From Snodgrassella alvi wkB2 (GTDB lineage: Bacteria > Pseudomonadota > Gammaproteobacteria > Burkholderiales > Neisseriaceae), in NCBI RefSeq assembly GCF_000600005.1, contig NZ_CP007446.1:2072894-2136893 (forward strand): DNA of 64,000 bases, in the 5' to 3' direction. Positions 1-64,000 of the stretch are shown here, piece by piece (position 1 is the first letter of the stretch; every line of letters starts with the position of its first letter). The notes under the pieces were generated by a model. It searched no databases and was not told the DNA's origin. It was given only the letters and a program-made list of their open reading frames with translations. The translations under genes were made by a program, and so were the position numbers.

Positions 1-230
1 ATAATCCGGATAGACAACCAGCCTATGCACTTTTATGAGATTCTTTAACTTAGGGTGAGGGAAACGCATAACGCTACAAAATCCAACTAATTCATTTTCG
101 ATATATGCGCCATAACATTTTGCTGCTGCAATATGAAAATGACTTAAATAATGATATTTGCTAAAACTCTGCCAGTGGCTTTTGTCGATACGTTTAACCT
201 GCATTCGGAGCGGCGGTCTTTTTTTTTACC
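1..230 (-). CDS. GNAT-like acetyltransferase domain (partial, off left edge)
   Basis: Below the A-run at 219-227 the minus strand is open in a different frame from the ATPase gene and runs off the window edge. It could start at the ATG at 204 (MQVKRIDKSHW) or be entered by a -1 frameshift from the upstream ATPase. The visible residues (KYHYLSHFH, CYGAYIENELVGFCSV, VHRLVVYPDY) resemble a GNAT N-acetyltransferase fold as seen in phage proteins where an ABC-type ATPase is joined to a GNAT domain. Substrate unknown. The C-terminus, including most of the acetyl-CoA site, is outside the window. Confidence 0.55.
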
Positions 231-827
231 AGCTAATCTAAACTCCATTAAATTTGTATCAAAAACCCAATCAGGCAATAACCAGTCCTCTACATCATAA
301 TGACAACTAATAGCAATAAACTGCTTGTCTGATTTTCTTATTGCCTTTTGAACAGCATAACTACTAACCTGTGCAACCTGTCTATCTACAACGCTAGTAA
401 ACTCGTCAAAAACAAACATTTTATTTTCAGCTAAAATTGCATTAGCCAGATCAATTCGCATTTTCTGCCCGTTGCTCAATACATGGTAAGGTTTAACCCA
501 GCATGGAGGCGATGAAAAACCTACTGAGGAAAATACAGAACAAATCTCATTAACACTTTTGTTTGCAGGCATATCATCAATTACAGAATTATTACTGTAA
601 TTAAATTCAGTAACATAATTATCACCAAATAATTCTCTTGCTATGGTTGTTTTACCTGTTCCGCTAGCTCCAACAATAAGCCCTATTTGCCAATTAGCCG
701 GCAAATCTATATTTCCTGAAAATGTAATGGTGTGATTCTCGTCACTTAAATCAAATTTATCTATAACTGATTGCGTTCTAAATGACTTACTTGGGGTGTG
801 TTTCCTTACAAAGCTAAAATGCGGCAT
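144..827 (-). CDS. Phage ABC-type ATPase
   Basis: A 227-residue soluble ATPase with a complete ABC motif set: Walker A GASGTGKTT near residue 53, a signature-like LSNGQKMR, Walker B MFVFDEFTS, and an H-loop-like SCHYD. No membrane segment is visible, so a transport role is unlikely. Its start overlaps the 3' end of the ParB-like gene by about 22 bp, implying translational coupling in the leftward late operon. The last ~30 residues look like out-of-frame translation: after an A9 run the downstream reading frame encodes a GNAT-like domain, so the true product may be an ATPase-GNAT fusion. The function in the phage is not known; it lies where terminase-proximal genes usually begin. Confidence 0.7.
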   Translation of the reverse strand: MPHFSFVRKHTPSKSFRTQSVIDKFDLSDENHTITFSGNIDLPANWQIGLIVGASGTGKTTIARELFGDNYVTEFNYSNNSVIDDMPANKSVNEICSVFSSVGFSSPPCWVKPYHVLSNGQKMRIDLANAILAENKMFVFDEFTSVVDRQVAQVSSYAVQKAIRKSDKQFIAISCHYDVEDWLLPDWVFDTNLMEFRLAGKKKDRRSECRLNVSTKATGRVLANIII

Positions 828-1366
828 TGATACCCTCTGGCAGATAATTCATTAAATATTTCTTCTTGCTGAACCTCATCGGCAACTTCAACCTCAACCA
901 CTAATTTAGTCTCCAAGACTTGTTCTTTAGGTGGCTTTTTGGAGTCAGTAACTTCATTTACCGGATCTTTGAAAAAATCCTCATCAAATCCCAGTAAATC
1001 AATATCAAACTCATTGAGTTCTAATGCCTCAATTTCAGCGCGCAAAATATCTAAATCCCACCCGGCATTTAAAGCCAGTTGGTTATCTGCAATCAGATAT
1101 GCTCTCTTTTGCAATTCTGTAAGCCCGTGCAGAATAATACAAGGCACCTCATTCATGCTTAGACTTATCGCAGCCTCAAGCCGCGCATGCCCTGCTATAA
1201 CGTTGTGCTGCTCATCAATCAGAATCGGATTAGTGAAACCAAATTCCCTGATTGAATTAGCTACCTGATTGATCTGCTCATGCGTATGCGTCCTACTATT
1301 ATTCACATACGCGTTAATTTGTTTTACATCCTGATACACTACAACTAAATTTTTACTGCCCGTCAT
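806..1366 (-). CDS. ParB-like nuclease-domain phage protein
   Basis: A 186-residue protein with an N-terminal ParB/Srx-type domain: INAYVNNSRTHTHEQI, then GFTNPILID, then the conserved VIAGHARLEAA box, followed by LTELQKRAYLIADNQLA. In many phages this domain precedes a fused DNA methyltransferase; here the protein ends after about 60 further acidic residues, so no methyltransferase is attached. It is the first gene after the late promoter and two terminators at 1403-1607, and so likely opens the late operon. DNA binding or nicking is inferred from family only. Confidence 0.75.
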   Translation of the reverse strand: MTGSKNLVVVYQDVKQINAYVNNSRTHTHEQINQVANSIREFGFTNPILIDEQHNVIAGHARLEAAISLSMNEVPCIILHGLTELQKRAYLIADNQLALNAGWDLDILRAEIEALELNEFDIDLLGFDEDFFKDPVNEVTDSKKPPKEQVLETKLVVEVEVADEVQQEEIFNELSARGYQCRILAL

Positions 1367-1402
1367 AAACTACTGCTTAACCCTGAAAAATAAAACACCA
1401 AC

Positions 1403-1434
1403 AAAAAAGCGGATTAGCTATTAGCCAACCCGCT
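1403..1434 (-). terminator. Rho-independent terminator ahead of late genes
   Basis: On the minus strand an AGCGG/CCGCT stem with inner pairing is followed by a run of six T. It lies between the late promoter at 1579-1607 and the ParB-like gene, where a lambda-type phage would place tR'. Confidence 0.65.
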
Positions 1435-1482
1435 ATAAATTAATATCATATGTAATATAAGTAATTTGCTACTTAACCCAAC

Positions 1483-1504
1483 AAAAAACCAGCCTTTTTG
1501 GCTG
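1483..1504 (-). terminator. Second rho-independent terminator ahead of late genes
   Basis: Minus-strand hairpin with a 5-bp CAGCC/GGCTG stem and A5 loop followed by GTTTTTTG. Together with the terminator at 1403-1434 it forms a tandem block that late transcription must read through. Confidence 0.7.
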
Positions 1505-1578
1505 ATTAATATGGATACTGAATCGCGCGAATAAGGTTTATATATCTTTATCTTATGTCTTATCCGAAACATAGCATA

Positions 1579-1607
1579 ATTATAAATTTTCACTCCCGCT
1601 TTTTCAA
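1579..1607 (-). promoter_or_regulatory. Strong sigma70-like late promoter (PR' position)
   Basis: Minus-strand -35 TTGAAA (1602-1607) and -10 TATAAT (1579-1584) are separated by exactly 17 bp. It begins immediately after the stop of the Q-position gene (1610) and points through two terminators into the late genes, the layout of lambda Q/PR'/tR'. Confidence 0.75.
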
Positions 1608-1609
1608 TG

Positions 1610-2134
1610 CTAAAAGCTTGAATATTCCAAATTTTTACCTAATTTAACCAAAATATCACCCATTCCGACCTCTAGCTTATCTATACAGTCACAATGCAGC
1701 TTGTTAATGATGGTTTTAACATGGGATAACTTCCTGTTCAGCCTCTGTGCACCCCAGTCGAATTTATCCTGTAGCTGTATATAGGTTTTATTCTTGGTAA
1801 AAAGGTATTCCAGCAAGGTATCGCACTCTAACGGCTGAATATATGAATCTCTGGCTAATACGTAGTTTGTTAAATCAATAATACCGGACAGGTTATAGCC
1901 GTATTCTGCATTAATCAGCGTCCATTCAATATCATTTAAAATACGCTCTACACGGGTTAACAGCATGGAACTGTTTGCATGCATATCATGCTGGCTTAGC
2001 CCTGATTTACTTCTGTCGACTACGCCTCTGGATTTAATCCATTCCTCAATGCGCGCTGAATTACTTTTGCCCATGATTAGCGTATTTTTTATGAAAAACA
2101 CTTCACACAGCATGTGATCTATTGATTCATACAT
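1610..2134 (-). CDS. Candidate Q-like late antiterminator
   Basis: A 174-residue protein with no family recognised with certainty. It has a C-terminal helix-turn-helix-like stretch (TYIQLQDKFDWGAQRLNRKL) of the kind seen in sigma-like or Q-type phage regulators. The start at 2134 is supported by AGGAG eight bases upstream; an alternative is Met21 at 2074. The Q assignment rests mainly on position: it is the last gene of the leftward early operon, after DUF1364 and DUF1367 genes, and is followed at once by a strong promoter and two tandem terminators. Confidence 0.55.
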   Translation of the reverse strand: MYESIDHMLCEVFFIKNTLIMGKSNSARIEEWIKSRGVVDRSKSGLSQHDMHANSSMLLTRVERILNDIEWTLINAEYGYNLSGIIDLTNYVLARDSYIQPLECDTLLEYLFTKNKTYIQLQDKFDWGAQRLNRKLSHVKTIINKLHCDCIDKLEVGMGDILVKLGKNLEYSSF

Positions 2135-2144
2135 TATTCAGCTC

Positions 2145-2438
2145 CTAAGCTATTTGTATCAAATGCTGGCTGTTTAGTAGCAGTTGCGTCCTCAGCACGC
2201 CCTCTGCGTGGTACAGATGAGCGGTTTCTACATCCAGTATTGTTGTTCTTCTATCTGCCTCATCATGGCAGGCACTGCATGCGTATGCGCCTAAAAGGTC
2301 ACTGGGTTTAATTCCGGTACCGCAACTGCCTGCCAGCCTGTAATGAGCGAAAACCACTGTTTCAGAGTTACCGTTACAAATACCGGGCATGCATACCTGA
2401 CATTGCTGTCCTCGTGCTGATCGGGTTATTTTGCTCAT
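2145..2438 (-). CDS. DUF1364 family phage protein (putative HNH-type nuclease)
   Basis: A 97-residue zinc-ligand-rich protein: CQVCMPGICNGN near residue 13, then ETVVFAHYRLAG, and CSACHDEADRR near residue 54. This order of paired cysteines and histidines is characteristic of DUF1364, often annotated as a nuclease-domain phage protein in the nin-like region between replication and Q genes. Nuclease activity is inferred from the family. AGGGAA precedes the ATG. Confidence 0.75.
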   Translation of the reverse strand: MSKITRSARGQQCQVCMPGICNGNSETVVFAHYRLAGSCGTGIKPSDLLGAYACSACHDEADRRTTILDVETAHLYHAEGVLRTQLLLNSQHLIQIA

Positions 2439-2440
2439 GA

Positions 2441-3040
2441 TTAATTCCCTAAAGATAAAAGCTGATCAATAGCCTGCTGCGCCTCATCTTCACTAGAGAA
2501 GCGGTTACATAAAATCATGTTCCAGCAAACGTTAAAACAGGCTTTATAAAAGGCGTTAAACTCGTCCTGATCCATACTGGCAAAACTGATTGATTTAGGC
2601 TCTTTCACTACACCAGCCGGTGTTACGCAAATATTAAAATATCCGGCTTCAATAGTTAGCCAGCGACGAAATGAATCAATGTCTTTGTCTATAACGGGCA
2701 GTTTTTCGGCGCGCTTTTTAGCCAGTAAGTTAAGTGCTTCCTCTGCGGCTGTAACAATAATGCCTTTATTACCGGCGAACTTATCCAGCCTCTTAGCTAT
2801 CCACAGCACAACATCCCGTTCTTTAGGGCTAATAACTCCGCCTGCCGGTTGCCAGTAATCAAAAGCAAAAGGCAGTAAGCCACCAAAGAATAAACGGTGA
2901 TGAGACAGGCTCCGGTCTTTTTGTCTTGTTACTTGTATCTTTACCGGTTGGCCCACTTTAAATCCTTTGAGGCTATCGGCATCAATTGCTGTAACTGGTC
3001 GCAAGCTGTTATCAACTGCCTTAACTGCTACTAATTCCAT
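2441..3040 (-). CDS. DUF1367 family phage protein
   Basis: A 199-residue protein matching DUF1367 in its central motif (KDRSLSHHRLFFGGLLPFAF). The family is common in lambdoid nin regions next to DUF1364 and DUF1064 genes and has no assigned biochemical activity. TGAGGA precedes the ATG and the gap to the DUF1364 gene is about 2 bp, indicating co-translation. Confidence 0.75.
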   Translation of the reverse strand: MELVAVKAVDNSLRPVTAIDADSLKGFKVGQPVKIQVTRQKDRSLSHHRLFFGGLLPFAFDYWQPAGGVISPKERDVVLWIAKRLDKFAGNKGIIVTAAEEALNLLAKKRAEKLPVIDKDIDSFRRWLTIEAGYFNICVTPAGVVKEPKSISFASMDQDEFNAFYKACFNVCWNMILCNRFSSEDEAQQAIDQLLSLGN

Positions 3041-3042
3041 GA

Positions 3043-3390
3043 TTAAAATTCCTCAATGCTCCAGCCTCCGCCGTTCTTCTTGGCTTGGCGTTTTACCGCA
3101 ATAAATTTAAGCGGGTACATATCAGCGGCTACTTTGATTTTTACCCTTGCATCATCCTGCCAGAAGCCTTTTACTTCATGCATTTCCATAGTGCCGTCAC
3201 TGCGCATAACGCAATAATCCGGTGTGTAAAAGGTGTTATCTGCTAGCCTGAGTTTTACGCTTTCAAACCGGTACCAGCTTACTGATCCGTCCTGCATGGC
3301 CGGCTTTAATACTTCCAGCTCATATGCCTCTTCTGTTTTGTTTTTTTGTCCGGTTTTTAATCTTCCCAGTGCGTAAAAATTTTTTGACAT
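3043..3390 (-). CDS. DUF1064-like phage endonuclease
   Basis: A 115-residue protein with the PD-(D/E)XK-like core of DUF1064: YTPDYCV, then MEMHEVKGFW with the E-x-K pair, then DDARVKIKVAADMYP. DUF1064 proteins sit where RusA-type Holliday-junction resolvases occur in other lambdoid phages, so branch resolution during replication or recombination is the likely role. GGAG lies 7 bases before the ATG. It overlaps the upstream gene by about 70 bp. Confidence 0.75.
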   Translation of the reverse strand: MSKNFYALGRLKTGQKNKTEEAYELEVLKPAMQDGSVSWYRFESVKLRLADNTFYTPDYCVMRSDGTMEMHEVKGFWQDDARVKIKVAADMYPLKFIAVKRQAKKNGGGWSIEEF

Positions 3391-3670
3391 CTTTTCTCCA
3401 GTATTTGTTTTTCCAGTTTCTTAAGCCACGCGGCTTTGCTTCAATGTCATCCGGGCTTATATAGATTTCTGCTAGAGCGCAGACTTCTTGAAAACCTCTA
3501 CTCCTGAAATAACCCATTTCCAGCCTAACTGCCCTATCCAGATCTCTGGAATCGCCTATAGCTTCAGTAGCGTCCTGCAATGCCTGAATAATGACCATTC
3601 CCCATAAGGCTCTGCATGCCTGATATTGTTCATAAGGGGATTCAACATAATCATCCGGCTGCTTATCCAT
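3320..3670 (-). CDS. Hypothetical phage protein
   Basis: Unrecognised protein of about 116 residues, begun here at the ATG at 3670 (MDKQPDDY), which has AGGAGG five bases upstream; an in-frame upstream start adds five residues. The N-terminal two thirds are acidic and look helical; the C-terminus is strongly basic (KNRTKKQNRRG) and could contact nucleic acid. It overlaps both neighbours in a tightly packed leftward early operon. Confidence 0.6.
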   Translation of the reverse strand: MDKQPDDYVESPYEQYQACRALWGMVIIQALQDATEAIGDSRDLDRAVRLEMGYFRSRGFQEVCALAEIYISPDDIEAKPRGLRNWKNKYWRKDVKKFLRTGKIKNRTKKQNRRGI

Positions 3671-3923
3671 GCTGCCTCCTGACATACTTACTCCGCTTAT
3701 TATTTCGGGCTTCCCACTCTTCGCGCTTTATTCTCAGATCTTCGGCTATAGGCTCAAATTTGTTGTTTGCACATTCTCTGTGACCGGGGAAATAGTGCCA
3801 TTTTTCATCATGAGCACAATAGCCAAATCCGAGTGCCGCCATTTCGTGGGGGACATATTCGCCTTTATTATTTTTCTCTCTTAGCGTCCAGTGACGGCAA
3901 GCTATACAGGTATTTTCAGACAC
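3663..3923 (-). CDS. Small cysteine-rich phage protein
   Basis: About 86 residues from a GTG at 3923 with GGAG eight bases upstream; an ATG at 3953 is in frame but lacks such a site. Cysteines are arranged as CIAC, FGYCAH and RECANN, plausibly one structural zinc. Similar small cysteine-rich proteins occur between lambdoid replication genes and the nin region. Function unknown. Confidence 0.6.
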   Translation of the reverse strand: MSENTCIACRHWTLREKNNKGEYVPHEMAALGFGYCAHDEKWHYFPGHRECANNKFEPIAEDLRIKREEWEARNNKRSKYVRRQHG

Positions 3924-3937
3924 GATATGATCTCCTG

Positions 3938-4579
3938 TTAATTCAGCGCGCATTTTTGCGTTATTAAATTAAGCAGATTTCCTAACCGGGCTTTGCCCTC
4001 TTCTTTTTGTTTATCGGTTAGAAGATTTCCGGCTTCAATATTCATGCGCTCTTCGCCTGCTGGCAGTAAAGCCAAGGCATAATCGTTTGTAATTTTTCCA
4101 GTTGCCGCTGCTTCTGTGACTAGTTGCGCTAACTGTTCTTTATCAAGCCCTGCGCTAACGTACCAGTCTGGCTGTATACCTTTTGCTTTTTTCTCGCTGA
4201 CTATGCGCTCATATGCGGTTTTGAACGCAAGCCCTGCACGGTATTTGTCCCCTATGTTGAATAGTGCTGATGCGCTTTCTGCTGCATGCATAGCTGTGTG
4301 AGTTGTTAGGATAGATAGGTGTTCGTTCTCCCAGCCTGCAACCAAGGTGTTAAATGCTTCTTCTGCGGATTGCCAGTCATCGTCTACGCGTTCCAGTATT
4401 GCTGCCAGTGTTAATCTGCCCTTTAGCTCTCGTCGACAGCGTTCTAGCGCGATTAAAACTTTATCCAGCGGATAAATTAGCAAGTCTTCAGCCATCACAA
4501 GCATAGCGTTATCAGATAATTGCGTGCCTGTTAGCTCGGCGGTCACGGCAATTGCCTGCATGATTTTTTCATCATTCAT
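3938..4579 (-). CDS. Putative replicative helicase loader (P-like)
   Basis: A 213-residue, mostly helical protein directly downstream of the O-like initiator, with a TAATG stop/start overlap. The N-terminal part (TAELTGTQLSDNAM, then LIALERCRRELKGRLTLAAI) resembles small phage proteins that follow replication initiators. Position and length fit a lambda P-type loader of host DnaB, but no diagnostic motif is visible. Confidence 0.5.
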   Translation of the reverse strand: MNDEKIMQAIAVTAELTGTQLSDNAMLVMAEDLLIYPLDKVLIALERCRRELKGRLTLAAILERVDDDWQSAEEAFNTLVAGWENEHLSILTTHTAMHAAESASALFNIGDKYRAGLAFKTAYERIVSEKKAKGIQPDWYVSAGLDKEQLAQLVTEAAATGKITNDYALALLPAGEERMNIEAGNLLTDKQKEEGKARLGNLLNLITQKCALN

Positions 4580-5472
4580 TACGCCACCCCTTTTGCTCGC
4601 AGTTTGGCTAGCGCGCTCTTGGCAGCCTCATAATTACTTTGCGTGCTCTCAGTTTGTCTAGCCTTGATTTGGGTCATCTGCTCACCCCTCTGCATGTCCG
4701 TCAACACCTGCTGATAGGATTTGAGTAAACATCCAAATTCATGTCGGCATTGCACAAACCAGCTCCCGTTGTGCGATAGAAAATATTCAGCCAGAGATGG
4801 CGCAACCTCCTTGCCAACGTACTTAACCAGCATTGCGACCTGCCCCCGGGTTTTTTGATTAGCGGCTGGTAGCACCCCGTACCGATTGCGATAGGCTCTT
4901 GCGTATGATTCCCAACAAACAACATTATCAGGGTTAGCTTGCGATTTTTTCTGCGCTGTTTTCTTTTGCGGCAACCCTGCCTGTGACGCGGGTGTAACCC
5001 CGTCACCAATATCTGATGGTTCTAATTGATGGTTAATTGATGGTTCTTCTTTAAAGGAATGTGCAGAATTTGCACATAACTCTGTCGTATTTTGCACATT
5101 GGCAGGTGCAGAATTTGCATGTGCAGAATTTGCATGTGCAAAATTTGCATGTGCAAAATTTGCATGTGCAGATTCTGCATGTGCAGAATTTTCACATTGG
5201 CTTTTATAATTATTCAAATTGATTGTGTATGAGTTACTCTGTCTGCTGCCAGCTTTTTGTCTGCGTTCAGACGTTAAAATACCGCAGCTTTCAAGCCGCT
5301 TAATTTGATTAATTACAGAGCGATAACTCATGCTGCATTTACTTGCCAGAAATGCCTGGCTTGGATAGCAAACGCCATCATCATTCGCATGGTCGCACAA
5401 GGCTAATAAAACTAGCTTTTCACCTTGCGATAAATCCAGCTCCCATGCCTTGGACATTAATTTAATACTCAT
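4579..5472 (-). CDS. Phage replication initiator (O-like), helix-turn-helix
   Basis: A 297-residue protein. Residues ~10-80 form a winged-helix domain (LDLSQGEKLVLLALCDHAN, YPSQAFLASKCSMSYRS, IKRLESCGIL) as in lambda O and HTH_36 initiators. Residues ~95-122 are a low-complexity A-H-A-N-x repeat encoded by six 15-bp iterons (5105-5194). The C-terminal third probably binds the helicase loader encoded next. AAGGTG precedes the ATG. As in lambda, the origin appears to lie inside the initiator gene. Confidence 0.75.
   Translation of the reverse strand: MSIKLMSKAWELDLSQGEKLVLLALCDHANDDGVCYPSQAFLASKCSMSYRSVINQIKRLESCGILTSERRQKAGSRQSNSYTINLNNYKSQCENSAHAESAHANFAHANFAHANSAHANSAPANVQNTTELCANSAHSFKEEPSINHQLEPSDIGDGVTPASQAGLPQKKTAQKKSQANPDNVVCWESYARAYRNRYGVLPAANQKTRGQVAMLVKYVGKEVAPSLAEYFLSHNGSWFVQCRHEFGCLLKSYQQVLTDMQRGEQMTQIKARQTESTQSNYEAAKSALAKLRAKGVA
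5105..5194. repeat. Six tandem 15-bp iterons, candidate phage origin
   Basis: Six head-to-tail 15-bp units of the form T-GTGCARAATTTGCA start at 5105, 5120, 5135, 5150, 5165 and 5180. Each has a TGCA..TGCA dyad. An AT-rich stretch (5200-5230) lies at one end. Iterons inside an O-like gene beside AT-rich DNA are the design of the lambda origin. Confidence 0.7.
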
Positions 5473-5480
5473 ATTTCACC

Positions 5481-5693
5481 TTAATTTAAGCTAACCAGTG
5501 AATAACGGGCGTATCGTTTCCCTGATATGTCATCTTTTATGATTAATGAATTAATGACATAACCTTTCTGTCGTAAATCGTAGATACGCGCACCCAGTCT
5601 CAGGCAATTGAATTTACGCAAGGCTTCTAAGGGCGTTAAAGCGTTACCTGCCTGTAGGTATTTCAGGATTTGTTCTGATTGGGAATCCATCAT
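5481..5693 (-). CDS. Small winged-helix phage protein
   Basis: A 70-residue protein with helix-turn-helix character: QSEQILKYLQAGNALTPLEA, then RLGARIYDLRQKGYVI, then a short beta wing (KRYARYSL). This pattern matches the HTH_55-type domain of small phage DNA-binding proteins. It lies between the Cro-position gene and the initiator, the place of lambda cII, but CII function cannot be claimed. AAGGA precedes the start. Confidence 0.65.
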   Translation of the reverse strand: MMDSQSEQILKYLQAGNALTPLEALRKFNCLRLGARIYDLRQKGYVINSLIIKDDISGKRYARYSLVSLN

Positions 5694-5702
5694 TAATCCT
5701 TT

Positions 5703-5924
5703 TTAATCAGCTAATTCAGGCCAGAACTTGGCGTAATCTAACGGGCGCAAATTTTTTCTTGTCACTATCCCATTGGTGTATTGCTCAATAGCTACCGCTT
5801 TTTGCGGAGGAACTGCTTTTCTTCCATTTGCAATCATCGTTATAAATCCAGGACTTGTATTTAAAGCTCTTGCCATATTGGTACTTCGACCACGCTCTTG
5901 AGAAAGATAGGATTTCAGTTCCAT
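5703..5924 (-). CDS. Cro/YdaS-like phage repressor
   Basis: A 73-residue helix-turn-helix protein: LKSYLSQERGRSTNMARALN followed by SPGFITMIANGRKAVPPQKA, typical of YdaS/Cro-like phage regulators. It is transcribed leftward and divergently from the CI-like repressor at 6084, so it is the Cro equivalent and first gene of the replication/late direction. GCGAGG precedes the ATG. It probably binds the operators at 5946-6046. Confidence 0.75.
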   Translation of the reverse strand: MELKSYLSQERGRSTNMARALNTSPGFITMIANGRKAVPPQKAVAIEQYTNGIVTRKNLRPLDYAKFWPELAD

Positions 5925-5945
5925 TTATACCTCGCAGTTTAATAT

Positions 5946-6056
5946 AAATATACTATAGGTTCAAATAATAATGATTTTTTTAATAAAAGTAAACTATTGG
6001 TATAAACAAAAGAAAATAAAATCCTAGATGTTTATCAATGGTAAACAATGTATAAT
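5946..6056. promoter_or_regulatory. Phage immunity region: operators and divergent promoters
   Basis: The 159-bp gap between the Cro-like and CI-like genes contains related dyads at 5989-6007 (GTAAACTATTGGTATAAAC) and 6030-6046 (GTTTATCAATGGTAAAC), and a weaker ACTATAGGTT element at 5952-5961. A TATAAT -10 box lies at 6051-6056 in the CI direction. Similar sequences recur at 7882-7896 and 8059-8072. Operator function is inferred. Confidence 0.6.
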
Positions 6057-6083
6057 TTGCCCTTTTAATTAAATGGATTACAA

Positions 6084-6818
6084 ATGGATAATAGAACTAA
6101 ACGACTTTTATATTTAATTGAACGGGATTTCGAAGGAAGCCAGACTAAATTTGCAAGAGCAATCAATAGATCTAATGCTCAAGTAAATGCACTAGTAAAA
6201 GAACGCAAGCCAATTGGAGATGCATTAGCGTTAAACATAGAAAAAACACTTAATCTTGGTATCGGCTGGTTTGATATTCCTATTGAAAAGATTGAAAACC
6301 AAGAAACACAAATTGAAAATGTAACTAATTCAAACAGTACCGTTAATTCACAGTCGTCTATTGGATTGATTGAATCAGCTGATACAACTATCCCGTTAGA
6401 TAAAACTGAAGTTGAATTACCCCTTTATACTGATATTCGACTTAAAACTAAAAATGGCTTTACAGAAAATATTCAGAATTACAACAATCAAAAATTGCGG
6501 TTTTCACGTCTTACATTTAGCAAAAATAATATTAATCCGTCGTGTGCTATTTGTATTTTGGCAGATGGTAATAGTATGGCTCCCGCAATTCCTAATGGTG
6601 CGACCGTCGGTATAAATTGCGAGGATAAGATTCTTCGCGATGATATACTGTACGCTATAAATCATAATGGACTTTTGAAAATTAGAATTTTAAGAAAAAA
6701 ATCCAGTAACAGCGTTTTACTCCAAAGTTACAACACCAACGCTTACCCTGATGAAGAAGTTAACCTGGAAGATATCAGTATAATTGGTCGTGTTTTTTGG
6801 TGGTCTGCATTTATTTAG
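6084..6818 (+). CDS. CI-like prophage repressor (S24 peptidase)
   Basis: A 244-residue repressor. The N-terminus (FEGSQTKFARAINRSNAQVN) is a helix-turn-helix; a polar linker (residues ~75-110) leads to a LexA/CI-type S24 domain. The Ser nucleophile lies in GNSMAPAIPNGA and the Lys in GLLKIRILRK, so both catalytic residues for RecA-stimulated self-cleavage are present. It is expressed rightward from the immunity region, divergently from the Cro-like gene, and should maintain lysogeny and respond to SOS. Confidence 0.85.
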   Translation: MDNRTKRLLYLIERDFEGSQTKFARAINRSNAQVNALVKERKPIGDALALNIEKTLNLGIGWFDIPIEKIENQETQIENVTNSNSTVNSQSSIGLIESADTTIPLDKTEVELPLYTDIRLKTKNGFTENIQNYNNQKLRFSRLTFSKNNINPSCAICILADGNSMAPAIPNGATVGINCEDKILRDDILYAINHNGLLKIRILRKKSSNSVLLQSYNTNAYPDEEVNLEDISIIGRVFWWSAFI

Positions 6819-6928
6819 TTAACTGTTATTAATTTTTGTATCACCTCGAAAATAAACTTATTGTATACATATTTTCACCGTATTAGTTTTTATACTCCGC
6901 TTTCAGGCATGATTTTGAAAGCAATTCA

Positions 6929-7669
6929 ATGAAAACGATACAGGAAACATATGCAGAGCGACTGGAAATGCTGGTGCAAAGATACGGGCAAACCAAGTTG
7001 GCAGAGGTTATTAATTCACATGCTGTTTTAATACAAGACTGGATTAATAGTTTAAAAACAGATGACGAAAATAGGATATCTTGGCATCAGGTAACAAAGT
7101 CAATCAGACAAATCGAACAACTGCTAGGGTTTGAGCGCGGGTGGTTTGATCAGCCAGTACAGGAAGGTGAGTTTATTAAATATTCTATTCAATCAGAACT
7201 GACCAAAATACCTGCTTATCAGGTTAAGCAAGAGCATGATGCAGCAGAGTCCGTGCAATTTCGGTTATTAGATATTGAGAAGCACTTACTTTATAAATCC
7301 TCGGATATAAATAACCAGAGTATTAAACTCTTAGACATAGATCGAAATTGGGCGGTTACACACCTTCTTGGTTTGAAACTAGATGATATTGCCCTTGTTA
7401 CGGTTTTTGGCGATAACATGTTTCCTACACTGAATGAAAGCGATGTTTTATTTGTAGATACTTCAATAAAAGAATTTATTAATGATGGCGTATATCTGTT
7501 ATCAGGTTCATCAAATATCAGGATAAGAAGATTACAAAGGGTTTTCGATGAAATACATATTATCAATGATAATGATAAATACTCGAATCAAAAAATAGCA
7601 GTTAAAGATAAAGTAGATTTACAAGTATTGGCTAAAGTAACAAGAGTTTGGTCTTTACGCCGCTTCTAA
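6929..7669 (+). CDS. S24-like repressor paralogue with lost catalytic dyad
   Basis: A 246-residue protein with the same plan as the CI-like protein upstream: an N-terminal DNA-binding-like part (RYGQTKLAEVINSHAVLIQD) and a C-terminal S24 fold. The catalytic Ser position reads GDNMFPTL instead of GDSM, and the Lys position reads IRIRRLQR, so both dyad residues are replaced (Ser to Asn, Lys to Arg). It should not self-cleave. It occupies the lambda rex position, between cI and the leftward-type early promoter. It might be an SOS-resistant repressor, a partner of CI or an exclusion function; which is unknown. Confidence 0.7.
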   Translation: MKTIQETYAERLEMLVQRYGQTKLAEVINSHAVLIQDWINSLKTDDENRISWHQVTKSIRQIEQLLGFERGWFDQPVQEGEFIKYSIQSELTKIPAYQVKQEHDAAESVQFRLLDIEKHLLYKSSDINNQSIKLLDIDRNWAVTHLLGLKLDDIALVTVFGDNMFPTLNESDVLFVDTSIKEFINDGVYLLSGSSNIRIRRLQRVFDEIHIINDNDKYSNQKIAVKDKVDLQVLAKVTRVWSLRRF

Positions 7670-7682
7670 AAATATTTTTCTT

Positions 7683-7719
7683 TCAAAAAAGTGCAACCTT
7701 TTAGGGTGCGCTTTTTTTA
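7683..7719 (+). terminator. Terminator after second S24-like gene
   Basis: A-rich left arm, GTGCAACC..GGGTGCGC stem and a T7 run directly after the stop of the second S24-like gene; it separates the repressor transcript from the early operon promoter. Confidence 0.6.
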
Positions 7720-7870
7720 TGTGTATTAAAAATTAAACCTAAAAGGATTTTTCTTAAAAATCAATTGAATATTAATTAATTTGTGAAAAATCCACCACAG
7801 TATTTTCTTAAATAGTAGCAAATCTGGTACAAAACCAATGTAAAAATTTAAACCTTTAGACTATTTTTTA

Positions 7871-7898
7871 TTGCACTTTTATTTACCTTAGGTATAAT
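7871..7898 (+). promoter_or_regulatory. Strong early promoter (PL position) with overlapping operator
   Basis: -35 TTGCAC (7871-7876) and -10 TATAAT (7893-7898) are spaced 16 bp, pointing into the 10-kb rightward early operon. A TACC-TTA-GGTA dyad (7884-7894) sits between them and resembles the operators at 5946-6046, so CI repression of this promoter is likely. Confidence 0.7.
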
Positions 7899-8036
7899 TA
7901 AACCATCGAACAAACACAGACACCGATGACCTCAGTATGAAAAAGAACTGGGGAAAGGAAGCAAAAGGAAATACAGGCTAGGTCGCCACGCTTCATAAGT
8001 TGATAGCAAAATGTATTGTTTATTGATCTTTTTAAT

Positions 8037-8094
8037 GAGTTTAAAAATCGTAGCGCATTTATCAATGGTAAGTGCGCTTTAGTTTTTAAACTCG
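8037..8094 (+). other. Long leader hairpin containing an operator-like loop
   Basis: An 11-bp perfect outer stem (8037-8047 with 8084-8094) and an inner GCGCA/TGCGC stem. The loop contains TTTATCAATGGTAA, identical over 14 bp to the operator at 6031-6044. It lies between the early promoter and the first early gene. Confidence 0.55.
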
Positions 8095-8148
8095 TAGCAG
8101 TCAATTTAAATACTGCTATCACTTAGATATATTTGAAAGGAGTTGGTT

Positions 8149-8370
8149 ATGTTGGAAGTTACTGAGTGGTCTGAGGAACAAATTAAATATCCGGTTGGTC
8201 GCAGAGATCCAGAGTCCGGATTTATTGTTCTGTTTTTTTCTAAAAACCATGGAGTTGTTATTTCTACTACTGAGAGAGCCGGGTTCAACGTTGGAGAAAT
8301 TTCACATGATTGGGTCTCTTGTGCAAATAGTAAAGATTGGGAACCCGTAGATATCACAATTACAGGTTAA
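8149..8370 (+). CDS. Small hypothetical phage early protein
   Basis: A 73-residue unrecognised protein beginning at the ATG at 8149, which has AAAGGAG seven bases upstream. It is the first gene of the rightward early operon, after a ~250-nt leader with a long hairpin. The sequence looks like a compact beta fold (SGFIVLFFSKNHGVVISTTE). Position corresponds to lambda N or neighbouring accessory genes, but it is not arginine-rich like N. Function unknown. Confidence 0.6.
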   Translation: MLEVTEWSEEQIKYPVGRRDPESGFIVLFFSKNHGVVISTTERAGFNVGEISHDWVSCANSKDWEPVDITITG

Positions 8371-8381
8371 GCAATCCAGTA

Positions 8382-8441
8382 AAGCCCAAAAATCGCAGCG
8401 CATTCAATTAGTAAATTGAGTGCGCTTTAGTTTTTGAGCTT
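8382..8441 (+). other. Second copy of long leader-type hairpin
   Basis: Repeats the layout of 8037-8094: A-rich outer stem (8382-8392 with 8431-8441, one mismatch), GCGCA/TGCGC inner stem and the same TTTAG bulge. It separates the first two early genes. Confidence 0.55.
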
Positions 8442-8465
8442 ATAAAAATCAAAGGAGTAAGAAAA

Positions 8466-8816
8466 ATGTTTCATGTTTACAGTAATGAAAATGTCACCAG
8501 CCCAGAACCTGCCGGATACTGGGAAATGATGCAGTATGAAGAAGATTCGCAAAGAGCAAGTGACGCAGCCCAAGAAAAGAAACAAGAAATACTGGAAGAG
8601 CTTGAAGACGATAATCTGATAGATATTGCAGCGGAAGCTTTTGGTGAATTGTATCGTACAAAATATTCTAATGAAGCGGACAAGATTATAAATGAAATAG
8701 TTAAGGCAATTGGATCGGGCTGCAATAAAGAGATGACAGTAGGAGAACTAATAAGCAATCTGTCATCGGGAGCAGAAAAAGTAGTAACTGATTATATTTT
8801 CACGCATGCTAATTAA
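8466..8816 (+). CDS. Hypothetical acidic phage protein
   Basis: A 116-residue, strongly acidic, helix-rich protein with AAAGGAG upstream of the ATG. Residues ~35-60 (EEDSQRASDAAQEKKQEILE and following) look like a coiled coil or long helix. No family recognised. It is flanked by hairpins at 8382-8441 and 8824-8840 and so is a discrete cistron of the early operon. Confidence 0.6.
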   Translation: MFHVYSNENVTSPEPAGYWEMMQYEEDSQRASDAAQEKKQEILEELEDDNLIDIAAEAFGELYRTKYSNEADKIINEIVKAIGSGCNKEMTVGELISNLSSGAEKVVTDYIFTHAN

Positions 8817-8823
8817 ATCAAAA

Positions 8824-8840
8824 GCCAGCACCTAGCTGGC
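8824..8840 (+). terminator. Intercistronic hairpin 1
   Basis: GCCAGC-ACCTA-GCTGGC hairpin followed by TTTT and then the ribosome binding site of the gene at 8860. Confidence 0.6.
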
Positions 8841-8859
8841 TTTTGATTGGAGAATAAAA

Positions 8860-9549
8860 ATGGAAGCTAAAAAAGAAGAATTTATAGTTACTCAAGAATG
8901 GCTTGCAGAAATGAAAGCTTGTAAAGGATGGCTTCGAGCTTTTAAAAAGCATTTCCCTAATGGTGGAGAAGCTTTAGAGGTATTAAAGCGATGCGAAGAG
9001 TTAGACTATACAGATTTTGGAGAATGGTTAGTGGATCGCTTGCCTCCTATTTATCCACCTTTAGTGCTTAATACTTTTGTAGGTAATCTTTTTTATCCCA
9101 ATGATGTCCATATTAAAGGCGATCTTTCTACTCAATGGTGTATTTACATCAAAGGAAGTCTTAAGGTAGATGGGAAATTAACAGGCAACAAACTGCACAG
9201 CATCCTCGCCGCCTTTGTGAATGCTGATAAGATTGATATTAGTGGAGGAGCAGATATTCAGACACGAATTAACGCTAATTCTATTATCATGAGTGATTGT
9301 GCTTTTATTATCGGGGATACTGTAGCTAATAGTATAAGCTTGCGTGATTCTGCTCAGATTTTAGGAAATGCTGAAGCTAAGGTTATTAATCTCAAGGACG
9401 GTTATATCGGTGGTGATGTTGATGCTGATGAAATTATCAACGATGATGGATGGATTAAGGGAGACGTTAACACTTTCACTATTGAAAATATTAATGGTGG
9501 TAGAGTTAAAGGAAAGATTACTTATAAACGTTCTGATGAACATAAATAA
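8860..9549 (+). CDS. Beta-helix (bactofilin-like) phage protein
   Basis: A 229-residue protein. Residues ~1-80 are a helical head; from ~85 to the end there is a regular alternation of short beta-rungs with glycine/aspartate turns (VHIKGDLSTQWCIYIKGSLK, KIDISGGADIQTRINANSI, GYIGGDVDADEI). This is the periodicity of bactofilin-like or pentapeptide-like right-handed beta-helices. No signal peptide. Role in the phage early operon unknown; a DNA-mimic or scaffold function is possible but unsupported. Confidence 0.6.
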   Translation: MEAKKEEFIVTQEWLAEMKACKGWLRAFKKHFPNGGEALEVLKRCEELDYTDFGEWLVDRLPPIYPPLVLNTFVGNLFYPNDVHIKGDLSTQWCIYIKGSLKVDGKLTGNKLHSILAAFVNADKIDISGGADIQTRINANSIIMSDCAFIIGDTVANSISLRDSAQILGNAEAKVINLKDGYIGGDVDADEIINDDGWIKGDVNTFTIENINGGRVKGKITYKRSDEHK

Positions 9550-9550
9550 A

Positions 9551-9570
9551 GCCAGCTAAAAATAGCTGGC
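9551..9570 (+). terminator. Intercistronic hairpin 2
   Basis: GCCAGCTA-AAAA-TAGCTGGC hairpin with T5, just before the Shine-Dalgarno of the next gene. Confidence 0.6.
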
Positions 9571-9613
9571 TTTTTAATTGAGGTTTATAACCTGCAATAA
9601 AAAGGAATTCGAA

Positions 9614-10057
9614 ATGACTGGACAAGTTAATTATTTAGTAGAGGCTCCTGAGTTAGGGCAAGAATGTTATGTTTTGCATATTCAGCAAAACCTATTTTAT
9701 TCATTATTTAAGTGGGGAAATAAAGATTTAGAAAAAAGATTGCTTGCCTTGCATAGAGTTTATGCAAATTGGTTGGATGCTCAAAACGCTGCCGAATTCC
9801 TAAAGGGCTTCTACATATCGCATAAAGAACAATTAAACTATTTGACATCTGAACCCGAAGCCGGAGCCGAAGTGTGGTTTAATCTAAATATGGATAGCGG
9901 CCAGCTTAGCGTCACATCTATATATTTTGACCCTAATTATGAAGGGCATCAAAGCCTATTAAAACGATACTGGCTTTATAGAACTCGTGAGGACTTAGTA
10001 AAAGACATAAATTTAATAACTGAAGCCTTAGAAGAGGAATACAAAAAAGCTCACTGA
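9614..10057 (+). CDS. Modular-repeat phage protein, two units
   Basis: A 147-residue protein starting at the ATG at 9614 (AAAGGAATTC upstream). It is made of two copies of a ~70-residue unit whose landmarks are a P-x-x-G turn followed by a short beta pair (APELGQECYVL; EPEAGAEVWFNL), a leucine/tyrosine segment (LLALHRVYANW; LLKRYWLYRTR) and a helix. Between the units is SHKEQLNYLTSEPEAG, shared almost exactly with the next gene. Related to the proteins at 10090 and 15546. Family not recognised. Confidence 0.6.
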   Translation: MTGQVNYLVEAPELGQECYVLHIQQNLFYSLFKWGNKDLEKRLLALHRVYANWLDAQNAAEFLKGFYISHKEQLNYLTSEPEAGAEVWFNLNMDSGQLSVTSIYFDPNYEGHQSLLKRYWLYRTREDLVKDINLITEALEEEYKKAH

Positions 10058-10067
10058 ACAGTGGGCT
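10048..10067 (+). terminator. Intercistronic hairpin 3
   Basis: GCTCAC-TGAACA-GTGGGC hairpin at the 3' end of the gene, followed by TTTAATTTTT and the next ribosome binding site. Confidence 0.5.
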
Positions 10068-10089
10068 TTAATTTTTAGGAAAACTAATT

Positions 10090-10746
10090 ATGACTAAGAA
10101 ATTTAAATCCTTAAAAAATGCTCCAAAGATTGGTCAAACATACTACCTTTTAACTCCTGATGGAGGTTCCTGCTTTTATATGGAACTTACATGGGAAGGC
10201 GAGATTAATGAATACCATTGGCTAAAATCTCATAGAGTTTATGCAACCGAAAAAGCCGTTAAACGCGCTGCTAAATTCATAAAGCGTTTCATTACATCCC
10301 ACAAAGAACAATTAAAGTACCTTACGTCTGAACCTCAGCCGGGAACTATAGTCTGGTATGGTATTGATATGGATGGCGATACGGAAGATTCCGTAAGTAC
10401 GCCCTTTATCCCCAATGATGGAGAACATCAATTATTATTAAAACGAGGTTTACTTTATAATAATTCAGATATGGTTAAAGAAGCCTCAAAAATAATAACA
10501 AAAGCTTTGGCTATGGAGTATAAAAGACTTAAATATAAATTCTTAACAGAAATTCCGAAGCCTGGAACCATTGTTTATTACCCACATTTTGGTTTTGAAT
10601 CTGGTGTTGATGAGTTGGAGTGGCACCCCAATTTCTCTGCCCATGTTCGCTATTTAAAACTTGGACTACTTTTTTCTAAAAAGAAACATGCGTTACGCGC
10701 CGGTAGAGCCATGCTAAAACAAATTAACTCTACGATTCCTAAATGA
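10090..10746 (+). CDS. Modular-repeat phage protein, three units
   Basis: A 218-residue paralogue of the preceding gene, with three ~70-residue units marked by APKIGQTYYLL, EPQPGTIVWYGI and IPKPGTIVYYPHF, each followed ~35 residues later by a lysine/leucine-rich LK-x-x-LLY or LKLGLLF segment. The linker SHKEQLKYLTSEPQPG is nearly identical to its neighbour, suggesting tandem duplication. No signal peptide or catalytic motif visible. Confidence 0.6.
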   Translation: MTKKFKSLKNAPKIGQTYYLLTPDGGSCFYMELTWEGEINEYHWLKSHRVYATEKAVKRAAKFIKRFITSHKEQLKYLTSEPQPGTIVWYGIDMDGDTEDSVSTPFIPNDGEHQLLLKRGLLYNNSDMVKEASKIITKALAMEYKRLKYKFLTEIPKPGTIVYYPHFGFESGVDELEWHPNFSAHVRYLKLGLLFSKKKHALRAGRAMLKQINSTIPK

Positions 10747-10750
10747 TTAA

Positions 10751-10768
10751 AGCCACTGTACAGTGGCT
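10751..10768 (+). terminator. Intercistronic hairpin 4
   Basis: Fully palindromic AGCCACTG-TA-CAGTGGCT followed by TTAATTTT. Confidence 0.5.
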
Positions 10769-10838
10769 TTAATTTTGCAACCAAGCTAATCAATCCAAGC
10801 ACATTTAAACAAGTGTGCTTGTGTGGATTAGTAGACAT

Positions 10839-10854
10839 GCCAGCATTAGCTGGC
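10839..10854 (+). terminator. Intercistronic hairpin 5
   Basis: GCCAGC-ATTA-GCTGGC with T6, 24 bases before the ATG of the next gene. Confidence 0.6.
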
Positions 10855-10880
10855 TTTTTTATTAGCTATAGAGGTGATAT

Positions 10881-11198
10881 ATGTTTGCTGTATATGGAAA
10901 ATCATTACAAAAAGAAAGAGCCAGAAAGTATAGATGTTGCAAATACAAAATATCAGATGAAACTGCAATGCGGGCGTTTAAGAAAGATACTGGAGCGTAT
11001 CAGATATCTCCAGAGTTTTCATCTGAAGAACAGTGTTTAGAGTTTATTGAATTAGCAAAATCGTACCCAGAGGTCAGGTGTTTATACATTGCTAAATTAG
11101 ACAGAGTGAAAAACGAAAAAGGCCAAGTCATTATCAATGAAAAAACAGACAAACCAAAAATGAAATACTTCCGATTTAAAGGTATCCCTACTCAATAA
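10881..11198 (+). CDS. Hypothetical phage protein
   Basis: A 105-residue unrecognised protein with GAGGTG before the ATG. The N-terminus is basic (KSLQKERARKYRCCKYKISD); the rest alternates helix and strand and ends in YFRFKGIP. It lies in the early operon between a hairpin and a small exported protein. Function unknown. Confidence 0.55.
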   Translation: MFAVYGKSLQKERARKYRCCKYKISDETAMRAFKKDTGAYQISPEFSSEEQCLEFIELAKSYPEVRCLYIAKLDRVKNEKGQVIINEKTDKPKMKYFRFKGIPTQ

Positions 11199-11235
11199 TT
11201 TAACCCATGCAACAGCAACAATGAGGGAGTTGTAC

Positions 11236-11466
11236 ATGATTAAAAATTCTATAACTGCATTTATTGCAGTTTTTTTAATGTCTGCTTCTCTTTCAGTATC
11301 CCCTGCTTTGTCTGATAAGGAGCAATTAGAGATACAGCGCAGTTATACAGCCAGACAAATGCAGCAGAAAGAATACCAGGCAGATCTGGAAGTAAAACGG
11401 TTAGCTGATGCATATGCGCGTATGAGTGATAGCGAACGCATGAAAGGTGATGCAGAGCTTAAATGA
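11236..11466 (+). CDS. Small exported phage protein
   Basis: A 76-residue protein. The ATG at 11236 is preferred (GGGAG six to seven bases upstream) because it gives a clean signal peptide: MIKNSITAFIAVFLMSASLS, then ALS as a likely cleavage site. The mature part is a ~50-residue charged helix (ARQMQQKEYQADLEVKRLAD). A periplasmic product made from an early prophage operon is unusual; superinfection exclusion or envelope modification is possible but not shown. Confidence 0.6.
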   Translation: MIKNSITAFIAVFLMSASLSVSPALSDKEQLEIQRSYTARQMQQKEYQADLEVKRLADAYARMSDSERMKGDAELK

Positions 11467-11495
11467 TTTTAGGTGATGGTTGTTGACATTCCTGC

Positions 11496-11511
11496 CCAGC
11501 TAAAAGCTGGC
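11496..11511 (+). terminator. Intercistronic hairpin 6
   Basis: CCAGC-TAAAA-GCTGG hairpin followed by CTTTATTATT before rdgC. Confidence 0.5.
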
Positions 11512-11533
11512 TTTATTATTGCGAGAAAACAAT

Positions 11534-12445
11534 ATGAATAATCCATATTTTAGGCAGTTAAGTTTGTATATTCTAAACAAAGACAAAATGCCGGATTTAG
11601 AAATACTGGCAGAAAAATTACAAAAAGTCGCTTTTGAACCATGTACGGGATTGGATTGGGACAGTATTGGTTTTGCCAACCCTGTACCGTTTGGCTCAGA
11701 TATAGTGTTTCCGGCTCAGAATATATGGCGCATTGCGTTAAAAAAAGAAGAAAAAGTATTACCGGCAGCTGTGGTGCGGGATATTCTTGACGAAAAAATT
11801 AATGAGATTCGTGAAACTGAGAGGCGAAAAGTAGGCCGTAAGGAAAAGCAGGAATTAAAAGACACCATTACTGATGACTTGTTACCTCGTGCTTTTACTA
11901 AAAGTAATAATACTGATGCAATTATTGATACTAAGTATGGATTTTTACTGATTAATCAGGCTAGTAGTGTTCGCGCTGAAATACTGCTCACGAAATTACG
12001 TGAGGCACTAGGCGGACTAGAGGCGAAGCAGCCGCGCACTAAGCAATCTCCTGGCAGTCTGATAACCGAATGGTTATTACGAGGTAGCGCGGCAGGACAT
12101 TTTGAGCTGGACAGTGATTGTGAGCTTAAGGGATTAGGTGATGCTGCGCCGGTAGTTAAAATCAGTCGTCATGATTTAACTGTTGAAGAAATTAACAATT
12201 TACTCAGAAGCGGCAAAATTGTTACTCAATTAGGTTTAACTTGGCAGGATAGAGTCCGTTTTGTTCTCACACAGAATTTCACTCTGAAACGCATTCAGTT
12301 TCTGGATGTAATACAAGAAGAGGCAGCATCACAGGGAGATGATATAGAAAGTCTCACGTTTACTTCACAAATATTGATGGCAGAGGCATTAAGCGAGCTA
12401 ATCACAGAATTAATCGATCATTTAGGTGGCTTAATCCCAGAATAA
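11534..12445 (+). CDS. rdgC: Recombination-associated protein RdgC
   Basis: From the ATG at 11534 the protein is 303 residues, exactly the usual RdgC length. Characteristic features include the N-terminal NPYFRQLSLYILN, the FEPCTGLDWDSIGFANP segment, the central RAFTKSNNTDAIIDTKYGFL, and GSLITEWLLRG. RdgC forms a ring around duplex DNA and restrains RecA. In a prophage it sits upstream of RecT, exonuclease and SSB genes and probably tunes recombination during replication. Confidence 0.9.
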   Translation: MNNPYFRQLSLYILNKDKMPDLEILAEKLQKVAFEPCTGLDWDSIGFANPVPFGSDIVFPAQNIWRIALKKEEKVLPAAVVRDILDEKINEIRETERRKVGRKEKQELKDTITDDLLPRAFTKSNNTDAIIDTKYGFLLINQASSVRAEILLTKLREALGGLEAKQPRTKQSPGSLITEWLLRGSAAGHFELDSDCELKGLGDAAPVVKISRHDLTVEEINNLLRSGKIVTQLGLTWQDRVRFVLTQNFTLKRIQFLDVIQEEAASQGDDIESLTFTSQILMAEALSELITELIDHLGGLIPE

Positions 12446-12527
12446 ATTATCAGAAATTTTAACCAGTCCTAAAGCCTGTGTATTAATGGGGTTTAAAAGA
12501 TAATGCGAAGCTTAGATGATTATAGGC

Positions 12528-12647
12528 TTATTCGGTTATAGCACCGCCCAGCACGCAGGTGGCGGAAGTAACAGCGTGCAGCACGTGACTGGCCTGCTCT
12601 TCCAGTAGTACGTGCCGACTAGCCGCCGTAAGCGGCCATTCGAATAA
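12528..12647 (+). ncRNA. Candidate structured RNA with pseudoknot
   Basis: A GC-rich 120-nt block inside AT-rich phage DNA. TTATTCG (12528-12534) pairs with CGAATAA (12641-12647) as a closing helix. Inside: CCGCC/GGCGG (12544-12548 with 12561-12565), crossed by GCACGC/GCGTGC (12551-12556 with 12574-12579) as an H-type pseudoknot; GCACGT..CTGG/CCAG..ACGTGC (12581-12615); and GCCGC/GCGGC (12622-12636). It ends 24 nt before the next start codon. No known RNA family assigned. Confidence 0.5.
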
Positions 12648-12670
12648 TCAAACTTAAGGAGAACTACACA

Positions 12671-13075
12671 ATGCTGAAATGTCCGTACTGCGGCAAAGAT
12701 GCAGCGTTAGTAACAGGTGACAAAATCTACCCTCACCGCCCGGATTTATATGATCGCAATTTTTGGTTATGCGCTGCCTGTGATGCTTATGTAGGCTGCC
12801 ATAAAAAAGGCGCACATGTCCGCAATGCAGGTAAAAGTGACGGCACTCTCCCCTTGGGTAGTCTCGCTAATGCAGAACTAAGAAAATGGCGGTCATATGT
12901 CCATAGTATTCTTGATCCATTGTGGCAAACAAAAAAATTAAAACGAAGAGATGTTTACAGAATACTGGCAAAACACCTGAACATCAGGATCAGTCAATGC
13001 CATGTCGGACTATTTAACGAAGATAGATGTAAGCAAGCCATTAAATTTTTAAACGAACGATTCCCAGCCAGCTAA
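12671..13075 (+). CDS. DUF3268-like zinc-finger phage protein
   Basis: A 134-residue protein with an N-terminal zinc finger: CPYCGKDA (residues 4-11) and LCAACDAYVGCHKKG (~37-51). This matches the zinc-finger-containing DUF3268 domain of phages. The C-terminal half is helical and basic (QTKKLKRRDVYRILAK). AAGGAG precedes the ATG. The gene follows a structured RNA element that could control it in cis. Role unknown; it is often near phage recombination genes. Confidence 0.7.
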   Translation: MLKCPYCGKDAALVTGDKIYPHRPDLYDRNFWLCAACDAYVGCHKKGAHVRNAGKSDGTLPLGSLANAELRKWRSYVHSILDPLWQTKKLKRRDVYRILAKHLNIRISQCHVGLFNEDRCKQAIKFLNERFPAS

Positions 13076-13083
13076 ATAGCTGG
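13068..13083 (+). terminator. Intercistronic hairpin 7
   Basis: CCAGCTA-AA-TAGCTGG, spanning the stop of the zinc-finger gene, followed by T6 and TTGGAG, the ribosome binding site of recT. Confidence 0.6.
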
Positions 13084-13104
13084 TTTTTTATTGGAGAATT
13101 AATA

Positions 13105-13989
13105 ATGAGTAATAGCCCTGCTGTACAAAAAGCAATTAATATCAAGGCATTTCTGCAACTACCTGCTACACAGAAAAAAATACAAGAGCTGGTAGATAAA
13201 AACTCTGCAAGCTTCGCAACATCAATCATGCAGATTGTTAACAGTAATCCAATGCTGCTTAATGCCGAACCCATGTCAATTTTCAATGCGGCATGTATGG
13301 CTGCAACGCTTAACCTGCCAATTAATAATAATCTTGGTTTTGCGTACTTGGTACCTTATAAGAACTCTAAAACAGGGCACGTTGAAGCCCAGTTCCAATT
13401 GGGTTACAAGGGATTTATTCAGCTTGCGCAGCGTTCCGGGCAATTTGAACGACTGGTGTCTCTTCCTGTTTATAAAGATCAGTTGATAGAAAAAGATCTT
13501 ATCAATGGATTTAAATTTAACTGGGCTATTGATCCGGACGAGAAAGAACAGCCAATCGGGTTTTATGCTTACTTCAAGCTAATAAACGGCTTTACTGCTG
13601 AGCTGTATATGTCAAGAGAACAAATTGACAAGCATGCCAAACGTTACAGCCAGTCATACAGAAAAAACTCTGGTGTATGGGCTGATAATTACGAGCAAAT
13701 GGCCTTGAAAACAGTAACCAAATTACTGTTATCAAGACAAGCACCCTTGTCTATTGAAATGCAAAAAGCTGTTTTATCCGATCAGTCTGTAATTGAAAAT
13801 GTAACTGAAGAAAATTTTGACTATCTGGACAATCAAACTGGCGTCCTTGACCTGTCAATGCCGGTAGATGATGAATTAATGAAAAAAATCATTGATAACA
13901 TCACGACTGGAGAGATTGAAAAAGCTGATGTCCTAAACGGCAAATATGAATTTACACCTGAACAACGGGTAATTATTGAGGAGCTTTAA
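13105..13989 (+). CDS. recT: RecT single-strand annealing protein
   Basis: A 294-residue RecT-family recombinase. Family landmarks are MQIVNSNPMLLNAEPMSIFN, LPINNNLGFAYLVPYKN, FQLGYKGFIQLAQRSGQFE and the WADNYEQMALKTVTKLLL helix. It anneals complementary single strands made by the exonuclease encoded immediately downstream (gap about 1 bp), with the SSB gene next: a complete RecE/RecT-type phage recombination module. Confidence 0.92.
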   Translation: MSNSPAVQKAINIKAFLQLPATQKKIQELVDKNSASFATSIMQIVNSNPMLLNAEPMSIFNAACMAATLNLPINNNLGFAYLVPYKNSKTGHVEAQFQLGYKGFIQLAQRSGQFERLVSLPVYKDQLIEKDLINGFKFNWAIDPDEKEQPIGFYAYFKLINGFTAELYMSREQIDKHAKRYSQSYRKNSGVWADNYEQMALKTVTKLLLSRQAPLSIEMQKAVLSDQSVIENVTEENFDYLDNQTGVLDLSMPVDDELMKKIIDNITTGEIEKADVLNGKYEFTPEQRVIIEEL

Positions 13990-13990
13990 T

Positions 13991-14638
13991 ATGGGAAATA
14001 TAAAAATACGGTGCTCAATGATTAGCCAGATCATTGGCGATAGCAGAACTAAAAGCAGTCCGCTTTCTGATACAGCCAAAACCTGTTTAATGAATTTAGC
14101 CAAAGAATCTTTATTCGACTTTACTAAATTCCAAGGCAGTAAGGAAACGGAAAAGGGAAAGGTGCTTGAAAATACGGCAATTCAGGCAAGCGGGCTGCAT
14201 CGCTGTAAAAAATATACGAAAAATGAGACGCGCTTAGAAAACGACTGGATCACAGGTGAATGTGATATTTATGACCCTAAAGAACGTTTAATTATTGATA
14301 CTAAGTGTTCTTGGGACATAGGCACTCACCCGTTTTTTATTGAAGAGGCACAAAAAAAGGCAGAAAAAGCAGGATATATCTATCAGATGCAGGGTTATAT
14401 GTGGCTATTTGATTGTGATAAAGCTGATATAGATTTCTGGCTATTCCCCTGCCCTGAAAATCTGCTGGGCACTTACGATAATCCGGCCATGTTGATTGAT
14501 GCGGTTGAAGATATTCCTATCGCTAAGAGGTTAACAACGGTTACGGTAACAAGAGATGAAAAAACAATCGAAAAGATTAAAGAAAAAGTCGAAATTTGCC
14601 AGGAATATTATGACTTTCTGATAAAACAGGTCGCATAA
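13991..14638 (+). CDS. YqaJ-type 5'-3' exonuclease
   Basis: From the ATG at 13991 (GAGGAG upstream) the protein is 215 residues. The PD-(D/E)XK core is visible as an E-containing [11 protein letters not shown] helix, [16 protein letters not shown] (the D-T-K pair) and the [10 protein letters not shown] helix typical of lambda-exonuclease/YqaJ proteins. It resects duplex ends to feed RecT, whose gene ends just upstream. Confidence 0.85.
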
Positions 14639-14648
14639 AGGATTTATT

Positions 14649-15119
14649 ATGTCAGTTAATAAAATAATTCTAGTTGGTCGCCTTGGGCGCGACCCTGAGA
14701 CACGATATATGCCCAATGGCGACGCTATAACGAATTTCTCGCTAGCTACTGATGAACAGTGGCGCGACCGTAATGGAGAGCGCCAGACACGTACTGAATG
14801 GCATAATATTACTCTGTTTGGTAAATTGGGCGAAATAGCCGGTCAGTATTTACGTAAAGGTAGCCAAGTGTTTATTGAGGGCAAAATTCAGAGCCGTAAA
14901 TATACCGGTAAAGATGGTATCGAACGTACCGCATACGATATTATCGGCAATGAAATGAGAATGCTGGGTGATCGTAATGATGGTTTTGATTCTGGTAACA
15001 ATAACGCTGCACCACCTACATCATCGAACCTACCGCCAGCGGCACCACGCCGGCAACCACCTCAACAAACACCAACAACCCCAACAATAGATGATATTGA
15101 TGACGATATCCCGTTTTAA
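14649..15119 (+). CDS. ssb: Single-stranded DNA-binding protein
   Basis: A 156-residue SSB: an OB fold in residues 1-110 ([76 protein letters not shown]), a Pro/Gln-rich linker, and the conserved acidic tip DDIPF that recruits partner proteins. It lies 10 bp after the exonuclease gene. It is probably a phage-specific copy acting with RecT. Confidence 0.93.
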
Positions 15120-15138
15120 ATAATACAGATAAGACATA

Positions 15139-15155
15139 GCCAGCACCTAGCTGGC
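15139..15155 (+). terminator. Intercistronic hairpin 8
   Basis: GCCAGC-ACCTA-GCTGGC, identical in stem and loop to the hairpin at 8824, followed by TTTTATTTTGGAGG. Confidence 0.6.
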
Positions 15156-15177
15156 TTTTATTTTGGAGGATTCATAG

Positions 15178-15480
15178 ATGGATATTGATAAAGAAAAAGA
15201 GCGAATTGTAGAGAAATTAATTAATGAAGAAGAATTAACGAGAGAAGAAATTATCTTTTTAGTTGAAAATTTTAAGAAAGTTAGCGAACAAAAAATCCCT
15301 GAATTTGATCAATTACGTTTTATTGTCGCCTCTGTTTTAGAAGTGGGTAAAGATTTATATTATGAGGTAATTTGGTATTTTTCACCATTTAACCTTTTGG
15401 GAAATGAATACCCCAATCAACCTAGAAAAGTTAAAAAGCCTCCAGAAGAAAGAGACGTTTACATGCCTTATGATGATTAA
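15178..15480 (+). CDS. Hypothetical acidic phage protein
   Basis: A 100-residue protein with no recognised family. Residues 1-45 are a charged helix (KEKERIVEKLINEEELTREE); the C-terminus is proline-rich (NQPRKVKKPPEER). GGAGG precedes the ATG, and hairpins flank it on both sides. Confidence 0.55.
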   Translation: MDIDKEKERIVEKLINEEELTREEIIFLVENFKKVSEQKIPEFDQLRFIVASVLEVGKDLYYEVIWYFSPFNLLGNEYPNQPRKVKKPPEERDVYMPYDD

Positions 15481-15508
15481 CTTCAACGCTAAATATTAAA
15501 TTAAAACT

Positions 15509-15526
15509 AGCTACAAAATAGTAGCT
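15509..15526 (+). terminator. Intercistronic hairpin 9
   Basis: AGCTAC-AAAATA-GTAGCT with T6 then TTGGAG; same design as the others but a different stem. Confidence 0.55.
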
Positions 15527-15545
15527 TTTTTATTGGAGAATTAAA

Positions 15546-16226
15546 ATGAATACTGAATTTCAATTTGAATGCACAGGTGTATGGCGACCTTTTACTGCTG
15601 GCCAAACCTATTATTATGTAGATTTAACTGTCTCTATGGGTTATTCCGTATGGATATGGACTGGTGATTCTCTCGATTCACATTATGCATATCTTAATCA
15701 TGCATTTCCTACATGGCAACAAGCCGACCAAGCTCATTTATTAGCTATTGAATATCTTGCATCGAATCAAGAAAAATTTGGCTTTATGGAAAATGAGCCA
15801 AGAGAGGGGCAAACCGTTTGGATTAGCAATTCTCTTTATCCTTTTTGGTCTAACTCCATTGCATATGATTCCTCGGATAAATTACATAAACAACTATTTA
15901 AAAATCATATTTTACATGCAACCGAAGAGGGAGCAATTAACGCCGCTAAGGGCTTAGTACAATTTCTGCGCAAAGAAACCGCACAAAATTATTTTAAACC
16001 TCTTACTAAAGCACCACAGAATGGCACCAAAGTATATGTGGCCGATGTTACAGCGAAAGATGGTTATAAATATATTATTTACAACAGCGAATTTGAATAT
16101 TTGTTAAATGATAGGCTTTTGTTCTCCAATATGCTTGGAGCTATACGGGCAAGTACAGCAATGAGGCAATTAATTAACCCGCCAATACTAGACACGACGA
16201 AAAAACCTGAACCAGATAAACAATAA
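15546..16226 (+). CDS. Modular-repeat phage protein, three units (distant paralogue)
   Basis: A 226-residue protein with the same three-unit plan as the gene at 10090: turns FTAGQTYYYVDL, EPREGQTVWISN and APQNGTKVYVAD, each followed by a K/L-rich segment (LHKQLFKNHILHA; LLNDRLLFSNM). The first linker (SNQEKFGFMENEPREG) is a diverged version of the SHKEQL linker in the paralogues. It lies 5 kb away from them, so the family has dispersed within the operon. Confidence 0.6.
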   Translation: MNTEFQFECTGVWRPFTAGQTYYYVDLTVSMGYSVWIWTGDSLDSHYAYLNHAFPTWQQADQAHLLAIEYLASNQEKFGFMENEPREGQTVWISNSLYPFWSNSIAYDSSDKLHKQLFKNHILHATEEGAINAAKGLVQFLRKETAQNYFKPLTKAPQNGTKVYVADVTAKDGYKYIIYNSEFEYLLNDRLLFSNMLGAIRASTAMRQLINPPILDTTKKPEPDKQ

Positions 16227-16228
16227 CT

Positions 16229-16247
16229 AGCCAGCTAACCGCTGGCT
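16229..16247 (+). terminator. Intercistronic hairpin 10
   Basis: AGCCAGC-TAACC-GCTGGCT with TTTT, 21 bases before the methyltransferase ATG. Confidence 0.6.
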
Positions 16248-16267
16248 TTTCATTTAGAGAGATTAAT

Positions 16268-17161
16268 ATGATCAATACTTGCCTATTTGGTGATGCCGAG
16301 CAATGCCTAGAATCTCTTTTACCTGAGTATGCAGGCAAAATACAAATGTGCGTTACCTCACTGCCCTACTTTGGGCTGCGTGACTATGGTTTACCTGGTC
16401 AAATCGGTATAGAAGATACCGTGGAAGAGTATGTACAAAAGCTTGTTAGCGTATTTGATATTGTATGGGATTTACTAGCCGATAATGGTGCCTTGTGGCT
16501 GAATTTAGGCGATAGCTATGCAGGAAGTGGCAAAGGACGATATAGCGATAATCGGGCTTATCCTACTGGAATGCAGGCTGCAAACAAAGGCAATGTATCA
16601 GGCAAGCTTAAGAAAACTCCATTGTCTGGAAATTTAAAGCCTAAAGATTTAATTGGAGTTCCGTGGCGGGTGGCTTTCGCCTTACAGAATAAAGGTTGGT
16701 ATTTACGTCAGGATATTATCTGGAACAAGACAAATCCTATGCCTGAGCCCGCAACAGACAAGTGCACCAGAGCGCATGAATACATTTTTTTATTATCTAA
16801 GGAAAGGAAATACTATTTTGATTATAAAGCCATCAGAGAACCAACCGTATACCTTAAAAATCAAGAACGAAATAAAAGAAGCGTATGGACATTAGCTAAA
16901 CAAACTGCACACATCAAACATCATGCGGCATTTCCTCCTGATTTAATCACTCCTACTATTTTAGCAGGTAGCAAAGAAGGGGACATCGTTTTAGATCCTT
17001 TCATGGGTAGTGGTACCACAGCCGGCGTTGCAGCTGGGTTAAAAAGGAACTGGATTGGCTGCGAGTTGAATGAAGAAAACAAAGATATTCAAACAGACAG
17101 AATTATCAAATTACAAACCAAAATACTAAATGAAAACAGCCAGCATATGATGGCTATTTAA
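16268..17161 (+). CDS. Phage DNA adenine/cytosine-N4 methyltransferase
   Basis: A 297-residue beta-class amino-methyltransferase. Catalytic motif IV reads TSLPYFGLRDYG where related enzymes have TSPPY, so one proline is replaced by leucine. The middle part has GALWLNLGDSYAGSG and NPMPEPATDKCTRAHEY; the SAM-binding motif I is LDPFMGSGTTAGVAAGL near the C-terminus. The order (IV before I) is that of m4C/m6A enzymes. It probably modifies phage DNA against host restriction. No cognate endonuclease is nearby. Confidence 0.85.
   Translation: MINTCLFGDAEQCLESLLPEYAGKIQMCVTSLPYFGLRDYGLPGQIGIEDTVEEYVQKLVSVFDIVWDLLADNGALWLNLGDSYAGSGKGRYSDNRAYPTGMQAANKGNVSGKLKKTPLSGNLKPKDLIGVPWRVAFALQNKGWYLRQDIIWNKTNPMPEPATDKCTRAHEYIFLLSKERKYYFDYKAIREPTVYLKNQERNKRSVWTLAKQTAHIKHHAAFPPDLITPTILAGSKEGDIVLDPFMGSGTTAGVAAGLKRNWIGCELNEENKDIQTDRIIKLQTKILNENSQHMMAI
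17138..17155 (+). terminator. Intercistronic hairpin 11 (weak)
   Basis: AGCCA-GCATATGA-TGGCT at the end of the methyltransferase gene; the T-tract is short, so terminator activity is doubtful. Confidence 0.35.
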
Positions 17162-17183
17162 CATCTGTATCAAGGAGTAAACA

Positions 17184-17639
17184 ATGGAAACAAATAGGCA
17201 AACCGTTATCTTATTCAGAACAAAAAATACCAATTATACTTATGACACATTAAACGATTATTTATTTGATTCAGAAGCCGGGAATATTCTTGAGGCAGTT
17301 GAATTCGATGGATTTACAAAATTCCCTCTCTTAGCCACTGAGATTATTGATGAAGCAGACTGGTATTTATATGAAGAGGGTTACATTGATGAAAATGATT
17401 ACTATACAGGGCGCGTAACCCCAGAAGAAATAGAAGTATTACAAAAAGTCTTAGATTTAATAGCTAAATACCATAACAACGGCAATATACTCATAAATGG
17501 ACGCACTGTACATATTCCAATAGCCATACGGCAAGAAGATATAGATTACTTTAATGAAACAAAAAAACTTAGTGAACGCTTAAGAGAATGGCTGAGAGAA
17601 GTTCGTAAAAGCAGTCAAAAACCCCTAGTCGCTGAATAG
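17184..17639 (+). CDS. Hypothetical phage protein
   Basis: A 151-residue unrecognised acidic protein with AAGGAG upstream. It alternates predicted helices and strands, with a tyrosine-rich acidic stretch (WYLYEEGYIDENDYYTGR) and a helical C-terminus (SERLREWLREVRKS). It lies between two methyltransferases in the early operon. Confidence 0.55.
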   Translation: METNRQTVILFRTKNTNYTYDTLNDYLFDSEAGNILEAVEFDGFTKFPLLATEIIDEADWYLYEEGYIDENDYYTGRVTPEEIEVLQKVLDLIAKYHNNGNILINGRTVHIPIAIRQEDIDYFNETKKLSERLREWLREVRKSSQKPLVAE

Positions 17640-17644
17640 CGGCT
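17627..17644 (+). terminator. Intercistronic hairpin 12
   Basis: AGTCGCT-GAAT-AGCGGCT across the stop codon, then T6 and a TGGAG ribosome binding site. Confidence 0.55.
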
Positions 17645-17662
17645 TTTTTAATGGAGATTATT

Positions 17663-18133
17663 ATGGAATTTCACGCCGTATTAGATCCATGTTGTGGTAG
17701 CCGTATGATGTGGTTTAATAAACACGATAAACGCTGTTTATATGGTGACAAGAGACAAGAAAAAACTGTTTTATGCGATGGGCGTACTCTTGAGGTTAAT
17801 CCTGATATTCTCATGGATTTTACTCAAATGCCATTTGATGATAATACATTTTATCTTGTGGTTTTCGATCCTCCTCATTTGGAAAAAGCAGGTGATAAAT
17901 CATGGCTGGTTAAAAAATATGGAAAGCTTGGCCAAAGATGGCAGGAAGATTTAAAACAAGGCTTTACTGAATGCTTTCGCGTATTAAAACCTAATGGGAC
18001 ATTAATTTTCAAATGGAACGAAACACAAATTAAAATTAAGGATATTTTATCTCTTACTCCATATAAGCCACTGTTTGGCCATGTAACCAAAAGACACGGC
18101 GGTACACATTGGTTTACTTTTATGAAAAATTAG
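17663..18133 (+). CDS. Class I SAM-dependent methyltransferase (phage)
   Basis: A 156-residue protein from the ATG at 17663, which has TGGAG upstream. DPCCGSRMMWFNK is the SAM-binding loop, FDPPHL the N-P-P-Y-like catalytic motif, followed by GFTECFRVLKPNGTLIFKW, a typical methyltransferase strand-helix. Small enzymes of this type are frequent in phages. The target (DNA or protein) is not evident; the DPP motif suggests an amino group. Confidence 0.75.
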   Translation: MEFHAVLDPCCGSRMMWFNKHDKRCLYGDKRQEKTVLCDGRTLEVNPDILMDFTQMPFDDNTFYLVVFDPPHLEKAGDKSWLVKKYGKLGQRWQEDLKQGFTECFRVLKPNGTLIFKWNETQIKIKDILSLTPYKPLFGHVTKRHGGTHWFTFMKN

Positions 18134-18149
18134 CCGCTTAAAAGCGGCT
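18132..18149 (+). terminator. Intercistronic hairpin 13
   Basis: AGCCGCTT-AA-AAGCGGCT overlapping the stop codon, with T5: a good terminator. Confidence 0.6.
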
Positions 18150-18179
18150 TTTTAATTAAGCATTATTAATGAACACGTC

Positions 18180-18193
18180 CCAGCAATAGCTGG
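18180..18193 (+). terminator. Intercistronic hairpin 14
   Basis: CCAGC-AATA-GCTGG with T6, directly before the ribosome binding site of the excisionase-like gene. Confidence 0.55.
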
Positions 18194-18215
18194 TTTTTTA
18201 TTAGCAGGTGACAAA

Positions 18216-18485
18216 ATGCAAACTACACAAAATGATATAAGTGATTTTTATACTACCCTTTTAAACAAGCTAGACGCGCTCATTAATGCCCAGAATGATA
18301 ATAGCAATTTATGGAACGCAGAGAGATGCGCACAATTTTTTTCCTGTTCAGTTGGTCACTTCAAAAGCCGCATTGCCTGTAAACCTGATTTTCCGCCACC
18401 TGTTAAAGTTAATAAAACCGCCTACTCTCTATGGATTCCTGCAGAGGTAAAGGCTTATGCTAAGCGTAAGCAATTAATCAAGTAA
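18216..18485 (+). CDS. AlpA/excisionase-like DNA-binding protein
   Basis: An 89-residue protein. The C-terminal 50 residues form a MerR/AlpA-like helix-turn-helix: LWNAERCAQFFSCSVGHFKS, then PDFPPPVKVNKTAYSLWIPA with the characteristic wing, and EVKAYAKRK. It overlaps the 3' end of the convergent integrase gene by 12 bp, the usual place for a recombination directionality factor. Confidence 0.7.
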   Translation: MQTTQNDISDFYTTLLNKLDALINAQNDNSNLWNAERCAQFFSCSVGHFKSRIACKPDFPPPVKVNKTAYSLWIPAEVKAYAKRKQLIK

Positions 18486-19463
18486 ATCCGCCAGATTAGC
18501 TGCGTCTGGAGCATAATATGTATTAAGCAGAATCTTTATATCTCTATGCCCGGAAATTTTGGCTAAATCCATTACATTAACCTTTTTCGACATTCTAGTT
18601 AATGCCTCGCGCCGAGAATCATGAAAATGTAAATCTGAAATTCCGCAAGAATCACGGGCGCGCCGAAATAACGTACTTAATGAATCAGCACTAAGGTCAA
18701 ACACAGATAGCAAATTAACAGATTGAAGTTGATAAAGTAGCTTTATTGCTTTTTTGGATAGTGGGACATCGCGAGAATAACCATTCTTTGTCACCTCCAA
18801 ATGCGCAACTCGTCGACTAAAATCTATATCATCCCAGACCAGACTGCATAACTCGTTTGCGCGCATAGCTGTTTCAATTGCAAACAAGAAAGCCAATGCA
18901 ACACGCTGTATTGTTAATTTTGGCGGCGTATCTTCGTCATACATGCACCACATACAGATACGGTTTATTTCTTCCTCTGTTGGTCGCCGGGTGCGTGGCT
19001 TGTTTGAGGGCGGACGGGTTATTTTAGTTACCGGATTATCATTGATCAGATTCCACTCTTTCATCGCATATTTAAATACACTAGAAATAGTGGTTAATTC
19101 GCGAGCAACGCTGGGAGATTGAACTTGCTTCAGACGATCATCACGCCATTGTGCAACGTGAACAGGCATAAGCTCCGAAGCAAGAACATTGGCTAAATCT
19201 GTTTTTAAAACTCTATTTAGTCTAAGCGTCTCACTTCTGCTTCCGCGCTTGGAGGGTGTTACTTCTTGCAGATAGCGTCTGATGAGGTCGCCGACTGTAA
19301 TATTTTTAGGAGTAAGTCCTAGGCGGCGGTTATTGATATCTGATTCAGCTTGCGCTGCCCACTCTCGCGCCTCTGCTTTAGAAGAAAACGTTTTAGTTAT
19401 TTCTTTGCCTTTAAGGCGAACACGTGCTGTAAATTTTTGCCCACGTTTGAAGATAGAAGCCAT
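18474..19463 (-). CDS. int: Tyrosine-family phage integrase
   Basis: From the ATG at 19463 (MASIFKRG) the protein is 329 residues; an upstream in-frame start at 19505 adds 14 unlikely residues. It has an N-terminal arm-binding part, a core SAM-like domain (GDLIRRYLQEVTPSKRGSR) and a catalytic domain with Arg in ETAMRANELCSLVWDDI, the H-x-x-R region LHFHDSRREALTRM, ISGHRDIKILLNTYY and the nucleophile Tyr there. It is adjacent to the 3' end of a tRNA-Leu, its likely attachment target. Confidence 0.9.
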   Translation of the reverse strand: MASIFKRGQKFTARVRLKGKEITKTFSSKAEAREWAAQAESDINNRRLGLTPKNITVGDLIRRYLQEVTPSKRGSRSETLRLNRVLKTDLANVLASELMPVHVAQWRDDRLKQVQSPSVARELTTISSVFKYAMKEWNLINDNPVTKITRPPSNKPRTRRPTEEEINRICMWCMYDEDTPPKLTIQRVALAFLFAIETAMRANELCSLVWDDIDFSRRVAHLEVTKNGYSRDVPLSKKAIKLLYQLQSVNLLSVFDLSADSLSTLFRRARDSCGISDLHFHDSRREALTRMSKKVNVMDLAKISGHRDIKILLNTYYAPDAANLADLLD

Positions 19464-19534
19464 AGAATTAAAGAAACTGAATAAAGAGGGCGTACCATAA
19501 CCCAAAACAGTGACGTTTGAAAGTTGCTATATAG

Positions 19535-19571
19535 AAAAAGGGTATTGTCACAAATTTGTCACAATACCCTT
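19535..19571 (-). terminator. Terminator between tRNA-Leu and integrase
   Basis: On the minus strand an 11-bp perfect stem AAGGGTATTGT/ACAATACCCTT (loop with two GTGACAA-type repeats) is followed by TTTTTC. It lies 28 bases past the tRNA 3' end and ahead of the integrase start, so it should stop tRNA readthrough into int. Confidence 0.65.
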
Positions 19572-19598
19572 GTAAGTTATTATTTCTAATAACATATA

Positions 19599-19684
19599 TG
19601 GTGCCGACAACGAGACTCGAACTCGTACGACCTGAGGTCACCACCCCCTCAAGATGGCGTGTCTACCAATTTCACCATGTCGGC
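19599..19684 (-). tRNA. tRNA-Leu (GAG)
   Basis: An 86-nt tRNA with encoded CCA. Acceptor GCCGACA pairs with TGTCGGC; D-loop AAATTGGTAGAC; anticodon loop CTTGAGG with GAG; a long class II variable arm; T arm GTTCGAGTC. The 3' half faces the integrase, so it is the probable attB/attR. The opposite att copy is outside the window. Confidence 0.95.
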
Positions 19685-19703
19685 AATTAACTGTAAAAAC
19701 TGT

Positions 19704-20066
19704 TTATTCCGGTATCAGCGGTTTTTGTGCCGGTTTCGCCGGTACGGCTGGCGCACTGGCAGGTGTAGCTGCCGGTACTACTACCTGTTGTTTCGGTTTC
19801 ACATTACTAAAATCCAGTCCGCTGTGCCGGTGTGTGGAAATATAGCCTAAAGCTAAACAGGTAACAAAGAATACAGTAGCAGCAATTGCTGTGCTGCGAC
19901 TGAGGAAATTTGCATTGCCGGCTGCACCAAAAACACCCTGAGCACTACCGGAACCAAATGCCGCGCCCGCATCAGCACCTTTGCCCTGCTGCATCAGCAC
20001 CAGCACAATAACACTCAGCGCCGCGAAAATATTCACGATTAAAATAAGGGTTTTAAATGCTTCCAT
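19704..20066 (-). CDS. secG: SecG, protein-export membrane subunit
   Basis: Starts at the ATG at 20066 (MEAFKTLILIVN). Two membrane segments (residues ~3-25 and ~50-72) flank the conserved MQQGKGADAGAAFGSGSAQGVFG loop region of SecG; the alanine/proline-rich C-terminal tail is typical of neisserial forms. It assists SecYEG in preprotein translocation. It follows tpiA with 14 bp between the tpiA stop codon (20081) and this start, as in many betaproteobacteria. Confidence 0.93.
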   Translation of the reverse strand: MEAFKTLILIVNIFAALSVIVLVLMQQGKGADAGAAFGSGSAQGVFGAAGNANFLSRSTAIAATVFFVTCLALGYISTHRHSGLDFSNVKPKQQVVVPAATPASAPAVPAKPAQKPLIPE

Positions 20067-20080
20067 GATATCAACTTTTA

Positions 20081-20836
20081 TCAAGCAGGCGCATATGCAG
20101 CCTGAATAATAGCGGCAAAACTGTCAGCCTGCAATGAGGCACCGCCAACCAAAGCACCGTCAACATGTGACACAGCCAGAATTTCAGCCGCGTTGCCCGC
20201 ATTGACACTACCGCCATAAAGGACGCGGATTTTAACATCTTTACCACATAAAGACAAGATTTGCCGGTAAATTAACTCATGCATGGCGGCAATCTGTTCT
20301 GTAACCGGAACTTTCCCCGTTCCTATAGCCCATACCGGCTCATATGCCACCGCTACTTCACTCAGATCTGCCTCTGCCAGCAAAGACAACTGTGCAGCTA
20401 CTACCTGCTCTTCCTGTCCGGCATCCCGTTCGGCAAGTGTTTCGCCTACACACAAAATAGGCAGCAATCCTGCTGCAATACTGTTCTGCATCTTTTCCAG
20501 CAGAATAGTATTATCTTCCTGAAAATACTGTCTGCGCTCCGAGTGTCCGACCAGCACAAACTGTGCTCCGACATCAGCCAGCATCTGTGCACTTACTTCA
20601 CCGGTAAAAGCACCATTAACAGCAAACCGGCTGACATCTTCCGCGCCTACAGCCAGTGCTGTATTGGCAGCAAATTCTTTGATACCGGCAAGATAAACAT
20701 TCGGGGCGGCAATACCACAATATACCTGTGCCGCAGCCGCGTTTACAGGTTGAAGCAATTCTTGCAGCAGCGTGCGGTTAGCTGCATTACTGCCATTCAT
20801 TTTCCAATTACCTATTACCCACTTTTGCTGCCACAT
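20081..20836 (-). CDS. tpiA: Triosephosphate isomerase
   Basis: A 251-residue TIM barrel. Visible signatures: N-x-K NWKMNGS near residue 10, [12 protein letters not shown] with the catalytic His, [14 protein letters not shown] with the catalytic Glu, and the phosphate-binding [12 protein letters not shown] and GALVGGASL. It interconverts dihydroxyacetone phosphate and glyceraldehyde 3-phosphate. AAGGGAA precedes the ATG. It is upstream of secG in the same transcript. Confidence 0.96.
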
Positions 20837-21426
20837 ATATTTTCCCTTAAGACAAATAACATGCCAAACCTGAGCGTATGGCTATGACAGAAAGCTATTA
20901 TTCATGCCATAAATTAGCTTCAGCTTTAAAATGGCGGCATTGTAACGGAAAATTACCATTTGTGCCTTGTCATTACTCAGAATTAAGCACATGTTTAACT
21001 GCAACTATACACATTTAACCCTAGATAAATATTGTCTTAACTTCATTAAAATAATTCTGTTGACCAGATTTATTCTTTATCTCTTCTAATAGAAAGAAAA
21101 TAATAGAAAACAGCCATAAGGAAATCTACTTATCTGCCCCAAAAAACAGATAAAAACAAATTAAAAACAATTATCTTATATCGTATTGAATAAATAGCCA
21201 TATGATTTTTTTCCATGCTAGAAAAAGCATCAGACATGATTCTGTCTGACTACCTGTAATCTGAACAGCAGAATTGATTCACCAATACCCTACTGCCGCA
21301 CCGTAAATAGTTTTATAATCAACTTAAACGATATTCGTATACAATAGTCTAATAACAGAGCATATTGCTTTTCTGAACCCACTTACTACCCACCCGCCCG
21401 GCGGGTATCAGCATTTCGGAGCAGAC
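20837..21426. other. Intergenic region upstream of tpiA and pcm-like gene
   Basis: About 590 AT-rich bases between divergent genes. I see no credible coding sequence or RNA. Promoters for both genes must lie here. Confidence 0.5.
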
Positions 21427-22083
21427 ATGGATTTCAATACCGCCCGCTATAACATGGTTGAGCAGCAAATCCGTCCTTGGGACGTATTAGATTTTGATTT
21501 ACTGGATGTCCTGTCCGACATTCCGCGTGAACGTTTTGTCCTGCCTCAGCAGCAGGAAGTAGCCTATACAGATCAGGCACTCGGGCTGGCTAACGGTGGC
21601 AAAATGCTTGAACCCAAAGTCGTAGCCAGAATGATTCAGGCACTGAAACTTAATCTGACCGATACTGTAGTAGAAATCGGTACAGGTTCCGGCTATGCTA
21701 CAGCCATACTGGCAAAAATGGCCGGTAAAGTAATCAGTGTTGATATTGATGCTGAACAACAACAGCGCGCCCAGTTAATACTTAGCGATATGGACTATAC
21801 CAATATTAGCTATAAAACCTGCGATGGCTTGGCGGATAAACTCCCCGGCGCACCATTCAGTGCCATTTATGTTGGCGGTTCATTACCCAAACTACCTGAT
21901 TTATTACTGAATCAGCTGGCAGAGGATGGTCGCATGGTTGCTATTATTGGTGAAGCGCCGGTAATGCGTGCTATTTTATTTGAACGCCAGAATAATCAGC
22001 TTAAAGAAACTGTTTTATTTGAAACTGTAGCACCAGCTCTACATAGCTTAGAAATACCTGCACCAAGTCAGTTTAAATTCTGA
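21427..22083 (+). CDS. Protein-L-isoaspartate O-methyltransferase family protein
   Basis: A 218-residue class I methyltransferase of the PCMT family: N-terminal RYNMVEQQIRPWDVLD, RERFVLPQQQEVAYTDQALG, MIQALKL, SAM motif VVEIGTGSGYATAILAKMAG and YVGGSLPKLPDLLLNQLAEDG. Pcm repairs isoaspartyl residues; this short betaproteobacterial branch lacks some canonical Pcm residues, so its true substrate is uncertain. Good stand-alone gene. Confidence 0.8.
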   Translation: MDFNTARYNMVEQQIRPWDVLDFDLLDVLSDIPRERFVLPQQQEVAYTDQALGLANGGKMLEPKVVARMIQALKLNLTDTVVEIGTGSGYATAILAKMAGKVISVDIDAEQQQRAQLILSDMDYTNISYKTCDGLADKLPGAPFSAIYVGGSLPKLPDLLLNQLAEDGRMVAIIGEAPVMRAILFERQNNQLKETVLFETVAPALHSLEIPAPSQFKF

Positions 22084-22103
22084 ACAAGCTTTAATTCAAA
22101 ATA

Positions 22104-22139
22104 AGCAGCGCAATTTATCATTTTGAAAATTGTGCTGCT
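22104..22139 (+). terminator. Hairpin after the pcm-like gene
   Basis: AGCAGCGCAATTT (22104) pairs with AAATTGTGCTGCT (22139) with one G-U; a T7 run follows 15 bases later. The rest of 22140-22419 shows nothing recognisable. Confidence 0.5.
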
Positions 22140-22419
22140 ATCAGAAAATTCTTTTTTTAAGACAATATACACCTGACAGGCTATCAATAATCATCCGCAA
22201 ACTTTAATTAATATCAGTATTTAACTGATAAATTTATTTTTCATCTTTTTGTCTGATACTACTTTGAATAGCAATCCCGGCAACCATAAGCCAGTATATT
22301 GAAAAACAGCAACACATTGTTTTAAAAACTGTAAAATAAAAAAGATATTCCGAAATTTCGAATACTTATTACATTGCTCTGGTAATATTTAAAATAATTT
22401 TATCTTCAGGAGCAGAATC

Positions 22420-22647
22420 ATGCCTTATCAAACCCGCGCAGACTTACCGGCAGCAGTAAAACAGGCATTGCCTGAACATGCACAGGATATTTTCAAAGAA
22501 GCTTTTAATCACGCAATTCAGGAATATCAGGATCCGAAAAAACGCCGCGATAACAGCGATGCCGAAACCATTGCATATAAAGTTGCGTGGGCGGCAGTAG
22601 AAAAAACTTACCATAAAGGTAAAGATGGCAAGTGGCAGCCCAAATAA
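22420..22647 (+). CDS. ChaB-like protein
   Basis: A 75-residue protein matching ChaB: PYQTRADLPAAVKQALPEHA, QDIFKEAFNHAIQEYQDP, and AYKVAWAAVEKTYHKGKDGK. ChaB is named from a proposed link to the ChaA cation antiporter; its function is not settled and no chaA is adjacent. AGGAG precedes the ATG. Confidence 0.85.
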   Translation: MPYQTRADLPAAVKQALPEHAQDIFKEAFNHAIQEYQDPKKRRDNSDAETIAYKVAWAAVEKTYHKGKDGKWQPK

Positions 22648-23397
22648 TCTTTGTGATTGCCTTAATACCACCAGCAATAATCTGCAAGAGTAAACGACAA
22701 AAAAGCAGCACAAACCTGCATTTAAGGCAATCAATTTGTTGATTCTATTTTAATTACACTGTCGGGATGCAGGTGTAAGTCTCTTTTCCAAAGCATAGTG
22801 TGTATCTCAAATGATAATTATGAGAACACATTTCTTTTACCATCCTGCCCGCCAGATGAATCACTAGTCAATATTACATTTCATGTATCAAACCAAAACC
22901 TGCTTTGGTTTTATCCTCTTTCAGTTATCGTCTGATTACTATCAACCATCACTAGAACAAAGTATAGTGATTATATATATGCCATTTAACAAAACATTGT
23001 CGTAATTAGCGCGGTATACGCATTACTTTCCTCTAAAACCACATACTGAGACAGTGAATTTCTTATTAGAAATAGGACATACTAAAAAGTCAGACAGAAT
23101 AAACTGAAAAGAGATAAAACCATGATAGAGTTTCAAGATGGTTTGTCAGAAACTTTCAAATGAAGATTTTTATCACTATTTTAGCGAAAGCTTTAAATTA
23201 TGAATACTGACTCAGTTTAAGACAAAAACAAACGGAAGATTTTTGATTAAGCAATATAATCGTAACAATCTAAACGCTTAAATTACTCTTGCTATAGTAA
23301 GAGAATACATTGAGGTAGATAAATTATCCAATTTTATGGTTGAATATGTACGAATAGAATCTGAGGAATAAATCAGTTTCTATAATTTAAACCATAA
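22648..23397. other. Gene-poor 750-bp stretch
   Basis: No open frame of credible length. Short coding-like scraps, such as a 13-codon ATG frame at 23121, may be remnants of a decayed gene. No repeat or RNA recognised. Confidence 0.4.
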
Positions 23398-23748
23398 ATG
23401 ACATTTCATACATCAGTTTATAATATGAGTATCCAAACATTGAACGCTGTTCAATTACAGCAATGGCAACAGCAAAATCAGGATTTTGTCTTACTCGACG
23501 TTCGGGAAGATAATGAAGTTCAGTATGCAGCTATACCCGGTTCTATACATATTCCGATGAATATGATTCCGTTACGCCAGAATGAATTACCGGATGATAA
23601 ACCCATCGTCTTATATTGCCACCTTGGTATGCGCAGCATGCAGGTAGCTTTATATCTGCAGGAAGCCGGCTTTGAAAATCTCTATAATCTCAACGGCGGT
23701 ATCAATGCATGGTCACATGAAGTAGATGCAAGTGTACCAACCTATTAA
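23398..23748 (+). CDS. Rhodanese-like sulfurtransferase
   Basis: Single-domain rhodanese, 116 residues, or 107 if translation starts at the ATG at 23425 (MSIQTLNAVQ), which matches the usual N-terminus better. DVREDNEVQYAAIPGSIHIP and the active-site loop IVLYCHLGMRS with Cys nucleophile are intact, followed by LYNLNGGINAW. It transfers sulfur between small thiols or proteins; the acceptor is unknown. Confidence 0.88.
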   Translation: MTFHTSVYNMSIQTLNAVQLQQWQQQNQDFVLLDVREDNEVQYAAIPGSIHIPMNMIPLRQNELPDDKPIVLYCHLGMRSMQVALYLQEAGFENLYNLNGGINAWSHEVDASVPTY

Positions 23749-23773
23749 TTATCAGCATTGACAATTTAAATTG

Positions 23774-23803
23774 AAAAGCTCCTTAATTCATGGAGCTTTT
23801 TTT
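23774..23803 (+). terminator. Terminator of the rhodanese gene
   Basis: AAAAGCTCC-TTAATTCAT-GGAGCTTTTTTTT: perfect stem and T8. Confidence 0.75.
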
Positions 23804-23843
23804 GGCACAGTAAAATTCTAATTATTATCAGAATACATAGTAA

Positions 23844-24737
23844 TTACTGCTTTTTACTTCTCTTACCCTGTGACAATACCACGCCACTTAGTGTCAGCAA
23901 TGTACCCACAGCAGCAATTAAGTTAAATGGTTCTTTCAAAATAATTACCGCACTGATTATTGTAATAATAGGGACTAAATAAATATAAATACTGATTTTA
24001 ACAGCCCCGACTAACTTAACTGCATAATTCCATGAAACAAAGCAGATTGCAGAAGCACCTACTCCTAGAAACAGGATATTAAGCATATTAACCGGCTTAT
24101 AAAAACGTACCAGTCCCCATTCAAAATTAAATAAATACAATGCAGGCAACATCAGAATCAAACCATAAAAAAAGAAGCGTCTGGTAAGTAAAATAATATT
24201 GCAATCAAAACTGCTGCTTTTTTTGGTTAAAATCGAATAGCCAGCCCAGAACAGACAGGCTACAACTGCCAGAAAATCACCGAGCGGATTCAGAGAAAGA
24301 ACAAACGTACCATTAAAACTAATTAAGACCACACCAAAAACTGCCAGCAGACAGCCAATATAAAAACGCAGAGAAGGTGTTTCTGCTTTTAAAAAGAACA
24401 TCGCTAAAATGGCGGTAAATACCGGAGCCAGACTGGCGATTACCCCCACGTTAGAAGCTGTTGTATAAGTTAATGCAATATTCTCACATAAAAAATAGCA
24501 GGTGACTCCACAAAAACCGGCAGCCATAAACAAAAGCTCTTTCCTGATGCCCTGCCAGCTCAAAAAATGAGGAGCCAGAATCCACAGTGTAAAGTAACCC
24601 AACATAAATCGGAAAAATAGAATTTCTATAGGTTTGAATTCTGTCAGTAAAACCTTGGTGGAAATATAGGTTGTTCCCCAGATAAATATCGTAAACAACG
24701 CAATCAAATGCCCTTGGGCTTTTTTTGACACTAGCAT
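23844..24737 (-). CDS. EamA/DMT family transporter
   Basis: A 297-residue inner-membrane protein with about ten hydrophobic segments in two repeats (LIALFTIFIWGTTYISTKVL; later DFLAVVACLFWAGYSILTKK). This is the EamA (drug/metabolite) exporter fold. Substrate cannot be predicted. The C-terminus is short and basic (KRSKK). It stands alone, facing the convergent rhodanese gene. Confidence 0.85.
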   Translation of the reverse strand: MLVSKKAQGHLIALFTIFIWGTTYISTKVLLTEFKPIEILFFRFMLGYFTLWILAPHFLSWQGIRKELLFMAAGFCGVTCYFLCENIALTYTTASNVGVIASLAPVFTAILAMFFLKAETPSLRFYIGCLLAVFGVVLISFNGTFVLSLNPLGDFLAVVACLFWAGYSILTKKSSSFDCNIILLTRRFFFYGLILMLPALYLFNFEWGLVRFYKPVNMLNILFLGVGASAICFVSWNYAVKLVGAVKISIYIYLVPIITIISAVIILKEPFNLIAAVGTLLTLSGVVLSQGKRSKKQ

Positions 24738-25012
24738 GAAAAATCTCTCTATTTATACAAATCAAATACCATAAGAATTTTTTTATCCAAAACAGTTTGA
24801 ACTTTTATTGATATTAAATTAAATAATTAATAAATTTTTTCCGGTAAGGCAAATGGTTCAGAATGTATTACTCAATGTCTTTGTAACAATATGATAGATA
24901 ATTATGAATACATTATGATAGCAACAATTATAATTTGATGATTAAAGAATGTAACAGGTTATTTAAAATCAAATATCTTGATCAACAAAAATAATTGATA
25001 CACATAAAATTT

Positions 25013-25041
25013 AAGGGCTTTTAGCAAAACTAAAAGCCCTT
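25013..25041 (-). terminator. Terminator downstream of tRNA-Arg
   Basis: Twelve-bp perfect stem AAGGGCTTTTAG/CTAAAAGCCCTT with a 5-base loop, 10 bases past the tRNA 3' end. The minus-strand T-tract is weak (AAATTTTA); the plus-strand side is A-rich. Confidence 0.6.
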
Positions 25042-25051
25042 AAAAAAATTC

Positions 25052-25127
25052 TGGTGCACCCAACAGGGATCGAACCTGTGACCTCCGGCTTCGGAAACCG
25101 ACACTCTTCCAACTGAGCTATGGATGC
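25052..25127 (-). tRNA. tRNA-Arg (CCG)
   Basis: A 76-nt cloverleaf with encoded CCA: acceptor GCATCCA with TGGGTGC, D arm GCTCAGTTGGAAGAGT, anticodon loop TTCCGAA (CCG), T loop GGTTCGATCCC. It stands alone between the EamA gene and the phosphatase gene. Confidence 0.93.
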
Positions 25128-25433
25128 TGATAAATATTAAGAGTGGCAGATTTTAGCCCAAATCAGACAGTTTGGCAAAAGCAATCTATATCCATATAAC
25201 ATAAAAATTATCCTCCGCCTGTTTCTAAAAAGCAACCATATGAAATTAAATATTTTATTCATATTTTTATTCATACTGGTAATAATCACACAAAATGAGA
25301 GATTAATTGCAGTAAATTTGGCATACGTAAAATTTTTGTGCTATGTTTAATAACTTTGGTGCATTAAATTTTGTTTTATAACAAAGAAATATCCCTACAG
25401 ACAGCTGTCAGGTCTGTTTGACAGGCCACATAT

Positions 25434-26504
25434 ATGTATTCTGATTCATGTTCATTTATCCGTCCTCTTCCTGCCAGTACTGCACTGGATGTTATTGGTG
25501 ATGTGCATGGCGAATGGGAAGCTTTACAGCAATTATTGCACTTTCTCGGTTATGATGAGAACGGACGGCATAAACATGGCAGAAAACTGGTATTTGTCGG
25601 CGATTTATGTGATCGCGGACCGGATAGTCCGGCTGTACTCGACTGGGTAATTCAAGCAGTCGCAGCTGAAAATGCATTTACTATCATTGGCAATCATGAA
25701 CTGAATTTATTGATTGATGATCCTAAAGACGGTTCGGGCTGGTATTTTGACAACCGTCCGCAGGACGAAACACGTTTTGCACCATGGCAGCATTATCCGA
25801 AAGACAAGCGCAGGCAACTACAGGAAACCATGGCACAATGGCCATTGATTCTGCAACGCGACGATTTACGCATTGTACATGCCGCATGGCTGCCGGACAG
25901 CATTGATAAACTGATTCATTGTGGCGAAAAATCTCTGATTAAACAGTATCACTACTGGGAGAACCGTTTTTTTGATGATTTCCGCCAGACTGAATGGTAC
26001 GAATCTTATATACAGGAAACACAGCAGCTAAAAACAGAACTGGAAGATGAAAACTACACCATGCCATTTCAGCCCGGTGTTGCTCATTATGATTTATTAC
26101 GTAGCTGCCATAATCCTATACGTGCACTGACCAGCGGTATTCAGGCTTTAACTCAGCAACCATTTTATATAAACGGCCGCTGGCGATTTACGGTAAGAAA
26201 ACCGTGGTGGCAGCAATATACTGATCCGGTGGCGGTAATTATCGGGCATTACTGGCGCAGCTGGTATGGTACAGCAGGCGTGGCCGAACATCGCAAAGAT
26301 CTGTTTCCGGAACCGCCGACTCACTGGCTGGGTAAGCAGCAACAGGTATTCTGTGTGGATTTTTCCATAGGTGCCCGCTGGCGTGAGCGCAGAAATGCCA
26401 TCTTACCGGCAGACAGCCGGATGCATCTGGCCGCATTGCGCTGGCCGGAAAATCTCATCATGTTAAATAGTGGTAAATACTGCCCTGCTGAACGCAATCG
26501 CTGA
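25434..26504 (+). CDS. Calcineurin-like metallophosphoesterase
   Basis: A 356-residue phosphoesterase with the complete dinuclear-metal motif series: DVIGDVHGEWEALQQLL, FVGDLCDRGPDSPAVLDW, IIGNHELNLL, RIVHAAW, and VIIGHYWRSWYG. It resembles PrpE/ApaH-type bacterial phosphatases but is longer, with an insertion between the third and fourth motifs. Substrate unknown. Confidence 0.85.
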   Translation: MYSDSCSFIRPLPASTALDVIGDVHGEWEALQQLLHFLGYDENGRHKHGRKLVFVGDLCDRGPDSPAVLDWVIQAVAAENAFTIIGNHELNLLIDDPKDGSGWYFDNRPQDETRFAPWQHYPKDKRRQLQETMAQWPLILQRDDLRIVHAAWLPDSIDKLIHCGEKSLIKQYHYWENRFFDDFRQTEWYESYIQETQQLKTELEDENYTMPFQPGVAHYDLLRSCHNPIRALTSGIQALTQQPFYINGRWRFTVRKPWWQQYTDPVAVIIGHYWRSWYGTAGVAEHRKDLFPEPPTHWLGKQQQVFCVDFSIGARWRERRNAILPADSRMHLAALRWPENLIMLNSGKYCPAERNR

Positions 26505-26751
26505 ATAATCCTGCCAGTCAACAATACATTTGTTATAATAAACGTTTTTACAGCAAAACAGTATATGCAAAAAGGATAATAACTCCGGCAAATGCTGTTT
26601 ATACATTAATCTGCAATCCACTTTGGTATAGCACACTGGACATTGTTTCAGATGGTGCCGTTGCATCATTATGCCGGTATCAGAGTAATGAATGTATGCC
26701 GGATACAGCCATACATTCATGTATACCAGAGATTATTTATTCAATACCAGA

Positions 26752-28227
26752 ATGACAGACGCCAATTCCTCTTCCAATCAAGTTAAACGCCATCTGAAAA
26801 CCCGCCATCTGTCAATGATTGCCATTGGCGGCAGTATTGGTACGGGATTATTCATGGCCAGCGGCAGTGCCATTCACGATGCCGGGCCGGGAGGAGCACT
26901 GCTCGCCTATATGGCTATCGGGGTTATGGTGTATTTCCTGATGACCTCGCTCGGGGAAATGGCAACTTATCTGCCTACCTCCGGTTCCTTCTCTACCTAT
27001 GCCGCCCGTTTTGTGGATCCGTCACTGGGATTTGCATTGGGCTGGAACTACTGGTTTAACTGGGTAATTACCGTTGCAGCCGATATTTCCATAGCTTCAT
27101 TGGTCATTACCTACTGGGAACCATTGCGCTTTATGCCGGCATGGAGCTGGAGTCTGCTGTTTTTTGCTCTCGTATTTCTGCTGAATATTTTATCTGTACG
27201 AGCCTACGGCGAATCAGAATACTGGTTTGCTCTGATTAAAGTAGTTACGGTAATTGTGTTTCTGGGCGTGGGTGTACTGACTATTTTCGGTATTCTTGGC
27301 GGCCAGTATATAGGCTTAAGTAATTTCACTATCGGCGACGCACCGATTCTCGGACATGGCTGGTCGGGCGGATTTTTTACCGTACTCGGTGTATTTCTGA
27401 TTGCCGGTTTCTCATTTCAGGGAACAGAACTTATCGGTATTACTGCCGGTGAGTCAGAAAACCCGCAGGAAAGTATTCCCAAAGCAATCAAACAGGTTTT
27501 CTGGCGCATTCTGATTTTTTATATTCTAGCCATGCTGGTAATTGGTCTGCTTATTCCTTATAACAGCGATGCTCTGCTTGGTGCAGATGTGGATCAGGTT
27601 GCAAAATCGCCCTTTACACTGGTATTTGAGCGTGCCGGTCTGGCTTTTGCCGCAGCCATAATGAATACTGTGATTCTGACTTCTATTCTTTCTGCCGGCA
27701 ATTCCGGTCTTTATGCATCTACCCGTATGTTGTATGCAATGGGTAAAGACGGCATGGCTCACCGTACTTTTGCTGAAGTAAACCGTCGCGGTGTACCTGT
27801 GCTGGCACTGCTGGCAACAGCAATTGTCGTACTGGCTATTTTCCTGCTGGAAAGTGTCGATGAAGGTGCATACGAATACATTGTTGCGGCATCCGGTCTT
27901 ACCGGTTTTATTGCCTGGCTGGGTATTGCCATCAGTCACTATCGTTTCCGGCGTGCTTTTGTGCGGCAGGGTAATGATGTGAATTCTCTGGTTTATCGTG
28001 CCAAATGGTTTCCGTTCGGCCCCATTTTGGCGCTTTTACTGTGTATTCTGGTGATAATCGGACAGGACAGCCAGTTACTATTGCATGGTGATTTTAAATG
28101 GCAGCGCTTTGCCATCACTTATATGGGGCTGCCGGTATTCGCAGCATTCTATCTGTATCACAAGTTACGCTACCATACTCGTAAAGTACCTCTCGACCAG
28201 GTGAATCTCAGCAAACATATCGATTAA
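26752..28227 (+). CDS. LysP-like amino-acid permease
   Basis: A 491-residue APC-family transporter with 12 membrane segments; the ATG at 26752 removes a 20-residue unlikely extension. The match to E. coli LysP is strong throughout: RHLSMIAIGGSIGTGLF, GWNYWFNW, FSFQGTELIGITAGESENP, SAGNSGLYASTRMLY and GFIAWLGIAISHYRFRRA. Lysine uptake is the likely function; other cationic or neutral amino acids cannot be excluded. Confidence 0.85.
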   Translation: MTDANSSSNQVKRHLKTRHLSMIAIGGSIGTGLFMASGSAIHDAGPGGALLAYMAIGVMVYFLMTSLGEMATYLPTSGSFSTYAARFVDPSLGFALGWNYWFNWVITVAADISIASLVITYWEPLRFMPAWSWSLLFFALVFLLNILSVRAYGESEYWFALIKVVTVIVFLGVGVLTIFGILGGQYIGLSNFTIGDAPILGHGWSGGFFTVLGVFLIAGFSFQGTELIGITAGESENPQESIPKAIKQVFWRILIFYILAMLVIGLLIPYNSDALLGADVDQVAKSPFTLVFERAGLAFAAAIMNTVILTSILSAGNSGLYASTRMLYAMGKDGMAHRTFAEVNRRGVPVLALLATAIVVLAIFLLESVDEGAYEYIVAASGLTGFIAWLGIAISHYRFRRAFVRQGNDVNSLVYRAKWFPFGPILALLLCILVIIGQDSQLLLHGDFKWQRFAITYMGLPVFAAFYLYHKLRYHTRKVPLDQVNLSKHID

Positions 28228-28259
28228 AACCGGTATTTACATTAATCATACAGACTACA

Positions 28260-28279
28260 GGCAGCCACAACTGGCTGCC
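28260..28279 (+). terminator. Hairpin after the LysP-like gene
   Basis: GGCAGCCA-CAAC-TGGCTGCC perfect stem; only a weak T-tract follows. Confidence 0.45.
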
Positions 28280-28339
28280 TGCTGCATTTTCAGCTAACAT
28301 TAAGCCCGTTGATTTATCATTTATTGCAGTCAGAATCTC

Positions 28340-30004
28340 ATGCTTACCTATACCCCCGCAAAATCCGGCAGTTCACCTCACATGAACAAAAAACGTTCAT
28401 GGCTGCTGCTGTTACTGGTATTTGTGTGGCTGTGGCCGGGTGTACTGCATCATGATTTATGGACACCGGGTGAACCTTATCTGTTTACTACCGTCAGTCA
28501 GTGGCAAACTTCAAACTGGGCAGTTCCGACTATTTTTGGTGAGATAAACTGGGAAGCTTCTCCCTTATATACATGGCTGGCAGTCTTATGTCAGCACTTA
28601 TTCAGCCCGAAACGGATGGATGTCTATGAAGCCACCCGCCTTACCAATGTTATCCTTATAGTACTCACGTTTTCCTGTATTGGCGGTTCCGCACGCGAAT
28701 TTCTTGGGCGTGGCTATGGCCGGATTGCGGTACTGATTTTATTAGGATGTACCGGTCTGCTGATTCCGGCACACTTTATTAACGACAGCATGATTCTCTG
28801 TCTTGGTGCATCCATGTGCTGGTATGGTTTTGCGCTGGCGGAACGACGTATTATGATGGCCAGCATGATGCTCGGCGGCGGTCTGGCAGTTCTGTCTTTA
28901 ACCGGCAGTTTACTTTGGCCGCTATTGCTGATTCTGATCGCATTCAGCCTGCTGCTGCATTCGAAATGGCAAAGCAGGCGCTACCATCTGGTATTACTCA
29001 TCTCCCTGCTCTGTGCTTTACCGCTGATGCTGATCTGGCCACTGGCTTTACATCAGACCGCTGCCAATATATTCAATTTGTGGTGGCAATACCATGCCCT
29101 CGCACCATTCGGCGGTTTCCGCCATTTTGAGGCACATTTCTCACTTGGGTATTACCTGAAAAATCTTATCTGGTTTGCTTTTCCTGCATGGCCATTAGCC
29201 ATCTGGACAGCCACACGCTGTAAACTGAACAATCTGCGCTGGGGTATTCTCGGTATTATCTGGCTGAGCCTGTCTCTGCTTGTATTTGCTCTGCTGCCAC
29301 AGCAATATCAGGATTTATTAGTATTTCTCCTGCCACCGCTGGCTGTATTAGGAGCAGCACAGCTGGATGCCCTGCGTCGCAACGCCATAGCATTTCTCAA
29401 CTGGTTCGGCATTATGGCTTTCGGCTTTCTGGCTGTATTTCTCTGGCTGGGCTTTATTGCCATGAATTACGGCTGGCCGGCCAAACTGGCCGAACGGGCA
29501 GTTTATTTCAGCCCGTACTACCGCTACGATGTAAACTACTTTCCGGTCATTGTTGCCTGCGTACTGACACCATTATGGCTATGGGCCATTACCCGACAGC
29601 ATATCCGCGGCAGACAGGCAGTCACTAACTGGGCTGCCGGCGTATTACTGGTGTGGTCTCTGCTGCTTACTCTGTTCTTACCATGGCTGGATGCAGCCAA
29701 ATCCGCCCGGCCGGTTGTCCAGCAAATGCAAAACAGTCTGAGCGAAGAACAACAACAGGCTTTTATTAATATGCATGACTGCATCAGTGTTAACCAGAAT
29801 AGCTTTAGCATGCGTATTGCATGGCAGCAATATAGCTGGATTCCTCTGCTGCCGGATAATCCGCACTGTAACTATCGTCTGATCAGCAGAGACTCCAAAA
29901 CCACTCCGCCGCCTGAATGGCATGAAATCTGGTCTGGTGCCCGTCCGCGTGAAAAAAACAACATCATCGCCTTGTGGGTTAAATCCACTGCAACAAAGGA
30001 ATAA
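28340..30004 (+). CDS. ArnT-like glycosyltransferase (GT39/GT83 type)
   Basis: A 554-residue polytopic membrane protein (or 540 from the ATG at 28382). The N-terminal loop after the first helix has [16 protein letters not shown] and [16 protein letters not shown], the conserved first periplasmic loop of ArnT/PMT enzymes, followed by ~11 further membrane segments and a short periplasmic C-terminal domain. Such enzymes move a sugar from a lipid carrier to an envelope acceptor. Specificity unknown. ubiG follows after 5 bp. Confidence 0.8.
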
Positions 30005-30009
30005 CAATT

Positions 30010-30759
30010 ATGAATACTCCAGTAGAGCAACAAACCAGTCTGCCGGCCACACCCGCCAACGTCGATGCCGGCGAAATCGACAAATTCAGCCAGCTGGCAC
30101 ATAAGTGGTGGGATAAAGAGAGCGAGTTTAAACCTCTGCATGACATTAATCCCTTGCGGCTCAGTTTTATTGATAGTTATGCCCGGCTGACCGGTAAAGA
30201 TGTACTGGATGTAGGCTGTGGCGGCGGAATTCTGAGTGAAGCCATGGCAAAAGCCGGTGCCAGTAGCGTTACTGGTATCGATTTAGCCAAAAAATCCCTG
30301 AAAATCGCCCAGTTACACGCTATGCAGGAACATGTCGGCAACGTAAGCTACCGTATGGTCAGTGTAGAAGATTTAGCCGCAGAAATGCCGGCCGGCTTCG
30401 GAGCAGTTATCTGTATGGAGATGCTGGAACATGTACCCGATCCGGGCAGTGTAGTGCATGCTTGCGCACAATTAGTCCAACCTGGCGGCGTAGTTTGTTT
30501 TTCCACTATCAACCGCAATATCAAATCATATATGCAAGCCATCATTGCAGCAGAATACATCTTGCAACTGATGCCGCATGGCACCCATGATCATCGCAAA
30601 TTCATCACGCCGGCAGAACTGGCACGCCTGTGTCGTCAGGCTGGTCTGGAATGGCTGGGTAGCAGTGGCTTTACCTACAACCCGTTAACCAGACGCTATC
30701 ACCTTACCGACAGTCTGGATGTCAATTACATGATTGCCTGCCGCCGTCCTTTAGATTAA
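30010..30759 (+). CDS. ubiG: UbiG, bifunctional ubiquinone O-methyltransferase
   Basis: A 249-residue methyltransferase: [33 protein letters not shown] motif [33 protein letters not shown] and [12 protein letters not shown], all UbiG hallmarks. It performs both O-methylations in ubiquinone synthesis. AAGGAA precedes the ATG. It faces the convergent ubiUVT operon, so two ubiquinone functions are neighbours. Confidence 0.95.
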
Positions 30760-30772
30760 TAACAGCCTGTTT

Positions 30773-30803
30773 AAAAAGCCGGTATCATAACCAGATACCG
30801 GCT
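30773..30803 (-). terminator. Terminator of the ubiUVT operon
   Basis: AGCCGGTATC/GATACCGGCT 10-bp perfect stem; on the minus strand it is followed by TTTTTAAA. It sits between convergent ubiT and ubiG. Confidence 0.7.
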
Positions 30804-30834
30804 GCTGTAACTGTTCCTGAATCACCGCCTGTAG

Positions 30835-31272
30835 CTACTGCCCTACCAGTGACTTCATAACAGGAACAGTCGACCAGTCAATACTGTCGAGCAGATTTTT
30901 TACCACCAATCCCAGCTCTGTATCACCCTCGATTTTCAGCCGGCGATTGAAAAACAGCGTATCCGGATCTTCCTGCCGCAACAGCATCTTCATAAAATCG
31001 GCGGTATTGGCACTCAGACACAAATCCACCACACCAGCAGCATCAGCAGCCATAAAACGCTCGTTGTCGGCACTGAAACATAAATCCAGCCCCAAATCCG
31101 ATACCACAATCCGGAAATGACGTCCGGCCAGCAAAGACATATCTGCCAGTAATATCTCTCTTCTAAGTAACTGATTTAAGGTATTAACCAATACCCATGC
31201 CGGTGGTTTTGCCGGCAGTACTGAAATTATCTTTTTCAAAAATACCGGCATTACTTTATCAGGCACCTGCAT
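30835..31272 (-). CDS. ubiT: UbiT, SCP2-domain ubiquinone accessory factor
   Basis: A 145-residue SCP2 (sterol-carrier) domain protein: LNQLLRREILLADMSLLAG, FSADNERFMAADAAGVVDLC, and FFNRRLKIEGDTELGLVVKN. In E. coli UbiT (YhbT) binds lipid intermediates of oxygen-independent ubiquinone synthesis with UbiU and UbiV. It overlaps the 3' end of ubiV by 14 bp, confirming coupling. Confidence 0.88.
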   Translation of the reverse strand: MQVPDKVMPVFLKKIISVLPAKPPAWVLVNTLNQLLRREILLADMSLLAGRHFRIVVSDLGLDLCFSADNERFMAADAAGVVDLCLSANTADFMKMLLRQEDPDTLFFNRRLKIEGDTELGLVVKNLLDSIDWSTVPVMKSLVGQ

Positions 31273-32185
31273 GTATCATCCCTTCGCATTGATTAATTCC
31301 GGCTTTACCATGCCAGTAACCATCCACCAGTACATTACCTGCATGCATTTTGAGCTCAGATAAAGCAGAAGTTGCTTTTTTTGCTCCGTCCAGAACCTGC
31401 TGATGCAATTCAATCACTTCCGCCATATACTCTTTTTGCGGAGAAATTCTTAAATATTTCACACCAATAGCCATCAGCTGCTGATAACTGGCGAGTAAAG
31501 AATGATAGCCGGCAGACATTGTCTGAATCCCGTTAATAGTCAGAAAAGCCTGTTTTTCGCGTGTATTCAGCAGCAGACCATCAGCATGTTCCAGACATTT
31601 GAATTCACAACTGTCTTTTTTCAGATTGTAATGCCGTGCGGTAAAACAGCGTGAAGAATAAGCCAACGGCAATTTTCCCCAGCCAAATACCTCACAGGTC
31701 ATATCCGGCACTGCCGCAATCATCTTGGCCAGCCGGTCTGCGCCCAGCTCAACCGGAGCAATCCAGCGATAAGCCCCCAGCGACTGCATCAATGCCAGCG
31801 TCTGCTCGTTATAAATATTCAGTGCCTGCCCCGCAACAAAAGGAATTCCCTTTGCATGCAGCAGCCTCACCGCAGCAAGATCATTAGCCTCTACCTGAAA
31901 ATCAGCTTGTTCTGTCAGTTTACGCAGCCGCTTTAAATCAGATTCACTCTCCAGCAGCACCTGTGAAGATAAAATCACCTCATGCCCGCTGGTAGCCACA
32001 TCATGAGCCAAATCAATCCAGTCGGCTACTTTCAGCTCCTGCCGGCGGGAACATACCGTCTCACCCATATAAACCGTTTTTAGTGGCTGCTCAGCCATCT
32101 GCCGGTAAAAATCCACAATCTGCTGCTTATGCCAGAAAAACAGAATCGGCCCTAACGATAAAGCCAGTTTACCCTGTTGCATCAT
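31259..32185 (-). CDS. ubiV: UbiV, O2-independent ubiquinone hydroxylase subunit
   Basis: A 308-residue U32-peptidase-family protein: KLALSLGPILFFWHKQ, MGETVCSRRQELKVADWIDL with a probable cluster cysteine, then CEVFGWGKLPLAYSSRCFTA and DSCEFKC supplying the remaining [4Fe-4S] ligands. It forms a heterodimer with UbiU and hydroxylates the ubiquinone ring without oxygen. It lies 13 bp after ubiU. Confidence 0.9.
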   Translation of the reverse strand: MMQQGKLALSLGPILFFWHKQQIVDFYRQMAEQPLKTVYMGETVCSRRQELKVADWIDLAHDVATSGHEVILSSQVLLESESDLKRLRKLTEQADFQVEANDLAAVRLLHAKGIPFVAGQALNIYNEQTLALMQSLGAYRWIAPVELGADRLAKMIAAVPDMTCEVFGWGKLPLAYSSRCFTARHYNLKKDSCEFKCLEHADGLLLNTREKQAFLTINGIQTMSAGYHSLLASYQQLMAIGVKYLRISPQKEYMAEVIELHQQVLDGAKKATSALSELKMHAGNVLVDGYWHGKAGINQCEGMIHAGA

Positions 32186-32198
32186 CTACATTCCCTTA

Positions 32199-33209
32199 TT
32201 ATTTCCACGGCCGGTTATAAGCACCCAGCGTTACCTGCTGGCCTTCTGAGACTTTGGCCAGTGCCTGCTGCCACAACGGATTAACACTGAACTGTTCTGG
32301 ACTTTGTATTGCCATATCCAGAGCCTGCCGTAATACCTTAGTGACCTGAGCTGTATAGGCCGGACTGCGCTGCCTGCCTTCCACCTTAATCGCCGCCACA
32401 CCGATTTCCAGCAATTGCGGCAAAATTTCTATAACATTCAGACTGGTTGGTTCTTCCAGCGCATAATACGTTTCCTGATTTACCTGAAACCGCCCTTTGC
32501 ACAAAGTCGGATAACCGGCCGGCTCATCCACACCATACCGGTCAATCAGAATATTATTCAGCCGTGCATCCATCCCGTTGTTATACTGCTCCCAGCGAAC
32601 ATATTTTGCCGGTGAACACACACCGAAAGTATTAGGCGACTCTCCCGTCACATAACTTGAAAGCAGACAGCGTCCCTCTACCATCACACACAAACTGCCA
32701 AACCCAAACACCTCAATTTCTACAGAAGTATGTTTAATTACCTGTTCCACCTGAGGTAAAGTCAGCACCCGCGGCAATACCACCCGTTTGATACCAAACA
32801 GCTCCTGAGCCAGATTAATCGCCTCATAATTCGTAGCCGACCCCTGTACCGACATATGCAATGCCAGCTGAGGATGTGTTTTTCGCGCGTAAGCCAGCAT
32901 CCCCAGATCAGCCAGAATAACCGCATCCACGCCCAGCTCAGCCGCTGTATCCACAGCCTGCTGCCATTTCAGTACATCGCCGGCCTGTGCATACGTATTA
33001 ATTGCCATCAGCACCTTACGCCCGTACTGATGTGCATAAGCAATTCCCTCAGCGGCTGACTTATAGTCAAAATTCAGACCGGCAAAATTGCGTGCATTAG
33101 TTGCATCCTTCAGCCCCATATAAACCGTATCCGCTCCATGGTCTACTGCCATTTTCAGCGCCGGTAAATTACCTGCCGGGCACACCAGTTCAGGTATTTT
33201 CCTACTCAT
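32199..33209 (-). CDS. ubiU: UbiU, O2-independent ubiquinone hydroxylase subunit
   Basis: A 336-residue U32-family protein: ELVCPAGNLPALKMAVDHGA, YMGLKDATNARNFAGLNFD, and the four cluster cysteines in SLCVMVEGRC (spacing 7), FGVCSP (17 further on) and YPTLCKGRF, the same spacing as in E. coli UbiU. It pairs with UbiV for anaerobic ubiquinone synthesis. First gene of the ubiUVT operon, with an FNR-like site upstream. Confidence 0.92.
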   Translation of the reverse strand: MSRKIPELVCPAGNLPALKMAVDHGADTVYMGLKDATNARNFAGLNFDYKSAAEGIAYAHQYGRKVLMAINTYAQAGDVLKWQQAVDTAAELGVDAVILADLGMLAYARKTHPQLALHMSVQGSATNYEAINLAQELFGIKRVVLPRVLTLPQVEQVIKHTSVEIEVFGFGSLCVMVEGRCLLSSYVTGESPNTFGVCSPAKYVRWEQYNNGMDARLNNILIDRYGVDEPAGYPTLCKGRFQVNQETYYALEEPTSLNVIEILPQLLEIGVAAIKVEGRQRSPAYTAQVTKVLRQALDMAIQSPEQFSVNPLWQQALAKVSEGQQVTLGAYNRPWK

Positions 33210-33303
33210 CTGTTTTCACCAACCCCATAAATAAAAACATCAATCAGCAGGTATCAATACCTGCACAAATGCAGGATTAAAACATTTAATACAATCGAAT
33301 TTA

Positions 33304-33317
33304 TTGACAATAAACAA
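33304..33317. promoter_or_regulatory. Candidate FNR box upstream of ubiU
   Basis: TTGAC-AATA-AACAA differs from TTGAT-N4-ATCAA at two positions and lies about 95 bp upstream of the ubiU start. Anaerobic induction of ubiUV by Fnr is known in E. coli; activity here is inferred. Confidence 0.35.
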
Positions 33318-33548
33318 GCAAAAATTAAATCAAAATATTTTTAATATTTATTTAACCAAAAGATACATAAATAAATAAAAAGTTTAATAAAAATAACAGT
33401 GAACATAAGAATGATTGTATAAATAAGCTGCCTTTTGCCGTAGTTTTATTTTCCGAATCATCATAGCGCCTCCATTTATCTGCCATAAAATATGTTATGC
33501 TGTACCACATAGTTTATATAGTTAATGTCTGAAGGTAGGGAGAACCAA

Positions 33549-34061
33549 ATGGCAATACCAGAATCAAAACAGGAACTAATTGAAGCAATTAATAAAAACT
33601 ATACACTACTGACCAAAAAGCTGGCTGCTGTACCTGAACAGAAAGCCTATCTGCCTCTGATGGAAGGCCATGCTAAAGGTACAATGATGAGTGCTGCACA
33701 GCTTGTGTCTTATTTAATTGGCTGGGGAGAACTGGTGCTGTCATGGCATAAACAGGAACAGTCAGGGCAGAAAATTGCCTTTCCGGAAGCAGGATATAAA
33801 TGGAATCAACTGGGATTACTGGCACAGAAATTTTATCGTGATTATCAGGACATTACCGATTTCAAACAGTTACTCTCGCTTCTGGAGACCAACAAAAAGA
33901 ATCTGATTTCACTTATTGATAGCTTTAGTAATGAAGAGCTGTATGGCTCACCCTGGCATGAAAAATACACACGCGGACGCATGATTCAGTTTAATACCTC
34001 CTCCCCTTATAAAAATGCCACAGGACGATTGAATAAATTGTTGAAACAGATCAAAGAATAA
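33549..34061 (+). CDS. ClbS/DfsB-type colibactin self-resistance protein
   Basis: A 170-residue DUF1706 protein starting at the ATG at 33549, with AGGGAG upstream. It resembles E. coli ClbS across its length: PESKQELIEAINKNYTLL, LEGHAKGT-like MEGHAKGTMMSAAQLVSYLI, GWGELVLSWHKQE, LGLLAQKFYRDYQDIT, SNEELYGSPWHEKYTRGRMI, and FNTSSPYKNATGRLNKL. ClbS hydrolyses the colibactin cyclopropane warhead and protects DNA. No clb biosynthesis genes are in the window, so it would be a stand-alone resistance gene. Confidence 0.88.
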   Translation: MAIPESKQELIEAINKNYTLLTKKLAAVPEQKAYLPLMEGHAKGTMMSAAQLVSYLIGWGELVLSWHKQEQSGQKIAFPEAGYKWNQLGLLAQKFYRDYQDITDFKQLLSLLETNKKNLISLIDSFSNEELYGSPWHEKYTRGRMIQFNTSSPYKNATGRLNKLLKQIKE

Positions 34062-34187
34062 ATTAATTATTAGCAATAATCTGGTCACGATAGCCAGATA
34101 ACACCTGAATATGATTCAGACATAATTATTGCCTTATTATTAATTACAACTTAATTTTTGACCTTTTATTAAATAATCATTCCGCAT

Positions 34188-37100
34188 TTAAACCAGTACA
34201 TCATTATCCAGACTTTTTGTAATTTTTAACGCTGTATAAGGTCTCAATTTAAATAATTCGTCACATATATCCAGACATATATTCATTGTTTCTTTATCCT
34301 CGTCCTCTATTGCTTCATCATAAATTCTCTGAATGGCTGTTATCAAATTGGATTCATCCTGCCAAGAATCCCGAAATACTTCACTCTGATAACGACGATT
34401 AATATTTTCCACTAAAATTAATAATAAAGGACATAAATCAGTTAATTTTGCAGGGTAATTATTTATAGTCCAGCAAAATTCATTTATGCAATAAATCGCG
34501 GCACGGGAATTAACAAAAATACTGAATAATTTCTGAAAATTTGATTTTGTCCAATAATTTTTACTGGTTATACAACGACCTAATTTTCTGACTATCTCAA
34601 TATTTTCATCATTTAGCAACCTTTCATAAGCAAATTCAATTTTCTCTATCTTATCTGTATATTTATCATTTTCCAGAATTTGTATAATAAAATCGGTACA
34701 ACCATTTTTTAAAACATCATCTCCATTCAATACTTGCTGCAACTCGTCTGTAAACAAATTACTAAAAAACCATCTGGCATATATCTGTTTAGCAGCCAGC
34801 ATTCTAACTTCGGACTTATCGGAATTAAGCATATTTAATACCAGTTCGATATATAAATATTCATAAGGTCCTCCAAACCCGGAATTGAAAAAATAATTTG
34901 CTTCTGGAGAACAAGAAAAAATAATATTTTTCTGACATAAAATAAAGAAATTTTTATGTGCGTAATCTTCATTAGAATTCAGAATGGATAGCAAAAGAGC
35001 AGTAGAAGTGATTTGTACTGCCGGATGTTCATCATTGATAGCCGCCTGGATTAAGTCCAGATTAGCCAATGCAAATTCTTTATTTTTTCTGAATATTTTA
35101 GCTAATGCATGATAAGCATTGCCTCGGACACAATTAAAGGAATTTATGTGAAGTTCCTCAATATTTACAGAATTAGCACATTTATTCTGACCTGAAGTAT
35201 ATACTGATAATGTATTAGGTTTTGGATCCGGAGAAAATTTTGCCAGATTACATAACATATCAATTAGTGATTTTGAAATATTATCCTCTCTATTGGCTAA
35301 CATGCTAACCAAACTTAATTCAGACACATGATTATAAAAATGTAAAATAATCTTTTCTAATAGCTCCACCGGACAGGGCTGCCATTCTGCCTGAAAATCT
35401 TTAGCTATCTTATTTCTATCAGTTTCTGCCAAGCCAGAAAATAAAGCTACAATAAACTCTTTATGAATAGATACAGGTAAAGTCAGGGCAAATCTGGCAA
35501 ATCGGGATGGCTGATTGCGTACATTAGTTTCAAAATCACAAGCAAGTTTTTGAATTTTTGATTTAGCTATTATAAATTTTTCATTTCTCTGTTTTTCTTT
35601 ATCAGAATTTAGTCTAAGTGCTGGTGCTAATATTAATTTATGCCAGTTTTTATCAGACAAACAATTTCCTTTGGGTAATGGGGAAGTGAACCAGCTACTA
35701 TGACCAAATACTATACCGTTATAATTTTCATTTTTATAAAACCCAAATTTTCGCTGCAATACAGCTATTAATTCACATGTATCAGGCTTGAGACGTTTAC
35801 GGTCCAATTTCGGCAGTAAAAAATATTGCGCATGTCCCCAATAGTGTTCAAAAATTCCATTCTTTCTGTTTGCCAATTGCAATTTAATATACTCAATATC
35901 CTTTAATGGCGGTATATAGTAAATAGTATGTTCTAATTGCTTAAATAATTCCTCTGAACAATGAGGAGAAAATTTTTCAATCAGCTTCCCAGCCAAAGCC
36001 CATTCGGATTCAATCCAAAAATTACCACAACTTAATCTTTGTTGAGGTTCTTTTAATAACCAGCAAATCACCATATCTGCATATTTAGCTGGAAGATTGA
36101 ATAACTGATTAGCTATTATGTGTATAAAAATAAAATTAGGGTGATTTAGGTAAGGCTTAATCAGTTTAATAAGCTCTTCTGGTCTGTCTTGCAACTGGCC
36201 TCCAGCTACCTCTATCATTTTCAGTATAGTTAGTTGTAGACTGGTTTTGTTCTCTAAAACGCATTGAAATTTATCAATCCATTGATTAAAAATAACTTTT
36301 TCTGAATTAGACGGCAAAATATTGTTTATATATTTCAAAAGAAATTTTAACACAACTTGCGGTATTAACATGACCATTTGAATTACATTATCATCATTTT
36401 CTGACCAATAGCACTTAGACATGAAAGGTTTCATTATGTATTCGGTGTCAAAAGGATCTGATATTCCGGATAACTCCTGCTGATGCTGAGCCAGTATGAT
36501 GCTAATTATATCCAGAGCTCGTTGTGGATATTTTTTTGCAAGATTGTTCCAGTTTATCGAATATGACTGATATCCTGATTTTATTATTTTTTTTCTTAAA
36601 TCAAACAATATATCAGCATCATTTTCTATATCTCTGGGTAATAAATTATATATTTTGGCATCAAGTGAATCAGACAAACCAACCAAAGGAGTAATTTCTT
36701 TTACCACTAATTCAGGTATTATATTTACTACTGAAAATAATAAATTTATTGTTGAATCTACCAATACTTGATCTGTATTTTGTAACCATCCGGCAATATA
36801 TCCGGCCTCAATCAGATATCTGACAATATAGCTATTACCGAAGCTGGCATTCTGCAAAAATTGCATTAAGAATTCAGGCTCAGTAATAATTTTATCAATC
36901 AGTTTACGTGCTGGTTTTTTAAGTTCCTGAATGTCTTTAATAGAGTACAAAACAAGATGCTTTAAATGAAACCTGATATCATCAGTAAATAAAATAGCGT
37001 TTACACAATTACAGAAAGATTCTTGGTTCATTTGCAGCAACAGATTCATAGCATATTTCAGCTGCTCCCGTTTCATTAATGTCTGTTCTTCTCTGCTTCC

Positions 37101-38855
37101 TATAGCATCTAATAAATTCTCCACAGAAAGCATTGCAGTCTGATACAGACTAAAACCAATCTGATAATCAAATAATACCTGATGCCGGAAACTTATCTGC
37201 TCATTCTGCTTGTTCAGTAATCCAACTGATATCAAAGCTTTGAGCTGTTTTTGCATTTCTACTGGTAATAAAGATTCTGATACAATTAACCGGCAGCTTT
37301 TCATCATTAGCTGAGAAATGGAATCTGCAAGTGCATGAGCCTCTGAACTACTAACACTACAGCGCTCCACTTCTTGCATACGATCTTTGATAAATTCTTG
37401 TATCAGCTCCAGTTTATTATTTAATTTTGTTACCGAATTATGATTATTACTGGCAATGGATAAATAAAATCCCAGCCATAACGGTATTCGCAAAATACGC
37501 TTTTTTTCTGATAGCAGATCAGAATAATTTTCATAAGGTGACACTAAATCATTTACGGTATTCTCATCTAATTCTGCCAGATTTATTTTCCTGCATTCAT
37601 TATCTAAGCTTTTTATCCAGCTGGATAATGCGATATCTTCATTAATGTCAAATGTTCGTGCTGCCAGTACTACACTGATATTTTTATTTTCTTTTCTTAA
37701 ATAAATGATCTGTTTAATAAATTGACGACAGATTTCCAGTGCCTGACTTGAATGCATCGCAGTCCAGCGAATGGCATCTAACTGATCAAGGATAAAAACA
37801 ACTTTTTGGGCAGCAGCATATTTACTCAGACAATAAACCGGTGAAGCAAGAAAACCAAGAGATATTCCATATTGTTCAAGATTTGTTGCCGGAATTCTTC
37901 TATCCAGACGAATCGGCACTGAAATAATTTTCTGCTGTTGCAAATATTCATGCAGTTGCAGTAATAAAAAACTTTTGCCGTAGCCGGCCTCAGCAGTAAG
38001 TAATGTGACAGCATTGCTTTGTATTGAATCAGATAATTGCTGTACTTCATTTTTTCTGTTAATCAAATTAGCAACCGGTGAGGAGCAAATCGAATTATTA
38101 AATTCTTCAGACAAATTATCAATCGCTGTCTTTATGCGTGTATCCGAAAGCATTACTCTGCGGTTAAATCCGCTTTTTTCTAAATCTCCCTGTAAAAGAA
38201 AGGGTGTTATTTCAGTACGTAGTTTATCTTTATCAACCGGATAAATTTTTAAAAACCTTAATATATCATCTGTATTATCAGAATATAACTGGGAAATTCT
38301 GAATTCCAGCCAATCCTCAATTGTTTTTGTAAACTTAAATTGTTCAATTTTAAATTTTTGTAGAAAATTAATTGCTCGGGATACATCTTTCAGACAGGTG
38401 ATGTCCAGATTCAGATAATTACATAGATCTTCAAAAATTTTTTTACGTTTCTGGCTGACATTTATCTGCCATTTCAGAAAATCCTCTGGATTCCCATTAC
38501 TGTTTAACGCACTATCACTCAGATCACTGATGGTTTTACAGCTTAAAGGAGAAACCAGATAAAATTCATTATTTTGCTCTATCTGAAGCCATGCATTAGA
38601 TAAAATACCAGAACTATGTAAATGAGCCAGAGTCCACTCCTTATTATCCTCTTTACCCATTTTGCATTGATGGTATTCAGCGGTACCGTCCGTTTTATTA
38701 ATAAGGATATCCACTCCTTGCCCATCAGGACCTAACGGCTCAACGACAACACTTATAATTTTTTCTTCCAGTAAGCGAACCAGCTGATAGGCTACCCAAT
38801 TAGCTTCATAGCGATTACCGAATTTATCTGCATACCCACCACTCTCTGCTGCCAT
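34188..38855 (-). CDS. Giant STAND NTPase with N-terminal nuclease (Avs-like defence candidate)
   Basis: A 1555-residue protein. Residues ~1-130 look like a PD-(D/E)XK nuclease of the Cap4/DUF4297 or Mrr kind: GGYADKFGNRYEANWVAYQL, then Asp49 in GQGVDILI and a Q-x-K triad YHQCK at 61-65. Residues ~265-520 are a STAND-type NTPase: Walker A TAEAGYGKSFLLLQL (~285), Walker B KVVFILDQLDAI (~350), and a sensor-like VVLAARTFD. The remaining ~1000 residues are helical repeats. This order (nuclease, NTPase, long sensor) is that of Avs antiphage proteins. No mobile partner gene is needed or seen. Confidence 0.7.
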   Translation of the reverse strand: MAAESGGYADKFGNRYEANWVAYQLVRLLEEKIISVVVEPLGPDGQGVDILINKTDGTAEYHQCKMGKEDNKEWTLAHLHSSGILSNAWLQIEQNNEFYLVSPLSCKTISDLSDSALNSNGNPEDFLKWQINVSQKRKKIFEDLCNYLNLDITCLKDVSRAINFLQKFKIEQFKFTKTIEDWLEFRISQLYSDNTDDILRFLKIYPVDKDKLRTEITPFLLQGDLEKSGFNRRVMLSDTRIKTAIDNLSEEFNNSICSSPVANLINRKNEVQQLSDSIQSNAVTLLTAEAGYGKSFLLLQLHEYLQQQKIISVPIRLDRRIPATNLEQYGISLGFLASPVYCLSKYAAAQKVVFILDQLDAIRWTAMHSSQALEICRQFIKQIIYLRKENKNISVVLAARTFDINEDIALSSWIKSLDNECRKINLAELDENTVNDLVSPYENYSDLLSEKKRILRIPLWLGFYLSIASNNHNSVTKLNNKLELIQEFIKDRMQEVERCSVSSSEAHALADSISQLMMKSCRLIVSESLLPVEMQKQLKALISVGLLNKQNEQISFRHQVLFDYQIGFSLYQTAMLSVENLLDAIGSREEQTLMKREQLKYAMNLLLQMNQESFCNCVNAILFTDDIRFHLKHLVLYSIKDIQELKKPARKLIDKIITEPEFLMQFLQNASFGNSYIVRYLIEAGYIAGWLQNTDQVLVDSTINLLFSVVNIIPELVVKEITPLVGLSDSLDAKIYNLLPRDIENDADILFDLRKKIIKSGYQSYSINWNNLAKKYPQRALDIISIILAQHQQELSGISDPFDTEYIMKPFMSKCYWSENDDNVIQMVMLIPQVVLKFLLKYINNILPSNSEKVIFNQWIDKFQCVLENKTSLQLTILKMIEVAGGQLQDRPEELIKLIKPYLNHPNFIFIHIIANQLFNLPAKYADMVICWLLKEPQQRLSCGNFWIESEWALAGKLIEKFSPHCSEELFKQLEHTIYYIPPLKDIEYIKLQLANRKNGIFEHYWGHAQYFLLPKLDRKRLKPDTCELIAVLQRKFGFYKNENYNGIVFGHSSWFTSPLPKGNCLSDKNWHKLILAPALRLNSDKEKQRNEKFIIAKSKIQKLACDFETNVRNQPSRFARFALTLPVSIHKEFIVALFSGLAETDRNKIAKDFQAEWQPCPVELLEKIILHFYNHVSELSLVSMLANREDNISKSLIDMLCNLAKFSPDPKPNTLSVYTSGQNKCANSVNIEELHINSFNCVRGNAYHALAKIFRKNKEFALANLDLIQAAINDEHPAVQITSTALLLSILNSNEDYAHKNFFILCQKNIIFSCSPEANYFFNSGFGGPYEYLYIELVLNMLNSDKSEVRMLAAKQIYARWFFSNLFTDELQQVLNGDDVLKNGCTDFIIQILENDKYTDKIEKIEFAYERLLNDENIEIVRKLGRCITSKNYWTKSNFQKLFSIFVNSRAAIYCINEFCWTINNYPAKLTDLCPLLLILVENINRRYQSEVFRDSWQDESNLITAIQRIYDEAIEDEDKETMNICLDICDELFKLRPYTALKITKSLDNDVLV

Positions 38856-40096
38856 CTTATTTTCTCTGAAATAATGATATCTACTAATAATATGATTTGC
38901 ATTTCATAATAAATCTCTTATTAAAGAATAACATTTAATATAAAACGCCAACTTTTTACGTTTAATCTATATATGTACAAGATCACTTTATTTCAACGAA
39001 AAATAAGCCCTGTATTCAGCTTTCAACACCATTACCATAAAAATTAAATACTCGACTGATATATCAGACTATCAATACATACATTATTAATTTTTACTTT
39101 TTGTTTTGAACTCAGCCCCCAATTGTTCCTGTTGCATTGAAGAATAAGTTGCATATGTAGGTGTTCCGCGATTTTTTATACTCAGAACAAATATGTTGTT
39201 CATCATTTAAATTTTTTTATTACTGCTCTCTCTGCATATTCACTATTCTGCAAGTTTATTACACGGCAATCGCTCAGACATACACTGATACCGACAAATA
39301 TAAGTAAACAGATTTTAGCGATTCATTTCTGCCTAAGTTGCTTTTCTTCAAATGCAAAATAGCGTTTGCCATTGATTTCATGAATCAGTATCTGCATGAT
39401 TCTGATTATTTTTTACGTTATCCGGCCGGAAATAACTTCTAAAGCAGAATTATTAACAGCAACATACAAATTACCGTAGGCTGATTACAGATTTTATTCT
39501 GCTACATTTCTAAAGACGGTTCTTAGTCACGGTAAATATCTGGATTAGAAGCTACTACTGTATTCCCATATAGTTTTGTGGAAATCCCAGATACGGATCT
39601 CTTTACTACAATTACAGACCGGAGCTGCTACTCCTGTACCGAGGGCTTTCTATAACAGACTGCACGCATTATCTTTTTGCTAAATTTCTAGCATATTTTT
39701 TGGAATCCTTCAGCATTCTAAAATTCATTATGGTTATGCGAGGCATCATTACTGTCTTTTTTCTCAGCCTCGCATCTGTTCATTGATATCCTTTCAATAA
39801 TCATGCTCAGTTAGTTTATCGGAAATGTTTTTTAATTACAAAATCCGGATAGCCTTTCCTTATTTGTACAATTTTTCAGAATTTTTTTACATATCAGCAA
39901 ATTATAAACCATGCTGACGTGGTGTAACTCGATTTTCTGTCATATCACGATACAGAATTTTTAAATCCAGATTATCGCTCCTTAAATCTCTTACACCACA
40001 GATCACATCAGATTCCTGTTGTTGTACATTGGTATGACCAATAGCATCTATCTTCTGATAGCCCCGGAAACATAACAAATTTTTTAAATTTCATTG
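38856..40096. other. Decayed region between defence gene and fhaB
   Basis: About 1.2 kb with no intact gene. The minus strand holds coding-like scraps: a 39-codon frame ending at 39085-39090 (NNIFVLSIKNRGTPTYATYS), a scrap around 39350-39480 with frames broken by stops, and the frameshifted remnant at 39908-40094. Probably eroded toxin or immunity genes behind fhaB. Confidence 0.5.
39908..40094 (-). pseudogene. Frameshifted remnant in the immunity-gene position
   Basis: An ATG at 40094, two bases after the fhaB stop, opens MKFKKFVMFPG and then shifts frame; the second frame reads GYQKIDAIGHTNVQQQESDV and on to ENRVTPRQHGL before a stop at about 39908. It occupies the place of a CDI immunity gene, but no family is recognised and it is not intact. 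Confidence 0.45.
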
Positions 40097-43000
40097 TTAT
40101 TTTCCTAATTTGTATAATAACTGAAACATATCTGAATTCAGAAAATCAGCCAAAGCAGCCGGTGCTGAGGCGGGTATTGCTACATATGTTGTCGTATCTG
40201 ATGCTATATTCTGAAACGGATTACGGTTGCGTGAAGTGTTTCCGTCATCCCCATACCAGCCCCATATCTGTCCGCCAAGATAATCATGTGTTCCGGCAAA
40301 GGATTCTATCAAATCATCAGAGAAATCACCCTTATTATACGGAATCGTCAGCCCGGGCAGATACCAGCCACCTTGCACCGGCTGGAAGCCGCCGGTAAGA
40401 CCAAACATACCACCCACCTCTGTTGTATCCTTCATTAGATCAGCAAACGTCGGATACTTAGAATCTCCTTTAAATATATAATTACCATGTTCATCTTTTT
40501 TCAGATTGTTCATATCATCTGTTTCACAACGTCCATTATCGCTGCCACAGATAATATCTAAATGCAATCGTACCCCACCAAGCTTAACACCATCAAAATA
40601 TCCACTATCATAGGAAACATTATTCATTACTTCTCCAGTTTCCTTGTTAATTACTATTCCAGGCGATTTTCTGGAATTGGCCAGACTTTCTTCACGTAAC
40701 TTAGTGGCTGCCAGCTGTAAAGTACCCTGAGTAATGGCAGCAGTTGGATCAGCGGCCAGTATATTGACTACTGTTTCCAGTAAACGCCGCTGATATTGCA
40801 GTTTATAAATCTCTTTATACAGTTCTGTTTTATTTTCTTCTGATGTTTCTTCTTTGATTTTTTTCCTCAGCTCTGCCTGTCTGGAATCGATATAAGAGTT
40901 AATTAATCCAAGGCTGTTCTGACGGAATTCTTTAGTAACTTCTACCTGAATATTTAATTCATTAAGCACTTTTTCCTTGTCAAAGTTGTTGGCCAAATAG
41001 CCAGCCTTACCAGCATAATCTTCGCTGCTGGTGTCAGTATGAATAGCTGCTATGGCTTCTGCTACGGTTTTACCAGTTTTCTGCTGCTGCGCTGTTTCAT
41101 CTGTAATGATGATATTGCTGGTATTGATACCACTATGAGTAGTACTACTGTCGTGATCACTATCATGACCAAGTCCAAGTGAGGTGTTATTACTGTCAGA
41201 CCACTTCTTATCGGAATTAGTGTTATTGTTATTACTATCTTTATTATTGGTATTATCTTTTTTGTCTGACTGACTTCGCTCTGGTTTAGATGCACTTATA
41301 CTGCCACTGACATCAATACCAATGCTGCTACCACTGTAATCGCTGTGATTTTTGATGTCACTGCTGGTAAGACTGCCGGTAATCAGGCTGTTTTTACCTG
41401 CTGCTTCTGCGGCACTGGCAGAGGTGATGATGGCCCCTTTCAGATCTGTATTGCCTTTGACTTTAATCTGATAGCCGTCATCTCCAGCTATTATACCGCT
41501 TTGTTCAGTGACACTGGCATAATCGGCCTTGATTTTGCTCTTGCTATAGCTGGCCGATCCCGATGCACCGTAGCCTACAGTAACCTGCCCGCTGATATTC
41601 TGCTGTTTACTGTCATATTTGGCTTTGTCCTGCAGACTGGCTATGTTCAGCTCGGCTGCATCTATACTTACGCCTTTTCCGATTACCTGTGCACCTATGA
41701 TGTTGGTAGCACCGCCACTACTGAGACTGGTACTGCCGCTGCTGCTGCCGACATGGCTGTTACGGTAGCTGGTTTCGTCTCCGTTACCATGGCCTTTACC
41801 CAGATTGCCCCCGGCTGTAACACCCAGAGATGCACCACCAGAGCCATAGCTGATAGCCACCCCAGCATTCCAGCCGCTGGATTTATTACTGCTGCGTTCG
41901 CTGTGGCTTTGTTCTGCTGCAAGCAGGTTAATTTCGTTATCTGCTTGTAAGTGTGTGCCTCTGCTGCCTGCCACATCTGATCCGATGATGTTGATATTAG
42001 AGTCTTTGCCTGCGCCCGTTGCCAGTAAATTGACTGTTCCACCAGCATTAATGCGGCTAGCAGAGGCTACAGTATCTTTCGTGTGACTCTCCATACGAAG
42101 CTTCTGCTGACCAACTGTTATACCGACATTAGCATTCATAGCATTTTGGGGATTATTGGCAATATCCGCAACAGCACTACCTGCTTTATATGTGTCCATA
42201 CCGGCATTAAAGGCAGCCATAGCATTGATACGATCATTTTTGCTTTTATTTGTACGCTCAATTGCAGTTCCGGCTTTTTGAATAGCACCAACTACAGGTA
42301 TGTTTACACCTACTGTAATACCACTTTGCTTCATAGTATGCACATAATCGGTGCTGTACTGATCCTGAGCTGCCTGCACATTTATTTGTTTAGCTACAAC
42401 AGCAACATTACCTCCAGGGGAAGAAACTGTACTGCCACTTTGCGTATAACGATTACCGGCAACAATAATCGTATCACCTTTCAGACTGCCAACATTGCTG
42501 CCGCTATGAATAAGGGAATTTCCGGCAATGTCATCGGTTTGTTTCTGACTGCCAATAGAGAAACCAAACCCGCCACTACCCATCAGACCGGATTTTTTTC
42601 TGGCATGATATTCCTGTACCTGATACTGATTCTCAGCTGCCTCGATATTAATATCACGACCGGCATGTAATAAAGTCTGATTATCTGCAATAACATTGCT
42701 GCCGCGGATATTAATATCCTGTTCACTACCAATACGGATATTGCTACCGGTAATATTACTGCTTACTGCTTCATCATTATGTTTCTGATATTTATCTATA
42801 CTTTTTTTAGTGGAAAAAGTTCCTCTTGTTTTATTGTAATGAGCCTCATCCAGATCTGTTTTTGCTCTGCCCTCGGTAATATTAACCCCTTTATTACCAT
42901 AAATATTAATATCACCATTAGTACTGTTAATATCACTCTGCCGGATATTAACAGTATTGCCAGAAAATAATGTAACATCACCTCCGGCAATAACTTGAGT

Positions 43001-46000
43001 TCCTCTTTCATCTTTATGATCCAGTGCCAGATGGTTCCTGGCACTGAGTTCACCATAACCGGTGTGACTTGCAGTCTGAACCGTACCCAGATTGACACTT
43101 CCGTTGCTGCTGGCCAGCTGAGTCAGACCGTTGGTTGCTGTATTCACAATATTGGCACCATGAAAATTCAGATCCTCTACACTATTAACTGCCAAAATCC
43201 CATTTTTATTGCCTGTTACATACAGTCCTGCCACACGATCAATCACGGTACCGCCATTGCGCTCATCACCGTGAGTTGCCGTGATAGTGTTAACATTTAT
43301 ATGTTTTGCCTGCAGACCAAGAAAATTCTGTGCCTGAACGGTACCGCCATTAATATCAATATTGTCAGTTGCATTAAGCAGCACATTTTGCCCGCTGATC
43401 AGACCACTATTACTAAGATTATGTGCACCCAGATCTACAATTCTGCGACCGGCCACTGTACCCTGATTATTAATATCCTTATTAGTATGCAGACTGATAT
43501 TATTAGCACTGATTAATGCACCGGCAGTATTTAAATCTCCGTCACGCACCATCAGATATACCTGCGGGACCAGTACAGTTTGCTGACTTCCATCAGGCAT
43601 AGTAACAGTCTGACTTACCATCCAGACAATATCACTGGTCAGGCGTGCTACCTGATCGGCACTCAGAGCGATTCCCGGTACCAGTCCCATGGTTTTCGCC
43701 ATGCTTACACCAGCATCCATTAATGCCTTATATTCATCTTCATCACTGTCATATCCTGCAAGGCGGCGATAACCGGTTAACTGATCTATTTGTTCATTAA
43801 TCAGTCTTTGTTCGTAATAACCATCCCCTAAGCGCTTCTGTATTTTTTCCGGATCCTGACCCAGCGCTTCTAACATATAGTTGCTACTAAGCCATTTATT
43901 TTTATTGGTAAATGCCGGATCGGTTTCAACCAGATAACCTTTATTATCCGGATCAATATGATACAAACTATTATTAGGTAATTTATTATTCAGACTGGTA
44001 AGTGTTTTAATACTGGGAACCTTTGCACTATCAGTCTTATTATCATCTACAGGCTGATTATTAGCTGACATATTGTAATCGTTACTGCCTGTCTTATCAG
44101 CATTGACATTATCTTTAACTGAATTATTGCTCGTAACATTGACTGTATCTGTATGCTTACTATTGGAACTGCCAATAGATGAACTACCCGTATATACACT
44201 TCCTGCATTCTCTATGTTACCGGTATTATTGTTTACCCCAATAATGGTATTGTCTGTAGAATCAACTTTCATATGTTGCTGGATAATGCTAACAGGTTGT
44301 TCAAGATCAATAGTCGTGATTGTGGTCTCGTTTATCTGACCTCTTACTTTACGCTTATATTCAGTACGCCTGTTCGGCCAGCTACCACTTTTACTTTTTT
44401 TATATCCGCCTAATGTACCGGTATCAACCACACGCTGCTGACCTTTACTTTCAATATTATCCAACTGTAAAGAATCTGCACCAATCAGACTACCGCCTAC
44501 CAGAATCCGGCTGTTATTATTTTCCCAATGGCTGCCGCTTATATTTAAATTACCGCCAATAATAATTTCACCCGGTCTGCTTTCACTGACACGCTGTTTA
44601 TAAGTTTTGCGGTTAAAATCCCACCATGTGATACCAGTTTTTTCCTCTCTGGCCATAGGACGACCATCATTAAAATAAAATTCAGAATGTTCATTTTTCT
44701 TCTTTCTTTCATTGTAATGCCCGTCCACTCCCTCTGTCCATTTCTCTGTCTGACCGGGGAATAAATACTGTTGAATATGCTGCTCAGGATTTGCCAGATA
44801 CTCTTCAAGAGTAAAATGATTATTCAGATTACGTAATTCATTTACAGCAATATTTCCATTACCTTTTGCCTCAATACGCGCACTGCTGTTTATCAGACTA
44901 TCGGCCATTCCGGTAGCATGATATTGTTTGTCCAGCTTTCCGCCAATAGCAAGATCACCTTCACTGAGTAAATAGCCCTGCTCCTTATTGACTATATCTC
45001 TGGCACCTATATCCAGCTGCTGGCGTGCAGCAATAATTGCTGCCTTAGTTTCATTACCTGTTATTTCTTCTCGATTTAACAGACTGCCGGTACCTATCGC
45101 CACATGGTCTCCGTAAATGCGTCCAGTACCAACGTTATCTACAAGTTTTCCAGCCTGAATCAGAGTCAGACCATTACTGTTTATCAGACCTCGGTTAATT
45201 ACACTGTCCTGCACATTTAATTCTGTATGCTTATTACTCTGAATAGTACCGGCTGCCTGATTATCTATCCGGCTGGCATCAATAATAACACTATCACCGA
45301 TAACATTATGATTATTAATTATTTTACCATTACTATGCAATTTCAGACCAGCATTAGCACTTATATTCCCGTTAATATTAAAATCATCTGTTAAATCTAT
45401 AGATGCATCATGACCGGCAGCTATACCAGCATCGTCAGTACTGGCATAATCCAGTTTTTTGGCCTGTAAATTTAAATCATTTCCAGCAAGAATTTTACCG
45501 TTATTGGTATTATCAATTTCCAAAGTATTATGCAGCTGATCATGAATATTTACATTGTCTGCGCTACTGATTTGTCCATACTGATTAAGCAGTTTCTGAT
45601 TGATTTGTGCATTTAGCTGCTTATTGGCACGAATGTTACCAGCAGTGTTATCAATACTGTCCGCTGTTAGATCAATACTGTCTGCATCTATACTGCCATT
45701 ATTGCTGTTATCCAGTGTCGATGCTTGAATAACTACCCCTTTACCGGCCTGAATCTTGCCATTTGCGCTGTTATTCAATACCAGATTGCCTGGACCATCA
45801 GCATTTAGCAGTAACTCTTCATTACTTGCAATATTTCCTCCCGTATTATCCAGCTTTTCGTCAATCTGCGCCTTTAACTGTTTACCAGCCTGAATAATAC
45901 CCCCTGCTGTATTCTCTGCGCGTGCTGCCTTCAGATCCAGATTCTTCTCACTGCTTATTATTCCTTTATTATTATTTTTAATACTTTCCGTATTTAGATA

Positions 46001-49000
46001 GGCATCTTTACCGGCTATGATTTTTCCGCCGTTACTGTTATCAACAGCCAGACGGCTTTCGCCTTCACTGTTAAGCAACACATCTCCGCCACTGCCGAAT
46101 TCTCCGCCCTGATTATTCAGACTATTACCAATCTGTGCCTTTAACTGCTGATTTGTCCTGATAGCTCCGGCTGCATTGTTTACACTGTCTGCTGTCAGAT
46201 CAATACTGTCTGCATCTATGCTGCCATTATTGCTGTTATCCAGTGTCGATGCTTGAATTACTGCCTCTTTGCCCGACTGAATCACACCATTTCCACTGTT
46301 GTTTATACTTACTGATGCCTTAAGATGCAGATTTTCACTGCTTATTATCCCTTTATTATTATTTTTAATACTTTCCGTATTCAGATAGGCATCTTTACCG
46401 GCTATGATTTTTCCGCCGTTACTGTTATCAACAGCCAGATGACTTTCGCCTTCACTGTTGAGCAACACATCTCCGCCACTGCCGAATTCTCCGCCCTGAT
46501 TATTCAGACTATTGCTAATCTGTGCCTTTAACTGCTGATTTGTCCGGATAGCTCCGGCTGCATTGTTTACACTATCTGCTGTCAGATCAATACTGTCTGC
46601 ATCTATGCTGCCATTATTACTGTTATCCAGTGTCGATGCTTGAATTACAGCCTCTTTGCCCGACTGAATCACACCATTTGTACTGTTGTTTAAACTTACC
46701 GATGCCTTAAGATGCAGATTTTCACTGCTTATTATCCCTTTATTATTATTTTTAATACTTTCCGTATTCAGATAGGCATCTTTACCGGCTATGATTTTTC
46801 CGCCGTTACTGTTATCAACAGTCAAATGGCTTTCGCCTTCACTGTTGAGCAACACATCTCCGCCACTACCAAATTCTCCGCCCTGATTATTCAGGCTGCT
46901 GCCAATCTGTGCCTTTAACTGGCGGTTTGTCCGGATAGCTCCGGCTGCATTATTTACACTATCCGCTATCAAATCAATTCTGTCTGCATCTATACTTCCA
47001 TTACTGCTGTTATCCAGTGCCGATGCATGAATAACTGCATGTTTGCCGGCCTGAATCTTGCCATTTGCGCTGTTATTCAATACCAGATTGCCTGATCCGT
47101 CAGCATTTAGCAGTAATTCTTCATTACTTACAATATTTCCTCCTGTGTTATCCAGCTTTTCATCAATCTGCGCCGTTAGCTGTTTACCAGCCTGAATAAT
47201 ACCCCCTGCCGTATTTTCTGCGCGTGCTGCCTTCAGATCCAGATTCTCACTGCTTATTATCCCTTTATTATTATTTTTAATACTTTCTGTATTCAGATAG
47301 GCATATTTACCTGCTATGATTTTTCCGCCGTCACTGTTATCAACAGCCAGATGACTTTCACCTTCACTGTTAAGCAACACATCTCCGCCACTGCCGAATT
47401 CTCCGCCCTGATTATTCAGGCTGTTGCCAATCTGTACCTTTAACTGCTGATTTGCCCGTATCGCTCCGGCAGCATTGTTTACACTGTTTGCTGTCAGATC
47501 AATACTGTCTGCATCTATACTGCCATTATTGCTGTTATCCAGTGTCGTCGTATGAATAACTGCATGTTTGCCGGCCTGAATCTTGCCGTTTTCACTGTTA
47601 TTCAATACCAGATTACTTTGTCCGTCAGCATTCAGCAGTAATTCTTCATTACTTACAATATTTCCTCCTGTGTTATCCAGCTTTTCTTCAATCTGCGCCT
47701 TTAACTGTTTACCAGCCTGAATAACACCCCCTGCTGTATTCTCTGCGCGTGCTGCCTTCAGATCCAGATTTTCACTGCTTATTATCCCTTTATTATTTTT
47801 AATACTTTCTGTATTCAGATAGGCATTTTTATTCGCTATGATTTTTCCGCCGTCACTGTTATCAACAATCAGACGGCCTTCGCCTTCACTGTTGAGTAAT
47901 ATATCTTCGCCACTGCCGAATTCTCCGCCCTGATTATTCAGGCTGTTGCCAATCTGTGCCTTTAACTGACGGTTTGTCCGGATAGCACCTTTACTGTTAT
48001 CAACAATATTGGCTTTTAATATCAGACTATTACTATCAATACTGCCCTGCCGGTTATTCAGGTTATTCGTACTCAGTTTAAGAGATGCACCGGACTGAAT
48101 TTTTCCGTCCAGACTGTTATTTATATCTTTACTTTGTATGCTTAGCTGTTCCTGAGCCGCAATCAGACCATTATCACTGTTATCCAGCTGGGCACTGTCT
48201 ATATTAATATCCTTTACCGACTGTAATTTACCTTTTCTGTTATCCAGTTTGCCACTTTTTGCCGATAATAATTCTGTTGTAGTAATTTCACCCTGATGAT
48301 TATCAATGCTATTGGTATTAATTAATGCCTGCCGGGCACTGAGCTTACCTTGATAATTATCAAATATTTCACCACTTACCGTTAATTTATTCAGATTCAG
48401 ACTGCCATGATTATTCAGACCAGTCTTCGAGGTTAAATCAATACCGCCATTGGCAATAATCTGACCATTATCATTAATTATTCCCTCACTACTAATAATT
48501 TTTCCGGTTTCAAATTGTGTTTTATGGGTATTAACAGCAGAGACTGTTTGTCCGCTACCAGCGGCTGTAGTAGGAGGAGAAGCAGGTATTGCCGTTTCCG
48601 GTTTATGCTCCGGGTCAGACGGAGCAGGCTTATCCGGCTCAGGGGCATAACCAATCAGGCCATTATTACTATTATCCAGCTTATTCAGATCCAGCGTTAA
48701 ACCCTGAGTACCGGTCTGAATAATCTTCCCGTTCTGATTATGAATATTATCTGCAATAATATCTATCCGACCGGCATTAATTTCTCCCTGATTATGCAGT
48801 TTTTGCTGCCGGATATTGATTTCATCCGCAGTAGTCAGTAAACCACTGTTTTCTAACTGCTCACTATGAACCAGCATTTTCCCCTGACTTGAAACTGTTC
48901 CACTATTCGTTACTCTGTCAGCATTGAGGGAAACACTGGCAATATCAGCACCAGAAGATTTCTGATCAGAAACGACAATACTACCGCTATTGCTCAGGTA

Positions 49001-50002
49001 ACCATTAGCATCTATGCTTAAATTACCATTACCGGCATAAATCTGCCCCGCATTATTAACACCAACGCCTTTATCAGTACTGACCAGTACAATCTTACCG
49101 GCATACATACCACCCAGTTTGCCTGCATCAATAGCTACTAAAGGTTTACTCTCTGCAGAGGTCAGTACAGACTCAGTTATATTTCCCTGTGCATCTGTAT
49201 TATTGCTTCCTGCTGTAATATTCAGATTATTTGCCCAGATACCCGCATTAATCTGTGCGGCCTGCGATAGAATGCGTGTGTATTCACTGCTACCAGTATT
49301 CAGACCGTCTCCACTGATACTGATATTACCCTGCCGGACTTCAAAGCCGTCTAAATTTCCATTCCTGATTAGCGGCTTACCTGTAGTCAGCGTTACTCCT
49401 GCTGCATTAATAAATCCGCTGCCATTCACATTTATCCCCGCCGGATTGGCTATAATTACTTCTGCACGCCGGCCGGCTACTTCTATATAGCCATTCAGCT
49501 GGCTGGGATTGGTACTATTAATCTGATTAACAATAACTCTGGCTTCACCTTTACTCAGCCATGGATTGGCCTGTATCCAGCCGGCCAGCCTGGTTGCCGT
49601 ATTTTTTCGGCTGTTATTTAAAATAGCGCCTTTCTTGTCTACATCCATCTGCCGGAACTGATTAATTGAAACTCCGCCTTTAGTAGGTGTTCGAATATTA
49701 ATTTGCGGTGTTCCATTCGCTGTTTGCAAAATGGTCGGCTGCTGATTTTTCGGTGCAGAAGTATCAGCATGAATCGAACCTGCTCGGCTGGAATCAATAA
49801 CTAGAGTGCATAAACCGAAACCCAGCAGAATAGACCAAGCCAGAACAGGCAAACCTGCAATCTTGATTTTGCTATTCATTATTGCGGTACTACCGGCAGT
49901 ACTGTCTGCAGTACTTTTTCCTTCACGAATAGTATTTTCCGCAACAGCCATCATTTGCCCGCGTTTTTTATTGAAAATTACCTTAAAAAGATTCTTATTC
50001 AT
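40097..50002 (-). CDS. FhaB/CdiA-like two-partner-secretion exoprotein
   Basis: 3301 residues. An extended signal (ESPR) MNKNLFKVIFNKKRGQMMAV begins the protein, with the membrane segment near residues 48-72. The TPS secretion domain follows (GGVSINQFRQMDVDKKGAIL, AEVIIANPAGINVNGSGFIN). A long filamentous part contains 175/129-residue repeats (DNA 45640-47990), then hemagglutinin-type beta-helix repeats to ~2700. No VENN-type pretoxin motif is seen; the C-terminus has SFAGTHDYLGG and ends in LYKLGK, so the main gene may encode an adhesin form without a classical toxin tip. AGGAAA precedes the ATG. Its partner cdiB is 272 bp upstream. Confidence 0.88.
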   Translation of the reverse strand: MNKNLFKVIFNKKRGQMMAVAENTIREGKSTADSTAGSTAIMNSKIKIAGLPVLAWSILLGFGLCTLVIDSSRAGSIHADTSAPKNQQPTILQTANGTPQINIRTPTKGGVSINQFRQMDVDKKGAILNNSRKNTATRLAGWIQANPWLSKGEARVIVNQINSTNPSQLNGYIEVAGRRAEVIIANPAGINVNGSGFINAAGVTLTTGKPLIRNGNLDGFEVRQGNISISGDGLNTGSSEYTRILSQAAQINAGIWANNLNITAGSNNTDAQGNITESVLTSAESKPLVAIDAGKLGGMYAGKIVLVSTDKGVGVNNAGQIYAGNGNLSIDANGYLSNSGSIVVSDQKSSGADIASVSLNADRVTNSGTVSSQGKMLVHSEQLENSGLLTTADEINIRQQKLHNQGEINAGRIDIIADNIHNQNGKIIQTGTQGLTLDLNKLDNSNNGLIGYAPEPDKPAPSDPEHKPETAIPASPPTTAAGSGQTVSAVNTHKTQFETGKIISSEGIINDNGQIIANGGIDLTSKTGLNNHGSLNLNKLTVSGEIFDNYQGKLSARQALINTNSIDNHQGEITTTELLSAKSGKLDNRKGKLQSVKDINIDSAQLDNSDNGLIAAQEQLSIQSKDINNSLDGKIQSGASLKLSTNNLNNRQGSIDSNSLILKANIVDNSKGAIRTNRQLKAQIGNSLNNQGGEFGSGEDILLNSEGEGRLIVDNSDGGKIIANKNAYLNTESIKNNKGIISSENLDLKAARAENTAGGVIQAGKQLKAQIEEKLDNTGGNIVSNEELLLNADGQSNLVLNNSENGKIQAGKHAVIHTTTLDNSNNGSIDADSIDLTANSVNNAAGAIRANQQLKVQIGNSLNNQGGEFGSGGDVLLNSEGESHLAVDNSDGGKIIAGKYAYLNTESIKNNNKGIISSENLDLKAARAENTAGGIIQAGKQLTAQIDEKLDNTGGNIVSNEELLLNADGSGNLVLNNSANGKIQAGKHAVIHASALDNSSNGSIDADRIDLIADSVNNAAGAIRTNRQLKAQIGSSLNNQGGEFGSGGDVLLNSEGESHLTVDNSNGGKIIAGKDAYLNTESIKNNNKGIISSENLHLKASVSLNNSTNGVIQSGKEAVIQASTLDNSNNGSIDADSIDLTADSVNNAAGAIRTNQQLKAQISNSLNNQGGEFGSGGDVLLNSEGESHLAVDNSNGGKIIAGKDAYLNTESIKNNNKGIISSENLHLKASVSINNSGNGVIQSGKEAVIQASTLDNSNNGSIDADSIDLTADSVNNAAGAIRTNQQLKAQIGNSLNNQGGEFGSGGDVLLNSEGESRLAVDNSNGGKIIAGKDAYLNTESIKNNNKGIISSEKNLDLKAARAENTAGGIIQAGKQLKAQIDEKLDNTGGNIASNEELLLNADGPGNLVLNNSANGKIQAGKGVVIQASTLDNSNNGSIDADSIDLTADSIDNTAGNIRANKQLNAQINQKLLNQYGQISSADNVNIHDQLHNTLEIDNTNNGKILAGNDLNLQAKKLDYASTDDAGIAAGHDASIDLTDDFNINGNISANAGLKLHSNGKIINNHNVIGDSVIIDASRIDNQAAGTIQSNKHTELNVQDSVINRGLINSNGLTLIQAGKLVDNVGTGRIYGDHVAIGTGSLLNREEITGNETKAAIIAARQQLDIGARDIVNKEQGYLLSEGDLAIGGKLDKQYHATGMADSLINSSARIEAKGNGNIAVNELRNLNNHFTLEEYLANPEQHIQQYLFPGQTEKWTEGVDGHYNERKKKNEHSEFYFNDGRPMAREEKTGITWWDFNRKTYKQRVSESRPGEIIIGGNLNISGSHWENNNSRILVGGSLIGADSLQLDNIESKGQQRVVDTGTLGGYKKSKSGSWPNRRTEYKRKVRGQINETTITTIDLEQPVSIIQQHMKVDSTDNTIIGVNNNTGNIENAGSVYTGSSSIGSSNSKHTDTVNVTSNNSVKDNVNADKTGSNDYNMSANNQPVDDNKTDSAKVPSIKTLTSLNNKLPNNSLYHIDPDNKGYLVETDPAFTNKNKWLSSNYMLEALGQDPEKIQKRLGDGYYEQRLINEQIDQLTGYRRLAGYDSDEDEYKALMDAGVSMAKTMGLVPGIALSADQVARLTSDIVWMVSQTVTMPDGSQQTVLVPQVYLMVRDGDLNTAGALISANNISLHTNKDINNQGTVAGRRIVDLGAHNLSNSGLISGQNVLLNATDNIDINGGTVQAQNFLGLQAKHINVNTITATHGDERNGGTVIDRVAGLYVTGNKNGILAVNSVEDLNFHGANIVNTATNGLTQLASSNGSVNLGTVQTASHTGYGELSARNHLALDHKDERGTQVIAGGDVTLFSGNTVNIRQSDINSTNGDINIYGNKGVNITEGRAKTDLDEAHYNKTRGTFSTKKSIDKYQKHNDEAVSSNITGSNIRIGSEQDINIRGSNVIADNQTLLHAGRDINIEAAENQYQVQEYHARKKSGLMGSGGFGFSIGSQKQTDDIAGNSLIHSGSNVGSLKGDTIIVAGNRYTQSGSTVSSPGGNVAVVAKQINVQAAQDQYSTDYVHTMKQSGITVGVNIPVVGAIQKAGTAIERTNKSKNDRINAMAAFNAGMDTYKAGSAVADIANNPQNAMNANVGITVGQQKLRMESHTKDTVASASRINAGGTVNLLATGAGKDSNINIIGSDVAGSRGTHLQADNEINLLAAEQSHSERSSNKSSGWNAGVAISYGSGGASLGVTAGGNLGKGHGNGDETSYRNSHVGSSSGSTSLSSGGATNIIGAQVIGKGVSIDAAELNIASLQDKAKYDSKQQNISGQVTVGYGASGSASYSKSKIKADYASVTEQSGIIAGDDGYQIKVKGNTDLKGAIITSASAAEAAGKNSLITGSLTSSDIKNHSDYSGSSIGIDVSGSISASKPERSQSDKKDNTNNKDSNNNNTNSDKKWSDSNNTSLGLGHDSDHDSSTTHSGINTSNIIITDETAQQQKTGKTVAEAIAAIHTDTSSEDYAGKAGYLANNFDKEKVLNELNIQVEVTKEFRQNSLGLINSYIDSRQAELRKKIKEETSEENKTELYKEIYKLQYQRRLLETVVNILAADPTAAITQGTLQLAATKLREESLANSRKSPGIVINKETGEVMNNVSYDSGYFDGVKLGGVRLHLDIICGSDNGRCETDDMNNLKKDEHGNYIFKGDSKYPTFADLMKDTTEVGGMFGLTGGFQPVQGGWYLPGLTIPYNKGDFSDDLIESFAGTHDYLGGQIWGWYGDDGNTSRNRNPFQNIASDTTTYVAIPASAPAALADFLNSDMFQLLYKLGK
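45560..47990 (-). repeat. Long intragenic tandem repeats in fhaB
   Basis: Two repeat lengths alternate: about 525 bp (175 residues; copies marked by the AARAENTAGG codons at 47746, 47221 and 45919) and about 387 bp (129 residues; copies around 46325 and 46712). The shorter unit lacks 138 bp of the longer one. Units share NNQGGEFGSGGDVLLNSEGE and KDAYLNTESIKNNNKGIISS. Confidence 0.85.
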
Positions 50003-50274
50003 TTTCCTGCCCTTTGAAGAGTATATTTAATTAAAATTTCTCAAAACCAACTGGAATATTGTCTTAATATTTATTCAGAAAAAGCCAAATATTAAATAAA
50101 TTTATTCAGATTAAAATCAAACGTATATCAGCAGAATAAAATTCTAATAATGACAAAAAAATAATTATTAATTGATCGATTATTCGTAATTTTTCCGGTA
50201 ACTCTATTATTCATCATGCAATCCTCTTTATTTCATAATCAACGCTATATTTTGAATAAATTTGTATTACAGCT

Positions 50275-52041
50275 CTAAAGTGAATAATTCAGATTAAATC
50301 CGAATGTAGTTTTGTCTGTGCGGAAATGCTGCGGTTTATAAATCGGCTTTCCCATAAATACGTCGTAATACCAGTTCCCGCCAGCCTTTACCTGACCTTT
50401 AAAACCCACTACTGTACCCGCCAGTGTCTTTCCTAACTGCATTTCACTTGTTCTTCCCGTTATATGCCCTACGTCTATCCCTGCATATACCTGATGACTC
50501 GGTAAATACTGCCAGTTCAGATTGTTATTCCAGTACCAGCCCTGCTCTCCCATCAAAGTAAGCTCTCCGTCAAATCCCCGCACAGTGTAGCGCCCGCCTA
50601 TTGATACCTGATCCTGAGTAATTAACGGGGTTTTATTCCACTGCCCGTGAAACGAGGTGTCATAGCTAAAGTTATATTTTCCTACCCTGAACGGCTTCAT
50701 CAGTGAAGCATCCAGTGTGATTATCTCCATCCGCGAGGTGCCTTCACCGAATTCTTCTTCTGCCGCCCGTAAACTGTGGTCTGCACCGGTTCCGCGCTTA
50801 TAACCTGCACTCAGATTAAGTATGGCATTTCCTAAATATTCCTGATGATTCAGCCCTATAGCCCAGCCTGCCGTATGTCTTCTCTGTACTTCGATTTCAG
50901 CATCGTCTATATAGTTATGTGATTTACGCCGCCATATTCTGGCACTTACATCAATTTTACGGTGACTGTTACGATATATCATTCGGGTTATCCCCAAATC
51001 TGTATTTTCACTGCTGCCGTTATAATCATAATTCTGGTTATAACCGGCTATAGCCTGATGGTAGCGGTAATAATTCTGGTTAAAAGCTATCAGCCAGTTT
51101 CCTACCGGTACTGAATAATGAAGGGAATAGCCGTGTGTACCACTACCGGTACGATTACCATCAATATCTACTGTACTGTCTTTACTACCCAGATCATGGT
51201 TATAGTTCACATAAAACAGATCACTTAGACCTAACGGATTATCAACAGATAAAGTTACACCGCCCTGATAACGTCCGGTAGCATGACTGCCTGAGTCATC
51301 TGCATTAAAGCTGATACGTACTGGTACTTTACGCTGCGACCATGAAACAACCACATCACTTTCGTTCGGTGCTTCAGCCGGTACTATCTGGATATCCGCC
51401 TCTACTGTCGGCACGCGTTTCAGGTTTTCCAGTCCTTGTTCTAAATCCCGCAGATTCAATATGTCACCAGATCTGGCAGGAAATTCATTCTGAATACGAC
51501 GAATACGGTTTACATGTGTCTGATCAGCATTATCAAGGTTATAACGAATTTCATGAATTCGTCCCGGAATAACTGTCAATACCAGCTCACCAGTACTTAA
51601 ATCCTGCGGGCTGGCCAGAATGCGTGTAGTAGTATATCCCCTGTCTATTACTGCATTCTGCGCCAGTGTCATAATATAATTAATACCATTGCTACCCAGA
51701 CACAATCCCGGCTTGAATTTACTCAGATAAATAGCTTTATCTAATGCAAATTGAAACCGCTGTGCCTGATCACCATTTAACTTGATGCTTCTGATGGCAA
51801 AACATGGTTTTTCATCCTGAGGTAAACCGTTAACCGTACCTTCAATTTGCGGAGGCTGTAATCGCACATTGACTTCAGGCTGCATTTTTTCCTGAAATTG
51901 TTTCAGCCTTTGCTGTTCGCGAATAATCTGCTGCTGTTCAATATCTGCCGGATTAGCCGGACCTGACGATGGTGCAGCATACGTCTGATATATCACCCCG
52001 TTCAGTAGACTTAAAAATAATAGGTTTTTACTGATGTTCAT
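50275..52041 (-). CDS. CdiB/FhaC-type TpsB outer-membrane transporter
   Basis: A 588-residue Omp85-family TpsB protein from the ATG at 52041. Signal peptide (NLLFLSLLNGVIYQTYAAPS), POTRA region (FAIRSIKLNGDQAQRF, LNLRDLEQGLENLKR), then a 16-strand barrel including VRGFDGELTLMGEQGWYW, the conserved L6 loop with R-G-F. It ends in LNYSL. It exports the FhaB-like protein encoded just downstream. Promoter presumably in the AT-rich 52042-52900. Confidence 0.93.
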   Translation of the reverse strand: MNISKNLLFLSLLNGVIYQTYAAPSSGPANPADIEQQQIIREQQRLKQFQEKMQPEVNVRLQPPQIEGTVNGLPQDEKPCFAIRSIKLNGDQAQRFQFALDKAIYLSKFKPGLCLGSNGINYIMTLAQNAVIDRGYTTTRILASPQDLSTGELVLTVIPGRIHEIRYNLDNADQTHVNRIRRIQNEFPARSGDILNLRDLEQGLENLKRVPTVEADIQIVPAEAPNESDVVVSWSQRKVPVRISFNADDSGSHATGRYQGGVTLSVDNPLGLSDLFYVNYNHDLGSKDSTVDIDGNRTGSGTHGYSLHYSVPVGNWLIAFNQNYYRYHQAIAGYNQNYDYNGSSENTDLGITRMIYRNSHRKIDVSARIWRRKSHNYIDDAEIEVQRRHTAGWAIGLNHQEYLGNAILNLSAGYKRGTGADHSLRAAEEEFGEGTSRMEIITLDASLMKPFRVGKYNFSYDTSFHGQWNKTPLITQDQVSIGGRYTVRGFDGELTLMGEQGWYWNNNLNWQYLPSHQVYAGIDVGHITGRTSEMQLGKTLAGTVVGFKGQVKAGGNWYYDVFMGKPIYKPQHFRTDKTTFGFNLNYSL

Positions 52042-52920
52042 CACATTATCTACAAATATTTGTTTTAATTAATAATATAATACATAAATTAACTCTACAA
52101 ATTTTTTAACTAATTTATTTGTAATAAAAATATTTTAATAAGAAAATTTTATTTAGATATTTATCTGAAAAACAATTTATATAAATTAAATTTTTATATA
52201 TATTTCAATATATTAATTGAATAATTATTCTATATGCAATAAATCATCTATGATAATTTTCTTCTCCGCCCTTCTGATCAGATATTCAATAATTAAAATT
52301 AAATTATTGTTTCAAATAAGATTAAATATAAATTTAGTTAATGGACAAGTTTTGTTGTAAATTTGATATAAATCTCCAAAATTAAATATATTTAATCTAA
52401 TTTAAAGTAAATATAACGTACTCACTTTAATAAATACATTAGATAATCTCTCACTTTTCCGTTAGAAATTCTCAAATTTTTCTCATGTTTTAATTAATAT
52501 GACTAATCATAATATTAATCTTAAATGTTTCAATTTATAACTTAGCCAATAATACTAATTTCATAAAATAGATAAATTAGATTTATCTAGTGAGTAGTGT
52601 TTTTCTTAGTCATAATTTCACTTAAATATAATTTGTTTTTCATAATTAGATGTTTACACTAAAAATACCAATTAATAGAAAATACCGATTCTATAATTAT
52701 TTTTTATCTGTACTATATTTATCGATTCAATTAAAGCACGAGAATTAATCCCAGGTATTTATTCATTGATGAACAAATTACCCTGTTAGTTGAACAACGA
52801 CATGGTAGTAATTAAAATAAAAGCCTTATTGATGTTTCAACAAGGCTTTAAATTTTATTTATCTGATAATGGGGTTTGGTTAACTAAACAAGCTCCATCT
52901 CAGTTTTTAATAATTAAATA
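52042..52920. other. Very AT-rich upstream region of the TPS operon
   Basis: About 780 bases of extreme A+T with no open frame, followed by a terminator at 52821-52850. It should hold the promoter of cdiB-fhaB. Its composition suggests H-NS-type silencing, but that is only inferred. Confidence 0.4.
52821..52850 (-). terminator. Bidirectional terminator
   Basis: AAGCCTTATTGA-TGTT-TCAACAAGGCTT, one mismatch, with T-runs on both sides; it follows the first immunity gene on the minus strand. Confidence 0.65.
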
Positions 52921-52923
52921 ACT

Positions 52924-53361
52924 TTATTCAGGTTCAGTCGTATCTGCTTTATATTGTGCTGACTCTTCTTTCGCTGATTCGAGCCATGCTGAAAAATTTT
53001 CTAAATAATATTGTTTACCCCTAACCGGATCTTCACCACTATAACTATAGCCATAATCATGAAAATAAACTTTTGGATCCCCACTTTTATCACTTCCATC
53101 AAAACAGGCTAAAACAACATATCCATCATTAAAAAAACCTGATTCATCACTAGCAATAGCAAAAGGTATTAAAGGTTGATCTCTATATTCAATGAGTAGT
53201 GCTCCATAATAACTTAAAGATTTTCCGATATCTTTGCATAAAAAATCCCATGGTTCTAAATCAATAATGTTATTAGATTTTACTGTGTCAATATAACTTT
53301 GAGGAAAAACAAAACCATCAGGAAGTATTGGGGTATTATATAAAAATATATTAGACATCAT
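52924..53361 (-). CDS. SMI1/KNR4-like immunity protein
   Basis: A 145-residue protein: LPDGFVFPQSYIDTVKSNN, DLEPWDFLCKD, ESGFFNDGYVVLACFDGSD, PKVYFHDYGYS and YYLENFSAWLESAKEE. This is the SUKH/SMI1-KNR4 pattern of toxin-immunity proteins. Its ATG overlaps the expected stop of the toxin frame upstream (ATGA), a classic toxin-immunity pair. The toxin, however, carries an internal stop. Confidence 0.8.
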   Translation of the reverse strand: MMSNIFLYNTPILPDGFVFPQSYIDTVKSNNIIDLEPWDFLCKDIGKSLSYYGALLIEYRDQPLIPFAIASDESGFFNDGYVVLACFDGSDKSGDPKVYFHDYGYSYSGEDPVRGKQYYLENFSAWLESAKEESAQYKADTTEPE

Positions 53362-53789
53362 TTTTTACCTTGTATTTTTGGAGATTGATTCGAGCCATTT
53401 GGATTTTGTTTTCCAAAGCCTCAAGATTGTTTGTTTATGTGCCCTTTAATTGCTTCTCCCCATGTATTATATTTTTCCCGACCTCGAAGCTCTTGAATCT
53501 CCGGAGTTAATTTTTCATTAAAATCATGAACTTTTGCTTTAACATTAGTACCTGCTTCTCTTGCAGCAAGAATTCGAGTGTTATCCATATTTGTTAATTT
53601 GCCATCTGGCATTTTTATGACATCAACAGAATCGCCTTTCCAACCATCTTTTTTCATTCTAGAGACAAGATCATCATAAGTGTATTTTAAAGTAGTTCCT
53701 CGTTCAGTTTTGTTATAAGAAACCGTATTCTGTGAAAATCTGATTTCATCAGGATTTATTACGGTCGTTCCTTTTCCAGCATAAGTTAA
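53358..53789 (-). pseudogene. Orphan CdiA-CT toxin cassette with premature stop
   Basis: Open from a TAA at 53790 but without an ATG until codon 45. It begins with the junction linker (YAGKGTTVINPDEIRFSQN), then MKKDGWKGDSVDVIKMPDGK and NTRILAAREAGTNVKAKVHD, a known polymorphic-toxin C-terminus. A TGA at 53421 interrupts the frame; beyond it GFGKQNPNGSNQSPKIQGKK continues in frame to a stop at 53358. The activity of this toxin class is not stated here. Confidence 0.7.
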
Positions 53790-53825
53790 TTATTGAACTT
53801 GCGATGCAGGTCTAAAAAGCAATAA

Positions 53826-53860
53826 AAGCTCCCCGCTGGTTAAGGCGGGGGAGCTTTTTA
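53826..53860. terminator. Bidirectional terminator in the cassette array
   Basis: AAGCTCCCCGC-TGGTTAA-GCGGGGGAGCTT with T5 on the plus side; it overlaps the 3' end of the colicin D-type immunity gene. Confidence 0.7.
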
Positions 53861-54124
53861 ATTTAGTTTTTTCAACTCTTGCTCAATTTGCTCAATAAGT
53901 TGTTTATCATTTAATTCATATTCTTCTTTATCAGAATCTGGATTATAAAGATCGGCTAGACAAAAAATAGTTGATAAACATTCGCTAACACTGTCTTCAT
54001 CTTTGAGAAGTAAACCGTTATCTCGCTCTATTCGATAGAGCTCAATGTAAGCCTCAGCAAAAACTTGAGCTGTTATTCTTCCATTAACAAACGATTTAGC
54101 AAATTCTAATGCTATAAGGCTCAT
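53858..54124 (-). CDS. Colicin D-type immunity protein
   Basis: An 88-residue acidic helical protein: LIALEFAKSFVNGRITAQVF, AEAYIELYRIERDN, and CLSTIFCLADLYNPDSDKEE. This is the pattern of colicin D immunity proteins, which block the tRNA nuclease by mimicking its substrate. The ATG overlaps the stop of the toxin upstream. Confidence 0.8.
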   Translation of the reverse strand: MSLIALEFAKSFVNGRITAQVFAEAYIELYRIERDNGLLLKDEDSVSECLSTIFCLADLYNPDSDKEEYELNDKQLIEQIEQELKKLN

Positions 54125-54543
54125 CGTAATACTCCATTTTTCATATAATTATCATACTGTGCGGTTCCTGGCGTAAGCTTAAATCCTGTAACAAAATTAC
54201 CAGAGCTATCAAGAACAACTGCATTATTAGTACTTGAGTTAAAAAATACTTTTGAGTCTTTTACAAAGCCATAAGTACCTTGGGGTTTGGTTGCCGAGTC
54301 TCCCATATGATTTTTGATTGCAGTTTCATATTGACCAAGAGTTTCCGGGTTTTTCTTTGTTGTTGTTATTCCAAAATCAGCCGCATGCTTAAACTTCTTA
54401 TCTAGTTGCTTTTGCGTTATTCCCGTTAATTCACCGGCAAGAGAATTTGCACTCGTTCTCTTTCCAGCATTCCCCAAGCCTTTCTCATTTACTACATGCT
54501 CATCAAAAATTACTTTTTTTATTCGCTTGTTGAATGCTGTTAG
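54121..54543 (-). CDS. Orphan CdiA-CT toxin, colicin D-like nuclease
   Basis: Reads from a stop at 54546. Linker FDEHVVNEKGLGNAGKRTSA, then a ~105-residue toxin: KQLDKKFKHAADFGITTTKK, ETAIKNHMGDSATKPQGTYG, SKVFFNSSTNNAVVLDSSG, and TGFKLTPGTAQYDNYMKNG. This matches the colicin D-like tRNA-Arg nuclease family. There is no ATG before the toxin part, only TTG, so the cassette is probably silent unless recombined behind cdiA. Confidence 0.75.
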   Translation of the reverse strand, partial: LTAFNKRIKKVIFDEHVVNEKGLGNAGKRTSANSLAGELTGITQKQLDKKFKHAADFGITTTKKNPETLGQYETAIKNHMGDSATKPQGTYGFVKDSKVFFNSSTNNAVVLDSSGNFVTGFKLTPGTAQYDNYMKNGVLR

Positions 54544-54626
54544 TTATCAAACTTGAGATAAAAGTATAGACATCAAAGTAAGATCCTAACAGGATTCAGA
54601 TGAGGACTTTACTATTACCTCTAAAT

Positions 54627-54959
54627 TTAAAAATAAAAAAATAGACCTGTTTTATATTTTATTGCATTATCAACTTGAGTTAATAATTGAATCAACGCTT
54701 CGCTATTATTTGATACTATTGAATTTTGAATAATACTTTTAGCCTTAATAAGCTTATCAAGATCGATTATCTTTTCATCTTCATAATCATCAATATTTAT
54801 ATCTAATTCATTATTAAGTTGATTAATAACATTACTCTCTAAGAGATTTTTATAATTATCTTCATCAAGAATTAATTCAATCAAATCACCATCCACACAA
54901 TTATCTAAATCTAGGCGTTCCATTGCACTTTTATTTACTGGAACGGATATATTTTTCAT
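54627..54959 (-). CDS. Probable immunity protein
   Basis: A 110-residue, very acidic protein (LDNCVDGDLIELILDEDN, INIDDYEDEKIIDLDKLI) starting 1 bp after the toxin-frame stop. The acidity and position are those of an immunity protein for the cassette at 54961-55359. Family not named with certainty. Confidence 0.65.
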   Translation of the reverse strand: MKNISVPVNKSAMERLDLDNCVDGDLIELILDEDNYKNLLESNVINQLNNELDINIDDYEDEKIIDLDKLIKAKSIIQNSIVSNNSEALIQLLTQVDNAIKYKTGLFFYF

Positions 54960-54960
54960 A

Positions 54961-55359
54961 CTATTTATTCCTTTTTATATTAAAATGAGTTGCCTCATTA
55001 TATTCACCTTGACTTCGGCCAGCTTCTTTTCCATTCTCTAATAATTTGTTGTTAGGAATATTACCATTCAAATCCAAATAAGCTCTTTTTCCCGAAATAT
55101 TAGGGTTATAAATTCGGAAGTAGTTTCCAGACAAATCCTCAACCACCTGTATACCTGTTGTTGGATTAGTATAAATTCTTTTTCCTTTTTCAGTTGTAGT
55201 TATTATTGGATTTGAGCCTGCAAACTCATTAATAGCCTTATCAAGACTTGCTGTAGCCCAATTACTTGAATATTGTTCTGCTCTAGCCGCACCGCCAGTT
55301 AGTTTTTCAGTATTTGTAACACCAGTCCCCTTTCCAGCATTCGATTTCCTGAAAACTGG
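54961..55359 (-). CDS. Orphan CdiA-CT toxin cassette (YFRIY...THF family)
   Basis: Open from a TAA at 55360. Linker VFRKSNAGKGTG, helical RAEQYSSNWATASLDKAINE, then NPTTGIQVVEDLSGNYFRIY, KRAYLDLNGNIPNN, NGKEAGRSQGEYNEATHF. This tail (FRIY, YLDLNG, GR, THF) recurs in polymorphic-toxin C-termini. Activity is not assigned. No ATG occurs in the frame; the first usable start is a GTG at 55146, inside the toxin. Probably silent. Confidence 0.65.
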   Translation of the reverse strand, partial: PVFRKSNAGKGTGVTNTEKLTGGAARAEQYSSNWATASLDKAINEFAGSNPIITTTEKGKRIYTNPTTGIQVVEDLSGNYFRIYNPNISGKRAYLDLNGNIPNNKLLENGKEAGRSQGEYNEATHFNIKRNK

Positions 55360-55369
55360 TTAATCTGAC

Positions 55370-55660
55370 CTATGCGGTGATACTCTGACCACTTTGTTGA
55401 TGGTTGATGTATTGAGACAAACATATCTTATGATGGAAATTATAACTACTGTCACCCATACGTATTATTTTGTCTCCTGCTACGGCTAACTCTCTGCCCA
55501 CATGAGTAAGACCATCGTCAGAAGTAGATATATCGCCCTTCGTCTGAATGGGTTTGTTCAAGAGGTTTAATGTAGAGCAAATTACTAACTGATTCAATAT
55601 GGGATTTTTAATTAAAAAAATCATACTTAGCAAAAAGATGACGGATATCATTAATAACAT
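55370..55660 (-). CDS. Small hypothetical membrane-anchored protein
   Basis: A 96-residue frame with an N-terminal membrane segment (LLMISVIFLLSMIFL) and an unrecognised C-terminus. It immediately precedes a toxin cassette on the same strand. It may be a remnant; I am not confident it is translated. Confidence 0.3.
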   Translation of the reverse strand: MLLMISVIFLLSMIFLIKNPILNQLVICSTLNLLNKPIQTKGDISTSDDGLTHVGRELAVAGDKIIRMGDSSYNFHHKICLSQYINHQQSGQSITA

Positions 55661-55759
55661 ATTATTTTCTTATATCTTCCTCAGTAACCCAGACAAGCTA
55701 CACACCCAGTTTTGAAACTGAAACTCATGTTTATTTCTTGTACATTCTAGGAAAATATT

Positions 55760-55784
55760 AGATCCCAGTAATGTAAAGGGATCT
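55760..55784 (-). terminator. Hairpin after BECR-cassette immunity gene
   Basis: AGATCCC-11 nt-GGGATCT stem just past the immunity stop at 55790; weak T-tract. Confidence 0.4.
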
Positions 55785-55789
55785 AGTTG

Positions 55790-56080
55790 CTAGGATTGAT
55801 ATATTACGTCGTAATTATTACCTAATTCTATTTGTAATTTTTCTTGTAAACATTTCCCTTTTTCTTTAAAGGCTATTTCTTCATTAATAGTTTTAAATCC
55901 AGATTCTAACGGGTTATCTGAATTCAACGTTTTATCATAGTCATCTGACCACTTATTTAACTCATTTTTGAGAGAATCACTGATTAGTAAGGAATCAGGA
56001 TCAATATTTCCAACTTCATTATCCGAATCAATCCACAATGGATAACATTCATAATCAGCCATTAATTTTATTTTCTTCAT
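55790..56080 (-). CDS. Immunity protein of the BECR-like toxin cassette
   Basis: A 96-residue acidic protein starting 1 base after the toxin stop (MKKIKLMADYECYPLWIDSD, ISDSLKNELNKWSDDYDKTL, NPLESGFKTI). This small family regularly follows the LQHIVERH-type toxin in CDI-like loci, and so is its likely immunity partner. Confidence 0.75.
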   Translation of the reverse strand: MKKIKLMADYECYPLWIDSDNEVGNIDPDSLLISDSLKNELNKWSDDYDKTLNSDNPLESGFKTINEEIAFKEKGKCLQEKLQIELGNNYDVIYQS

Positions 56081-57793
56081 TTACTTACTCCCCGCAGGAT
56101 TTGCTCCAACAATAAAACCATTACTTCCAGTTGTAACAGCTATTCTTTGTTTTTGTCCATTAATCGTAATTTCATAAATTGGTCGTCCTGTTCCTTTTCC
56201 TTGATAACCAATAATCTTTCCTTTGGATACAGTGTCTATAACTACATTAGGTATTTGTGATTCTGAAACCCCTATTTTTGCAAAATCACTGGCATGACGT
56301 TCTACAATATGTTGGAGCCCTGCCGATGAATTACCTTTCTCAAGAAAAACTATTTTACCATCAGCTAATTTTTCAACTTTCAAAATATTTTCAGGTGAGA
56401 ATTTAACGCCATTCTTAGACATTTCTTCCAGATATTGTTGATTTATCGTCCCTTTTCCAGCTTTTGCTTTAGAACCCTGCTTTTGCATCATTACAGAATA
56501 TCTATTTTTTATCAAACCTATTTCGTCATTGGTTAGTCTCCTTCCTTTTTTCATGCTCAGTGCACGTATAACTGTTTCAACACTAACTCCTAAGTTGAGT
56601 AATGTATCAACTTGCTGTTGCATTATACTAACTGACCCTATGTAGCTCCCAGCAATTTGATATTGGAATACTCTTATGGCTATCTGTTCGTCAGAAGCTC
56701 CAGAGCGTTTCATTTTTTTGACTAGATTTAACATTGTAATTTGGTTGAAATCTGCATTGCCGATTACGCTCGCTGGTATCCATTCATTTGCATTTAAATC
56801 AAATATGCGTGAACCAAACCTACGCTGACTTTCTCCAGCCCCCCTCATCATTTTATTAGCATAGCTTGTCAATAATATTTTGGATTCTTCTTCTGTTATT
56901 TGTCCTGTCATATACAAATTCAATATGATTTTATTTGCTTCATCAGAGGCCTTTAAATATTCTTTTTCAACCTGAATCCTGCACTGATCTGTTTTGCATG
57001 CATCATATTTTCTTTGATAATCATCCGCACTTTGTACACCTGCTTTTTTCAGTTTTTCATTTAATATTTTTTCCTGAGTGTTAAGTTTACTTTCCCCCTT
57101 ACTGTTACGAAGTGCATTATTATCAACCGCCGTATGCCCGGCCTGATTCCCCTGTGCCACATCAGCCATGCTGCCGCCTACTGCCGCTCCTGTTGCTGCT
57201 CCAGCCAACCCTATGATTGATGAAACCGTGGCTTTTTCATCTGCAGTTAAATCTTTTGATTCCTTGCCATACAGCCATTTCGATACTACCGGCGCCAGAG
57301 CTTCTGTTCCTGCCGCAGCCAGTCCGCCAGCCAGTGCATTATTTCCTCCTGCTGCCGCTACTGCTGCTCCTACTACTGCGTGCGCCACCAGATGCGCAGT
57401 GCTGCCTTCTGCATCTTTTCCTTTAAAGTACTGCCCTATCTGATATGAAACTATCGGGCTGGCTGTGGCCGCCACTATCCCTCCTATGCTGTTAGTCGGG
57501 GCGGACAGGCCTGCTCCTATCACATTTAACAGTAATCCGCCTGCATTCCACTGCGACAGTTCTTTTTCATATTTTTCACGTTCTTCCGGACTCAGTGCTG
57601 TATTTTTCAGTTTTTCTTTGAGGGCATCTTTTTTACTGTTTATTATGGCAGAGGCTGTCTGCATGTTATCGCTGAATTCCTGACTGATTTCACGCTGTAA
57701 ATCCAGCTCTTTCTGTACCTTATCTTTATCAAAGTTATTATGCAGATATCCGGCCTTATCAGCATAATCTTCGCTGCTGATATCAGTATGGAT
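56081..57793 (-). CDS. Displaced cdiA 3' end: pretoxin plus BECR-like nuclease
   Basis: An open frame of about 570 codons without a start at its upstream end; the first ATG is at 57664. It begins with IHTDISSEDYADKAGYL, homologous to the intact fhaB at 41045-40945. Next is a pretoxin with alanine/glycine helices (VVGAAVAAAGGNNALAGGLA) and a VENN-like AVDNNALRN, then a cysteine pair YDACKTDQCR, then the linker KAGKGT at 56447. The toxin (~115 residues) has GLQHIVERHASDFAKIGV, VSKGKIIGYQGKGTGRPIYE and NGFIVGANP, a likely BECR-fold RNase. It reads as a former cdiA tip replaced by recombination. Confidence 0.8.
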   Translation of the reverse strand: MHTDISSEDYADKAGYLHNNFDKDKVQKELDLQREISQEFSDNMQTASAIINSKKDALKEKLKNTALSPEEREKYEKELSQWNAGGLLLNVIGAGLSAPTNSIGGIVAATASPIVSYQIGQYFKGKDAEGSTAHLVAHAVVGAAVAAAGGNNALAGGLAAAGTEALAPVVSKWLYGKESKDLTADEKATVSSIIGLAGAATGAAVGGSMADVAQGNQAGHTAVDNNALRNSKGESKLNTQEKILNEKLKKAGVQSADDYQRKYDACKTDQCRIQVEKEYLKASDEANKIILNLYMTGQITEEESKILLTSYANKMMRGAGESQRRFGSRIFDLNANEWIPASVIGNADFNQITMLNLVKKMKRSGASDEQIAIRVFQYQIAGSYIGSVSIMQQQVDTLLNLGVSVETVIRALSMKKGRRLTNDEIGLIKNRYSVMMQKQGSKAKAGKGTINQQYLEEMSKNGVKFSPENILKVEKLADGKIVFLEKGNSSAGLQHIVERHASDFAKIGVSESQIPNVVIDTVSKGKIIGYQGKGTGRPIYEITINGQKQRIAVTTGSNGFIVGANPAGSK

Positions 57794-57868
57794 GCTAGGT
57801 TTTAAAATCCCATACTTTAATCAATACGATTAATTACATTATTCAATAAATATTTATTTTTTTGAGTA

Positions 57869-58090
57869 TTACTGATGCTTTTGATTTTGATAAATACATG
57901 CATAACTAGGATACTGCCATATAACAGCATATCTTTGAAGCGGTATTTCAGTTACTGTTGGATCTTTTTCATAATCATAATAATCATCCAAATTAGAAGT
58001 ACTAATCATCTCTTCTCCGCGACAGTTATGTTCAAAACCTAGTTTTGCACTATTTTTATCAATAGTAGTAGCAACTTTTCCTATAACCAA
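57869..58090 (-). CDS. Hypothetical fragment
   Basis: A 73-codon frame opening with TTG; possibly starts at an internal ATG (MISTSNLDDYYDYEKD). Ends PSYACIYQNQKHQ. It lies between two cassettes and may be a truncated immunity gene. Not recognised. Confidence 0.3.
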   Translation of the reverse strand: MVIGKVATTIDKNSAKLGFEHNCRGEEMISTSNLDDYYDYEKDPTVTEIPLQRYAVIWQYPSYACIYQNQKHQ

Positions 58091-58140
58091 ATAACTTTAT
58101 ACCATTTGTTATATACACCTAGTCTGGTCAGACCTAGCCC

Positions 58141-58177
58141 TCCAATTCAACTGACCATGAATGGTCGTTGAATTGGA
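58141..58177. terminator. Long inverted repeat between cassettes
   Basis: TCCAATTCAACTGACCAT pairs with ATGGTCGTTGAATTGGA with one bulge: a ~17-bp stem and 2-base loop. Terminator or recombination-associated palindrome. Confidence 0.45.
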
Positions 58178-58308
58178 GAAGCTCAGATTTTATGCTGGTA
58201 TGTTCATAACCATAACAATAGAGTAGGGTAAATTATTTACTCAACTTGCTATATAAGTCTAAAAGATAATAATTAGAATCTCTAATAGTTAGGTAGAAAT
58301 TATTCTTA

Positions 58309-58575
58309 TTATGATATTTTAGTCATTATATTTTTGATAATAGGTTCAACAGATTGTTCTAACTTTTCACTATCTATCGTATAACGATTTAATTCAATTT
58401 GATTTTCTGCATCAAATAGCAATTCTCTTAACCATTTTTCTTCTAATGCCAATATCTGATGCTCAGCTTCATAAATACTAGATTGTATTTCATCCAAACT
58501 AATTTTTTTATTTAAATAAGAATCACATTTTTTTTTAAGATTATTAATAACATCAGGATATATCCAATTCATCAT
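58309..58575 (-). CDS. Probable immunity protein
   Basis: An 88-residue acidic helical protein (LKKKCDSYLNKKISLDEIQS, YEAEHQILALEEKWLREL). Its ATG overlaps the toxin stop upstream by 4 bases (ATGA). Immunity role inferred from pairing. Confidence 0.65.
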   Translation of the reverse strand: MMNWIYPDVINNLKKKCDSYLNKKISLDEIQSSIYEAEHQILALEEKWLRELLFDAENQIELNRYTIDSEKLEQSVEPIIKNIMTKIS

Positions 58576-58787
58576 TTTTCACTCCTTCTTAGAATGGTCA
58601 CTACAACTTTACTATTCCTTTCGGTAACAACACCTACATCACCACTCCAATATACAGTCCTTTTTACACCATTAACCATTGAACTGGTTTTTGTTCCATT
58701 TTGTATAGTGTGCTCTACAATATTAGGAGAAATGTTACGACCAGCTCCAACTGTACCGGCAGGGAGCCCTAACTCTGGTAGTTGCAT
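58572..58787 (-). CDS. Orphan CdiA-CT toxin fragment (HTIQNG type)
   Basis: A 71-residue frame from an ATG: MQLPELGLPAGTVGAGRNIS, VEHTIQNGTKTSSMVNGVKR, VYWSGDVGVVTERNSKVVVT. The tail resembles small RNase toxins of the BECR/DUF4258-like kind. Upstream, the linker sequence (58902-58915) is followed by stops, so the N-terminal half has decayed. Paired with the immunity gene at 58309. Confidence 0.6.
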   Translation of the reverse strand: MQLPELGLPAGTVGAGRNISPNIVEHTIQNGTKTSSMVNGVKRTVYWSGDVGVVTERNSKVVVTILRRSEK

Positions 58788-58901
58788 CCTATCAACTGCA
58801 TGTTGTGAATATAATCTGTTTCCAATCGACGAATATTACTTACCGACAACAGTCTTTTTGGGGTAGTTCTGCTAAGAATTCCATTCCAGAGAATTACCAT
58901 T

Positions 58902-58980
58902 CATCCCTTTCCTGCTTTACCACCGCTCAGCCATTCATCATAGATGCGCAACAGTGGTTATTGATTATCAGGATTGAGAA
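58902..58980 (+). pseudogene. SymE-like fragment 1
   Basis: The plus strand reads FTTAQPFIIDAQQWLLIIRI then stops, resembling the C-terminal core of SymE-family toxins. It overlaps, on the opposite strand, the linker of the toxin remnant at 58572. Degenerate. Confidence 0.5.
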
Positions 58981-59004
58981 GCCTATCTAAAATAAAGTAA
59001 TATA

Positions 59005-59053
59005 GATCTGTCCTTGATAATATCAACCCTATGATTAAATCAAAGACAGATCA
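59005..59053 (-). terminator. Hairpin after immunity gene
   Basis: GATCTGTCCTTGA pairs with TCAAAGACAGATC (one G-U) around a 23-base loop just past the stop at 59059. Confidence 0.45.
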
Positions 59054-59058
59054 ATTAA

Positions 59059-59409
59059 TCATCTTATTAATGTTGAAAATTCAGTAGAAATAAAAGGTTG
59101 TAATCTTATATCAACCTTTGTTCTTGTATCCTCTAGTACAACTTCGGTCGTTAGGTATTCACCATCTACATCTTTTTCTATCTTAAAGTATTCCACACCC
59201 TCCATTAGATTGTGCGCTATTCTTTTCTGTTTATACTCTATAATTGTTTGTATCCAACCTCCAGTTGCACTAAACGAAAAAATCAAAGACATTTCATTTT
59301 GATCAGTATATTTGTATGCAAAGTGTAAATCCTCTGTATTCTGAAAAATAGGTTCTCCCTCAAAAAAAGCTAACAAATTTATTTCATCTGGAAAAGATTG
59401 AATAAACAT
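59059..59409 (-). CDS. Probable immunity protein
   Basis: A 116-residue acidic protein (FPDEINLLAFFEGEPIFQNT, EMSLIFSFSATGGWIQTIIE, DGEYLTTEVVLEDTRTKVDI). It overlaps the 3' end of the toxin gene by about 30 bp. Its partner and position indicate immunity; family name unknown to me. Confidence 0.65.
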   Translation of the reverse strand: MFIQSFPDEINLLAFFEGEPIFQNTEDLHFAYKYTDQNEMSLIFSFSATGGWIQTIIEYKQKRIAHNLMEGVEYFKIEKDVDGEYLTTEVVLEDTRTKVDIRLQPFISTEFSTLIR

Positions 59410-59789
59410 TTATTTTTTCCTTCTTTTGGAATTGTTGTTACAAATCTACGCGAACCATCTGGCATAATCTCAAATGACGTTTGTAATATAGTACCTTTTC
59501 CTGATAGACCCATTAAGAAATATTCTCTAACTTTAAAACTCTGAGAACCTCTTTTGTCATTATTAATAACATTACCTTTTGTATTTACTACTTTATTAAA
59601 GTGTTCAGTTAAAATAGCTGTACCTGATTCATTAGTCGGTAGCCCAAGCCGTCTCATCATTTGGGATAATTGAGTTGAGCGAGCAGTATTATGTTCTCCG
59701 CTATTTACTTTGCCATAAAGATAATCAAATTTTTTTGGATCTATTTCAAGCTTCGTCCCTTTTCTAGCATTAGATACTAGAAGGCGCAC
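59379..59789 (-). CDS. Orphan CdiA-CT toxin cassette (GEHNTARSTQ type)
   Basis: A 136-residue frame opening with GTG: LLVSNARKGTKLEID is the junction linker (Arg replaces Gly), followed by LYGKVNSGEHNTARSTQLSQ, RRLGLPTNESGTAILTEHFN and MPDGSRRFVTTIPKEGKN. This family recurs at polymorphic-toxin C-termini. The last residues (KCLFNLFQMK) may be out of frame, since they read into the immunity gene. Activity not assigned. Confidence 0.65.
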   Translation of the reverse strand: MRLLVSNARKGTKLEIDPKKFDYLYGKVNSGEHNTARSTQLSQMMRRLGLPTNESGTAILTEHFNKVVNTKGNVINNDKRGSQSFKVREYFLMGLSGKGTILQTSFEIMPDGSRRFVTTIPKEGKNKCLFNLFQMK

Positions 59790-60024
59790 AAGACCAAGCT
59801 ACCAAGTCAAGATTAAAAGACCATGAGTTTTTAAACCCGTTTCAAAAGATTGAGAAGCTACCAGAAGAAAACAAACCGTGATTAAGAGATTTTTAGATGC
59901 CTTTTAACCAAGAATCAGATTAAATTACTGACTAAATAAGAATAATAAAACAATAAGTAAGCAGCAATAATAGGCGGCAACCTGCTACCACTGCTAACCA
60001 AAACTAACTTCACAGGAGTTAACT

Positions 60025-60290
60025 ATGGCTAAGGCACTGCAACCCACCGAACGATTTTACACCATTGGTTAACACCCCAAGCCATAGGACCCAACCCCAG
60101 ACCGCAACTACCTATTAAAGGCTGCTGGCTAGAAGCCTTTGGCTTTACCACCGGTCAGCCAGTCATCATCGATGCGCAACATGGGCTGTTTATTATCAGG
60201 ATTGAGGGGCTTGAGCTAAGAGGTAAAACAATATCCTCGCGAGTTAAGGCGGGGATTGCTATACAACAGGCTAGGATCTTATATTTAACT
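60025..60290 (+). pseudogene. SymE-like gene 2, frameshifted
   Basis: An ATG at 60025 with AGGAGT upstream starts MAKALQPTERFYTIG, then TAA; a shifted frame continues PRPQLPIKGCWLEAFGFTTG, QPVIIDAQHGLFIIRIEGLE. The KGCWLEAFGFTTGQPV core is that of SymE-family toxins. Broken by at least one frameshift and a stop. Confidence 0.6.
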
Positions 60291-60653
60291 GTGATTGATA
60301 TATAGAGCAACAGGTTTTGCCGGTACGGTAATTTCCCATCCCATGATGAGTAATATCGCCATAGCCATTTCTCTCATATTTTTCCACTCAGCACATTGAC
60401 AAAGCGCATCGTTGTTCCAGTATTGGATGTTAGGTGCTCCACTTATAGATAACATATAATCATCTAACTGTTTAATTGCCAATTTTTGCTCAGACGTGAA
60501 AGAAGATGCGACCAAAGGATCATTTAATTCATCTAAAGCCATTTCCCACTCAACAGCCAGCTCGTCCGCAACGTTCACAAAATCAGGAAATAAACTTTTC
60601 TGTACTTCACAAGGCTGCGCTATCGCCTGAGTTATCCATTTAATCTTATTCAT
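60285..60653 (-). CDS. Probable immunity protein
   Basis: A 122-residue protein: WITQAIAQPCEVQKSLFPDF, VNVADELAVEWEMALDELND, LCQCAEWKNMREMAMAIL. It occurs as a small conserved protein next to toxin tips in related loci and here follows a toxin remnant by about 20 bp. Immunity role is inferred. Confidence 0.6.
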   Translation of the reverse strand: MNKIKWITQAIAQPCEVQKSLFPDFVNVADELAVEWEMALDELNDPLVASSFTSEQKLAIKQLDDYMLSISGAPNIQYWNNDALCQCAEWKNMREMAMAILLIMGWEITVPAKPVALYINHS

Positions 60654-60672
60654 TTTTTATTCCTTTGGTTTA

Positions 60673-60900
60673 TTAATAATTGTCGCTTTCTCTCCCGCAC
60701 TTGGCTTGTTCCAATCGACGCATATTGCTTACCGTAAATAGTCTTTTTGGGGTAGTTTTGCCAAAAATTCCATTCAGAGAATTACCATTCATTCCCTTTC
60801 CTGCTTTACCACCAGTCAGCCAGTCATCATTGATGTACAGCCGAGGCTGTTGATTATCAGGATTGAGGGGCTGAGCTAAGAGGTAAAACAAAATCCCCAC
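60673..60900 (-). pseudogene. Toxin-cassette remnant with SymE-like sequence on the opposite strand
   Basis: The minus strand reads QPLNPDNQQPRLYINDDWL, then GGKAGKGMNG, then TTPKRLFTVSNMRRLEQAKC and ends. Only the linker and a short tail of a toxin remain. The plus strand of 60809-60877 reads FTTSQPVIIDVQPRLLIIRI (SymE-like fragment 3), so it is unclear which strand was originally coding. Confidence 0.5.
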
Positions 60901-60916
60901 GGGTTAGGTGGGGATT
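60886..60916 (-). terminator. Terminator after the DUF4926 gene
   Basis: AATCCCCAC-GGGTTAG-GTGGGGATT 9-bp perfect stem; minus-strand tail TTTTGTTTT. Confidence 0.7.
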
Positions 60917-60919
60917 GCT

Positions 60920-61117
60920 TTAGCTTACCTTGGATAATTTATCTGGTGATAAGGCTAGTATCTCTATTGTTCTACCGTTCTCATCACAGAACTCGACTTC
61001 ATATGATTCATCGGGTTTAGTATAAACATCTATAATTGCACCTATCATTCCTGATTTCAGATTATACTCAGGAATATCTTCAGTTAAACTTACTGTATCA
61101 AAAAGGGAATATTTCAT
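60920..61117 (-). CDS. DUF4926 immunity protein
   Basis: A 65-residue beta-rich protein: LFDTVSLTEDIPEYNLKSGM, IGAIIDVYTKPDESYEVEFC, DENGRTIEILALSPDKL. This is the DUF4926 pattern, repeatedly found directly behind DUF6883 toxins. It lies 7 bp after the DUF6883 frame here. Confidence 0.85.
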   Translation of the reverse strand: MKYSLFDTVSLTEDIPEYNLKSGMIGAIIDVYTKPDESYEVEFCDENGRTIEILALSPDKLSKVS

Positions 61118-61124
61118 AATATCT

Positions 61125-62396
61125 TCACTTTACATAGAGTGTTGTTAATCTAGGTGTTGATGATCCAGGATCATATATCCAACCAGTTCGAACAGTTGCT
61201 GTTTTCCCATTCGGTCCAGTAATTGGCATATCAATAGTAATTCTTTGACCATGATTATCTGCTTTACCTAGAATGGCTGTATTTGTTTTTGCTCCCGATT
61301 GTATTTTTGATATTAGATCATTTGCGTTTGATTGGTTATATCCTAAAGCTGACTCAAAAACTTTTGCTTTGTTTCCCCCTACGGGATGCTCGGTATTTAA
61401 TGCATAAGAAGTAACTTTATTCGGATCAATTACTGCTTTATCTGCATTTGCTAGCTTCCCAGAGTTTCCTGTTTTAATTACAGCCTCTGCATGGGTGTAA
61501 TTGTTCCAATTCGCTGTTGGTCCTGAAAGTTTATCTTTAGAGGTTATTGTAGCAACATCATCTACAGCACTCGTCCCCTTTCCGGCTTTTGCTTTAGAAC
61601 CCTGCTTTTGCATCATTACAGAATATCTATTTTTTATCAAACCTATTTCGTCATTGGTTAGTCTCCTTCCTTTTTTCATGCTCAGTGCACGTATAACTGT
61701 TTCAACACTAACTCCTGAGTTGAGTAATGTATCAACTTACTGTTGCATTATATTAACTGATCCTTTGTAGCTCCCATCAATTTCATATTGAAATACCCTT
61801 AAGGCTATCTGTTCGTCAGAAGCTCCAGAGCGTTTCATTTTTTTGACTAGATTTAACATTGTAATTTGGTTGAAATCTGCATTGCCAATTACGCTCGCTG
61901 GTATCCATTCATTTGCATTTAAATCAAATATGCGTGAACCAAACCTACGCTGACTTTCTCCAGCCCCCCTCATCATTTTATTAGCATAGCTTGTCAATAA
62001 TATTTTGGATTCTTCTTCTGTTATTTGTCCTGTCATATACAAATTCAATATGATTTTATTTGCTTCATCAGAGGCCTTTAAATATTCTTTTTCAACCTGA
62101 ATCCTGCACTGATCTGTTTTGCATGCATCATATTTTCTTTGATAATCATCCGCACTTTGTACACCTGCTTTTTTCAGTTTTTCATTTAATATTTTTTCCT
62201 GAGTGTTAAGTTTACTTTCCCCCTTACTGTTACGAAGCGCATTATTATCAACCGCCGTATGCCCGGCCTGATTCCCCTGTGCTACATCAGCCATACTGCC
62301 GCCCACTGCTCTTAATATTGCATGTGCTACAAGATGCGCAGTACTGTTTTCTGTAATTTTATCTTTAAAAGATTGACCAATTTCATATAAAGCCAC
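61125..62396 (-). pseudogene. Second pretoxin copy with DUF6883 toxin, interrupted by a stop
   Basis: The frame begins near 62396 (GTG; ALYEIGQSFKDKITENSTAH) with a pretoxin that has lost ~70 residues relative to 57793-56081, then runs with near-identity through AVDNNALRN and YDACKTDQCR to a TAA at 61737 where the other copy has CAA. After it, the same frame continues (MKKGRRLTNDEIGLIKNRYS), the linker KAGKGTS, and a DUF6883 toxin: TSYALNTEHPVGGNKAKVFE, LGYNQSNANDLISKIQSG, and RTGWIYDPGSSTPRLTTLYV. Confidence 0.8.
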
Positions 62397-62410
62397 CAGA
62401 TATCAATACA

Positions 62411-62460
62411 GCCCTGTGTTCAATTTTCTAATATTACTATTATCAAATTAAACACAGGGC
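62411..62460 (-). repeat. Hairpin repeat, copy 1
   Basis: GCCCTGTGTT/AACACAGGGC around an AT loop (TAATATTACTATTAT). A diverged copy is at 63841-63890. Both lie downstream of small lipoprotein-like genes on the minus strand. Confidence 0.6.
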
Positions 62461-62542
62461 TAATATATCAGGCTAGCAATACTTACATGACTCTTTTACC
62501 TTTCGCTCTTCATCACGTTTTTTTCTGCATTCCACCCCAGAT

Positions 62543-62752
62543 TCAATTCTCAGATTCAAAACCATATACTGGTGTCCCTCTGTCTCTCATACACTTAAAA
62601 TACATAGATTGATTCCATACTTCATTTGGATAACCGACTCTTGCAACCCGGTTTTCCGGCTTATTTGCTAAATCTATACAATATTTTATATTTTGCTTTC
62701 TCAGCTCTTTTATTTCTGGAGGTTCTGATCTGCATAATATTCTTCTTACCAA
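62543..62752 (-). pseudogene. Truncated member of small lipoprotein family
   Basis: A 69-codon frame opening with TTG; no signal peptide. NEVWNQSMYFKCMRDRGTPV resembles NEWMANVYGPARIECMKRKG of the gene at 63474. Probably an N-terminally truncated relative. Confidence 0.4.
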
Positions 62753-62960
62753 TTTATACTAATATTTATCATGATAATATCACATGAAATTGTTATTGGT
62801 TTTATCAATAATATCAATGCATTTATTACCTTATTTTATATAAATTTCAAATAAGTACCCGCTACCCTCACTTTTACTTCTTTCCCAAAGTTTATTTCTA
62901 TAATAAAATAAACCGATAATGACAATATCATTTATTATAATTAATGCTCATGCAAATTTA

Positions 62961-63251
62961 TTATTTCTTAAAACGTTTTATATAATCTCTGTAATAGGGA
63001 TTTTCTACGGGATGATCAGTATAATTTCCATTCGCATCAATATAACGTCCACGTTCATCTACCAAATATTGTGCAGGTGGCTCAGCATACCAGCCAGAAG
63101 GATATACTACTACCCGACTACCCTGATATCCGTTTAATGCTAGCAGTTTCTCAAATCGTGAAGCATCTGTACTACATCCACATAATATACACAATATAAT
63201 AAATCCAACTAAGCTAAATTTCTTAATATTACTTGCCACTTTATACTCCAT
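62961..63251 (-). CDS. Small lipoprotein
   Basis: A 96-residue protein with a lipoprotein signal (KKFSLVGFIILCILCGC, lipobox L-C-G-C). The mature part is aromatic-rich (GSRVVVYPSGWYAEPPAQYL, ANGNYTDHPVENPYYRDYIK). Function unknown. Lipoproteins adjoining CDI arrays can be immunity proteins against membrane-acting toxins, but no partner is seen. Confidence 0.65.
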   Translation of the reverse strand: MEYKVASNIKKFSLVGFIILCILCGCSTDASRFEKLLALNGYQGSRVVVYPSGWYAEPPAQYLVDERGRYIDANGNYTDHPVENPYYRDYIKRFKK

Positions 63252-63261
63252 TTTGTCTATT

Positions 63262-63472
63262 TAAAAATTGTCTGAGACTAATATACTTTCTTCTCATACA
63301 TGCTATTGATGCAGGTGTACAAACGTTAGTCAACCACTCATTTTCAGCTTCATCATATACTGCTAATATTCAGCTAGAGGCGTTTTAGAAACTTATAGCT
63401 GAGTCCATTCAATTATCCAAGCACAAATTCATATCTATCAGAAACTTAATTCTAATATGATACTCAACAATT
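63262..63472 (-). pseudogene. Decayed copy of the lipoprotein at 63474
   Basis: The minus strand reads EAENEWLTNVCTPASIACMR before a stop, matching EARNEWMANVYGPARIECMK in the next copy; upstream the frame is broken by stops and shifts. Confidence 0.5.
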
Positions 63473-63473
63473 T

Positions 63474-63734
63474 TTAAAAACCTTTTCTCTTCATACATTC
63501 TATTCTTGCAGGTCCATAAACGTTAGCCATCCATTCATTCCTTGCTTCAGAACCCTGGGGGTCATTTGGGTCAGGCAAAGTTAATTCAAGCTCTTCAAAA
63601 CATTCATGATGAGCTTTATTTCTTGCTGGTGATGACCAGCCCGGACCATTCCAGAATCTTATAGCTGCTTCCATGCAACCTTCCAAGCACAAACATACAC
63701 TTAACAAAAATATAATTTTAATGCGGTGTTTCAT
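63474..63734 (-). CDS. Small lipoprotein (tandem family member)
   Basis: An 86-residue protein with lipobox LEGC after KHRIKIIFLLSVCLCLEGC. Mature part: AIRFWNGPGWSSPARNKAHH, CFEELELTLPDPNDPQGSEA, NEWMANVYGPARIECMKRKG. A decayed copy precedes it (63262) and another begins at the window edge. Outer-membrane anchoring is likely; function unknown. Confidence 0.65.
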   Translation of the reverse strand: MKHRIKIIFLLSVCLCLEGCMEAAIRFWNGPGWSSPARNKAHHECFEELELTLPDPNDPQGSEARNEWMANVYGPARIECMKRKGF

Positions 63735-63840
63735 GATAATGCATTCCTTCCTTAGGTTTAGTTTGCCTTACCAGAATAGGCTAGTTTCTTTTATTTCAGT
63801 TGCACTAGTATGCAAAAATCATCTTTTAGATATCGATACA

Positions 63841-63890
63841 GCCCTGAATTCACTCTTTTAATATTACTATTATAAAATTCAGCTCAAGGC
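63841..63890 (-). repeat. Hairpin repeat, copy 2 (degenerate)
   Basis: GCCCTGAATT...AAATTCAGCTCAAGGC around TAATATTACTATTAT: about 70 bp clearly related to 62397-62470, with a weakened stem. Confidence 0.5.
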
Positions 63891-63958
63891 TAATTTATCA
63901 GATTACAAAATCATAAGCTGTTAATGTCCAGCTTGAACCATTTATAGAAACATTTTTT

Positions 63959-64000
63959 AAAAACCTTTTCTCTTCATACATTCTGTTGTTGCAGGTATAT
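63959..64000 (-). CDS. Lipoprotein family member, 3' end (partial)
   Basis: The last 42 bases encode, on the minus strand, IPATTECMKRKGF and a stop, nearly the C-terminus of the 63474 gene. The rest lies outside the window. Confidence 0.5.

Follow-up and report, generated by a model that had tools for sequence, protein, structure and literature searches.

How the C-termini of polymorphic toxins change in frame when the carrier proteins are unrelated is an open question. In the 64-kb stretch of DNA analyzed here (hereafter, the window), an array of cassettes shares a short junction at which the seam of such changes can be located. In relatives, this junction (J) comprises 18 bp, AATGCTGGAAARGGRACK, encodes the peptide N-A-G-K-G-T, and is placed between carrier and toxin. 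The junctions in the window start predicted orphan CdiA toxin-immunity cassettes, and J looks like a seam for swapping these cassettes, beyond being a mere protein linker.

The cassette array and its junctions

All features described here are on the minus strand unless stated otherwise. A full-length filamentous-hemagglutinin CdiA/TpsA (40097..50002), with adhes_NPXG and fil_hemag repeats, and a cdiB/TpsB transporter gene (50275..52044; ShlB and POTRA domains) share the locus with the cassettes, which is the arrangement that characterizes CDI. This full-length CdiA showed no GKG[TA] junction among the matches listed. Two further hallmarks of CDI were also found, namely a PT-VENN pretoxin domain (PF04829) upstream of the toxin in fragments D and H, and a small immunity gene after the toxin, as recognized from domain pairs in cassettes B and H. 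The remaining toxin-immunity pairs are assigned by position alone, and the cassettes other than D and H are without a carrier. Among eight carrier stretches scanned in relatives, PF04829 scored above the cut-off in six, below it in one (L076; E=0.0026), and was missing from one (L072). In contrast to these CDI features, VENN does not form the module boundary, as homology changes at J, 222 residues past VENN in D. The cassettes are also located 5′ of cdiB and not in the tpsC-type position downstream of tpsA, and PADLOC matched none of seven proteins.

Junction A (53766..53783) reads TAT GCT GGA AAA GGA ACG (AGKGT) and has an in-frame stop four codons ahead of AGKGT. It starts a toxin fragment (53421..53765) with same-junction relatives in genome G007 (L081) and in Gilliamella (L328), followed by a presumed immunity gene (52924..53361) that has a weak SMI1/KNR4-like match under the cut-off. 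Junction B (54454..54471; AAT GCT GGA AAG AGA ACG, AGKRT) is followed by a predicted Colicin D family toxin (54121..54453; PF11429) and its predicted Colicin_immun partner (53858..54124; PF09204), and the 300 bp compared upstream of it are 99% identical to a Gilliamella locus (L301). Junction C (55324..55341; AAT GCT GGA AAG GGG ACT, AGKGT) precedes a predicted toxin (54961..55323) and a presumed immunity gene (54627..54959), neither with a Pfam family; Gilliamella apicola ESL0177 has this toxin too, there after a Gilliamella carrier. Junction D (56447..56464; AAA GCT GGA AAA GGG ACG, AGKGT) lies within a 527-amino-acid CdiA fragment (56081..57664) composed of the PT-VENN pretoxin domain, carrier tail, junction, and toxin, with a presumed immunity gene (55790..56080; no Pfam family).

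The junction E remnant (58902..58917) is one base short, has an antisense SymE remnant joined upstream, and is accompanied by a presumed immunity gene (58309..58575; 88.6% to L072 of genome G013). Junction F (59754..59771; AAT GCT AGA AAA GGG ACG, ARKGT) starts a predicted toxin (59379..59753) whose relatives with the same junction start are found in G013 (L071; 88.9% nucleotide identity) and Gilliamella wkB171 (L304; 90.1%), and its presumed immunity gene (59059..59409) has no Pfam family. Junction G (60790..60807; AAA GCA GGA AAG GGA ATG, AGKGM) is a paralogue of E and likewise has an antisense SymE remnant joined upstream; a SymE-like reading frame (PF08845; E=6.3e-10) lies at 60033..60302 on the plus strand, opposite to the cassettes. 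Finally, junction H (61572..61589; AAA GCC GGA AAG GGG ACG, AGKGT) follows a broken carrier fragment with PT-VENN (61737..62396) and precedes a predicted DUF6883 toxin (61125..61571; PF21814) and a presumed DUF4926 immunity gene (60920..61117; PF16277).

The initial annotation listed eight junction copies that encode A-G-K-G-T between differing flanks, which proved accurate in part. Seven of these copies match the pattern at 53766 (0 mismatches), 54454 (1), 55324 (1; originally given as 55323), 56447 (0), 59754 (1), 60790 (2), and 61572 (1). The eighth, at 58902, reads GGKAGKG and then a stop on the minus strand, and was missed by the pattern search because one base is absent. When up to three mismatches are allowed, the pattern has nine matches in the window, compared to a chance mean of 3.24, and none of 100 shuffles reaches nine. 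The two additional matches (32671 and 40246; three mismatches each) are elsewhere in the window. The exact peptide is encoded by only four copies (A, C, D, and H), whereas B, F, and G carry the variants given above and E is frameshifted. The flanks represent seven different carrier/toxin joints: one joint is present as two paralogous copies, E and G, whose flanks are 82-88% alike. D and H have the same upstream carrier (96% over 300 nt) but different toxins. In the wider set of junctions, the conserved unit reaches three bases further upstream (AAT, Asn).

Carriers and toxins around J

The wider set comprises 58 junctions: seven of the eight from the window (E was excluded for its missing base), 16 picked by eye, and 35 of 39 Gilliamella entries. 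The four excluded entries are a duplicate (L302), a copy of L333 (L334_589), a locus that is not a toxin (L335), and a second motif 96 bp downstream (L337_2946); the count also omits L340 and any second or third copy in tandem. These junctions join 20 carrier clusters to 27 downstream clusters in 44 combinations. At least two carrier clusters precede 11 of the 27 downstream clusters, and 10 of the 20 carriers have at least two downstream partners. Clustering is by single linkage, and one downstream cluster among the 11, cluster 9, chains spacers and toxins together. Among the other 10 of these downstream clusters, which are unchained, homology starts at the motif in nine. It starts 22-35 nt further in for cluster 16 (L141/L337), and also for window cassette A compared with its relatives.

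The same boundary is seen from both sides in pairwise comparisons, although junction pairs are not independent of each other. Of 116 pairs that share a carrier, 111 lose homology between +9 and +35, and of 40 pairs that share a cassette, 35 gain it between −18 and +3 (two start at −60). Identity by offset forms a step in carrier-sharing pairs (0.65-0.81 before, 0.87 in, and 0.30-0.36 after the motif) and the converse step in cassette-sharing pairs (0.29-0.35 up to −4, 0.86 in the motif, and 0.68-0.90 after). For 1,384 pairs without other detected similarity, identity is 0.82 in the motif and 0.29-0.37 beyond it. The motif is common to every junction because the set was built on it, so the alignments cannot locate a crossover within it. 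The cluster combinations and the ends and starts of homology at J bear out the proposal of the initial annotation that toxin cassettes switch partners at the junction.

We favor an explanation, at a probability of roughly 0.7, in which J would act as a microhomology seam where cassettes are exchanged, with a linker encoded in the same bases, and as the 5′ boundary tag of CdiA cassettes in Snodgrassella and Gilliamella. Incoming DNA would recombine at this 18-bp island of identity via short-homology (homology-facilitated) recombination, which would join cassettes in frame to carriers that are otherwise unrelated. The other end may be anchored by long homology, either in the next carrier or in the antisense symE element that often comes after the immunity gene. 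Rejoining in frame this way would require a cassette to have kept J, and the DNA of J would thus be inherited through each exchange.

An alternative that we consider unlikely is that J is a bystander, carried along as an old boundary while ordinary homologous recombination acts on the carriers and on the elements that follow the cassettes. The carrier is shared in 116 of 163 in-register similar pairs, at times with 95-100% identity, which is explicable without a role for J. Furthermore, symE segments come after many cassettes and could give the second homology arm. However, the multiple carriers before 11 downstream clusters and the onset of homology at J in nine of 10 unchained clusters are at odds with this alternative, as are the cassette C block with J on both sides (described below) and the joining of J directly to itself and to antisense SymE remnants at E and G. 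These E and G joins come from separate comparisons; by tblastn, only one J (L076) has a symE segment at a distance of 25 bp or less.

Sharing of J with Gilliamella and its wider distribution

The same junction DNA marks toxin cassettes in Gilliamella, a bee-gut bacterium that is only distantly related to Snodgrassella and belongs to a different class. Most directly, the block from junction C to junction B (54454..55344) is 99.44% identical over 891 columns to G. apicola ESL0177, and both ends of the alignment fall at junctions. The block contains the C junction, toxin, immunity gene, the next carrier remnant, and the B junction. The region before junction C is 73.6% identical over 397 bp to the region before another Gilliamella junction, so it is not wholly foreign.

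Across 394 genomes of Gilliamella's order, a strict motif has 23 matches in nine genomes (reversed control, 0), nine of them in two genomes (G107 and G108) that were first found by a related pattern. All 23 are toxin-cassette junctions as judged by eye, including one truncated at the end of its contig and another (L304) with stops upstream. In the class sample, the motif was found in one of 369 genomes, which is S. alvi wkB2 itself. A PT-VENN survey of 83 family genomes recovered 122 CT-like frames by regular expression among the matches listed, and AGKG[TAS] is present in eight of 32 from Snodgrassella but in one of 90 from elsewhere (L150). Therefore, the junction is not a family-wide trait. 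A DNA pattern defined at the peptide level was too loose, matching 51 of 61 genomes with frequent matches in the reversed control too; two of its 30 loci were inspected by eye (L029 and L030), and both are adenylate-kinase-like. Phages and plasmids were rejected as vehicles: none of seven viral loci with the strict motif is a CdiA junction by eye, and the single plasmid relative of toxin C is distant and has no J.

Given this sharing, J could be a community-wide exchange site, an 18-bp address common to a beta- and a gammaproteobacterium of one gut. Exchange from J to J would then be open to any carrier and any member, possibly through a dedicated recombination activity and with antisense symE closing the unit at its opposite end. 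We regard this broader proposal as rather improbable. Somewhat less credible still is a dedicated site-specific recombinase that recognizes J and makes integron-like J-to-J insertions, an activity that the favored microhomology explanation does not need. The exact J-to-J block, J-spacer-J modules (198 bp apart), and tandem J copies are consistent with such an enzyme. The core GCTGGAAAGGG also has 29 matches in six genomes, with 23 in arrays, one just beside, and five elsewhere (reversed control, 1). Regardless, no notable hairpin was seen at the four window junctions examined, and no recombinase scored above the cut-off among the open reading frames scanned in the array and in L301. Matches below threshold were to Integrase_1 (E=0.027) in the F frame and Transposase_mut (E=0.096) in the L072 carrier, and a passage of one report mentions an integrase-like gene near Rhs genes of S. 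alvi (PMC5727410). The original suggestion of a minimal recombination site agrees with the exchange point, the conserved DNA, and the two-genus block with J ends; recognition by a dedicated recombinase would be a further step beyond these findings. A Chi or uptake-sequence function was rejected, as the six genomes have only 1-10 core sites each and 23 of the 29 are in arrays.

Junction DNA, its encoded peptide, and known systems

If the peptide alone were selected, synonymous sites in the junction would evolve as freely as elsewhere. This is not what was observed: the junction DNA is kept beyond the need of the peptide. Among 17 junctions that share neither carrier nor toxin cluster, GGA is used in 14 of 16, AAG in 15 of 17 (background, ~0.2), and ACG in nine of 12, and the values across the 44 carrier/downstream combinations are 40/43, 38/44, and 22/33, respectively. 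The pair GGA-AAG occurs at 11/21 and 20/25 junctions, whereas other GK pairs in long frames use it in 14/265 and 16/233 cases. Genomes G107 and G108 came from a codon-specific pattern search, and the bias persists without them and without the window, with GGA and AAG each in 13 of 16 Snodgrassella junctions and in 21 and 24, respectively, of 25 Gilliamella junctions.

These codon data already contradict the proposal, which we judge very unlikely, that A-G-K-G-T is a convergent flexible linker whose similar DNA merely follows. Codons 1, 4, and 5 do show synonymous variation, and intact genes, including the one for the 2,906-amino-acid CdiA of L076, have the motif placed between pretoxin and toxin. 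However, despite unrelated flanks, the junctions are dominated by two rare codons, AAG and ACG, together with a single, nearly invariant glycine codon; the junction DNA survives in orphan cassettes with stops just upstream; and no such peptide precedes the Moraxella relative of toxin C. From its position, the peptide probably does act as a flexible linker; the structure model of D (mean pLDDT, 47.7) is too poor to inform on this role. The purine-rich GGAAAGGGG might be taken for a ribosome-binding site from which orphan toxins are translated internally, but this is scarcely credible given that an in-frame ATG, GTG, or TTG follows within five codons in one of 58 junctions versus 2-11 of 57-58 in eight same-size control windows, and that start codons in any frame (31/58) are inside the control range (24-42).

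Orphan modules and toxin transfer between Snodgrassella and Gilliamella are already in print. The orphan cdiA-CT/cdiI modules described in sections of Poole 2011 (PMC3150448) resemble those of the window in that toxin-immunity pairs lack start codons and inter-locus homology runs from one short conserved coding sequence to the next, for which recombination was proposed. There, VENN serves as the seam and opens the CT region, whereas J lies further on, between pretoxin/carrier and toxin, and has DNA conservation measured against codon usage. The silent meningococcal tpsC cassettes, as portrayed in parts of Arenas 2013 (PMC3848433), also form arrays beside a two-partner-secretion toxin gene and recombine with the immunity gene included. 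However, tpsC/tpsA recombination is stated there not to occur at a specific site, and it uses any of many 5-23 bp identities in the homologous 5′ region, unlike the exchange proposed at J.

The switch regions (SWR) of Acinetobacter CdiA, from the account consulted in PMC6336857, span 20-40 residues of variable sequence, whereas J has six codons of nearly constant DNA. The MafB transition motifs VSGDF, VKYDT, and DWVKN, in excerpts of PMC4287609, are short, are located at a constant/variable boundary, and have silent cassettes downstream. Each is tied to one MafB class, whereas J is common to unrelated carriers and two bacterial classes. Reports on Rhs exchange (PMC5727410 and PMC8125069) cover Snodgrassella and Gilliamella themselves and describe toxin-immunity pairs that move horizontally, some hemagglutinin-type proteins included. 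In the portions considered, they deal mainly with Rhs cores, the term "cdia" has no occurrences in either main text, and no seam sequence is given. A search of open-access literature by title or abstract start found no named second seam with conserved DNA, and none of the papers listed for the letters AGKGT is about bacterial toxins by title.

The evidence for a seam at J spans proteins with J at two successive boundaries, tandem copies, dead orphan cassettes, two bacterial classes, and a near-identical cassette between two J copies. J would therefore offer concrete material for studying how domains are shuffled in a natural community, and its 18-bp tag may help to locate toxin cassettes outside known families.

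The junction within the orphan array

Snodgrassella alvi is a betaproteobacterial symbiont of bees, and the window (2,072,894-2,136,893) is part of a genome of 2,527,978 bases in one contig. An array of orphan toxin-immunity cassettes extends from about 62.4 to 52.9 kb of the window on the minus strand, where it precedes cdiB (ShlB and POTRA domains) and a full-length, haemagglutinin-type cdiA, both also on the minus strand and 3′ of the array. Cassette B encodes a Colicin D toxin with its immunity protein, cassette H encodes DUF6883 and DUF4926, and the fragments of cassettes D and H carry PT-VENN. Elsewhere in the window, positions 1-19500 appear by eye to be a prophage-like or integrative region with replication, recombination and integrase-like ORFs.

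These cassettes begin at a junction that, in relatives, is an 18-bp unit (peptide N-A-G-K-G-T) between the carrier, on the pretoxin side, and the toxin. The initial annotation had counted eight copies that all encode AGKGT. Seven of the eight sites match with 0-2 mismatches, but the eighth, that of cassette E (58902), is missing one base, and the exact peptide is found at four sites while the other four differ. The junctions of E and G (60790) represent a single joint that has been duplicated. The sequence 5′ of both resembles a third copy, and the strand opposite that copy codes for a SymE-type protein (60033-60302, plus strand; PF08845); thus the cassette is joined there, at the junction, to the remnant of an unrelated gene. 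No such junction is among those listed for the intact cdiA. The array contains four of the six peptide-level matches in this genome, and the remaining two are by eye adenylate-kinase-like (locus L029) and GlmU-like (L083). Therefore, all copies seen in this genome reside in orphans.

Of the 14 genomes of the genus, seven contain the carrier of cassette D, and relatives of cassettes A, E/G and F occur in other species on other carriers with the same junction. One genome (G013) has a carrier with three toxins and a toxin on two carriers, as well as a junction triplicated in tandem (AGKGTN-AGKGTN-AGKGTN). Doubled forms are present in two G005 cassettes and in one G010 cassette. The tandem junctions in fetched loci L071 (10258-10294, minus), L076 (11719 and 13399, plus) and L078 (1442, plus) include AGKGTN three times, SAGKGSNAGKST, TGKGSNVGKGT and EAGKGAGKGAS, and synonymous codons differ between copies. 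As a separate observation, AATGCGGGAAAGGGAAC occurs once each in four genomes from a different genus in the family (L047, L049, L050 and L058), where no open frame of at least 60 codons carries the junction peptide.

The same DNA in Gilliamella

A scan of one genome per species (84,980 species) for AATGCTGGAAARGGRACK returned at least 119 stretches, with 80 loci listed. Gilliamella, a gammaproteobacterium according to taxonomy lookup, contributes five matches in four of these loci, all in frame at CdiA-type junctions, and none of the other 76 listed loci appeared junction-like by eye in the printed frame. When the pattern was left free at every synonymous site, 30 matches were recovered in 9 of 35 Gilliamella genomes, compared to 5 for the reversed control (both strands). 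Only one of 39 rows matching [ATSV]GKG[TASMI] in fetched stretches was judged non-toxin by eye (L335).

The strict motif was then counted in samples with one genome per species. Among 394 genomes of Gilliamella's order there are 23 matches in nine genomes (control, 0): 22 in eight Gilliamella genomes, nine of these from G107 and G108, which were first reached via a related pattern, and one in another genome (G304). All 23 start toxin-cassette frames on reading, including one that a contig end truncates and another (L304, Gilliamella wkB171) with stops just upstream. In a class-level sample of 369 genomes, the motif is confined to the genome that contains the window.

Some junctions flank both sides of a ~60-residue spacer (NKPLDKT..QHGKGNVEQGG..KANESS.FGEHV), 198 bp apart and on different carriers. 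These pairs lie in L328 (18495/18297 and 1720/1522, minus), L330 (13634/13832, plus), L332 (3073/2875, minus) and L336 (4730/4928, plus). On a Moraxella bovis plasmid (L348), a haemagglutinin-repeat protein terminates in a relative of part of toxin C (65.7% identity) and lacks an AGKGT junction.

Breakpoints and codon conservation

Cassette C (junction at 55324) and its counterpart in Gilliamella apicola ESL0177 are identical over all 330 bp first compared, beginning with the AAT of the junction, whereas the upstream sequences are unlike. Cassette B (54454) is the mirror image: the upstream sequences are alike and those past the junction are not. The window's copy carries two substitutions in the junction itself and, ahead of it, a shift of one base. 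In longer sequence, both matches merge into a single block of 891 columns with 99.44% identity (window 55344-54454) that, in both genomes, starts 3 bases before one junction and stops 17 bases into the next. The stretch 5′ of junction C is itself 73.6% identical over 397 bp to that preceding a different Gilliamella junction. Among the matches listed, homology likewise starts at the junction for cassette F (59754) and L304 (90.1%, 747 bp), for L081 and L328 (94.6%, 1449 bp), and for L076 and L329 (84.9%, 976 bp), the last stopping at the next L076 junction.

We compared 58 junctions representing 44 carrier/downstream combinations: seven from the window (E was omitted), 16 from the genus, chosen by eye, and 35 from Gilliamella. 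There are 269 similar pairs, 163 of which are in register. A carrier is shared in 116 of the latter, with homology lost at +9 to +35 in 111, and such pairs are explicable without the junction. A cassette is shared in 40, with homology gained at -18 to +3 in 35, and both sides are shared in five. By eye, the 106 out-of-register pairs are mostly 198-bp spacer modules aligned to one another. At least two carrier clusters were found for 11 of 27 downstream clusters by single linkage, a count lowered by the chaining of several Gilliamella carriers into one cluster and perhaps raised by one through downstream cluster 9, in which spacers and toxins are chained together. In nine of the remaining ten clusters, homology begins with the motif or with its second tandem copy; cluster 16 departs from this.

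Local codon usage is 0.18-0.20 for AAG, 0.22-0.28 for GGA, 0.10-0.11 for GGG and 0.09-0.15 for ACG. With one junction per combination, Ala is GCT in 30/40, the first Gly is GGA in 40/43, Lys is AAG in 38/44, the second Gly is GGG in 22/43 and GGA in 19/43, and Thr is ACG in 22/33. For 17 junctions with neither cluster in common, the values are GCT 11/16, GGA 14/16, AAG 15/17, second Gly GGA 10/17 and GGG 6/17, and ACG 9/12. Binomial values for these counts assume independent junctions, an assumption broken by the shared ancestry of the motif, which is the very point. Information content is 1.48 bits at the third bases of the first Gly and Lys codons and thus exceeds the 1.17 bits at the first base of the Thr codon, a position with amino-acid changes.

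In 1384 pairs without other detected similarity, codon agreement is 0.79 for the first Gly (expected 0.29), 0.62 for Ala (0.26), 0.50 for Thr (0.27), 0.44 for the second Gly (0.29) and 0.75 for Lys (0.69), the last with the usual preference reversed. GGA-AAG makes up 11/21 and 20/25 of GK pairs at junctions, compared to 14/265 and 16/233 of the remaining GK pairs in long frames. These biases, together with the agreement between pairs lacking other detected similarity, indicate that synonymous sites are not free, contrary to what selection on the peptide alone would give. Conservation beyond the peptide is thus upheld, although codons 1, 4 and 5 do vary.

A probable route of cassette exchange and the second seam

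Carriers that lack detected similarity hold the same cassettes in frame with only the junction in common, and recombination through it is the simplest mechanism. The junction would provide microhomology, with a longer anchor elsewhere, perhaps the next carrier or a symE element, and its peptide probably also acts as a linker. The sequences show where the junction lies, that its DNA is conserved and that both genera have it; mechanism, anchor and linker role are inferred. For meningococcal tpsC cassettes, 5-23 bp are reported to be enough within a homologous region (PMC3848433). No recombinase scored above threshold in the ORFs scanned (sub-threshold hits were Integrase_1, E=0.027, and Transposase_mut, E=0.096), and hairpin tests at four window junctions revealed nothing notable. 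A structure model of fragment D was of poor quality.

All 48 symE segments found by tblastn in 24 sources are antisense to cassettes (some genes yield more than one segment), and many lie 600-1000 bp past a junction. SymE-type (PF08845) segments recur past immunity genes, as in the window (the 60033-60302 copy and 58097-58250, plus strand), L301 (7078-7311, plus strand) and other Gilliamella loci, and are candidate markers for where the cassette unit ends on its 3′ side. One lone symE is also on record for a Proteus CDI cluster (PMC11278526).

Orphan modules, C-terminal displacement, VENN and MafB boundary motifs, and Acinetobacter switch regions are already in print, as is toxin transfer between Snodgrassella and Gilliamella. 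The literature searched yielded no description of a second seam within the CT region that is conserved as DNA and common to several genera.
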